Below, in pieces: positions 1 to 38,618 of a stretch of 38,618 nucleotides of DNA. The notes beneath the pieces were generated by a model. It was not told the DNA's origin. It was given only the letters and a program-made list of their open reading frames with translations, and did no database searches. Made by a program: the position numbers and the translations under genes. The stretch's first letter is position 1; each line of letters starts with the position of its first letter. Source of the stretch: a virus; the IMG/VR virus record IMGVR_UViG_3300038832_000015, positions 1 to 38,618 of that record. One strand, 5' to 3'.

Positions 1-720
1 CTTTAAAGCCTCTCTAATGTTCTCAACATCATCAGGAGGTAGTATAAGCTCTCCACCTGTAGCTTCACCAATCTTTTCACCATCTTGAACCATATCAATA
101 GGGTTACTGTCGTGATCGAACTCCCCTGGAGTAACTCCTCCATCTTCAGAATCTATCTTAGCACCATCTTTAGCCATAGCACCAATACCGCTAGCAACAT
201 CTTCTAATCCACCAAATATGTTTTGTTGACCTGCAGCTTTTTCAGATCTTATTCCTGCAATCTCTTGACCAGCTATATCAGCCTTTCTCTCACCAACAGC
301 TCTTTGTTCTGCAGCTAAATTTTGCATAGCTGCAGTTTTAGCTTGCTGTTGAATACCCATAAGCTCTGTTCTTTGCTTTCCAGCTTGAGCCTCTAAAGCT
401 TGAACACCTGCTAAAACGTTTCTAGGATCTTTAGATAAAGCACCCATAGCAGAAGCCCTGTCAGCAGCTTGCTGACCTTGCATTTGCTCTATATAACCCT
501 GATCAATTGGTTGGTCTGCCATCTTCTGAGTAGCTGAGCTAACCTTAGTCTCTAGTCTACTTTTATCAAAAGCTTTCTCAGCCTTTTCAGCTCTTCTCCT
601 TTGTCTAGCTCCAGAAATCATTTTAACCGCACCTAAACCTGCAGTTAAAGCTCCAACAAAAGCTTTAGGTACTTTTTTATTTTTCTTGTATGATATTTTA
701 GGTTTTATTCTTTTTGCCAT
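1..720 (-). CDS. Partial virion protein, C-terminus beyond left edge (possible ejection/internal virion protein)
   Basis: An open frame of 240 codons starts at ATG 720-718 and is still open at base 1, so the C-terminus is missing. The start is very basic (MAKRIKPKISYKKNKKVPKA). A small Gly/Ala-rich segment (about residues 21-38) follows, then a long Ala/Gln/Lys/Glu-rich helical stretch with many Met and Ala residues (about 40-165). The visible end holds the segment NPIDMVQDGEKIGEATGGE near residues 205-223, a pattern I associate with Bacteroidetes phage virion proteins. It is the last gene of the leftward structural block, just after the giant tail protein, where podoviruses often encode ejection proteins. 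A TAnnTTTG promoter element lies just upstream, so it may be transcribed separately. Function is inferred from position and composition only. Confidence 0.6.
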   Translation of the reverse strand, partial: MAKRIKPKISYKKNKKVPKAFVGALTAGLGAVKMISGARQRRRAEKAEKAFDKSRLETKVSSATQKMADQPIDQGYIEQMQGQQAADRASAMGALSKDPRNVLAGVQALEAQAGKQRTELMGIQQQAKTAAMQNLAAEQRAVGERKADIAGQEIAGIRSEKAAGQQNIFGGLEDVASGIGAMAKDGAKIDSEDGGVTPGEFDHDSNPIDMVQDGEKIGEATGGELILPPDDVENIREALK

Positions 721-735
721 CAGATTGAATTTTTA

Positions 736-743
736 CAAATGTA
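736..743 (-). promoter_or_regulatory. Bacteroidetes-type promoter element (TACATTTG)
   Basis: The minus strand reads TACATTTG, matching the TAnnTTTG element of Bacteroidetes primary-sigma promoters. It ends 15 bp before the ATG at 720. No TTG is present at the expected distance upstream, so it is a half-match supported mainly by position. Confidence 0.5.
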
Positions 744-757
744 CTAATTTTTTTTCA

Positions 758-3700
758 TTATTTATTACTAAGCTCACTCTTGTCTATATCTGCGTTGGCA
801 GCATACAGGTTAAACTTATACTTTGAAAGATAAGAAGGTCCTGGATGCTCAGTAGTTAGCTTAGTCATCATATACTGACCTTTCATTTTTTCACCTTCTA
901 CGTTACCATTCTTAACCACAAACAAGAACCCACCAGCCTCATTTTGTGCAGAGTAATCTGGGTTTTTTACAAAAGATATTTTTTCTTCAGTTATAAAATA
1001 AGGATAACCTAATAAAACAACTTTATTATCAGGTCTTCTTATGTACAACTTAATGTCTGTACTAATAACTTTAGAATTGTAAGTTATATCAGTATTTTTG
1101 TGACAAACAAATATATCTCCTACAGAAGGAAGATTATTTTGATACTTATCATCATAATTAACACTACTTATGTAGAATGGATATTGAAGGTCTTGCTCAG
1201 CTAACACATACTCAGCACCAACAAACATTTCTTTTGGAGTGATTCTTTTATTTAAAGAGTATTCGCTATTATTAATCGTTCCAAAAAACTCTCCTAAATT
1301 TGACCCAAAAGACTGACCTTGAACAAATCCAATTCCAGTAATTTCTGATCCGTCACCTTGATTTTCGTAGCCTATAAGGTCACCTCTATCTGCAGTGTTT
1401 ATAATTGACTCAACAAAAGGAATCATAGAGTAGTGAACCCCTTCTTTTGTTTTGTAATCTAAAACTTCCATGTGATTACCTTCAAGTTCAAGGTTAATAT
1501 TTTCAGACAAAAGTAATAAAGTATTAGAAACAACAGATAACACAATTCTTGTTACAAAAGTATATGAACCTGAGTCTTTGGTTGATCCAAAAATTCTAAC
1601 AACATCTCCTTTCTTTAAATTGTCAAGGAATTTAGTTCCATTACCTCTAACATAAGGCTCAGATCCAGAACCATCTTGATAATTGAAAATATCTCCATCA
1701 ACAAGTCTGTATCCAATACTAGTTCTTATAACGTTTTTATCTCCATTTTCTAATCCGTCACCCTGAATAACCTGTCCTGTATTAGCATACATAGATGCAA
1801 ACAGTTTAGCATCACCTTCTAAGCTAATAGCATTAAAAGACTTCACAGAAGAAGGTTCAGTATTAAATGGAAACTCTATGTGAGAATCAAATTGTTGACC
1901 ATAAAAACTATTATACTTACTATTTCCTTTAGTCGCCAAATAATCGTCATTGTTTATGTATAAATCCTGATAAAGTCTATCAGTCATATTGTGTTTATAC
2001 AGTCTACCTTCTTTAAATCCTATAAATTGTCTTCCAACTCTTCCATAGTAATCTGGATAGAAGTCATAAAAAGATGTCCATCTATTTGTTCTTTCGTTAA
2101 AAGCTAATGTTTGACTTTCATACAGAACTTGAGTCTCTTTGTTTTGGTACTTATCATTTGACGAATCCCACCTAACAAAGTCTTTGCCCCATAAATTTTT
2201 ACGCTCATCAAGTACATTTGGAAACGTTACAATATACTCATCATACTTAGGGTCGTATCCAGCAACAATACTAAAAGGATTTTCTATTTGACTTACTTCA
2301 GGATCGTTAATAACATACATCTCACCAATATCTCTAAAGTAATCTCTCATACCTTGGTCGGAAGTTACAGTAAGTCCATCAGCTGACAGTCTTAAAGCAG
2401 CACCTCTTTTAATATCAATAAAGTAAAATATGTTACCAAAACCTACAATACTCTCAGGTTGTAAACAACAACCATACTCACCTTTGTAAAGATTTACATA
2501 GTTGCCTATTACGTTTGTAGATAAAGAAACTAAGCCTTCACCAGATGCTGTATTAAGGATGTCTTTCTGAACTAACACTCTACCCACCTTACTCTCGTGG
2601 AATATAATTAAGTCGTTATCCCTCATTTTAAGAGCCTGTATAGAACCAAAGTCTTTGTTGTAATCAAAGTAAGGACTGTTAGCAGGGTTGAATGAAGACA
2701 AACCGTTAACAGAGCCTGTACTAGAGTAAGTCTCTGAAAAATACACACTAGCCTCTAACCTTCTTTCAGCAGCGTTGTTGTTTACAACGTTTATTCTACC
2801 TCTACTGTAGTGATTAGTTCTATGGAAATCGTTAAGGTAATAATCTTCAGGGAAGAATACTTCCTGAGAACTACCATCAGTTACTGTTGCCATATTTCTA
2901 GGCTTGAAATATATATCTCCACTAGATAGTCTTACAGTAGCAGGAATATCAGATATATAATCTCCAATTTCTTTATTGAAATTAAATGATTCACCTTGAG
3001 GACTGTCACCTCCATGAGTTCTAGACGATGTACCAGGATTTTTAATAGGTATTTTATCACCTATCTCGTAGTAAACCATAAGATCTTCATCTAAGTCTTT
3101 CTTAGGTCTATATATCTCTGCTATAAGTTTTTCATAACCACTACTTGTATAACTAAAACCTGAATGAGCTATACTAATAGTTCCTGACTCTGTTAAAACT
3201 GCAGAGTTTCCAGGGTCGTTTATTCTTAAGTAAAAACCTTCAGTTTCACTGTTAACATCTATTGGTGCATCTTCCCCATCAATATAAAGATCCATACCTG
3301 CAATCTCTAAATCTATATACTCTCCAAACGTCTGTCTACCGTTTCCAGGGTCAAAACTTATAAATCTAATTCTATCTCCAGCTACATAATTATAATCTAT
3401 CTGAGAGTTGTTGGCTTGATTGTAACTCCAATCTTTACCCTTTAAGGCTCCCATGTTTAGATATATCTGCTTATCGTTACTATCAGTGGCAATCTTAGCT
3501 CCAACAAACATCATCTGAATAAATTCATCTATTGTTGTGTTTCCTGTATAGTAAAACTGATAATTAGTTGCCCATCTAGGAGGTCTGTTGTATATATTAA
3601 TATCAACTGTAGATGGCGTGTTTGCAGGGGTTCCAGCAGCCTCTGTAAAGAACTTATTGTAAGGTCTTGTACCGTTTAAAGGAACATCACCAGGGGCTGT

Positions 3701-6700
3701 TATACCTTGATAATCTGGAGCAGTATTAACAAAAGAGCATCTGTTTGTCTCGTCAAAGTAAGCTACACCAAAGTTATGAAAAGCTCCTGTCTTAAAGGAA
3801 GATAAACCTCCATTACCTGACGTAAAGTACGAGGAGAGTTGATGTTGAAAATTATAAAAATCTCCACCATCCATACCCCCACCATTAACGTTTGAAGTTT
3901 CAAAGAGAATTCTAACAACACCAGCTCCTAGGTAACTAGCAGTTACCGCTTCAGTATTAGAGAAATATCCCATGTAGTAGTCACTAGCATTTGTTCCAAC
4001 ATTTGTAGACATAGCACATCCACCCTCAAAGTTTCCACTATTTATTTGAGAGACAACTTCGTTGCAAAACGAATCAATATCTCCAAATCCAGTCATGTTA
4101 TAATTCGCTACTAAACTACCAGCTCTTCTAGAAACTTCACTGTTAGCCCAGTTTTCTGCTTGAGTGAAAAAACCAAGAGATAAGCTTAACTGTTGTTGAC
4201 TGTCGGGAGACAAGTTTATAGAACTAAAATCAAGCTCAGGATCATAAGTACTAGGATTACCAGTACCTCCTAAAGTAAATTGAGAACTACCTCCAGCTCC
4301 AATATTTCCTTCATAAGCACCATTATATAAAATATTTACAGTCCCAGCCTCTAAAGCAGTGCCGTCTTCAAAAAAGTATCCTGAGTTAGCTATCAACCTA
4401 GTGTTGTCATACCCCTCTAAAACGTTACCATAAGCAAGTCTATTATTAGATAATATAGTTTGTGCTTTAGCAAGTTTTGGAACAACGTCATAAAGCTTAT
4501 CAGAATCTTTCTTATCAACAAAAGGATACGTTCCATTATTATAGAACTTAACACTAGATTGTATATCAGTAAATTGATATTCTGGTAAGTAACTATTCTT
4601 TACTTTTTTAAGGTATTTTATAAAGTTATTTGTTAAAGTATCAACTAAAACAAACTCTCCATTATTACCTTTTCTAGCAACAATCTCTATATCCTTTACA
4701 TCAGCAATAGTATCATCATAAGTTATAGTTATTTTATTTGCTATAGAACCGTAGTCTTCTGCGTCAACAGCAGAGTTTAAAGCAAACATAGGGTCTATTG
4801 CAACGTCTGATATAGGACTATAGGAAGTTTGCTCATCATCTTTGTGAACGTATCTATATTTAAATTGAAACACGTTATCAAGAATGTTGTTAGCAGCAAA
4901 ACTTACGTCTACTGATAAGTTTAGTGTAGGCCTATGGGTAGGTTGATGTTTTACAACGTCAAAGTATCTCATCTTATCCTCATAAGTACCAAAACTAATA
5001 AGAGGAGAGTAAGCATTTGTTAACCTAATATCAGAATAAGGATCAGCGTATAATATAACTCCATCTACAGGAGTGAAAGCTCCAGGCCAAGGAGAATTTG
5101 TAATTAAACCAACAGCATTTTCTCCGTTAAACTGAACAGGAAGGGCTGCAGTGTTATTACCCCCGTTATAAGGGGATGTTAAAGTAATAGTGTTTTGAGC
5201 TACAGAAGATATTTGATAGTACACAGGGAAGTTATTACTACTAGCATCTTGTATACCTATCCAGTCTCCAGCAAAATCATCTAGATTATGACCAGTACTT
5301 GCGTTAACTGTAGCACTACCATTAGTAACATTAAATGTTGTACCAGCAGAAGGTTTTTTAACGACTCCTAATATCTCAGAGTACCCATTTATACCTGTTG
5401 CTGCAGTGCCTGCTATAGCACCTAACTGAGCATATATATGATCACCTTCCTCAAAAGGATGAGAGTTTGGTCCAATGCCTATATAAACAGTTTCTAAACT
5501 ACTTTTATAATAAGCATCTTTAAAAATAAACCTAGGATTGTTTATATTTTTCTCGTTCTGCTTCGCAAGCTCAACGTTTATTTTTCTAGGTCTATTAAGA
5601 TTATCTGTAAAATAAAGTATATCATCAATTTTATTTACACCAGTAATAAGATGGTGTTCTGAAAAGTTTAATATATTATTTGGAGAGTTATCGCTAGAAG
5701 ATCTTCCATCTTGATAAACAGTCTGTATTGAATCAGTCATCAAATCATACTCTAGTATGCAATCATACTTTTTAGCAGTTCTCTCATTAAATATAAAATA
5801 ATAAACTCTATTCTTTGGCTTATCTTCATAAGAGCCAATACATTTATAACCACCAGCAACAATAGGTCTTTCTCTAGTTACTCCTGTGAGCTTATCTTTT
5901 ATTACTCTTCTAGCAGATCCGTTTAATATTCTTGACCTATTATATAGTGGACTTGAAAGTTGAGATCTAAGAGAAGAAGTTGAAGTTCTTTCGTATAGAA
6001 GGTTTATATTATAATTCGTTGTTGAGCTGTCAGTTCCTCCAACTTTTCTAATAGCAAAGTTTTTTATGTTACCAGTCCATCCACCAGCCTTATTTAAATC
6101 ATTAGTGGTAGCGGGATTTGGGTCAGGACTTCCTCCATATATTCTTATTACGTTTGCCGAATAGTTAGGACCAGTTGTTATAATAACTCTAGCTCTTCTC
6201 TGACCGCCTGGAGCAATACTATCTATAACAGCAACATTACTTCCAGGTTCTGCCTCAAACCTTTTGACGTTATCTCCTTCATATACATAATTCTGATCAG
6301 GAGTCCATAATGAAGAACTTGTTTGATTATAACTAGAACTTTCTATTCCACCGCTGGTATCACCAAGGTCAATAGAATATCTTCTACCATCAGCAATAGG
6401 CATCCAACAATGCCATGTTAACTCGTAAGTAGTGTTAGACTCTAAAGTAACAGACTTTTCTAGAACATCAGTATCAAATACAATATTACCAGTGCGATTT
6501 CTCCATCCCTCAGTAAAGCTATAATTCCAAGCGGGATTGCTTGGGTTTGTCGGAGAAGATGCAACAAATCCTCCATCATCGACTAAAGGAAAAATCAACT
6601 CATCAGCAGTACTAGTTAACAAATTAGTTTCTGATACTACGCCTACATTACCTCCCTCCGTATAAGATCCTGACACAAGATTAATGTGAGTTAACGACAC

Positions 6701-9700
6701 ATCAGAAATATTAGAAGCACTTACTATGTTATTATCGTTCATTAAGGCGAATTGCCAAGATGGATCTCCAGATAAAACAGATATAGTAAAGTGAAAACCT
6801 CTATCTAAATCTTCGTTGTTGCTATCAATAAATTCATAGTCATCTGCAATAGTAGGCCCAAGAATTGAAGACATAAACACATTGTCGCTATTAAAGTTTT
6901 TTATAGAAAGCTTTAATACTGAAGCGTCACCAGTTCCTGACCCTATAACCCTAATGTGATCATGAGGCCCTAATGAAGAATAAGTTCCATCAGAAATATG
7001 AGATTCAGTGTTATCAAACAGATGACAAGAATTTAAAATACCTGAGGAAAAATTTGACCCCTGATTAGGAACTAGCTCTATATACCTCGATTCATCAGGA
7101 ATTTCATGATTAATAACGTTTTCATTCCAATATAGAAGTCTTATTGTTTGACCTTGGGTAATATTAGCATAGTTTCCATGTCCATTAAAAGTATTTGTAC
7201 TTCCGTCAAGATCAACTTCCAAATCTACATCTCCATAAAGAACAAAACTAAACTCCTCGTTAACATTATTTGACTGAACAGGGTTTTGCTCTAAAGTTAG
7301 CAGTTGCTGTTGAATAATAGTTATAATTTCGTTAATGTTGTTAACGTTTTGAGTATGATCAGCGTTATATTGATTTATGTATTGCTGATCTACCGTACTT
7401 ATTAAACTTAAATCACCTAAAGCATCAGCTACAGTTGTTGCAGTAAAGTCTTGAGCACCATTACTTAGGTTTGTTAAAAGACCCAATAGTCTAATTATAT
7501 CTGAACTTACTTCTGTGTACATATCTGTCATGTAATCAGCAGATTCCATAGCAGTTGATACTAATTGAGTTATAAAATCAAAGTTATTGTTTCCTGCGTC
7601 AGTAATACCTTGAAGGTAAGCCTCGTCTTCAAGCACGTCAACTTGCTCTTGGGTGAAAAGGTTATCAGGATTAACTGATAGCTGACCTTCATTATATCCC
7701 AACAAGTAAGCCTGATCATTTACAGCTTGGTTATCAGAAGTAATGTCTACTGAAGCAGCACCGTCTGCAAAACCATTGTTATAATAAACATCTAAATCAT
7801 CTTCGGTATACATGTTTGCCATCGAAACAGCTTGCTGTACTATTAATTGCTGAATAGATTGATAATCAGTATTTACCTGATCAATTATAGTCTGAGTTAA
7901 TGTTACGTTATCAGGCAGCTTAACTAAAGATATATTATCTACAGAACCATCAAAAGATTGCCCATAAATATTTACTTTAACAGTAGATCCAGAAGGATCA
8001 GATGGTGTAAAAGCAAAGTTGTGTATAACAGAATTGCCTTGAATAATAGGATCTCCTACAGCAATAAGAGGATTACTACCCTCAAAAACTTCTCTTAATT
8101 TCACTTGAGGTGCTCCAGAACCAAAAGTATCGTATGAGAATATGTAATTCCCCTGAGTTAGAGTTGAAGAAAACATCTCAACATAGCTTGAAGATCCTGC
8201 CATAGTTTGATTTAAAGCGTATCCAGGATTACTAAGAAGTAAAGATTCGTTTTCAACTGACCAAGTAGTTTCCGAAGAGGAGTTGAATATAGTGACATTT
8301 TGAATACTATTATTGGCAAAGTCACCGTTAGATATAAGGTTAGTTAAAGGTAAGTTGGTAATAGCTGCATCTAAAGCTAACTGCAACGTCTCTGCAATCT
8401 CCTCACCATTAGCTATGGCAGCATCTAAATCAGCTTGAGATATACCATCCTCTGGGGTAGTGGTCTCAAGTTGACTTTGTAGATCATTAGCTATATTAAT
8501 TAAAGTTGTTAAGTTTTCTTGAGCAGCCGCTATATCAGGGTTTACTCCTTCTAACGTGGCAGTAGCAGCGTTGAGGTTAGTCAGTGCCGTTTCTAGCTGT
8601 TGGTTAAGTAATACTCCAGCATCATTGTATCCAAGCAGATATTGAGCATCAAGTTCTGCCTGTGCAGCTGCAAGAGCTTCTACGGCCTCTTGTGTTTCTG
8701 CATTCGCTGCAGCAAGTTGATCATCAAAATCTGCTTGTGCAGCAGCTGCAGCATCTGCAGCCGCACTAGATTGTGACTGAAGATCTGAAAGAAGAGATGA
8801 ATTAGCTGTAGAAAGATCACTCAAAGAATTGAGAAGAGTTTGAACGTGACCAGTCATAGCGTCAAGCTGAGTCTGGTACAAGGCGTAATCACCAAGTACA
8901 GTAGGTGACGTAATAGAGTACCCTCCAGGATTTGCAAAACCTTCGCCTTGACCAGCCGTAACTATACCCCCTACAGTTTGTTGCAGCTCTGTAATAGAAT
9001 CTACTAAAACAGAATAATCATCACTTACAGTACCAGCTGCTGAAACAAACCCAGCAATATCAGAGTAACTAGAGTTTGAGGATATATTAGAATCTATGTC
9101 AACAACAGCCTGAATAGCTTCTTCTAAAATTGCTATTTGCTCTGTTATATTTCCTTGAACCTCTTCATTAGAGAATGAAGCGTTATTAAGTAGGGTTATT
9201 AAACCTCCTAGCTCATTAGATATTTCATTAGCAGATGCTGATGCTTGCTGGTAAGCCTGAATTAAATTTTGAACACCACCAAGGGTAGTTGGCTGCACAG
9301 AACCTATAACTTCATTTACTGCACTTTGAATGTCTGACAACTCTTGTTGTGCAGCTTCATTTTGAGTTAATAAATCTTGATAATCATCTATACTGTCTGC
9401 ACTTATTTCTTGTAGACTAAAGTTATCAAGATGCACTTCACGAAAATTTTCATTTAATCTTATAGCAAATGTAGATCCTGTAGCTTCATAATAAACTATT
9501 TTTTGATCACCACTACTTACACTTCCAATGGTGATCCAACTTGATGTACCATCGTAATATGATAATTCACTAGTTTCTTCACTACCTGAGCCAAAAAATC
9601 CTGCAGAAATAGATTTTACTATATCAAATGAAAGTCTATAAAACTTTCCAGTTTCAGTAATGTTTAGTGATTCAGTCGAATTATTAAAAGCGGCAGCAGC

Positions 9701-12241
9701 TGTTATATGAATACTATTAACGCTACCTCTCGCCATCTTTAAAACTGAACTGCCTTCGGTAGTTGTAATTGCCGCCGATTCTGCAGTAACATTTACACCA
9801 CTTCCAAAATTACTAGGATCATTATAATGAATCCAACCATTAGAACCAGTATTTAAAGATTGAGTAAATGGAAAAGAAGATATTCCGCTTGAATCTCCAA
9901 AATCCCCATTTGTTAGTAAGTTCTGACCTAAAGCATTAATTACAGTAGTACTAGTGTTTTGAGCATTTTCTAAAGCCTCATCTAACTGAGATTGTAAATC
10001 TGCTATAATACTAGCTTGAGATGCAACACCTTCTGAAAAACCTTCTTCATAACTTCCATCTCCAATACTTTCTAAAACTTGAAACAAACCAGCTAATGTC
10101 TCGTCATTATTTTCAATAACAGATTCTATATTAGTTAAGCCAGAGCTTATATAGTTATAGCTACCTATAGCTTCAGCACCATCCATTTGAGATGCAGCGT
10201 TTAAACCCCCTATGGTAGCATTATACTCACTAATTACACTAGTAAGTTGTCCTTGAAGAGTTGATATAACTTCTTCTAATTGATTAATTTGTACATCATA
10301 ATTACCAATATCTTCAATAAGGTTGTCATAGTTAGATCCGTATTGAATAGTTTGAGTTAAGTTAACATTAACACCATCAAACCAAGCTAAATCTCTTTGA
10401 GATGTACCTGCTAGATAATCAGATATAGCAGTAGCAGCATCAGTACTAAAAACTAAATCGAAGGTATAAGAAGCTCTAAAATCTACTATAAGTTCAGTTT
10501 CAGGATTTCTAAATTGTCTTATTGACACGTTAGACATTACTATAGTATCTTGCTCTGCAAAATCATTAGCTACAATTAATTTAAATAATTGATTATTCCC
10601 TTGAGCCTCAAACTGAAAAGAAAAACTACTATTAGTAGAAGTTACTGCAGGACTAACGTTTTTACCATCTTGTGTTTGAAAAGTAATAGAATTTCCTGAA
10701 GATGAAAAAGTAGAAATATTTGCCTCTATTCTATAAACATCACCTTTAACTATCCCACCTAAAGGAACAGGAAAAAACACTTCTCTATTAAATGATCCTC
10801 GAACTGGGTTTTCTATAGTTATAGAATCATTAAGTATAGATACGCTAGAATTAGCGTCAATAAAATTAAGACCAGAATTTCGATAAGAACTAAAACTAGA
10901 TAAAGAATTGTAAGACTCTAAAACATAAAAATCACTAGCAGATGCTGTAGCACTAAGGTTTGGTGATCTAACAACCCCTAGTTGAGTGTTAACACCAAAA
11001 CTAGTTGCAACATTATTGTTTAATGTAGATATAGTGTGAGTTGAAGCAGAAGTTGATCCAGGAACAAGTATTTGAGTACTAAAAGGTACAGAAAGTTTGT
11101 CGTGAAGAGAGGCAGCTATTTCAGTCATATCTCCATCAAACTCAAAAGGATCACCACTATTAAAGTCACTCTCAAATTGATTAAACACGTTTTGAGCAAA
11201 AGGTATAGCCTCAACAGTACCATTACCATTTTCAACAACGCTAAATATTTTAAACTCGTTTTGAGGATCTTGAGGTGTGATAGGGTTTATACCAGTAATA
11301 GTCATTTGAACCTCTGTTATGGCCCCTTCTCCTGAAAAAGGATTATCAACACCTATAGGACCTCCATCTTCAGGGTCGATTGGAGCAACACCAAAACCTC
11401 CGTCTACAAGTATAAAAGAATTAAGAGATCCTATATTAATTGCTGGAATAATAGGATCTTCAGTTTGTTGTATATTTAGCTGACCATAAGGAGGGAAGTC
11501 ATCAACTGTATTACTCCAAAGAGCACCACCAGCAGTACCTACCTGATTTGCAGTACTCCAAAAATCAAGTTTAAAATCTAAATTTGGTTGATCAGCTATA
11601 ATCCTAACAATAATGGTTGCTGTACCATTCATCTGAACATTAGGGGTTAAAGGAATGTAATCAAGGGAATCATTATAAGTATAACTATTTATGTAGTAAA
11701 CTTCTGAATGCCCAGTCATTTCAGTTCCAGTATCAAAATGAACAAGAGGAATATTTTGACTGTGTAAACCGTTTTCTGGATTAAAATTTGCGTATATAGC
11801 AGCAGCAGTGTCTGTGTATATAAATTCAGCTTCAAAATCTCCATCGCTCCAAGTAGGAAAAATACCAGTAGGCCAATAGGCTAAAGAAATTAGATTAGGA
11901 TTACCAGGACTAACAAAAGTGTTGCGAATTTGATTAACTGCATAATAAGCTCCAGCATTCTGTCGACCTGTTAATATAATATCTTGATAATAATGAATCT
12001 GCGGAACAGGTGGCTCCTCTATAACCTCTTCGTCTATTAGCTCCACTATAGTTTCAGACTCATCTATAAAATTATAGTTAACCTCCTGAGTTCCCTCTAT
12101 GTTCTCTACAGAGCCTGAAGTACCATCAGATGAAGCAACATTTCTAATATTCTTTGCGTCTCTGTAGTCACCCTGTTTAATTAAGCGTGGTTCAGAATCT
12201 TTGTCCATACCACCCGTAAATACTCTCTTATCTTGTGCCAT
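758..12241 (-). CDS. Giant tail/neck structural protein (beta-propeller 'stabilization'-type core with ~2000-residue fibre-like insertion)
   Basis: The 3827-residue product fills about 30% of the window. The N-terminus (VFTGGMDKDSEPRLIKQGDY, residues 7-26) and the region from about residue 2085 to the end resemble the large beta-rich tail or stabilization proteins of Bacteroidetes and other marine podo-like phages. The segment DDILYFTDNLNRPRKINVE is typical of that core. Between residues about 55 and 2085 lies unrelated sequence: a beta-rich N-terminal part; at least three segments resembling galactose-binding/CBM4_9-like jelly rolls (about 455-590, 772-942 and 1300-1440, the last two opening NLLTNGDF and NLISNGDF and ending in VDNISL or LDNFSL); long Ala/Gln coiled-coil stretches (about 640-770, 945-1290, 1440-1660); and recurring YxxGxxxG motifs. 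A further jelly-roll-like part lies near 1880-2060. It probably forms tail or neck with host-binding extensions. Usual family members are, to my knowledge, much shorter. The role is inferred. Confidence 0.72.
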   Translation of the reverse strand: MAQDKRVFTGGMDKDSEPRLIKQGDYRDAKNIRNVASSDGTSGSVENIEGTQEVNYNFIDESETIVELIDEEVIEEPPVPQIHYYQDIILTGRQNAGAYYAVNQIRNTFVSPGNPNLISLAYWPTGIFPTWSDGDFEAEFIYTDTAAAIYANFNPENGLHSQNIPLVHFDTGTEMTGHSEVYYINSYTYNDSLDYIPLTPNVQMNGTATIIVRIIADQPNLDFKLDFWSTANQVGTAGGALWSNTVDDFPPYGQLNIQQTEDPIIPAINIGSLNSFILVDGGFGVAPIDPEDGGPIGVDNPFSGEGAITEVQMTITGINPITPQDPQNEFKIFSVVENGNGTVEAIPFAQNVFNQFESDFNSGDPFEFDGDMTEIAASLHDKLSVPFSTQILVPGSTSASTHTISTLNNNVATSFGVNTQLGVVRSPNLSATASASDFYVLESYNSLSSFSSYRNSGLNFIDANSSVSILNDSITIENPVRGSFNREVFFPVPLGGIVKGDVYRIEANISTFSSSGNSITFQTQDGKNVSPAVTSTNSSFSFQFEAQGNNQLFKLIVANDFAEQDTIVMSNVSIRQFRNPETELIVDFRASYTFDLVFSTDAATAISDYLAGTSQRDLAWFDGVNVNLTQTIQYGSNYDNLIEDIGNYDVQINQLEEVISTLQGQLTSVISEYNATIGGLNAASQMDGAEAIGSYNYISSGLTNIESVIENNDETLAGLFQVLESIGDGSYEEGFSEGVASQASIIADLQSQLDEALENAQNTSTTVINALGQNLLTNGDFGDSSGISSFPFTQSLNTGSNGWIHYNDPSNFGSGVNVTAESAAITTTEGSSVLKMARGSVNSIHITAAAAFNNSTESLNITETGKFYRLSFDIVKSISAGFFGSGSEETSELSYYDGTSSWITIGSVSSGDQKIVYYEATGSTFAIRLNENFREVHLDNFSLQEISADSIDDYQDLLTQNEAAQQELSDIQSAVNEVIGSVQPTTLGGVQNLIQAYQQASASANEISNELGGLITLLNNASFSNEEVQGNITEQIAILEEAIQAVVDIDSNISSNSSYSDIAGFVSAAGTVSDDYSVLVDSITELQQTVGGIVTAGQGEGFANPGGYSITSPTVLGDYALYQTQLDAMTGHVQTLLNSLSDLSTANSSLLSDLQSQSSAAADAAAAAQADFDDQLAAANAETQEAVEALAAAQAELDAQYLLGYNDAGVLLNQQLETALTNLNAATATLEGVNPDIAAAQENLTTLINIANDLQSQLETTTPEDGISQADLDAAIANGEEIAETLQLALDAAITNLPLTNLISNGDFANNSIQNVTIFNSSSETTWSVENESLLLSNPGYALNQTMAGSSSYVEMFSSTLTQGNYIFSYDTFGSGAPQVKLREVFEGSNPLIAVGDPIIQGNSVIHNFAFTPSDPSGSTVKVNIYGQSFDGSVDNISLVKLPDNVTLTQTIIDQVNTDYQSIQQLIVQQAVSMANMYTEDDLDVYYNNGFADGAASVDITSDNQAVNDQAYLLGYNEGQLSVNPDNLFTQEQVDVLEDEAYLQGITDAGNNNFDFITQLVSTAMESADYMTDMYTEVSSDIIRLLGLLTNLSNGAQDFTATTVADALGDLSLISTVDQQYINQYNADHTQNVNNINEIITIIQQQLLTLEQNPVQSNNVNEEFSFVLYGDVDLEVDLDGSTNTFNGHGNYANITQGQTIRLLYWNENVINHEIPDESRYIELVPNQGSNFSSGILNSCHLFDNTESHISDGTYSSLGPHDHIRVIGSGTGDASVLKLSIKNFNSDNVFMSSILGPTIADDYEFIDSNNEDLDRGFHFTISVLSGDPSWQFALMNDNNIVSASNISDVSLTHINLVSGSYTEGGNVGVVSETNLLTSTADELIFPLVDDGGFVASSPTNPSNPAWNYSFTEGWRNRTGNIVFDTDVLEKSVTLESNTTYELTWHCWMPIADGRRYSIDLGDTSGGIESSSYNQTSSSLWTPDQNYVYEGDNVKRFEAEPGSNVAVIDSIAPGGQRRARVIITTGPNYSANVIRIYGGSPDPNPATTNDLNKAGGWTGNIKNFAIRKVGGTDSSTTNYNINLLYERTSTSSLRSQLSSPLYNRSRILNGSARRVIKDKLTGVTRERPIVAGGYKCIGSYEDKPKNRVYYFIFNERTAKKYDCILEYDLMTDSIQTVYQDGRSSSDNSPNNILNFSEHHLITGVNKIDDILYFTDNLNRPRKINVELAKQNEKNINNPRFIFKDAYYKSSLETVYIGIGPNSHPFEEGDHIYAQLGAIAGTAATGINGYSEILGVVKKPSAGTTFNVTNGSATVNASTGHNLDDFAGDWIGIQDASSNNFPVYYQISSVAQNTITLTSPYNGGNNTAALPVQFNGENAVGLITNSPWPGAFTPVDGVILYADPYSDIRLTNAYSPLISFGTYEDKMRYFDVVKHQPTHRPTLNLSVDVSFAANNILDNVFQFKYRYVHKDDEQTSYSPISDVAIDPMFALNSAVDAEDYGSIANKITITYDDTIADVKDIEIVARKGNNGEFVLVDTLTNNFIKYLKKVKNSYLPEYQFTDIQSSVKFYNNGTYPFVDKKDSDKLYDVVPKLAKAQTILSNNRLAYGNVLEGYDNTRLIANSGYFFEDGTALEAGTVNILYNGAYEGNIGAGGSSQFTLGGTGNPSTYDPELDFSSINLSPDSQQQLSLSLGFFTQAENWANSEVSRRAGSLVANYNMTGFGDIDSFCNEVVSQINSGNFEGGCAMSTNVGTNASDYYMGYFSNTEAVTASYLGAGVVRILFETSNVNGGGMDGGDFYNFQHQLSSYFTSGNGGLSSFKTGAFHNFGVAYFDETNRCSFVNTAPDYQGITAPGDVPLNGTRPYNKFFTEAAGTPANTPSTVDINIYNRPPRWATNYQFYYTGNTTIDEFIQMMFVGAKIATDSNDKQIYLNMGALKGKDWSYNQANNSQIDYNYVAGDRIRFISFDPGNGRQTFGEYIDLEIAGMDLYIDGEDAPIDVNSETEGFYLRINDPGNSAVLTESGTISIAHSGFSYTSSGYEKLIAEIYRPKKDLDEDLMVYYEIGDKIPIKNPGTSSRTHGGDSPQGESFNFNKEIGDYISDIPATVRLSSGDIYFKPRNMATVTDGSSQEVFFPEDYYLNDFHRTNHYSRGRINVVNNNAAERRLEASVYFSETYSSTGSVNGLSSFNPANSPYFDYNKDFGSIQALKMRDNDLIIFHESKVGRVLVQKDILNTASGEGLVSLSTNVIGNYVNLYKGEYGCCLQPESIVGFGNIFYFIDIKRGAALRLSADGLTVTSDQGMRDYFRDIGEMYVINDPEVSQIENPFSIVAGYDPKYDEYIVTFPNVLDERKNLWGKDFVRWDSSNDKYQNKETQVLYESQTLAFNERTNRWTSFYDFYPDYYGRVGRQFIGFKEGRLYKHNMTDRLYQDLYINNDDYLATKGNSKYNSFYGQQFDSHIEFPFNTEPSSVKSFNAISLEGDAKLFASMYANTGQVIQGDGLENGDKNVIRTSIGYRLVDGDIFNYQDGSGSEPYVRGNGTKFLDNLKKGDVVRIFGSTKDSGSYTFVTRIVLSVVSNTLLLLSENINLELEGNHMEVLDYKTKEGVHYSMIPFVESIINTADRGDLIGYENQGDGSEITGIGFVQGQSFGSNLGEFFGTINNSEYSLNKRITPKEMFVGAEYVLAEQDLQYPFYISSVNYDDKYQNNLPSVGDIFVCHKNTDITYNSKVISTDIKLYIRRPDNKVVLLGYPYFITEEKISFVKNPDYSAQNEAGGFLFVVKNGNVEGEKMKGQYMMTKLTTEHPGPSYLSKYKFNLYAANADIDKSELSNK

Positions 12242-12247
12242 TGTAAA

Positions 12248-13450
12248 TTATATCTTAGGAGATTGCTTAAATGCCTTTCTAGAAACCTGCATAGCAGCTT
12301 CTTTATTAAAGTTCATCATTCTAGCTCTAGCTAATCTTTTTTCGTTGTAGTAAGCTCTTTTAGCCATTTGTTTTTCGTTAGCAGGAATGCCACGTTTTCT
12401 TTGAATATACTTGTAGTAAATATAACACCTCAAAGCTTCTTCGCAAAACTTATGAATCCTAGGTGCAGACAAATTACTACCCATCTGAATTAACTCTATT
12501 CCTTTAGATAAAACTTTACCTTGTTGGCTTGTAGCTCCAACTACAAAGTTTAGATTCCCATAATCATCAAGATTACCTTCAGGATTATCTCTTTTTGTAT
12601 TTTTATAAGTTACTATAGCAGTATTACCGCTACTACTAGCTGACATAATATTACTAAATGGGGATACACCAAATTTTTGATGACCGCTATTAATTACATC
12701 TGCAAATTTTCTAGCAATATCGCTAGCTGTATCTGAAGCAGAAATAACAATTTCAGTACTTGCAGTGCTAGATGATGCAGTTCCTCTAATAAATTTGTAG
12801 TCTTGATAGGCAACAAACCCAGTTGTAGTAGGATGAGGTATGCGAAAAGCAACAGATTGAGAGCCAGAAGCAGGGATATACAAGTTGCTATAATTGTTGA
12901 ATGTTAATTTTATTATATGATCAGCAGCTCTATTATCTTCAGTAATACTTGTACCATCAGAAATATACTCCATAAAAACCGTTTTACCAGATAAATCTGA
13001 AGAGAAATTTATAGTGTTATCATTTCTGTTTAACCTATAGTAGCCTAAAGAGTTTTTTCCTCCACCTACTCCGAACTTCTTACCTATATCTGTGTGGTAG
13101 TAAGGATTATTCTCATCATAAGAGCTACTACCAACCTCAGAGGACACGCTTGAATCTAAAGATAGATTAGAATCATAACCTAACGACACAAAATTTCCGT
13201 CATCATTTTTATATCCAACCTTCAATAACTTAAGGTAATCATCAGGTAGGGTGCATTGAAGTGTTGTAGAATCTACAATAAGTGTAGTTGTCTTAACACT
13301 TTGTTCAACATCAAACGTAAGCTCTCTTAAGCCTTGCATTGCTAGTAATCTTAATTGATAGATTTGAGCCTCTTTATCATAAGAGGTGTCATCCATCATT
13401 AACTGAAAGTCGTTTACTACTTGATCTATATCTGTATAATCCATTGCCAT
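12248..13450 (-). CDS. Head-tail connector / neck ring protein (tail tubular-like)
   Basis: A 400-residue product. The N-terminal half (about 1-120) has an alpha-helical start, including the stretch IYQLRLLAMQGLRELTFDVE, then a beta segment with TLPDDYLKLLKVGYKNDDG. This layout is typical of neck/ring proteins (gp4- or tail-tubular-A-like) in podoviruses and crAss-like phages. Residues about 185-310 are a beta-rich Ser/Thr-rich section that looks inserted. The C-terminal about 70 residues are basic and helical. It lies 2 bp from the 241-residue neck gene upstream and 6 bp from the giant tail gene downstream, so the three are probably co-transcribed from the promoter at 14201. Position between capsid and tail genes supports a connector role; the exact ring is not resolved. 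Confidence 0.65.
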   Translation of the reverse strand: MAMDYTDIDQVVNDFQLMMDDTSYDKEAQIYQLRLLAMQGLRELTFDVEQSVKTTTLIVDSTTLQCTLPDDYLKLLKVGYKNDDGNFVSLGYDSNLSLDSSVSSEVGSSSYDENNPYYHTDIGKKFGVGGGKNSLGYYRLNRNDNTINFSSDLSGKTVFMEYISDGTSITEDNRAADHIIKLTFNNYSNLYIPASGSQSVAFRIPHPTTTGFVAYQDYKFIRGTASSSTASTEIVISASDTASDIARKFADVINSGHQKFGVSPFSNIMSASSSGNTAIVTYKNTKRDNPEGNLDDYGNLNFVVGATSQQGKVLSKGIELIQMGSNLSAPRIHKFCEEALRCYIYYKYIQRKRGIPANEKQMAKRAYYNEKRLARARMMNFNKEAAMQVSRKAFKQSPKI

Positions 13451-13452
13451 AA

Positions 13453-14178
13453 TTAACTATCTGCTTTTATTTCGTTAGCCTGAGCGTATTGAACAACTTC
13501 AGGCTCTCTAATTGAAACTCCTAAATACTCTAATATTTTCACAACTAACTCTCCATGACACCTACTAGATATTCTAAAATTAACAGAAGCTCCAACATCA
13601 TAAATTGGCTTCCCTGATACTGTGACGTAAGACCATTTAGGTACAGTGTCACCATAATAATAACAATAAACAATAATTTTTGTTACGCTATCAGGAAAAA
13701 CATTAATAACCTTACCTTTAGCGTTTCCAGAAATTAAAGCTATAGGGTAGTAATTAGAAGGTTTTACCAAACTACTTCTTAGTATTTGATTTACATCACT
13801 AGGCTTTACTATATCTACAGGAATGTTTGAGGATATTGAGTAATCATCACTAGGCGTAGAAAATATTGCCTCTATATAATCGCAAATTAATTGAGCCCTA
13901 CCTCCTTCATAAGAAACGCTGCCATCAACTACATTTAACTCTTGTGGGCTAAAAAAATTAGCTATATCTTGTTTTGCTAACTCTGGAGACAAAGTCTCTG
14001 CGTATGCTCCTTGTATTCTCTTAGTTGGAGACTTTTCTTTTATTATAGAAAGTCTTTTATTGTATAGTTCTAGCTCTGCTTGTTTTGCTAAAAGATTGAA
14101 ATCAGTAGGGGATATAAAACCTCTCTGTTCTTTATTAGCAAAGGTTTGCACCAGTCTATATATTTCATCAATCGTCAT
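13453..14178 (-). CDS. Neck/ring-type head-tail joining protein
   Basis: A 241-residue product beginning MTIDEIYRLVQTFANKEQ and continuing with a helical N-terminal 45 residues (GFISPTDFNLLAKQAELELY). I associate this pattern with a small structural protein found beside the neck genes of Bacteroidetes phages. The remainder is mixed alpha/beta with a beta-rich centre (about 125-200) and a helical C-terminus. It is the first gene after a strong promoter match and a terminator, and is followed 2 bp later by the 400-residue ring protein. A connector or ring function is inferred from context and N-terminal pattern. The ATG at 14178 is well placed relative to the promoter (leader of about 17 nt). 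Confidence 0.55.
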   Translation of the reverse strand: MTIDEIYRLVQTFANKEQRGFISPTDFNLLAKQAELELYNKRLSIIKEKSPTKRIQGAYAETLSPELAKQDIANFFSPQELNVVDGSVSYEGGRAQLICDYIEAIFSTPSDDYSISSNIPVDIVKPSDVNQILRSSLVKPSNYYPIALISGNAKGKVINVFPDSVTKIIVYCYYYGDTVPKWSYVTVSGKPIYDVGASVNFRISSRCHGELVVKILEYLGVSIREPEVVQYAQANEIKADS

Positions 14179-14200
14179 TATTGTGTATTTTATTCCCTAG

Positions 14201-14229
14201 CAAAAGTACGAAATTAATTCGTATAACAA
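14201..14229 (-). promoter_or_regulatory. Promoter for neck/tail operon (TTG-N18-TACTTTTG)
   Basis: On the minus strand TACTTTTG (14208-14201) is preceded by TTG (14229-14227) with an 18-bp spacer. This matches the Bacteroidetes consensus TTG-N(17-23)-TAnnTTTG. Predicted transcription would start about 6-7 bp downstream and leave a leader of about 17 nt before the ATG at 14178. The TTG element overlaps the U-tract of the preceding terminator. Confidence 0.75.
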
Positions 14230-14255
14230 AAAAAGGGAGACTGTTAAGTCCCCCT
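14228..14255 (-). terminator. Rho-independent terminator after the 292-residue gene
   Basis: On the minus strand the stem GGGGGAC (14254-14248) and GTCTCCC (14241-14235) forms 7 bp with one G-U pair and a 6-nt loop (TTAACA). It is followed directly by seven T residues (14234-14228). It begins about 24 bp after the stop of the gene at 14279-15157. Confidence 0.75.
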
Positions 14256-14278
14256 CTTGCATATATAACATTAATACA

Positions 14279-15157
14279 TTATCCATTAATTGCTTTTAGC
14301 CTACGCTCTATCTCAGCGTATATCTGCTCTCCCTCACCTTCAGAGCAAAAGTCTACCATTCTTTCGATAGGCTTAACTCCAATTGCAGGGACACAAATAG
14401 TATTACCTGAAGATACCCAAGTTACACCTGTTTTCTTCATAGAGATAATACCTGATTCCTCAGCCATTAATAAAAGTTGTTTCATCTCTGTACGAGGATC
14501 ATTCATACCTGCTAAGAAAGCTGTAGGATTCTTTTCTGCTTGAATCTTCATATCCCAGCGAATCTCATCTACACTCTTGTTAGTATTAACACCTAATACC
14601 TTAGCATACCCTACAAGCTCATTTAAAGGCATTTTAAGAGCACTTTGTACAGCGTCCATAACATCAGCAACCTGAGCTATTTTATCTTGCGCAGCCTTCT
14701 CATCGTCCTTCATTGTAAATAAAATGTTTTTAGATTTTATTCTATGAGGATTACTACCATTAGCGTTACAGGTATCTAAATATTTTTTAAGGGTAGGGTT
14801 AGTGTGATCTACAAATACAAATCCATTTGTGAAAGCAATAGGCTCTCTCATTTTAGCTGTTTCTGGGTGATCGTCTACAAATATAGAAGCCTCTCCAGGA
14901 ACGTATCTAATCTTTCTATTCTCACCTGTTTCAGGGTCAAATATAATATCCTCAGCTTTTAATAAAGAAACTACAGGGTATTGAGGCATACCTCTTCTAT
15001 CTTTAGCTTTAGAAACTAATTGATATACAGAAGCCTTATACTCTTGTTTCTTATTAGCAAATCGAGGGGTGAATTTTTTTTCTACTACGGGAGCTTTAGC
15101 TTCAACCTTAGTAGACGTAGGAGGCGTAACAGCCTTACGAGTTTTTGTCTTTGACAT
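14279..15157 (-). CDS. Hypothetical head-region protein with possible C-terminal HeH/SAP-like helices
   Basis: A 292-residue product of unknown family. The N-terminal 35 residues are Lys/Thr/Pro/Ala-rich and probably disordered. Residues about 38-150 form a beta-rich domain containing FDPETGENRKIRYVPGE and FVDDHPETAKMREPIAF. Residues about 177-211 (LNELVGYAKVLGVN followed by SVDEIRWDMKIQ) resemble a helix-extended-helix or SAP-like DNA-binding motif, though this is a weak match. The gene stands alone between two hairpin terminators (15191-15218 upstream, 14228-14255 downstream), so it is probably a separate unit. No clear TAnnTTTG precedes it; the nearest is the one-mismatch TAATTTTA at 15178-15171. 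It lies between capsid and neck genes, so a head-associated role is likely. Confidence 0.5.
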   Translation of the reverse strand: MSKTKTRKAVTPPTSTKVEAKAPVVEKKFTPRFANKKQEYKASVYQLVSKAKDRRGMPQYPVVSLLKAEDIIFDPETGENRKIRYVPGEASIFVDDHPETAKMREPIAFTNGFVFVDHTNPTLKKYLDTCNANGSNPHRIKSKNILFTMKDDEKAAQDKIAQVADVMDAVQSALKMPLNELVGYAKVLGVNTNKSVDEIRWDMKIQAEKNPTAFLAGMNDPRTEMKQLLLMAEESGIISMKKTGVTWVSSGNTICVPAIGVKPIERMVDFCSEGEGEQIYAEIERRLKAING

Positions 15158-15190
15158 AATAATTATTTTCTAAAATTAACTTAAAGTTTA

Positions 15191-15218
15191 TAAAAGGGGG
15201 AGAGTAAATCCCTCCCCC
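15191..15218 (-). terminator. Rho-independent terminator after the capsid-associated gene
   Basis: On the minus strand the perfect 7-bp stem GGGGGAG (15218-15212) / CTCCCCC (15202-15196) with a 9-nt loop is followed by TTTTA. The stem starts 28 bp beyond the stop of the 140-residue gene. It probably ends the scaffold-capsid transcript. Confidence 0.72.
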
Positions 15219-15245
15219 AGTAATATAATTAACTATTTCTAGTTA

Positions 15246-15668
15246 TTAGTCAGCATTTTCAACGTGTAGTATATCAATGTCTGTGATACCTGTTAAATTT
15301 TGCTCGCTTCCTGAATAACCATCGAACACTGTCAATATAGCTTCATTTTTATCATTTGAAAAATGAACCATTTGTTGAAGTAGGTTGTCCATTACAGCTT
15401 TTTGACCATACTGAGCTGTTGCTAAGATAACAACATCTACGTTGTCACCTTGAACATCATCAGCATCACCACCAGACCCGCTAGAGGCTTTAGGTGTAAA
15501 GAATAAACTTACTGCATCGTCATCATCAGTTACAGCACCTTTTTGATCAGAAGTACCTGAACAAGCACCTCTAAAAGAACTAAAAGGATAATAAGTTGAA
15601 CCAGTTACCTCATCATCTTCTGATGCAGCAGCAGTTCCTTTTCTAAAGTATAGATATTTTTCTACCAT
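15246..15668 (-). CDS. Small acidic capsid-adjacent protein (possible head decoration or completion protein)
   Basis: A 140-residue acidic protein starting MVEKYLYFRKGTAAASEDDE. It has Asp-rich stretches (TDDDDAV near residues 47-53, GGDADDVQGDNVD near 66-78) and a C-terminal beta-rich part. It begins 25 bp after the capsid gene stop and ends just before a terminator. This suggests co-transcription with the capsid gene and high, linked expression, as expected for a capsid accessory or decoration protein. No family is recognised with confidence; the function is inferred from position. Confidence 0.5.
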   Translation of the reverse strand: MVEKYLYFRKGTAAASEDDEVTGSTYYPFSSFRGACSGTSDQKGAVTDDDDAVSLFFTPKASSGSGGDADDVQGDNVDVVILATAQYGQKAVMDNLLQQMVHFSNDKNEAILTVFDGYSGSEQNLTGITDIDILHVENAD

Positions 15669-15693
15669 TTTCTTATCTTTTATATATTAATAA

Positions 15694-17103
15694 TTATGAT
15701 TTTTTGAACAATAAGAAACGGTTAGGAGCAAATCCTTCAAAACCACGTTCAGTACGGTAGTTACAACGTAACTCATCTGTTTCGTTAGTTTTGTTTTGTA
15801 GAACTGCAGAACCAGTTAACCAGTGCTCCATCTCACGAGAGTATCCGTTAGCTGCTTTGTATCGCATACGTAACGAAGGAATCTTCTCACCAGAACGAGC
15901 ATCTTTTTGTGAATCCATAGGGATACACATTCCGTATCCATTGTATTTAAATCCATCAGCACCTAACAAGTCAGGACGGTTGAATAAGTCATAAGTTTTC
16001 TTGTGGAAAGTATAACCACCACGAGAGAACGAGTTGAAACCTAAATTTAACGCCATATCTTTGTTATTTGCAAAAGTACCATAGTTAGCACCACCTGCAG
16101 CGTAAGCTCCTTGTGCAGCTAATAAGTCATCAATATCTAAAGATAAGTTAATACCAGCATAAAGAGCCATCTCTTTTGCACCACGATATTTATCTAAAGA
16201 CTTAACAGCAGCATCAAAGTCAGCCATTGTAATTGCAGAAGAACCAAGATCCATAGATTGACCTTTGTTTTCAATAAATGGTAAAAGACCTTCTGTAGTT
16301 TTAACTTGAGAACCAGCACCATCAATAGCACCATCTTCAAGTACAGTAGAACCAACACCTACAATCATTGCAAGCTCAGAATAATCTAAGAAACGCTGAT
16401 AAGTGTCAGCCTCACCTTGTAAATACCATAAGTATCCAGAACCATGCTCAGGAGAGTTAACTTTTACGTAAACTGCGTTAGTTGCTTCAGAACCAGAAAC
16501 AGTGAAAGATTCTTTAATAATCTGACATCTGTTAGAGTAGTGATGAACCATCGGAGTTACACCAACTGGCTGACCAGTTTGTTCTGCGTAAGCGTTACCT
16601 ACAATAGCAAAAGTTGTATCTGCTTGACCTGCTGCAACCGCACCAGTTGATACAACTTTAATTCTAAATTGTTCTTCTGGTTGAGAAGAAGCTTCACCAT
16701 CATCATGCTGACCAGTTACATAGTACATAGTACCTGTGTTACCTAAAATAAGGTCACCATCACGAACTGCAGTGTTACCAGAGCTATCTCGATCTCCAGA
16801 AGCTACTGTTAAATCATCTCCAGAAATAGATCCTGTAAATGAGTTATGAAGAAGAGTTTCTTCATAGTGTTCAAAAAGGTTTGCTTTAGTTTCTTTCTTA
16901 GAACCTAAAAGCTCCATTAATCCAGTAATCCCTTGATTACCGTATCGTTTAATAAGTTGCTCATCAACATCACGTTGGTGAAAAGCTGCTGAAGTATCAC
17001 CAGAAGCGATTAAGTCTGCAGAAGACACGTAGTTTGATGTCATTGCAACTGCTGCACTTGATGGTGTTGCCACCATGTTAGTACCTAAACTTACTGTTGC
17101 CAT
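15694..17103 (-). CDS. Major capsid protein (HK97-fold, Bacteroidetes phage type)
   Basis: A 469-residue product, a usual length for a major capsid protein of this group. The helical segment LMELLGSKKETKANLFEHYE (about residues 62-81) corresponds to the region before the E-loop in related Bacteroidetes and crAss-like capsid proteins. Later segments are rich in Gly/Ala/Thr with mixed alpha/beta character. The C-terminal part contains LRMRYKAANGYSREMEHWLT and ends ERGFEGFAPNRFLLFKKS. The start at 17103 follows a 34-bp A/T-only leader without a Shine-Dalgarno sequence, as usual for highly expressed Bacteroidetes genes. It directly follows the scaffold-like gene and precedes a small acidic capsid-associated gene. 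The fold is inferred from context and family resemblance; no propeptide protease is evident nearby. Confidence 0.82.
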   Translation of the reverse strand: MATVSLGTNMVATPSSAAVAMTSNYVSSADLIASGDTSAAFHQRDVDEQLIKRYGNQGITGLMELLGSKKETKANLFEHYEETLLHNSFTGSISGDDLTVASGDRDSSGNTAVRDGDLILGNTGTMYYVTGQHDDGEASSQPEEQFRIKVVSTGAVAAGQADTTFAIVGNAYAEQTGQPVGVTPMVHHYSNRCQIIKESFTVSGSEATNAVYVKVNSPEHGSGYLWYLQGEADTYQRFLDYSELAMIVGVGSTVLEDGAIDGAGSQVKTTEGLLPFIENKGQSMDLGSSAITMADFDAAVKSLDKYRGAKEMALYAGINLSLDIDDLLAAQGAYAAGGANYGTFANNKDMALNLGFNSFSRGGYTFHKKTYDLFNRPDLLGADGFKYNGYGMCIPMDSQKDARSGEKIPSLRMRYKAANGYSREMEHWLTGSAVLQNKTNETDELRCNYRTERGFEGFAPNRFLLFKKS

Positions 17104-17137
17104 TTTTTATAATTTTAAATAAATAATAATTAATTTT

Positions 17138-18223
17138 TTAACCAAGTATTTGTCGTCTCAACATATCAAGAGTTGACTCTTGCTTTACTGGAGCTTCTTG
17201 TTTATCCTGAGTAAACGAAGGGTTCTTAATCTCATTAATTACGCTTTCTGTTCCTTTACTTCTATACTGATTAGCAACACCTCTAACAATCTTATCTATA
17301 TTGTTTAAGATGTACATATCCGTATTCAAAGCGTCAAAGTCCCAGTCACCACTTTCATTAACATACTTATCAAAGAAGTTTTCTAGGTTAGAGTTATAGT
17401 TTTTAATCTCCTGACGAGCATCGTCATCTAGATTATAAACAAACTCATCACCCTTGTCATTCATAGAAAAAGACAAACCTTCTAGGTCGTCAACTGTCCC
17501 TTCCATCTGAGATAACCATTCACTTCTCTCTGCTTCAGATACAGCAGGATCATCTGCCTTTACGGGCATAGCATAATCCTCCTTAACCTTATTAAAGTAG
17601 TCTCTAGCAGCTTTAGCGTCCTTCATAAGCTGAACCTTACCAGCGTTGGTCTCCCTCTCACTATAAGCCTCCTTGTCTGTTTTGTACGTTGTCGCCATAT
17701 AGTCATTTAACTCTGCATCAGTTAAATTTGGATTATCTAATCTTAGATACTCCTTCATTAAAGCGTCATCAGACACGTTGGTTAAATCAACCGTTTGAGT
17801 GTTTAGGTAATCTTGAACTGTACGACCAGTATTCTTAACATACTCATTAATAACTCGAAGCTGCTCGCTAGCAAAGTCATTGCTTTCTGTTTCTATACTA
17901 GTAGTCTTGTTAAGATCATCAAATGATGTTAGGTCTCGCCCAAGCTTTTCGCTAAGGTATTGTAAGACAACTTCATCATCACTGATTTCCTCACCCTCTT
18001 GTGGTTGACTAGTTTGAGGTTGTTCCTCAACGTTAGTAGTTTCCTCAGTATTTAAAGAACTCTCACCTGTCAAGTCTATAACGTTAGATTGCTCTTGCGC
18101 TACAGGTTGCTCTGACTCGACTGCTTGGTTTTCATCACCAGTCAAGTCAACGATATTTTGTTTAGATTCAGGTTGTACAACCTCGCCTCCAAACTGTTTT
18201 ACTAATTCATCTCTTATATCCAT
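17138..18223 (-). CDS. Acidic scaffold-like protein
   Basis: A 361-residue, very acidic, Gln/Asn/Glu-rich protein with low-complexity N-terminal 90 residues. Two near-identical motifs, NIVDLTGDE (about 23-31) and NVIDLTGES (about 47-55), stand out. The middle and C-terminal parts are predicted helical (e.g. KVQLMKDAKAARDYFNKVKEDY), and the C-terminus ends with a basic helix (LDMLRRQILG). Position between portal and major capsid, acidity and helicity fit a scaffolding protein, whose C-terminal basic helix often contacts the capsid protein. A consensus promoter lies directly upstream, so scaffold and capsid are probably transcribed together. No sequence family is recognised, so the assignment is contextual. 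Confidence 0.65.
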   Translation of the reverse strand: MDIRDELVKQFGGEVVQPESKQNIVDLTGDENQAVESEQPVAQEQSNVIDLTGESSLNTEETTNVEEQPQTSQPQEGEEISDDEVVLQYLSEKLGRDLTSFDDLNKTTSIETESNDFASEQLRVINEYVKNTGRTVQDYLNTQTVDLTNVSDDALMKEYLRLDNPNLTDAELNDYMATTYKTDKEAYSERETNAGKVQLMKDAKAARDYFNKVKEDYAMPVKADDPAVSEAERSEWLSQMEGTVDDLEGLSFSMNDKGDEFVYNLDDDARQEIKNYNSNLENFFDKYVNESGDWDFDALNTDMYILNNIDKIVRGVANQYRSKGTESVINEIKNPSFTQDKQEAPVKQESTLDMLRRQILG

Positions 18224-18252
18224 TGTCTTAAATTTAATTTATGTTATTTTCG

Positions 18253-18282
18253 CAAATATAAACTATTTTATATTAATGTCAA
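18253..18282 (-). promoter_or_regulatory. Promoter for scaffold-capsid unit (TTG-N19-TATATTTG)
   Basis: On the minus strand TATATTTG (18260-18253) is preceded by TTG (18282-18280) with a 19-bp spacer, the best consensus match in the window. It lies in the 60-bp gap between the portal stop (18284) and the scaffold start (18223), leaving a leader of about 24 nt. It probably drives high-level capsid synthesis. Confidence 0.8.
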
Positions 18283-18283
18283 A

Positions 18284-20683
18284 CTATTGAGGTGTGTTTT
18301 GATCCTCACCTAAAGGACCTCTCTTACCTTGTCTCTGTTCAATCATCTGAGATTGATTCATAGCAGACTGTTCTTGGACAGCTTTACGAACCTCTCCCTG
18401 AATAGATGCAGCACCCTCTTTACCTAAGTTTCCTAACTCTATTTCCCTCAACCTTCTTTGATGCTGAGCCTGCTCAAACTGCTCTTTAAGTTGGAACTCT
18501 AATTGTTTCAACTCCATGTCTGCTTGAGCTTTAGCTTGAACACGAGCCTGCTCTATCTGCATCTCAGTCTGCAACTCTTGTTGCTTTAGCTGTGCAGCTT
18601 GTTGAGCAGACTGCTGTTGTAGTTCAGCGTTTTGCTTAGAAGCTTCTTGTGCTTGCAATTGCTGCTCTTCTTGATATTTTTTTCTTCTTAAAACAAGCAT
18701 TTGATTAGCCATCTTAATATTCTTAATAGATCTAATCATAATGGCATCTTCTAATCTAATTTCTTTCTGAGCTATAGATGCTTGTATATTCTGCTCCATC
18801 ATCTGCTTCTCTTCCTCGCTAGGTGCAACATCTAGTGTTATACCAAACTCGTGAATAGAAAGCTTCTTCATCATATCTATAGAGTACATTGCAGTATCAC
18901 CTATAACGTTAGCATACATCTTATGTAACCCTTTAAAGTTTACTAAATCTTGCATACGAACAGTTATGCTTTGAGAAACTCTTGTTGTAACGTTAAGATA
19001 AGCATCGTTAATATCTCTAGTAGCATTGTTAGATGCTAATAAAGATAGTTTTTGAACTCCTACCAAAGCTTCGCTAGATGGCTTAGAAGCGTCTCTAGAT
19101 TCGTTTACACCAGTCACATCACGAATCATTTGCATGTTGTGATTATAAACACCTATAAGAGTGTTAAAATCACGACCTATACCATTCTCTAACTCCTGAA
19201 TTGGCATAGCCCCAGTCATCTGACCTTCATCATCTATACGTCTGTAATATATATTACCAGTTTGATCGTATATCTCTTGAAGCTCCATAGGTGTAAATGT
19301 ACCACCATCACCTTTTGAAACGTTTTCCAAAGAACCTATTTCAAAAGCCGCACCCTTTGGTCTAGCTTTAGCTAAAGTATGTTGTATTTTAAGGTGAGCT
19401 AATTGTATTTGGTCAGCAAAAGGAATCATTCTATCTACTAAAGAACGACTCTTCATTTTGTATAAGTTTGGTTGATACACTATATAAGATAACCTTGTTT
19501 CAGATAAGTTAGACTTAGCCCTAGGCATATCTTGCATCATGCCATAATTAAATATATAATCTGTTCCTACAATATACTTACCCTTATATATAACCTTTAC
19601 TGTTTGACCTATATCTTCTCTCTTTGTTTTAGAGTTTTTAGGTTTTTTATAATTAGAAGGTTTTTTGTTTACAGAGTAACCACCAAATCTATTTTCTTTC
19701 TTCTCATATTTTAAAGAGTGACTTGTAATAAACTCAGCATCTAATATATTAACACTAAACTTATCGTAGTCATAAGTCTCGTTACCATTCTCGTAATAAG
19801 CTTGAGTACCATAATTTGATGGGTTATTATTTTTTCCAGCATACTCTCTAGCTATTTTAATATAATCCTCCTCACTAAACTCATCACCAGCTTGCATTTT
19901 TAAGTCAGCAATAGTAATAGAATAAATCTCACCTGCGTGTCTTATATTTTTAAAGTCTGGTTTAGCAGAAAAAGAAGTTATAAGGTTTACAGGGTCAACG
20001 TGACGTATCTTAACACCTTCTGTTTTTGAAATTTCTGTTTTAGCAGCACATAAACCTAAAACAACAAGATCACGAATCATATATCGTTTAATCTCGTCAT
20101 AGTCGTTAATATCTAAAGTGTACTCTATTGCTTTCTCTAAAGCTATTTCTACATTTTGCTTATAATTAAGTGCCATAAACATTTCAACTTCTTCAGAGCT
20201 TTCAGCAACAAACTCTTTAGGAGCTAAAGGCAAACCAGTTTCATCCTCTAAGTTTTGTAAGAAATCTTTAGTTAACATGTTGCCATACAACTGCTTTTTC
20301 TTTTCCATTCTTTCGTTAGCAGCAACAGGATCTATAGTTTTAGCTTTTATATCATAGTCTTGATTAACCATTCCGTTAACAATAACGTCAACAAACTTAG
20401 GTATAACAGATACAGGGCTCCAGTCTATATTTAAATAAGAAGAATCCCCTTGAACATCAAGAAGGTCTTTATATTTACCTACATCTTGGTTTCCCTCAGC
20501 GTAAGATCTGTTACGATTATATCGCATCTTACGATCTCTAAAATATACGTCACCATTATTATGCCACTCGTAGTACATGTTTTTAAAGTACTCAAGTCCA
20601 TACTCTTTAGTAGCTTTTTCTTCGTTAGTTGCTAAAGGTGATGGATAACCATTTAATTTGTTTTTATTATTACCGTAAGTCAT
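18284..20683 (-). CDS. Portal protein
   Basis: A 799-residue product whose start overlaps the terminase stop by 4 bp. It shows the typical portal layout of Bacteroidetes podo-like phages: an N-terminal basic region with EYGLEYFKNMYYEWHNNGDVYF, a central alpha/beta core, and the segment YIVYQPNLYKMKSRSLVDRM (about residues 397-416) followed by a long helix AHLKIQHTLAKARPKGAAFE. The stem/wing region contains the motif RDVTGVNESRDASKPSSEAL. The C-terminal about 130 residues (about 670-750) are a Gln/Ala-rich coiled coil, longer than needed for the barrel. The 12-fold portal ring would sit at one capsid vertex and form the DNA channel with terminase. Gene order terminase-portal-scaffold-capsid supports this. 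Confidence 0.85.
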   Translation of the reverse strand: MTYGNNKNKLNGYPSPLATNEEKATKEYGLEYFKNMYYEWHNNGDVYFRDRKMRYNRNRSYAEGNQDVGKYKDLLDVQGDSSYLNIDWSPVSVIPKFVDVIVNGMVNQDYDIKAKTIDPVAANERMEKKKQLYGNMLTKDFLQNLEDETGLPLAPKEFVAESSEEVEMFMALNYKQNVEIALEKAIEYTLDINDYDEIKRYMIRDLVVLGLCAAKTEISKTEGVKIRHVDPVNLITSFSAKPDFKNIRHAGEIYSITIADLKMQAGDEFSEEDYIKIAREYAGKNNNPSNYGTQAYYENGNETYDYDKFSVNILDAEFITSHSLKYEKKENRFGGYSVNKKPSNYKKPKNSKTKREDIGQTVKVIYKGKYIVGTDYIFNYGMMQDMPRAKSNLSETRLSYIVYQPNLYKMKSRSLVDRMIPFADQIQLAHLKIQHTLAKARPKGAAFEIGSLENVSKGDGGTFTPMELQEIYDQTGNIYYRRIDDEGQMTGAMPIQELENGIGRDFNTLIGVYNHNMQMIRDVTGVNESRDASKPSSEALVGVQKLSLLASNNATRDINDAYLNVTTRVSQSITVRMQDLVNFKGLHKMYANVIGDTAMYSIDMMKKLSIHEFGITLDVAPSEEEKQMMEQNIQASIAQKEIRLEDAIMIRSIKNIKMANQMLVLRRKKYQEEQQLQAQEASKQNAELQQQSAQQAAQLKQQELQTEMQIEQARVQAKAQADMELKQLEFQLKEQFEQAQHQRRLREIELGNLGKEGAASIQGEVRKAVQEQSAMNQSQMIEQRQGKRGPLGEDQNTPQ

Positions 20684-22773
20684 GATTTTATTTGTTTGCT
20701 AAACATTCCTTTGTTACTATATCTTTTAACTAAAGGAGATGACACCTTTAATTCTTTTTTAGGTTTTATATATTTCTGTGACGCTAGTAAAGCTAATGAA
20801 GACGATATACTAGCATCATACTTTGTTCTATTATCTATCTCGAACCTACTCCAATCATCAAGAAGCGTATTAAAAAAACATCTACCAATCTCTCCAGTCT
20901 CTGCGTTATACCCAACATGGTCATATATGTATGTTGCTATAGCCTCTGCTTGAGCATTTATAACTGCAGCACCTGATCCAGGTATACCTTTAGTCTTTTG
21001 TTTTCCTCTACTCCACTCTGTGTGAGTCATATCTGGTCTATCCATCAAGTACTCATAGTATCCTCTGTTTTCAAAATACTTTAGTATTCCCACCTTATTA
21101 TTCTCTACCAATATCTGACAGCCATAGAATACGCACATCTTAATCATATCCTCGTAAAATATTTCTGCTTTAGGAGGTCTATTAATGTACTCACATACAA
21201 ACTGCATAGACGCATCACTTGACATGCTAAACTTATGAAATACATGAGCAGCAGCATCAGACCTTCTACCATCGGTAGTCGTGTCATGATCGTAAGGGTC
21301 ACAGCCTGCAACAAGTTGATCTGATCTACCAGGAAACTTTTTATTAAATCTAGACGATACAACGTTTTGATTCTGAGCCTCTGGAACCCAAGTGATTTCC
21401 CACTTACCCTTTCTGTGAGGTATCCATATAACCTCGCTATCCTGTACGCCATTTTTCCAAACAAACTCACCCCTTGTTGTAGGAGTATTATTAACTTCGT
21501 TGTAATCCATTTGTTGATAAATTCTCTCGACATCAAATATACAACTTTGTGTATCATTTCTAAATGCTTCTTCTATAGTAAACGGAAACTGACGCTTAAA
21601 CTCTGATAACGCTGTTGTATCATTCTTTAAAGCATCCCTTCTATTTTGTATATAATCTTTAGCACCAGTATCAACAAGCATATCATCAATCCCCATTACA
21701 GGAGTCTTTGGAGTATCTACAACACTATAACCATACTCGTCAATAAATCCCTCTAGGTTATCAAACGCAGGTATAAATAACTTATACAAACCGCTCTTTG
21801 TCCTACCATTAAGATCTTTCTCTCCCATATCAGAGTTGTAGAATATATCTTTAAACTCTGCACCACCATCCTGTTGTTTATTAGCAGTGGAACCCATCAT
21901 ACACTTTCCAACAACCTTTCTACCCAGTAGTAAACAAGTTTGAGTTACACCCCAGTTTTTCTTAATAGAGTTTTGTCCTGTCCACTTACCAGCCTCATCA
22001 TGTATAAGAAGTTTAAGCTTCATACCATCATAGCTGTTGTCTGCTGTGTTTCTCCAATCTATTATAGAATTTAAAGCTTCAGACTTTTCTATATGTTTTT
22101 GATTCTTAGTAATCTTTTTAGCTGGCTCTCTAAACGCTAGCTCTACACGAGGATTACTAGAACCATCCTGTATAGGTTGAAAGAAGAAAGGGTAGTTTCT
22201 ATATATACGAACTACTTTGTCAGTAAACATAGTCTTAGCATCAGCTCCAGTTTTAGAAAGCAAACCAAAGTTACTATCGTAAATCTGTGTAGCTTGATTA
22301 ACTATCTCGCTACTAGCCATGTAAGAAAAACCACTACGCCTGTTTTTAAGAAAACACATTCCGTAAGAGTTCTTGTCGTTTTTACACGCTTCCCAAAAAA
22401 TAAAGAACGTTCTGTTAGCATCCCTATAATCAGGATAACCAACATCTATTTTACTCCACTGGATGAACATATAATGAGATCCAGTAATATAAGTAGGGGT
22501 GCCATTATTGTAAAACCACAATCCTTCTCTTCTACGTCTAAACTCCTCTTCTATGTAGTCTACATAATCTGTAGCATTATCCCTTGTTAAACCCCTTGGT
22601 ATATCCTCTCTAGTCCACTTTTGTTTTTTCTTAGGGAGGTTATGATATAGTATATCTTTTTTATATCTAGGCTTTTTAGGTAGAACTATCTTTAAGTTAT
22701 CAAACTCTAAGATCTCTCCTTCGTTACCCTCTATTAGATATATAGTATCACTTTTTTGCATACCGTTCAGCAA
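20680..22773 (-). CDS. terL: Terminase large subunit
   Basis: A 697-residue packaging ATPase/nuclease. The ATPase part shows a Walker-A-like segment LKNRRSGFSYMASSE near residues 140-154. It lacks the classical GKT/S, as in other terminases with a displaced Lys/Arg. A Walker B segment LLIHDEAGKW follows near 255-264, with Asp-Glu catalytic residues. The C-terminal RNase H-like nuclease begins at LVAGCDPYDHD (about 486-496) with the first acidic residue, and continues through ILVENNKVGI (about 560). The gene overlaps the 95-residue gene upstream. The ATG at 22773 gives a 26-bp overlap; a second ATG four codons later (22761) would give 14 bp and is equally possible. It overlaps portal by 4 bp downstream, so translational coupling is likely. 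Confidence 0.9.
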   Translation of the reverse strand: MLNGMQKSDTIYLIEGNEGEILEFDNLKIVLPKKPRYKKDILYHNLPKKKQKWTREDIPRGLTRDNATDYVDYIEEEFRRRREGLWFYNNGTPTYITGSHYMFIQWSKIDVGYPDYRDANRTFFIFWEACKNDKNSYGMCFLKNRRSGFSYMASSEIVNQATQIYDSNFGLLSKTGADAKTMFTDKVVRIYRNYPFFFQPIQDGSSNPRVELAFREPAKKITKNQKHIEKSEALNSIIDWRNTADNSYDGMKLKLLIHDEAGKWTGQNSIKKNWGVTQTCLLLGRKVVGKCMMGSTANKQQDGGAEFKDIFYNSDMGEKDLNGRTKSGLYKLFIPAFDNLEGFIDEYGYSVVDTPKTPVMGIDDMLVDTGAKDYIQNRRDALKNDTTALSEFKRQFPFTIEEAFRNDTQSCIFDVERIYQQMDYNEVNNTPTTRGEFVWKNGVQDSEVIWIPHRKGKWEITWVPEAQNQNVVSSRFNKKFPGRSDQLVAGCDPYDHDTTTDGRRSDAAAHVFHKFSMSSDASMQFVCEYINRPPKAEIFYEDMIKMCVFYGCQILVENNKVGILKYFENRGYYEYLMDRPDMTHTEWSRGKQKTKGIPGSGAAVINAQAEAIATYIYDHVGYNAETGEIGRCFFNTLLDDWSRFEIDNRTKYDASISSSLALLASQKYIKPKKELKVSSPLVKRYSNKGMFSKQIKS

Positions 22774-23035
22774 AAGACCCTTTAAAGTCTTTTTTCTCTT
22801 CTATTAAGGATTCACCTTCCTTGATTCTATCCTCAAGGTTTTTTATTCCTAAAAGAATTTCTTGACAATCTTCAAAGCATTCTCTTTTTGCTTTTATAGC
22901 TTGTCTTCTTTTAGCATCATCTTCCTCTATTAAAGGTTTGCCTATCTCTTCAATAAGAAGATCTACAGCTCCTTTACTTGCTTCTATTAACTTCTCTAAA
23001 GTCTTAAGAGCATAATCTCTATTCTGCTCCTTCAT
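22748..23035 (-). CDS. Small helical charged protein, possible small terminase subunit
   Basis: A 95-residue, highly charged, almost entirely helical protein (many Glu/Lys, e.g. RRQAIKAKRECFEDCQEI). It overlaps the GroES-like gene upstream by 17 bp and large terminase downstream. Small terminase subunits often sit immediately before the large subunit and are small and helical, which makes this a candidate. However, no helix-turn-helix DNA-binding motif is obvious. The C-terminus ends SFAERYAKK. Alternatives are a packaging accessory or an unrelated coiled-coil protein. Confidence 0.4.
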   Translation of the reverse strand: MKEQNRDYALKTLEKLIEASKGAVDLLIEEIGKPLIEEDDAKRRQAIKAKRECFEDCQEILLGIKNLEDRIKEGESLIEEKKDFKGSFAERYAKK

Positions 23036-23594
23036 ATACAGCTAATACATCAAAGTTACGCATACGAAGAAGTTTTCTACCGTCTATATCCATATCGTAC
23101 TCAGAGTTCTCGCTCCACATAACTCTATCTCCCTCACTAACACCCTGCTCTTTCATCCAGTCAGTTATTATAACTGCTTTTCCATGAAGCTCCACTTCAG
23201 ATGCTGAAGTCTCTAGAAATATTCCAGACTCAGATTGCTCTGGTTCTTTCATCTCTTGCTCCATGAAGTTCCATACTCCTACAGGAATGTACTCTTCGCC
23301 TCTTTGTATAAGATATATCTGCTCTGCAAAAGCTTGATATATATTATCTTTATCAGCATGTTTAACAAGGTTTACAGGTGTTGCTATAAAATGGTGAAAC
23401 CAAACTTTATCACCCTCCTGTATTCCTGTCTCTTTAGTGTCCTGCATTGGTACCTTATATACCGTACCATACTGTCTCGCTAACCTCATAGGATCGTAAG
23501 AGGTATCTCTATACAACTCCTTACCGTTTAACATTATAGTATCTTCTGTTTCTTTTTCTACCTCTATCCAGTAGACATCTTTAATTGGCTTCAT
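23019..23594 (-). CDS. GroES-like co-chaperonin, apparently two tandem Cpn10 domains
   Basis: The 191-residue product is about twice the length of a single GroES (about 97 residues). The C-terminal half (about 105-190) matches the Cpn10 pattern: KAVIITDWMKEQGVSEGDRV, then the loop SENSEYDMDIDG, then LLRMRNFDVLAVYE, which parallels the GroES end with a Gly-Asp-x-Val turn, the hydrophobic IDG-type strand and a final 'ILAV' strand. The N-terminal half (about 5-97) has a second, more diverged set: GTVYKVP, GIQEGDKVWFHHF and a closing FAEQIYLIQR. A co-chaperonin would cap the host GroEL and adapt it to fold the phage capsid protein, as T4 gp31 does. Its position next to packaging and head genes agrees. 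The duplication is a reading of pattern only. Confidence 0.65.
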   Translation of the reverse strand: MKPIKDVYWIEVEKETEDTIMLNGKELYRDTSYDPMRLARQYGTVYKVPMQDTKETGIQEGDKVWFHHFIATPVNLVKHADKDNIYQAFAEQIYLIQRGEEYIPVGVWNFMEQEMKEPEQSESGIFLETSASEVELHGKAVIITDWMKEQGVSEGDRVMWSENSEYDMDIDGRKLLRMRNFDVLAVYEGAE

Positions 23595-23622
23595 TTTTGC
23601 TTATATTTACGTTTACTTTTTT

Positions 23623-23901
23623 TTACTTAACCTCGTACTCTTCTTCCAGCACTGCAGTGTTATACTCTATAGCTGTGGGTTGAGAGAAAAACCTTTTCCA
23701 AGGTCTTGAAAACTCTTCGCCATCTTTCTTTATATATACATCGTATACAACCTGTTGATGTTTATACCACGCAGCTTCGTCTTGTATAATAGCTGTAACC
23801 TCTAGTGAACCCCCAAGCATTCTCTGACCTACCTGGTAGGTAAGCCCTTGCTTTAAGTCCCCTATTGTTATCTTTCTTATAATGGGGTTTATTGCTTCCA
23901 T
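23623..23901 (-). CDS. Small hypothetical protein
   Basis: A 92-residue protein starting MEAINPIIRKITIGDLKQGL, with alternating hydrophobic strands (LEVTAIIQDE, QVVYDVYIKK) and an acidic C-terminus (VLEEEYEVK). It looks like a small all-beta domain. It lies between the fibre-like gene (29-bp gap) and the GroES-like gene (28-bp gap), in the same direction and probably the same transcript. No family is recognised and no function is proposed. Confidence 0.45.
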   Translation of the reverse strand: MEAINPIIRKITIGDLKQGLTYQVGQRMLGGSLEVTAIIQDEAAWYKHQQVVYDVYIKKDGEEFSRPWKRFFSQPTAIEYNTAVLEEEYEVK

Positions 23902-23930
23902 TTTTCTTTAATTTAAATTTGTTATGTATT

Positions 23931-25490
23931 CTACTCGTATAAATCTCTAGACATTTTTATAAACCCAACCTGCATACCTCTACCTGATGCACTTAAAGCT
24001 TGAATTCCCACAAAAGGCAACAAATCTATATCATCAGTCATAATTAAAGATTTTTTCTTAGTATTAGTTTCAGTCACACCACCAGCAGTTGTTGTTGTTG
24101 GCGTAGAGGTTAATCCATATTGAGTATTATCTACAAATACACTAATTCTCCTAGTCTCATCAATAGAAATTCTCAATTTATACACAGTGTTAGCAGCAAC
24201 TGCTATACCTAAATCTGTTATATAATCTGTGCCACTTACACTATACACAAAATGAAGATTACCGTTAGTTGTTAAAGCTCCTAAATCATCATCAGTAGCA
24301 TATAAGAAGTAAGCTTGATTTGCATCTGTAGCATAAGCACCAACTTCTGTTAGCTTTAATCCTGCCCATATAGCGGAATTAGTTATAGTATTTGATGTAG
24401 ATATAGCACAATCAAGTTGTATTCTATTTTCTGTACCAAAAGGAACAGAAGACCAAGCTGAAGAATCAACAGTAGTTGGGATTTCAGTCTCACCATCCCT
24501 AGTTGTTAAAACGGTAAAATCGTTGTCAGTAGTTCCTGTAACTAATTTAATTCCAGCAAAACCATTAGTAGGTCTTCCAGCATTACCGCTTACTTGAACA
24601 GATCCAGAGTTAGTACCACCCAAAACAAAATTTTGATTAGGAGTAATATAAGGATCTATTACAAAAAACAATTTAAACACTTGATCGGCAATATCAGTAC
24701 CATTAGTACCGATACGTATTTTACAACTACCATCAGCTACATCAAGAACCATAACGCTAACTATAGCATTATCAGCTGTATTTACACTTGAATCTACTAT
24801 GGTTACTAAAACTTGAGATGTAGCTCCGTATATATGATCATTGTTAAAAGTAAACTGTACAGTATCTGTAGCAGCTAAATCAACTGATTGCATAGTTATA
24901 ACACCATACTTAGCATTCAAAGTTACAGTAGTTGTAGCACTCGAAGATTGAGTTACTTGAGTGTCTGCTATACCTAAACTTGGAACTTTTTCAAAATACT
25001 CTACAAGCTCAAATCTATTATCTGATTGAGATACAGTACCACTTACCTTAAGATTACCCAAGCCATCAAGAACCATTGATTCAGTTCCAGATGTAGAAAA
25101 AGATATAGCATCATTAGAGTGGTCGTATGATATTCTACCAACATCGTTATCACTAGAATCACCAAAATATATATTACCTGAAGCTGAAGATCCAGAAAGT
25201 ATAGATAATCCAGAATCACCAGAATTTTCTAAAACAATTTGATTAGCAAAAGCACTTGCAGTAACAGAACCAGCACTAGCAGTATAAACATGAAATAAAC
25301 CATCTGGAACTACTCCTCCAGTACCTACACCTACTTTTAAAAACTCTACTTTATCTGTAGATAATTTCATAGATGTAGAATTACCATCTCCAGTTTCAAC
25401 ACCTTTTAAGGTTGTATCAGAAATCTCAGAAGAAGTCTGAAGTATTCTTTGGTATGTCTTAGATATTGCTTTACCTTTTAGTGAACCCAT
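23931..25490 (-). CDS. Tail fibre / receptor-binding-like structural protein
   Basis: A 519-residue Ser/Thr/Gly-rich protein with no signal peptide. The N-terminal part (1-60) is polar. Residues about 105-152 carry a segment of the type IYFGDSSDNDVGRISYDHSN ... MVLDGLGNLKVSGT, a repeating 'value-at-time' motif common in marine phage tail fibres. A beta-rich region follows (about 165-300). The C-terminal third (about 310-519) resembles a lectin/concanavalin-like sandwich, containing WAGLKLTEVGAYATDANQAY and the late segment YKLRISIDETRRISVFVDNT. It sits immediately upstream of the GroES/terminase group and directly downstream (1 bp) of the holin gene. It is one of two fibre-like genes; the other reads the opposite way at 34925. 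Receptor binding is inferred. Confidence 0.6.
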   Translation of the reverse strand: MGSLKGKAISKTYQRILQTSSEISDTTLKGVETGDGNSTSMKLSTDKVEFLKVGVGTGGVVPDGLFHVYTASAGSVTASAFANQIVLENSGDSGLSILSGSSASGNIYFGDSSDNDVGRISYDHSNDAISFSTSGTESMVLDGLGNLKVSGTVSQSDNRFELVEYFEKVPSLGIADTQVTQSSSATTTVTLNAKYGVITMQSVDLAATDTVQFTFNNDHIYGATSQVLVTIVDSSVNTADNAIVSVMVLDVADGSCKIRIGTNGTDIADQVFKLFFVIDPYITPNQNFVLGGTNSGSVQVSGNAGRPTNGFAGIKLVTGTTDNDFTVLTTRDGETEIPTTVDSSAWSSVPFGTENRIQLDCAISTSNTITNSAIWAGLKLTEVGAYATDANQAYFLYATDDDLGALTTNGNLHFVYSVSGTDYITDLGIAVAANTVYKLRISIDETRRISVFVDNTQYGLTSTPTTTTAGGVTETNTKKKSLIMTDDIDLLPFVGIQALSASGRGMQVGFIKMSRDLYE

Positions 25491-25491
25491 C

Positions 25492-25878
25492 TTATTTTTT
25501 CTTTATTTTTTCTATAGACCTACCAGCAAAGTAAGCTCCATATACTGTTATTAATAACGTTTGATATATAGGTATATAACTTTCTTGAATCTCAAATCCT
25601 CCTGCGTTCCCATCAAACACTGACAAAACTACAAAAATTGCAGTTAAAAATATACATATCAAAGGACGAATGTTTTTAGAAAGCCAATTATCAGACTTCA
25701 TATCTGCCTCCCATCGTCTGGTAACCTGTTCTTGTGCTTGTGATTCAGCTTGCATAAGAACCTCTTCCATCTTACGCTTTGCTTCTAGTCTTTCTTCTTC
25801 AGAAGTGCTAAGGTTGTCTATTACATCTCCAACTTGTTTAACAACACCTCCACTTAAAAAATTTAATAGTTTACTCAT
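25492..25878 (-). CDS. Holin, 3TM/GTA-holin-like family
   Basis: A 128-residue protein. Residues 1-60 are an amphipathic/charged helix region (EEERLEAKRKMEEVLMQAES), followed by SDNWLSKNIRPLICIFLTAI. Two hydrophobic segments are clear (about 72-88 and 102-118), and the end is basic (RSIEKIKKK). The 'WLSKNIRPL' lead-in to the first membrane segment is typical of phage 3TM holins (Pfam GTA_holin_3TM). It follows the endolysin gene by 2 bp, as expected for a lysis pair. It would form inner-membrane holes that release the endolysin. A second membrane protein at 32121 is an alternative holin. Confidence 0.75.
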   Translation of the reverse strand: MSKLLNFLSGGVVKQVGDVIDNLSTSEEERLEAKRKMEEVLMQAESQAQEQVTRRWEADMKSDNWLSKNIRPLICIFLTAIFVVLSVFDGNAGGFEIQESYIPIYQTLLITVYGAYFAGRSIEKIKKK

Positions 25879-25880
25879 AA

Positions 25881-26330
25881 TTACGCAAGTTTGTAAGCAG
25901 TATCACCATCTTTATCTTTATACGCTTCTAAAACCTGCTTTCTATTACTATTCTTTTTTAACGATATATGTATCCAAGAAAAATCAAACTCGTTTATCAT
26001 TTGATCAAATTCTAAACCTGAATCTAATATCCAATCATAAATAACTTTGTTATTCATTTTTCCTTTTTCCCAAAACTGGAGATCCAAAGCTTCACCCTTG
26101 CTATGCTGTGAACGATTGCTCCCACCAATTGCACGATTAAGTGACGGGGAACGATAACCACTACTAATCCTGATAGGACCAATAGCGTCACGAAGAGGTT
26201 GTATAAGATTGTCAATGAGCCTTTGCATATTTTCCAAGTGTTTCTCCGACATCTCATTGCTTATACCTAATCTTTTTGCTGTGTTACTATGTTCTATCTC
26301 TGCACGAGAGAAATTTTTACTTAGTTTCAT
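25881..26330 (-). CDS. Endolysin, M15-family zinc peptidase
   Basis: A 149-residue peptidase with the M15 signature. The segment RISSGYRSPSLNRAIGGSNR leads to SQHSKGEALDL, giving zinc ligands His76 and Asp83, and WIHISL gives the third ligand His121 just after an acidic/aromatic FDFSW. It is a single catalytic domain with no signal peptide and no cell-wall-binding domain, as usual for phages of Gram-negative hosts. It would cleave peptide bonds in peptidoglycan (D-Ala-D-Ala or L-Ala-D-Glu type). The C-terminus (KDKDGDTAYKLA) is short and polar. It lies between an exported thioredoxin-like gene and the holin, consistent with a lysis module. Confidence 0.88.
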   Translation of the reverse strand: MKLSKNFSRAEIEHSNTAKRLGISNEMSEKHLENMQRLIDNLIQPLRDAIGPIRISSGYRSPSLNRAIGGSNRSQHSKGEALDLQFWEKGKMNNKVIYDWILDSGLEFDQMINEFDFSWIHISLKKNSNRKQVLEAYKDKDGDTAYKLA

Positions 26331-26339
26331 AATTTAAAT

Positions 26340-26678
26340 TTAAAACGCTTCCATGACTATTTCATCTATAGAGTTTTGAACCTCCTTAAGAGTTGCTTCC
26401 ATAGTCATCATAATATTTGCTTGAAATCTTTTTACTTCTTCATTGTTGTTAAATATAACAATAGTAGGAACAACTACTATTTTATATTCTTTAGACCATC
26501 TTGAGTCAGCAGTTATATCAATTCTTTGAGTCTCGCAGTCTGACAACTTTGACAGCCAAGCTACTTCGTTAGATTTATTAAAACTGGCATTAAACTCAAC
26601 AGCAACCATTCCGTCAGGAAAATCTTGACCGTACATTGTTGATGTTAGAATAAAAAATATAATTAAAAAGTTTTTCAT
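26340..26678 (-). CDS. Exported thioredoxin-like protein lacking the CxxC active site
   Basis: A 112-residue protein with a signal peptide (MKNFLIIFFILTSTMYGQ, cleavage near residue 17-18), so probably periplasmic. The mature part follows the thioredoxin order: strand MVAVEFNA, then helix, strand RIDITAD, then IVVVPTIVIFNNNEEVKRF, with the cis-proline motif at Val70-Pro71. Where thioredoxins carry WCGPC this protein has ASFNKSNE, so the redox site is absent. A single Cys remains (Cys48). It lies 9 bp from the endolysin and 4 bp from the TM/coiled-coil gene. It may be a binding or chaperone-like module acting in the periplasm during lysis or infection. The fold is inferred from motif order only. 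Confidence 0.62.
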   Translation of the reverse strand: MKNFLIIFFILTSTMYGQDFPDGMVAVEFNASFNKSNEVAWLSKLSDCETQRIDITADSRWSKEYKIVVVPTIVIFNNNEEVKRFQANIMMTMEATLKEVQNSIDEIVMEAF

Positions 26679-26682
26679 AAGA

Positions 26683-26967
26683 TTACCTTAACTTATCAAT
26701 CTTCTCCTCCATTCTAATCATTTGACTCTTAATGTCTTTAACGTCATCCTGAGTTGACATAATTGTTTGTCTAATAAGTTGATCTTTCATATCATACTCC
26801 ATACGAGTAATTTCTGGATCAGGAGGAAGAGGTAATTTTTTAGCCTCTGCTATATCTGCTTGCAGTACAAACCAACCACTAATTACTGCAGCCATCGCAA
26901 AACCTATACCTGCTAGTGTTTTTATACTGATCTTTACCGCTGTATCTTCGTTTAATTCTTTCGCCAT
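26683..26967 (-). CDS. Single-span membrane protein with C-terminal coiled coil (spanin- or accessory-lysis-like)
   Basis: A 94-residue protein with a cytoplasmic N-terminus, one hydrophobic segment (about residues 15-36, IKTLAGIGFAMAAVISGWFV) and a C-terminal charged helix with heptad-like spacing (MSTQDDVKDIKSQMIRMEEK). The predicted topology leaves the coiled coil in the periplasm, as in an inner-membrane spanin. Similar small TM/coiled-coil proteins are common beside lysis genes in marine phages. No outer-membrane lipoprotein partner of Rz1 type is visible; the nearby outer-membrane barrel candidate (26970) might substitute. The role is inferred from topology and location. Confidence 0.55.
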   Translation of the reverse strand: MAKELNEDTAVKISIKTLAGIGFAMAAVISGWFVLQADIAEAKKLPLPPDPEITRMEYDMKDQLIRQTIMSTQDDVKDIKSQMIRMEEKIDKLR

Positions 26968-26969
26968 TT

Positions 26970-28067
26970 TTAAAATATTACATAATTAAGACCAACACTA
27001 AAGTTGTGCCACTGTCTGTTCCAATACTTATTGTATCTTCCTTCCACAAATATACCAAAACTTTTATTAAATCTATAACCATAAATTAAACCTAAAGAAT
27101 AGTCAACCCATTGGCCTTCATTAAACTTATGATAAGAGTAAGTATTTTTAGTGTCTAAGTGATATGGCATGATGTTTCCCCAAGTATGAAACCAGAAGTC
27201 TTTTGTGAAATGATAATAGTCCAAACCCATGACAAAAGAATACTCAACTATATTAGATATAGAGTTTCTTTGTTTTTCTACATAATTATTTATAACTTGT
27301 GGTATAACAACTTCTTCCCACACTTCTTGACTGCTGGCTACAAGAACTCCATCAGGCGAAAAGTATTCCCCCCCTAGGGTGATGTTGTACCCCTCTTGAA
27401 GAGCAAGGTATGTATAATGAAGAGTCCCATTATCTAATACCCAGTCTTCTAAAGGATTAAAGCCATAAGGTTCGGCAAGTCTTTGTACTAAACCCCCATT
27501 TAATGAAAGCTTACCGCTCCTTATCTTTAATCTAAATCTTTCTGATGCTTCAAAATATTTTATATCTGCAAAACCATCCTCAAGGTACTCTACTTTACTC
27601 ACCCATTTATCTGCAACATATCTTACAAAGTGATGATGATTAGTGTAGTTTACCCCTAAACGTCTTACAAAATCAGCCTCGAACAAATATTCAAAACCAT
27701 CAACTCTACCAATGGTTGCGGCATCAGAATAAGAGTTTTCCGTACCATTATAAAAAGTGTTGGCTCTGTTCTCATATCCAAATCTTTTAATCTTTCTAAT
27801 ACCAATAGATATATTATAATCAAATGGTGTTTTAATAGTTTCTTCTTCTAAAGATCCAGATGTTACAGACCATATTTGATCATCACCTAATGATGTACCA
27901 CCATTAACTGCAGCGTAAAATGTAGAGTATTTAAATATTTTATGTAAATCTTGAGCTTTACAAGACGGAGCAAATAATCCAAAAAACACAACATAAAATA
28001 AAACTAGTATTACCCAAAATAACAAATACCCAACATCAGGTGTAAAAAATTCTTTTAATCTTTTCAT
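26970..28067 (-). CDS. Predicted outer-membrane beta-barrel protein
   Basis: A 365-residue protein with an N-terminal signal/anchor (hydrophobic about residues 13-33, likely cleavage near CKAQ at 36-39). The remainder alternates amphipathic strands rich in Tyr/Trp/Phe, for example FEYLFEADFVRRLGVNYTNH, ISNIVEYSFVMGLDYYHFTK and VDYSLGLIYGYRFNKSFGIF. It ends in FSVGLNYVIF, the C-terminal aromatic typical of outer-membrane barrels recognised by BAM. It overlaps the T9SS protein gene by 4 bp, suggesting translational coupling. Roles to consider are receptor masking (superinfection exclusion), outer-membrane weakening at lysis, or assistance to the T9SS substrate. A lipoprotein is possible, but the Cys36 context (APSC) is a poor lipobox. 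Confidence 0.65.
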   Translation of the reverse strand: MKRLKEFFTPDVGYLLFWVILVLFYVVFFGLFAPSCKAQDLHKIFKYSTFYAAVNGGTSLGDDQIWSVTSGSLEEETIKTPFDYNISIGIRKIKRFGYENRANTFYNGTENSYSDAATIGRVDGFEYLFEADFVRRLGVNYTNHHHFVRYVADKWVSKVEYLEDGFADIKYFEASERFRLKIRSGKLSLNGGLVQRLAEPYGFNPLEDWVLDNGTLHYTYLALQEGYNITLGGEYFSPDGVLVASSQEVWEEVVIPQVINNYVEKQRNSISNIVEYSFVMGLDYYHFTKDFWFHTWGNIMPYHLDTKNTYSYHKFNEGQWVDYSLGLIYGYRFNKSFGIFVEGRYNKYWNRQWHNFSVGLNYVIF

Positions 28068-31000
28068 TTCTTTAATATGCTTTTAGTAGTAGTTACACCA
28101 TCATATGTTAAACTAAAATAATACACTCCTGAATTTAATAAACTCATGTTTAATTGATTTAAACCTTTTTTAGTATATCTTTCTTTTACGTGTATTACTA
28201 CTTTACCTGCTGAGTCATAAACAACAACCTCTACCTTTCCGTTAGTTAGTATATTTATATAGTCAGTTACGGGAACAGGATACATAACTACGTTATGTCC
28301 TCTCAATAAATCTCTAGTATCTAATGGGCTATCCCAGCTACAGCTCCAGTATAATTCTTGACATTTATCGTCCCACTCATTATTACAACAATAAGGATCT
28401 ACCATTAAAACCCAAGCGTAACATGTGTCATTCAACCAATATGGATTACCAGGACCATCAACACAACCTGCGTCATACAAACAACTACCATCCTCTGTAT
28501 TAGAAAACTCGTTATAATTATGTGCCATCTGATCCATACAGCCTTCCACAATGTCTATACAAGCATCATTATCTGTGTTAGCTGTTTCGTCATAATTAAA
28601 CGACTCTGGATTAGTGCATCCTAATACAATATCAATACAAGAGAAGTCCTCTGTGTTAGCGTTTACACTATAATTAAACGCTGCAGGATCTGTACAACCA
28701 TAGACTACTTCAATACAAGATTGGTTGTCTGCATTTGCAAGAACATCGTAATTAAAAGCAGTAGAGTCCATACACCCATATATAGGAAGAATGCAAGTAT
28801 TATCATCTGTATTTGCTTCAGCGTTGTAATTTAAGGCGTTAGGATCATCGCATCCATATATAAATGATATGCACGATTGATTATCTGTATTAGCTAGAGG
28901 ATTGTAGTTAAACGCTTCACTATCTGTACATCCATATATTACATTAATACAAGAACCATCATCTGTGTTTGCATCTTCGTTATAATTCAACGCAGAAGGA
29001 TTAATACAGCCGTAGTCAAAAGGAATGCAAGATTGATTATCGCTATTTGCAAGTGGGTTATAATTGTACATTGTATTATCTATACATCCGTATATAGGTG
29101 TAATACAAGACCCGTCATCCAGGTTAGCATCTAAAATATAATTTAAAGCTATAGGATTTGTACACCCATAAACTATTCCTTCACAACTCTGGTTATCAGT
29201 ATTAGCTAAAGGATTGTAATTATAGGCTGAAGAATCAGTACAACCGTATATTATATTTATACAAGACCCATCATCAGTATTTGCGTCCTGATTGTAGTTC
29301 AAAGATTGAGGGTTTATGCATCCGTAAATATATTCTAAACAGGTTCCGTTATCTGAGTTAGAAAGAGGATCATAATTAAATGCAGTAGAATCACCGCACC
29401 CAAATACAAAAGAAATACAATTATTGCTTTCTGTGTTTGCTTCTTCATTATAGTTATACATTGTTGCGTCCATACATCCAATAACAACTTCTACGCATAA
29501 CCCGTTATCTGTATTTGCTGCTATATTAAAATTAAACATGCTTGGATCCGTACAACCTTCTATAACATCAACGCAACTTTCATCGTCTGTATTAGCTAAA
29601 GGTTCATAATTAAAAGATGCCTCGTTAGTACATCCATACACGTATGGTATACAATCATCGCTGCTATCTGTAGCTTCAGGCATAAAGTTAATTGATAAAG
29701 GATTAGTGCAACCAACAACTTCAAGTTCATCACAAACTCCATCTAAATCAATATCATTAAGACAATCTCCGTTACAATCTTCGTAAACTTCTACTGGATA
29801 AAAACAACCACCATTGTCTGCGTTAGCTTCTTGGTCATAATTACAAGCCTCAGAATCAGTACATCCTAAATAAATACAATTACCATCGTCTATATTAGAT
29901 TCTGCATTATAGTTCCAAGCCTGGTTGTCCATGCAACCATAAACTATAGCTTCACAACTTTCATCATCAACATTAGCTTCTGCATTATAGTTAAACGCTA
30001 AATCGTTTGTACAACCTAATACAATATCAATACATTCTTCAGATTGAGTGTTAGCAAGAGAATCGTAATTTAAAGCAAAAGGATCTAAACAACCTTCTAC
30101 AACTGGAATACAGTAGTCCCCACAATATGGCATAACACTATATACATGCCAAAAAGGAGCTTGATAAGCTTTTAATATTCCCGCCCCATTATTCATAAAA
30201 GGATTATTTCCCGCTTGTATTGTTATAACATCATTAGAGTTTATTAGTCTAAAAGAATTATGCATTGTTTGGAACTCTACTTCAGCTTGAGTCTGCTGAG
30301 GTTTCCCTATCTCAAAATAATAAATATCTACAGGTTTATCAGTGGATAAAGTTATTTCAAACTCTTGATAATGTTCTCCTTCCCCCACAGTATAAGTTCC
30401 TATAGATACACCACCCTGAACTAAACCTATATAGGAGTCTCCCCATCCATCACCTGCGTCATCCTCTATAATTAAAGTGTAATCACAAGATGGGATTATA
30501 TCATTTAATGTAGCCTCAGGATTGTAATTAAATGAAGATGGATTTAAGCAACCTACAGTGTGTGGGTTTGTACAACTTCCATCATCTACATCTGCAAAAG
30601 GATTATACTCTATATAGTCAGGATCCATGCAGCCATAAACTACAGGTATAGGGCAGTTTTCTAATTGTATAACTCCTGAATATGCTGCGTTACCAAAACC
30701 TGCATCAGGTAAAGACCATAAAGTATCTAAAACCCCGCAAGGTTCTAAGTCACCTAAAATAACAAAATTACCATCTACACCTCCGCTATATAACGACCCT
30801 TGCATACCGTCACCGTATGTATCACTTATTATAAGTTCCACACCAGATTCTGGAGCACACAAACTATAAGATATTGTAGTATTTGCTTGATTGTAATTAT
30901 AAGTGTTGCCTAGAACACTTTCTACTGGTTGTCCTGTAGATATATCAGTAAGAATCCACCCAGTTTCGTTTGGATATTGATCTAGAGTAACTTCTAAAAT

Positions 31001-31408
31001 CATTCTAGCCTCACCATCGCTACACTCTGTATTTATACAGCTACCATTGTCAACCTGCGCCCAAGGGTTATAATTGTTAGCATCTTCATCTGTACAACCC
31101 AATACTGGAAACTGACAAGAATTATTATCAACATTGGCTAGAGAGTCGTAATTAAGAGCTAAGGGATCTATACAACCTAACACTGTGTCTATTGGTGCTT
31201 CACAGTCACCTGCGTCATAACCAAATTCTTCACAATTAAAATCTATAGGGTTACCGTTCCATGTATATGAACCATCGTCACAAAAACCATCACTTAACCA
31301 GTTTTCTGGAGATGGTGTTCCAAAACAGTCAACAAATGTGCTGTCTTGAGAAAATGAGTTAATAGTAATAAATAATAGTAGGTAATTTAATTTCTTTAAC
31401 ACTTCCAT
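28064..31408 (-). CDS. Secreted Cys-pair repeat protein with LNR-like domain and type IX secretion sorting domain
   Basis: A 1114-residue protein. A signal peptide (about 1-20, ending SFSQ) is followed by a Notch/LNR-like segment (Cys28, Cys43, Cys59, Cys69; WLSDGFCDDG...FGYDAGDCE). There are 24 copies of a roughly 25-residue unit of type GCxDxxAxNYNxxANTDDGSC, two Cys each. Two copies precede, and two follow, a beta domain with DTYGDGM (about 131-250). Another domain with DDAGDGWGD spans about 318-430. Twenty nearly contiguous copies run from about 434 to 977, interrupted once by a Ca-binding-like DIDLDGVCDELE. A Cys-rich linker leads to a T9SS type A C-terminal domain (about 1035-1114: MYPVPVTDYINI, VYDSAGKVV, LLNSGVYYFSL, KSILKK). 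It should cross the outer membrane through the host T9SS. These domains are typical of flavobacterial secretomes, so acquisition from a host is likely. The start overlaps the upstream gene by 13 bp. Confidence 0.85.
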   Translation of the reverse strand: MEVLKKLNYLLLFITINSFSQDSTFVDCFGTPSPENWLSDGFCDDGSYTWNGNPIDFNCEEFGYDAGDCEAPIDTVLGCIDPLALNYDSLANVDNNSCQFPVLGCTDEDANNYNPWAQVDNGSCINTECSDGEARMILEVTLDQYPNETGWILTDISTGQPVESVLGNTYNYNQANTTISYSLCAPESGVELIISDTYGDGMQGSLYSGGVDGNFVILGDLEPCGVLDTLWSLPDAGFGNAAYSGVIQLENCPIPVVYGCMDPDYIEYNPFADVDDGSCTNPHTVGCLNPSSFNYNPEATLNDIIPSCDYTLIIEDDAGDGWGDSYIGLVQGGVSIGTYTVGEGEHYQEFEITLSTDKPVDIYYFEIGKPQQTQAEVEFQTMHNSFRLINSNDVITIQAGNNPFMNNGAGILKAYQAPFWHVYSVMPYCGDYCIPVVEGCLDPFALNYDSLANTQSEECIDIVLGCTNDLAFNYNAEANVDDESCEAIVYGCMDNQAWNYNAESNIDDGNCIYLGCTDSEACNYDQEANADNGGCFYPVEVYEDCNGDCLNDIDLDGVCDELEVVGCTNPLSINFMPEATDSSDDCIPYVYGCTNEASFNYEPLANTDDESCVDVIEGCTDPSMFNFNIAANTDNGLCVEVVIGCMDATMYNYNEEANTESNNCISFVFGCGDSTAFNYDPLSNSDNGTCLEYIYGCINPQSLNYNQDANTDDGSCINIIYGCTDSSAYNYNPLANTDNQSCEGIVYGCTNPIALNYILDANLDDGSCITPIYGCIDNTMYNYNPLANSDNQSCIPFDYGCINPSALNYNEDANTDDGSCINVIYGCTDSEAFNYNPLANTDNQSCISFIYGCDDPNALNYNAEANTDDNTCILPIYGCMDSTAFNYDVLANADNQSCIEVVYGCTDPAAFNYSVNANTEDFSCIDIVLGCTNPESFNYDETANTDNDACIDIVEGCMDQMAHNYNEFSNTEDGSCLYDAGCVDGPGNPYWLNDTCYAWVLMVDPYCCNNEWDDKCQELYWSCSWDSPLDTRDLLRGHNVVMYPVPVTDYINILTNGKVEVVVYDSAGKVVIHVKERYTKKGLNQLNMSLLNSGVYYFSLTYDGVTTTKSILKK
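28480..30105 (-). repeat. Tandem ~75-bp coding repeats (20 GCxDxxAxNYN units)
   Basis: Twenty diverged copies of a unit of about 72-78 bp lie head to tail within the T9SS protein gene, with one longer interruption near 29700-29800. At protein level Gly-Cys, Asn-Tyr, Ala-Asn and the final Cys are most constant. At DNA level copies are clearly related but not identical, e.g. alternating units with NPLANTDNQSC and NEDANTDDGSC endings near 28860-29300, suggesting two-unit duplications. Confidence 0.85.
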
Positions 31409-31935
31409 CGTCTTCGTGCTTGTCGGATTCTTGAATTAGGATCGTTTTGAGTCTTTTGACTGCTACGTTTTAATTGACCTAGTGATCTAGCACAATAAGA
31501 TTTACGTCTTTTAGCTGCTTTACTACCAGGCTTTACTTTACCAGTTACTGCAGTTTTAAGCTTGCTACCAGGGTTTGCACGTCTGTAAGCCTTAACACCT
31601 TTCTGTGTCATACCTGCACCAGACTTAGTAGGTCTAAAGTTACCAGACTTAATACTAGTCTTTATACCCATTCCTTTTTTTGCTTTCTTTACTGCTTTCA
31701 CCTTTTTCTTTTTATATCTAGATACTCTGCCTTTAGTGTTTTTCTCAGCTTGAGCTCGTCTTTTTTCTGCTGGTGTAACTTCACTCCAAGTTGAGGGAGT
31801 GTCCTTGCTAACTCTTTTGGTAGGTCTAAAAGTATTCTCTCCACCAGAGTAATCTTTCTTACCTTTAGGTGTCTGCCAGTTTTCTTTAAACCATCTTTTA
31901 AGGTTTAACCCTGCTTTTGTTTTCCTTATAGCCAT
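31396..31935 (-). CDS. Highly basic small protein of a marine-phage family, function unknown
   Basis: A 179-residue Lys/Arg-rich protein. N-terminal residues include RWFKENWQTPKGKKDYSGGE. The C-terminal half has PGSKAAKRRKSYCARSLGQL and ends DPNSRIRQARRRWKC. I recognise this conserved end (KSYCARS ... RQARRRW-C) from small proteins in many marine phages, but know of no function. Charge suggests nucleic-acid contact. It overlaps the T9SS gene by 13 bp and is separated by 3 bp from the next small Lys/Cys-rich gene, so the small genes probably share one transcript. Confidence 0.6.
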   Translation of the reverse strand: MAIRKTKAGLNLKRWFKENWQTPKGKKDYSGGENTFRPTKRVSKDTPSTWSEVTPAEKRRAQAEKNTKGRVSRYKKKKVKAVKKAKKGMGIKTSIKSGNFRPTKSGAGMTQKGVKAYRRANPGSKLKTAVTGKVKPGSKAAKRRKSYCARSLGQLKRSSQKTQNDPNSRIRQARRRWKC

Positions 31936-31938
31936 AGG

Positions 31939-32121
31939 TTATCCTCTTTTCTTTCTACACTTAGCTATAGCACCAGAAGCGTAAGCACTAGGAAACACTT
32001 TGTAACTTGCTTTTACTTTATAGTAACAAGAGTCTTTTACAGAACCACCTTTTTTCATGGTCTTAACCTTGTCAACTTTTTTCTTTCGCTTTACAGCTTT
32101 ACAAGTGCAATCTTTTCCCAT
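31939..32121 (-). CDS. Small Lys/Cys-rich protein of a marine-phage family, function unknown
   Basis: A 60-residue basic protein with five cysteines (Cys5, Cys7, Cys32 and one near the end among them). It carries the segment DSCYYKVKASYKVFPSAYAS followed by GAIAKCRK. This 'SCYYKVK...PSAYASGA...KCRK' pattern is one I associate with a widespread small phage protein, often encoded beside the KSYCARS-type gene as here. The cysteine spacing might bind zinc, but no known finger is evident. It overlaps the 70-residue membrane protein gene by 1 bp. Confidence 0.6.
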   Translation of the reverse strand: MGKDCTCKAVKRKKKVDKVKTMKKGGSVKDSCYYKVKASYKVFPSAYASGAIAKCRKKRG

Positions 32122-32333
32122 TATTTATTTGCAAACTTTTCTACGCCAGAAATACCAAACGAGCCTAACACAACCCAAACGAAGGAATCGTATACGAACT
32201 CGTTTATTACTAGGTCTGATCCAACCCACCCTGTAACAAGGTCAGCTATCATTATCAAACACATTATTGCAAAAGCTATAAATCCAACTATAGCTTTTTC
32301 GTTCCAAGCATTATCGTTTTTAAATATTTCCAT
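32121..32333 (-). CDS. Two-span small membrane protein (holin-like candidate)
   Basis: A 70-residue protein with two hydrophobic segments (about residues 14-36 and 46-64). The loop between them is short and carries acidic and aromatic residues, and the C-terminus is FGISGVEKFANK. Size and topology would suit a class II holin or anti-holin. However, it lies about 6 kb from the endolysin, and a better holin candidate flanks the endolysin directly. It is tightly packed between two same-strand genes (overlap 1 bp, gap 2 bp). Function is unassigned. Confidence 0.5.
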   Translation of the reverse strand: MEIFKNDNAWNEKAIVGFIAFAIMCLIMIADLVTGWVGSDLVINEFVYDSFVWVVLGSFGISGVEKFANK

Positions 32334-32335
32334 TA

Positions 32336-33061
32336 TTACCTTCTTAAGCTGTATTCAAAATCAAATATAAACTCTAAATGATGAGGGGTAAATAACTCTT
32401 CATTGTTAGCTAAAGCTTCTCCTGTAACACTTTCAAAAACAATAGAAGTTGCAGTTAAAGATTTAATAACACCAACAACGTTATCGTCAGCATCAACAAC
32501 TGTTTCTCCAACTCTAAAGTGTAGTAAAGCAGAAACATTGTCTACTGCTACAGTATCTGAAGCACCTGCACTTACAGCTCCATTAACTAAAACTCCAGTT
32601 GCCCCATTAAATGTTGGAGTTTCCGAAACACTAACAGCAGTAAAGAAAATACTTCTACTTCCCTCTTTAGGTTGCAGAAGTATAGGGTTATTAAAACTAG
32701 TGGTTAACTTATTATCTGTAGTAGATGTAATATTAAAGTTATCAAAATCTGCGTCTGCTGATTGAGTTGCATTTTTGTAGTGACAAAAACCAGTTACAGA
32801 CCTACTTGCCTGAATAGCAGTTAACTCAAGGCTATCGTCATGTTGATCAGTTTTTATAGCGTTATCATTACTGTTTAAAAATAATAACTGTAAATCTAAT
32901 GCGTTTGCGTTAACCTGGAGTTTATCAACAACAGTTATGTTTCTCAGAAGACAAGCTTCGTGAACTGGCAACTCTATCTCTATCAAATCAAATAGAGCTT
33001 CATCATTTGCGTAAGCATCTAAATCTAATACTGGAGAAACTCTTACTTGTTTAAAAGGCAT
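32336..33061 (-). CDS. Beta-rich virion-like protein, paralogue of next gene
   Basis: A 241-residue protein starting MPFKQVRVSPVLDLDAYAND and ending in FIFDFEYSLRR. It shares with the neighbouring 261-residue protein the stretch LLRNITVVDKLQVNANALDL, the block SADADFDNFNITSTTDN...TTSFNNPILLQP, and the C-terminal FDFEY. No signal peptide or membrane segment is present. The central region (about 160-215) differs between paralogues and may be an inserted or exposed domain (LLHFRVGETVVDADDNVVGV). I recognise no named family; an exposed virion or decoration protein is plausible from composition. It is separated from its paralogue by 15 bp. Confidence 0.5.
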   Translation of the reverse strand: MPFKQVRVSPVLDLDAYANDEALFDLIEIELPVHEACLLRNITVVDKLQVNANALDLQLLFLNSNDNAIKTDQHDDSLELTAIQASRSVTGFCHYKNATQSADADFDNFNITSTTDNKLTTSFNNPILLQPKEGSRSIFFTAVSVSETPTFNGATGVLVNGAVSAGASDTVAVDNVSALLHFRVGETVVDADDNVVGVIKSLTATSIVFESVTGEALANNEELFTPHHLEFIFDFEYSLRR

Positions 33062-33076
33062 AATTTTTAATTTTTA

Positions 33077-33862
33077 TTAATATTCAAAATCAAAAAGGAA
33101 GGTTATTACATTTCCATAATGTAGAGGATTGTCGTTACAAACATTTACTGCAATTGGTTCTTCAAAAGTTATTGTAGCTTTATCGTCATAACCTCCGCTT
33201 TTTGTCATACTTGCTATAACCCCTACAAAAGAACCGTCTGCCTTTGTTACAGAATCTCCTATTTTAAATACAGTTGTAGGATCAGTTTGATCTACGTCTA
33301 TAGTTTGTGCATAGTCACTCTGAAAACAACAAGTTCCGTTACAAGCTACCCAATTTTGATTAGCTTGACTAACTGCATAAACATCTACACCAGAATCCGC
33401 ACCAACAGCTACAGCAGGAGCACCACCATTTAATACAGCTGTAAAATATACATCTCTAGATCCTGCCTCTGGCTCTAAAACAATAGGGTTGTTAAATGAT
33501 GTAGTTAAAGCGTTATCTGTTGTAGAGCATAAGTTAAAATTATCAAAGTCTGCGTCTGCAGATTGAGTTGTGGACTCAAAATGAGTAAAACCTATAGCTC
33601 TTCTACTAGCGTTTAACGCAGTTAAAGAAACTGTACCTCCATTTACTGTACCTATAGCATCATCGTTATTATTCAAAAATAACAGTTGCATATCTAAAGC
33701 GTCTGCATCTTGCTTTGACCCATCTATAATTGTAATATTTCTTAATAAGCAAGGACCGCTTATTGGAAGCTCAATTTTTGTTAGAGCAAAAAATATGTCG
33801 TTATCAGCATACGTAGTCCCTGAACCAACTGCGGGATGAACTCTTACTTGCTTAAAAGCCAT
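33077..33862 (-). CDS. Beta-rich virion-like protein, first gene of leftward block, paralogue of neighbour
   Basis: A 261-residue protein starting MAFKQVRVHPAVGSGTTYAD and ending FLFDFEY. The core blocks match the 241-residue neighbour closely, e.g. SADADFDNFNLCSTTDNALT against SADADFDNFNITSTTDNKLT. Nucleotide similarity is also visible around the shared block (near 33540-33570 and 32735-32760), pointing to a tandem duplication. This copy carries a Cys-containing insertion (VACNGTCCFQSDYAQ, about residues 170-185) absent from the other. A TAnnTTTG element lies 32 bp upstream, making this the likely first gene of the long leftward transcript. Function unknown; probably structural. Confidence 0.5.
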   Translation of the reverse strand: MAFKQVRVHPAVGSGTTYADNDIFFALTKIELPISGPCLLRNITIIDGSKQDADALDMQLLFLNNNDDAIGTVNGGTVSLTALNASRRAIGFTHFESTTQSADADFDNFNLCSTTDNALTTSFNNPIVLEPEAGSRDVYFTAVLNGGAPAVAVGADSGVDVYAVSQANQNWVACNGTCCFQSDYAQTIDVDQTDPTTVFKIGDSVTKADGSFVGVIASMTKSGGYDDKATITFEEPIAVNVCNDNPLHYGNVITFLFDFEY

Positions 33863-33893
33863 AATGTTTTATTTTAAATTTTTATTTTATACG

Positions 33894-33901
33894 CAAATGT
33901 A
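33894..33901 (-). promoter_or_regulatory. Leftward promoter element (TACATTTG) in divergent region
   Basis: The minus strand reads TACATTTG, identical to the element at 736-743. It lies 32 bp before the ATG at 33862 and 30 bp from a rightward TATCTTTG, so the two face away from each other. No TTG is seen at the upstream spacing; the intervening sequence is almost pure A/T. Confidence 0.6.
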
Positions 33902-33931
33902 AGGATAATTTTTTAATTATAATAAAATTAT

Positions 33932-33939
33932 TATCTTTG
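33932..33939 (+). promoter_or_regulatory. Rightward promoter element (TATCTTTG) in divergent region
   Basis: TATCTTTG matches TAnnTTTG and ends 20 bp before the ATG at 33960. Expected initiation about 6-7 bp downstream leaves a leader of only about 14 nt. The upstream TTG is lacking. It would drive the rightward regulator/fibre genes. Confidence 0.6.
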
Positions 33940-33959
33940 ACCTAATTTAATCTAAGACA

Positions 33960-34283
33960 ATGAGGAATTACCTGAAGTATCTAAGTGATACCATGTACTC
34001 CTTTCAAAGAAAGTACAACCTTACGGATAATCAAATAAGGTTTCTCCTTTTTATAAATGACGAGAAGGGATCTTTTACTAAGAGGTTTATAAGGGAAAAT
34101 ATGTACGTTAGTAAAAACTTTAACGATAGAATGTTTCCTGAACTAGTAAAAAGGGACTACGTGTTTGTCTTTGAAAAACGAGCCTGGAACTCAAATCAAC
34201 CGAACCAGTATCGTGTAACAAATAAAACTCGTAGATTAATAAATAAATTTTACAACGTCCTTGAAGGGGCAGAAGAAATATAA
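33960..34283 (+). CDS. Small winged-helix-like DNA-binding protein (candidate regulator)
   Basis: A 107-residue protein. The order of segments suits a winged helix of MarR-like type: helix (YLKYLSDTMYSFQRKYNL), helix (TDNQIRFLLFINDE), helix pair with SFTKRFIRENMYVSKNFNDR as a helix-turn-helix, a possible wing (RDYVFVFEKRAWNSNQPNQY), then a C-terminal helix (TNKTRRLINKFYNV). It is the first gene of the rightward block and starts 20 bp from a promoter element in a 97-bp divergent intergenic region. It is therefore well placed to regulate one or both directions. The family call is from pattern only; a structural role cannot be excluded, since the next genes are a basic protein and fibres. Confidence 0.55.
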   Translation: MRNYLKYLSDTMYSFQRKYNLTDNQIRFLLFINDEKGSFTKRFIRENMYVSKNFNDRMFPELVKRDYVFVFEKRAWNSNQPNQYRVTNKTRRLINKFYNVLEGAEEI

Positions 34284-34285
34284 AA

Positions 34286-34918
34286 ATGGCAAGACTTTTT
34301 AAAAAAAGAAAAGAACGAAAAGAAGCAGCAGAATTGGCTAGAAAAGCTGAATTACAAGAGTTGAGAGCTAAAAACAGAGCTAAGAGAGAGGCTAAAAAAG
34401 CTGAAATGGCTGCTCTAGCTGAAGCTAAAAAAGCTAAAGGTCCTGGAAAATCTGGATTAGCTTCTGCAGAGGAGTCTGCTAAAAAGTCAGCTGAAATGAG
34501 AAAATTTAGACAGGATGAAAAACAAAAACAAGCTGCAACTAAAAGAGGCCTTTCAAATATAAAAGCTAGAAGAGAGGCTAAGCCAGGAGAGACTTATCAA
34601 AGAACTGAAGCTACAGGTAAGGTAAGCGTAAAGCGTAAAAGCGATCCAAGTAAAAGAAATCAACCTAAACCTGTTGAGCAAGAGTCTTCTTCCAAGGTTA
34701 AGTCTGATAAAAAAGAATTTGGAAAACATTCTATTTCTAAATACGGATCAAAAGGTAAGCAAACTTTTAGATCAAAACCAGGAGAGTCTTTAGAAGATTT
34801 TAAAAAAAGAATTAATCCAAAACTAAAACATGGCGGTGCTCTAGCTATAATGATTGCACCTGTGGACTCTAAAAAAGTAAAAGCAATTAAAAAAGGAGCT
34901 AAAAGAGGTAAAAAATAA
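34286..34918 (+). CDS. Very basic Lys/Ala-rich protein, possible DNA-associated or virion protein
   Basis: A 210-residue protein dominated by Lys, Ala, Arg and Glu. Residues 1-60 form a long charged helix (KKRKERKEAAELARKAELQE and onward). Residues about 60-150 are a low-complexity basic region (e.g. KVSVKRKSDPSKRNQPKPVE). There is a short ordered-looking part (KPGESLEDFKKRINPKLKHG, about 166-185) and a lysine-rich end (VDSKKVKAIKKGAKRGKK). It begins 2 bp after the winged-helix gene and ends 6 bp before the fibre gene. Composition resembles histone-H1-like or DNA-condensing proteins, but such composition is not diagnostic. No function is assigned. Confidence 0.5.
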   Translation: MARLFKKRKERKEAAELARKAELQELRAKNRAKREAKKAEMAALAEAKKAKGPGKSGLASAEESAKKSAEMRKFRQDEKQKQAATKRGLSNIKARREAKPGETYQRTEATGKVSVKRKSDPSKRNQPKPVEQESSSKVKSDKKEFGKHSISKYGSKGKQTFRSKPGESLEDFKKRINPKLKHGGALAIMIAPVDSKKVKAIKKGAKRGKK

Positions 34919-34924
34919 ATCTAA

Positions 34925-36643
34925 ATGAAATCACCAAAGAAAAATGGTATAGGTGAAGTTGTCACTGAATACGGTACTAGAGTGATGAAGGTTATAAAGA
35001 AAGGGCTACTAGGACGTAGCCTTTTTGATTTTTATGGGGATATAAAAGCCCAAGCCTTTAAAACTAAAGAATCATCATCAGTTCCATCCACCCCTGCTGA
35101 CGGTAAAGGTGGTGTTATATATACCAAATCTGCAGACGGTAAACTATACTATAAAAGTAACGAAGTTTCAGAGGTTGAGCTTAGTTCTAGTGGTGCTACA
35201 TTAACTACTGAACAGGTTCAGGATATTGTTGGTGCTATGTTTAGTGGCAATACTGAAACTAATATTACAGTTACTTATCAAGATGCTGATGGAACAATAG
35301 ATCTTGAAGCTACAGATACTAACACTACCTACTCAGAGGCTACAGGATCAGCAGAAGGCCTTATGTCTATCGCACACCATGATAAACTTGATGGCATAGA
35401 ATCTAATGCTGATGTAACAGACACCGCTAATGTAACTGCAGCAGGAGCCTTGATGGATTCAGAGCTTACAGATTTGGCTGGAGTTAAAAGTCTTGATACC
35501 TCTACATTAGCAACTTTAGCAGGTACCCAAACTTTTACTGGAGCAAAAACTTTTGAAGAAAAAGTAACATTAGATGGTAATCGAACTGTAACGCCAGGTG
35601 CTGATGGTATAGCACTACATATAGACGCTCAAGATATAACAGATGGAAACACTTCTGCTTCTGGAACAGCTGTTACATATAATCATATAACGTTTGAAAA
35701 CCCTAGATTATTTGCTACAAACGCTTCTGTAACAACTACAGACGCTTCTACAGTATTTATAAAAGGACAACCAATAGCAAGTACAAATCAAACTATTACT
35801 AAAGCTTGGGCTCTTAGAATTGCTGGTGGAAATTCATATTTTGGAGGCAATATAACTGTTGCAGGTAACGAAATAAAAGACGATGATGGAACTACATGTA
35901 TAACATTTGATAGCTCTGGTAACACAACAATAGCTGGTACTACTTCAGGTACTTTTTCAGGTAACTTAACTGGTAATGCGTCTGGTTCGTCTGGATCTTG
36001 TACAGGTAATGCAGCTACTGCAACAGCATTAACATCAGGAGATAAAACCATAGACGGTGACTTAACTATAGATGGTAATAATATAACTAATAACGCTTCA
36101 GCAGCAAACTTCAATATAGCATCTTCAAGAATACTTGAGCTGCAGCATGCTGGATCTTACGATATACAGTTAGGTAATTCTACAAACACAGACGTGTTAA
36201 AAGTTCAGGGAGACTCAGAAGTAGTTACTGTTAATGGAAAATTAGATGTAACTGGTAACGTTTTACCTGGAATAACATACGTAAAAATACTACCAAGTGA
36301 CTTTGTCCCAGATGATGTTGGTAGACCTGCAATGATAGACGATACTGGTAGTGACAGGTGGTTAGAGTCTCATGGTACAGCAAAGCTTTTTGCCTATGTA
36401 GACATACCTGTTGGCTTTAAAGCTACTCATGTAGACATTTATGGTAGTGCAACATCTGCTGTTACTGTCTATGAAGCTGACGTTAATAGTAAGACGGTAA
36501 CAAGTAAGGGTACTGGTAATATTGGCACACAAATAAATATCACTGACGTTAACTCTGATGCTACTAATTACATATTAATAGAGTTGGCACAAGCGTCTGG
36601 TGAGGAAGTATACGGAGGTAAGTTAACTATAGCAAAAATATAA
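34925..36643 (+). CDS. Tail fibre protein
   Basis: A 572-residue protein. A basic N-terminal part (residues 1-50, with KKGLLGRSLFDFYGDIKAQA) would attach to the virion. The long Thr/Ser/Ala/Gly-rich shaft (about 55-450) carries motifs usual in marine phage fibres: GGVIYTKSADGKLYYKSNEV, MSIAHHDKLDGIESNADVTD, TQTFTGAKTFEEKVTLDGN, LTGNASGSSGSCTGNAATAT and DLTIDGNNITNNASAANFNI. The C-terminal domain (about 452-572), starting VKILPSDFVPDDVGRPAMID and ending VYGGKLTIAKI, is shared with the next gene and probably forms the tip or receptor-binding head. The gene is 1 bp from its downstream neighbour. Receptor and host range cannot be read from sequence. Confidence 0.75.
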   Translation: MKSPKKNGIGEVVTEYGTRVMKVIKKGLLGRSLFDFYGDIKAQAFKTKESSSVPSTPADGKGGVIYTKSADGKLYYKSNEVSEVELSSSGATLTTEQVQDIVGAMFSGNTETNITVTYQDADGTIDLEATDTNTTYSEATGSAEGLMSIAHHDKLDGIESNADVTDTANVTAAGALMDSELTDLAGVKSLDTSTLATLAGTQTFTGAKTFEEKVTLDGNRTVTPGADGIALHIDAQDITDGNTSASGTAVTYNHITFENPRLFATNASVTTTDASTVFIKGQPIASTNQTITKAWALRIAGGNSYFGGNITVAGNEIKDDDGTTCITFDSSGNTTIAGTTSGTFSGNLTGNASGSSGSCTGNAATATALTSGDKTIDGDLTIDGNNITNNASAANFNIASSRILELQHAGSYDIQLGNSTNTDVLKVQGDSEVVTVNGKLDVTGNVLPGITYVKILPSDFVPDDVGRPAMIDDTGSDRWLESHGTAKLFAYVDIPVGFKATHVDIYGSATSAVTVYEADVNSKTVTSKGTGNIGTQINITDVNSDATNYILIELAQASGEEVYGGKLTIAKI

Positions 36644-36644
36644 T

Positions 36645-37265
36645 ATGGCACTAGCGGCAAGAAAAGTAGGAACAATACATAATAAAACAGGTGACGATTT
36701 GTTAGCTTTAAAAGCTAAGTATGATAATAATAAACATACAGAACTTGAAGTTTTTGACGGTGAGGCAGCACTTATATATCAAATGCAGCTTTTAAAAGAA
36801 GATGTAGATGAACTTAGAAGGTTTATAGTAAGTGAGATTGGCAGCACAAGCTATGATGACAAAATAAAAGTTTTACCTAATATGTTTATGTCTAACGATG
36901 ACGCAAACTTAGAAAGGGTTATGGTAGAAGACGACACTGTAAATAACTTTTCTATTAGAGTTGGTAGCTCTACCATAGAAATGTATGCTATGATAGAAAT
37001 ACCTAAAGGTAAAAAGGTAACACATGGTCAGGTGTACGCATCACAAAATAGAACTTCTTATTTCTACGAAGTAAATTATACCACTGGTGCTGCGTCATTA
37101 AAGAAATCAGGACCAGCTAATTCTAATCAAGCTTTTACTGACGCAAGAACTGGAGCTTCCACAGCTGTATCATCTACATCTACAAACTATTTACTAATAA
37201 AAGTAAACACAACATCCACCTATGATAAGATTTACGGAGCTGAACTTACTATAGCTGACATATAA
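36645..37265 (+). CDS. Short fibre-associated protein sharing the tail fibre C-terminal domain
   Basis: A 206-residue protein. Residues 1-70 contain a helical stretch (EAALIYQMQLLKEDVDELRR) that could trimerise. Residues about 74-206 are homologous to the fibre's last 120 residues: KVLPNMF against KILPSDF, MIEIPKGKKVTHGQVYAS against YVDIPVGFKATHVDIYGS, and YDKIYGAELTIADI against GEEVYGGKLTIAKI. It starts 1 bp after the fibre stop. It could be a second tip protein, a fibre-bound accessory, or a duplicated receptor-binding head. It ends 23 bp before a TAnnTTTG promoter for the next gene. Confidence 0.6.
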   Translation: MALAARKVGTIHNKTGDDLLALKAKYDNNKHTELEVFDGEAALIYQMQLLKEDVDELRRFIVSEIGSTSYDDKIKVLPNMFMSNDDANLERVMVEDDTVNNFSIRVGSSTIEMYAMIEIPKGKKVTHGQVYASQNRTSYFYEVNYTTGAASLKKSGPANSNQAFTDARTGASTAVSSTSTNYLLIKVNTTSTYDKIYGAELTIADI

Positions 37266-37287
37266 CGATAAAACAAAAATAATTTTA

Positions 37288-37295
37288 TATATTTG
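37288..37295 (+). promoter_or_regulatory. Rightward promoter element (TATATTTG)
   Basis: TATATTTG ends 24 bp before the ATG at 37320, a spacing like that of the scaffold promoter, whose element is identical. No TTG is found at the expected upstream position. The small gene downstream would thus have its own transcript. Confidence 0.6.
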
Positions 37296-37319
37296 CAAAC
37301 ACACATAATTTAAAATAAA

Positions 37320-37718
37320 ATGGCAACAGTAACAACAAAATTAACAATAACTAGTGCAGATCTATTATCTCAAAACTTAAATATATCTGTATCTAAATCA
37401 GCGTCAGTAGAACACACTACAGGTTTGGCTCGTAAAGCTATAACGTCTACAGCTAAAGGTACTGCATCAGGTCAAGTGACACTAGCTACATCAGGAGAGT
37501 ATACCTCACCTAACTACTTGTACGTAAAAAACATGGATTCTACAGCTACAGACTATATCTCTATATATGCTGATACGTCTTCTGACGATCCAGACTTACT
37601 ATACTTAGCTGGTGGACAGTTCGCAATATTACCACTTACATCTGGCTTAACACTTAAAGCTTACGCTACAACTACAAATACTGTTGTAGAGTTTATGATA
37701 TTTGGTACAGAAGCTTAG
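37320..37718 (+). CDS. Small beta-rich virion-like protein
   Basis: A 132-residue Thr/Ser/Ala-rich protein (start MATVTTKLTITSADLLSQNL, end TTTNTVVEFMIFGTEA). Alternating hydrophobic strands such as SPNYLYVKNMDSTATDYISI and FAILPLTSGLTLKAYATT suggest a compact beta-sandwich of the kind found in capsid decoration or small fibre-associated proteins. It has its own promoter element and lies downstream of two fibre genes. Its stop codon overlaps that of the convergent HNH gene by 3 bp (37715-37718 region), leaving no room for a terminator between them. No family is recognised. Confidence 0.5.
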   Translation: MATVTTKLTITSADLLSQNLNISVSKSASVEHTTGLARKAITSTAKGTASGQVTLATSGEYTSPNYLYVKNMDSTATDYISIYADTSSDDPDLLYLAGGQFAILPLTSGLTLKAYATTTNTVVEFMIFGTEA

Positions 37719-38083
37719 GATTTCTTCCTTTGCTCACTCTTAATCTTCTTGCACCCCTCACATCGACAACCGTTTCTATACGCTGTCGTTGAGGGGCAAG
37801 ACTTTGACTTACCTGCCCTGGCAGCCCTGTAGTTACAACTCTTGTGAGAGAAGGCTATATTCTCTATATCAAAAAATAACCCCTTAGGATCTTCTGAATG
37901 AAGCCAAGGGGTTTTATGTTCTACAGTGAAGTCATCACACGATTCTATTTCAGCACCACACTGATAACACCAGTGCATATCTAATCTCTTCGCAAACTCA
38001 AACAATAAGTTCTTCTTTAACCTGTTTGAAGCAGTGCCAGGATCCATACCCAACTGCTTAGTCTTTTCTTGCTTGATTCCCAA
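37715..38083 (-). CDS. HNH endonuclease
   Basis: A 122-residue protein. The N-terminal LGMDPGTASNRLKKNLLFEF is a helix-turn-helix-like lead. The HNH core follows: Cys39-x2-Cys42, then VEHKTPW with His56, DIENIAF with Asn75, and SHKSCN with His80 and Cys83. A second cysteine cluster (Cys96, Cys106, Cys108, Cys111) in the tail CPSTTAYRNGCRCEGCKK could bind another zinc. I recognise this as a small HNH family of marine phages and bacteria. It may act in genome packaging or processing, as HNH proteins near terminases do in other phages, or as a free-standing homing-type enzyme. It is convergent with the 132-residue gene and 2 bp from the short gene upstream. Confidence 0.75.
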   Translation of the reverse strand: MGIKQEKTKQLGMDPGTASNRLKKNLLFEFAKRLDMHWCYQCGAEIESCDDFTVEHKTPWLHSEDPKGLFFDIENIAFSHKSCNYRAARAGKSKSCPSTTAYRNGCRCEGCKKIKSEQRKKS

Positions 38084-38085
38084 AA

Positions 38086-38250
38086 TTAAAAGATTGGTTC
38101 GTTCAAGTCCGTAACACTTAACTCTATCAACTCACCCGACATAGACTGAATTACTACAACATAATGAGAGTCGCCAACGTAAAATCCAGAAGCCATAATG
38201 TGAGATTCACCATCTTTTGACACAGCAGCACCGCATACATTTTCAAACAT
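38086..38250 (-). CDS. Short hypothetical protein
   Basis: A 54-codon frame from ATG 38250 (MFENVCGAAVSKDGESHIMA...). A TTG seven codons upstream (38271) would lengthen it to 61 residues, but the ATG is preferred because ATG starts are used elsewhere here. The protein is beta-rich (GFYVGDSHYVVVIQSMSGEL) with no signal or membrane segment. It is 2 bp from the HNH gene, so they are probably co-transcribed. No promoter element is clear upstream; TATGTTTG at 38251-38244 overlaps the start itself. It is the last gene before the non-coding right end. No family is recognised. Confidence 0.45.
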   Translation of the reverse strand: MFENVCGAAVSKDGESHIMASGFYVGDSHYVVVIQSMSGELIELSVTDLNEPIF

Positions 38251-38271
38251 AGATTTTTGATTTTTTTGCAA

Positions 38272-38618
38272 TATATAATTTTTTCTGAGAAATAAAAAGG
38301 GTGGGGGTTATATATGTTATATACACATACCAAACCCAAACCGAAACCCAAATCTCCAAAGGGGGTGGTCGAAACTAAAACCAAGTCTTCAAATCCAAAT
38401 GTCGTTTTCTATTTTCGGCTCAGCACACTAACTATCCCTATCTAATCTGCCTATATATATAGACGATACCCGAAACGCTTTTATATCGCCCCTAAAGTGT
38501 CTCAAACGGAGTGTATCGCAGTAGCTATATAGGGAAAGGAGCTGAGAGAGGTGGTGTAATCTCCCCCTAAACAACACCAACCCCCAAGATATACAAACAA
38601 CACAAAAAAAAGTTTACC
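38272..38618. other. Non-coding right-end region with G/C tracts, palindromes and short repeats
   Basis: About 350 bp carry no convincing gene. G tracts (38300-38306, 38361-38365) and C tracts (near 38563-38567 and 38581-38585) contrast with the AT-rich coding DNA. Visible structure includes four near-identical hexamers (38331-38354), a perfect 12-bp palindrome CTATATATATAG (38451-38462), a shorter CTATATAG (38525-38532), and CCTATATA/TATATAGG arms (38450-38457, 38526-38533). A leader, replication origin, packaging site or control region for genes beyond the edge are all possible; nothing seen decides among them. Confidence 0.55.
38331..38354. repeat. Hexamer tandem repeat (CAAACC-like x4)
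   Basis: Four consecutive hexamers read CAAACC, CAAACC, GAAACC, CAAATC. Two are identical and two differ by one base. They lie between a G-rich stretch and a GGGGGTGG tract in the non-coding right end. Confidence 0.6.

Follow-up and report, generated by a model that had tools for sequence, protein, structure and literature searches.

A fibre-like module, most likely receptor-binding, inserted in the crassvirus-type muzzle protein of a phage clade

The window analysed here, a 38,618-nucleotide stretch of a viral record (IMGVR_UViG_3300038832_000015), contains one uninterrupted minus-strand ORF of 3,827 residues, whose sequence raises the question of which tail protein can accommodate some 2000 extra residues and what these residues do. 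In crAss-like phages, DNA release is controlled by the muzzle. We propose, with a probability of roughly 68%, that the ORF specifies a crassvirus-type muzzle carrying a fibre-like adhesion module, acquired in a single insertion by the ancestor of a clade, so that the module would project towards host glycans while being joined to the gate.

By its sequence, the product is a crassvirus-type muzzle protein. Residues 5-67 match positions 4-67 of the Pfam family crAss_MUZ (PF25731) with an E value of 5.9e-10 (38.4 bits; cut-off 27), and the same N-terminal match was obtained for 14 of 18 clade members. A second family, crAss_MUZ_C, is matched at 28.8 bits (curated cut-off 27), a match that is stronger in the relatives phi40:1 and elemoC than in the window muzzle, and the core matches phrog_14478 (virion structural protein) with an E value of 5.5e-79. 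The putative propeller, IG, and crass regions of the core were assigned by homology. The window is syntenic with, and similar in sequence to, Cellulophaga phage phi38:1 (Callevirus) across the genes for a GroES-like protein, TerL, portal, gp092, the major capsid protein (MCP), gp094, gp095, gp096, muzzle, and gp099, and the muzzle gene directly follows the ring protein(s) in a portal-MCP-ring-muzzle order (a gene-by-gene match to phi38:1, with two ring proteins); the ORF adjoining it has a weak CrAss_Ring_1 match. The nearest named relatives belong to the Pervagoviridae and Pachyviridae, which are classed outside the Crassvirales in sequence records, and relatives of the core were absent from the bacterial and archaeal genome contigs searched. 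The muzzle (or nozzle) of ΦcrAss001, gp44, lies at the distal tip of the tail (PMC10172136), and the sequence-only reading, which had placed a stabilization protein at the neck or tail base, has to be corrected on this point.

That reading had also claimed the first 50 or so residues as a piece of the conserved core, which is borne out by the homology of residues 1-54 (the tab) to the muzzle family. Besides the Pfam match, BLASTP of the N-terminus found phi40:1 (E 1.8e-5), ctfjg026 (8.6e-6), and phi13:2 (3.7e-4), and a weak HMM match relates residues 1-54 to residues 12-53 of gp44. When the window muzzle was aligned with five relatives, their residues 1-55 corresponded to its residues 1-54 and their residues ~64-174 to its residues 2133-2240, the N-terminal match being weak in two of the five (elemoC and Panino). 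About 9 residues in insertion-free relatives correspond to about 2,078 in the window muzzle, and the two muzzle parts of relatives without the insertion are joined by about 10-30 residues. The core is thus split to the extent that had been proposed, with the insertion located at residues 55-2132 and the core resuming at residue 2133 rather than at about 2085 (Table 1). Since residues 1-54 fall on gp44 residues 12-53 and a block HMM places the first core block on residues 109-152, the insertion point corresponds to gp44 residues ~55-66, a link to gp44 that is based on block HMMs and Pfam. The N-terminal part gave zero relatives by tblastn against cultured phages and zero in a single-sequence pattern scan of viral contigs, and the core was used as query instead; a profile search of PDB sequences using alignment A1 also gave zero matches.

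Table 1. Features of the muzzle gene in the window, with residue ranges of the product and supporting evidence
Feature	Residues	Position	Strand	Evidence
Muzzle protein gene with insertion		758..12241	(-)	ORF translation; crAss_MUZ; crAss_MUZ_C; phrog_14478
Tab at the muzzle N-terminus (homologue: gp44 residues 1-54)	1-54	12080..12241	(-)	BLASTP, HMM, Pfam
Insertion	55-2132	5846..12079	(-)	Alignment with relatives lacking the insertion
Predicted beta-rich base	~81-415	10997..12001	(-)	AF2; alignments A4 and A6; scan
Predicted jelly roll 1	~438-600	10442..10930	(-)	AF2; Foldseek (CBM4/CBM22/CBM16-like)
Predicted coiled coil 1	~638-778	9908..10330	(-)	AF2 helices; heptad periodicity 641-680
Predicted jelly roll 2	~803-946	9404..9835	(-)	AF2
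Predicted coiled-coil stalk 2	~948-1296	8354..9400	(-)	948-1000 and 1235-1296 modelled; 1001-1234 helix propensity and periodicity only
Predicted jelly roll 3	~1302-1441	7919..8338	(-)	AF2; Foldseek
Predicted helical stalk 3 with YxxG[YFI]xxG-type motifs	~1450-1652	7286..7894	(-)	AF2; periodicity 1561-1600
Predicted beta domains with conserved Cys/His-rich stretch (CHLFDNTESHISDGTYSSLGPHDH)	~1662-1861	6659..7258	(-)	AF2; A5 consensus
Predicted core-adjacent jelly roll	~1926-2086	5984..6466	(-)	AF2
Border motif NGSARRVIKDKLTG	2107-2120	5882..5923	(-)	Split relatives: N-terminal gene stops right after equivalent motif
Muzzle core (rest of propeller, IG, crass regions)	2133-3827	758..5845	(-)	Homology
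crAss_MUZ_C match	3442-3479	1805..1918	(-)	Profile match

Separation of the two conserved parts is not general to the family: when the first core strand was located with a strict marker, 79 of the 102 tabulated muzzles had at most 40 residues between tab and core. Fifteen intact records carry long insertions of 1,381-2,363 residues, and a sixteenth (L124) encodes a 5,135-residue protein with about 3,340 inserted residues, its extra length being due mainly to coiled-coil repeats of the VTPEDG[IV][ST]QADVDA type. The insertion lengths leave out a spurious low-scoring hit (L097) and three split genes (L013, L014, and L104). A quick maximum-likelihood tree of the core blocks unites the long-insertion records in one clade with an SH-aLRT value of 100, outside of which the insertion-free L025 and L032 fall, and the simplest reading is that the insertion was gained once. 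Most of the clade members are uncultured, and they are relatives of phages that infect marine flavobacteria. A module inserted in a tail protein, as had been suggested, is therefore found here, and it is not peculiar to this phage but clade-wide and variable in length. It is a real structural novelty within a known protein family, and no earlier description of such a muzzle insertion was found in a literature search of incomplete coverage.

Shorter insertions of ~116-209 residues at the same site were seen, with the strict marker, only in L033, L036, and L114. Many other medium insertions (80-440 residues) had been taken to lie at this site, an assignment that was rejected because the sequences put most of them ~20 residues further, inside the first core block. 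Insertions of ~80-440 residues inside this block occur in L030, L034, L066, L071, L073, L077, and others, on the Cellulophaga-phage side of the tree. The apparent break in the muzzle of L015 was caused solely by masked Ns.

In the three split relatives (L013, L014, and L104), the muzzle gene is divided into two ORFs precisely where the insertion ends on its C-side. Their first ORFs (1,501, 1,526, and 1,625 residues, respectively, from stop to stop) begin with the tab, which in L013 and L014 is 75-78% identical to that of the window, and end right after the motif closing the insertion (GAKRFVKNKI, GAPLRMTKII, GARRMTKNNI). A TAA codon is followed two bases later by the ATG of the second ORF (TAAATATGGC or TAAAAATGGC), which starts with a leader different in each relative before the conserved CIG-YEDKP stretch resumes. 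With these leaders present, a sequencing frameshift is unlikely. According to the quick tree, L013 and L104 are sisters, whereas L014 falls with L009 and L018, which are unsplit; two or more splits would explain this most simply. The occurrence of the two parts as separate ORFs might suggest that, in the window, a fibre gene and a muzzle gene were wrongly joined by assembly or by a read-through artefact. However, the N-terminal gene of the split pairs begins with a muzzle tab and the C-terminal gene has none, and at least 15 other independent records show the same single long ORF, which practically rules out an artefact. As the tab is kept on the first ORF and is absent from the core ORF, it is probably used in trans, and the tab-bearing fibre polypeptide would then assemble with the core in trans.

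The insertion was modelled in segments with AlphaFold2 (AF2), which gave a mean pLDDT of 59.8 and a pTM of 0.32 for residues 1-1000 and of 52.7 and 0.34 for residues 1230-2240. Because the models are weak, the domain borders in Table 1 are approximate. The low-confidence models show a base of beta structure and four or more jelly-roll or beta-sandwich units, which are connected by long helices. Among PDB structures, the best well-superposed Foldseek matches of the first part are CBM4, CBM22, and CBM16, and those of the second part include a hyaluronan-binding module (4d0q, E 1.9e-5) as well as CBM22, 61, 29, and 6; the first part also matches the central fibre of a mycobacteriophage (E 5e-6), and phage tail proteins account for many of the named hits in the viral structure library. 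The chain of coiled coils and CBM-like jelly rolls perceived from the sequence thus finds low-confidence support in the predicted structures. The CBM matches suggest a resemblance of fold between low-confidence models and these modules, and a jelly roll alone is no proof of sugar binding. None of the curated Pfam glycan-binding families scored above cut-off in the window's insertion; the insertion of L012 contains two curated Lcl_C domains (E 1.8e-19). A likeness to insecticidal Cry/Vip proteins in Foldseek was dismissed, as it amounts to a shared jelly-roll/helix topology with an rmsd of 20-44 Å over the whole chain.

The insertion most likely serves as a receptor-binding fibre that is either part of the tail gate or docked onto it, and a fibre or adhesion module is its best reading. 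A catalytic role was also considered, in which the jelly rolls would be accessory to an unrecognised domain, for example in the Cys/His-rich residues 1662-1861, making the module a depolymerase or other enzyme that degrades capsule or matrix. Although the Cys/His pattern is conserved and CBMs are generally found alongside enzymes, we regard this role as quite improbable: family searches detected zero catalytic families, and Foldseek gave no well-superposed single-domain enzyme match. As an observation in its own right, the Cys/His-rich stretch is possibly metal-binding.

Another possibility is a structural sleeve that either encloses the tail barrel as a cage or collar or makes the tail longer, with receptors being bound by other fibres such as the products of the two other fibre-like ORFs in the window (23931-25490 and 34925-36643). 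It would fit the beta base, which is conserved within the clade as the best conserved section of the insertion (a scan with the base alignment A6 found zero occurrences outside the clade), and an insertion of ~155 residues that the adjacent ring protein also carries in most members. The distal part, however, is hypervariable, both in length and in sequence, and this holds also between L007 and L024, which have near-identical cores and differ mainly at insertion residues 600-1300 and at the core C-terminus, and the Lcl_C domains of L012 are of a known adhesin type. We therefore consider a sleeve unlikely, albeit less so than an enzyme. The window muzzle and L010 share 94% identity over the tab, 68% over the core, and 47% over the insertion; as judged from such comparisons, the insertion is diverging faster than the core. 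The GC content of the insertion (0.34-0.37) is like that of the core (0.34) and of the window elsewhere (0.35) and therefore gives no sign of a recent import.

Under the favoured reading of a gate-joined adhesion module, a single insertion in the clade ancestor would have entered the loop that connects the tab to the first strand of the core. The ΦcrAss001 muzzle forms a hexamer at the tip of the tail, and a similar assembly would place six copies of the module around the tip. The conserved beta base would pack against the muzzle, and the coiled-coil stalks would hold the CBM-like jelly rolls outward to host surface glycans. As the chain enters and leaves at one loop, the stalk probably either runs out and back or is built by the six subunits as an oligomeric bundle. 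Because the module is joined to the gating propeller covalently or via the tab, a receptor signal could be passed directly to the gate through this junction. In the three split relatives, the module is encoded as a separate tab-bearing polypeptide whose tab would dock onto the core in trans, which suggests a new mode of fixing a host-recognition fibre to a DNA-release gate. More tentatively, the gate of some members may be completed in trans by the ~54 first residues of a separate fibre protein, which would dock by complementing part of the gatekeeper, thereby coupling receptor binding mechanically to opening; the window form would then be the same machine in one chain.

Comparison with known systems places the module further. 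ΦcrAss001 gp44 (PDB 7qok, 7qol, 8ckb; PMC10172136) is of the same family at both ends and occupies the same position after the ring proteins, but its 1,371 residues include only about 12 where the window muzzle has ~2,078. Bayfield et al. reported length variation of muzzles only in the crass and IG2 domains (PMC10172136), whereas that of the window muzzle lies at the N-terminal loop. The Callevirus phi38:1/phi40:1 muzzle (gp097; 1,324 residues), which in phi40:1 was identified as a virion protein by MS/MS, is homologous to and syntenic with the window muzzle and lacks the insertion; phi38:1 also encodes an S74 (endosialidase-chaperone) protein, gp085, and a putative tail protein upstream. Like the split relatives, Baltivirus phi18:3/phi13:2 makes its muzzle as two polypeptides (gp114 and gp115 in phi18:3, both detected in virions by MS/MS), but the break and, in phi13:2, adhesin-type Ig/cadherin domains lie near the C-terminus rather than at the N-terminal loop. 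This second site was found split or filled in L003, L005, L026, L029, and L132 (phi18:3), with a Big_9/cadherin domain in phi13:2. Fibres and spikes of short-tailed phages, for example ΦcrAss001 gp22 on the THA/THB hubs, combine coiled coils, glycan-binding-type domains, and rapid modular change, a combination that the insertion appears to share. These are, however, separate trimers docked on a hub, whereas the module described here would be inside, or tab-docked to, a hexameric gate protein, and its chain departs from and rejoins the muzzle at a single loop, which sets it apart from ordinary trimeric tail fibres.

A fibre-like module in the muzzle chain together with its natural splits makes the link between receptor binding and gate opening directly testable. 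The combination of tab, border motif, and core offers a marker with which host-recognition modules could be found in uncultured members of this phage group, and annotators should be cautious, as a single-gene annotation of "structural protein" conceals such modules.

The sequence-only reading had further held that no separate fibre gene would be needed. This is in part consistent with ten clade contigs, in which an S74 endosialidase-chaperone tail spike of the phi38:1 type was not found, but the 38.6-kb window fragment holds the two ORFs with fibre-like sequence and no family name mentioned above (23931-25490 on the minus and 34925-36643 on the plus strand), which may encode separate fibres of the head or tail. 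In the ring protein encoded upstream of the muzzle (ORF 12248-13450), the extra residues relative to phi38:1 gp096 lie at 12461-12952 (-); L023, L103, and L124 are the clade members noted as lacking this long form. Finally, an ORF at 28064-31408 (-) encodes 1,114 residues with an apparent N-terminal signal peptide, about twenty repeats of the type GC[TM]DxxAxNYNxxANTDDxSC, and a type IX secretion sorting domain (Por_Secre_tail, E 1.1e-9), so that its product is apparently exported by the host type IX system. It is adjoined by an ORF for 365 residues with a hydrophobic N-terminus (26970-28067, minus strand), and a shorter homologue of the repeat protein is encoded at 47810-50221 of contig G009.
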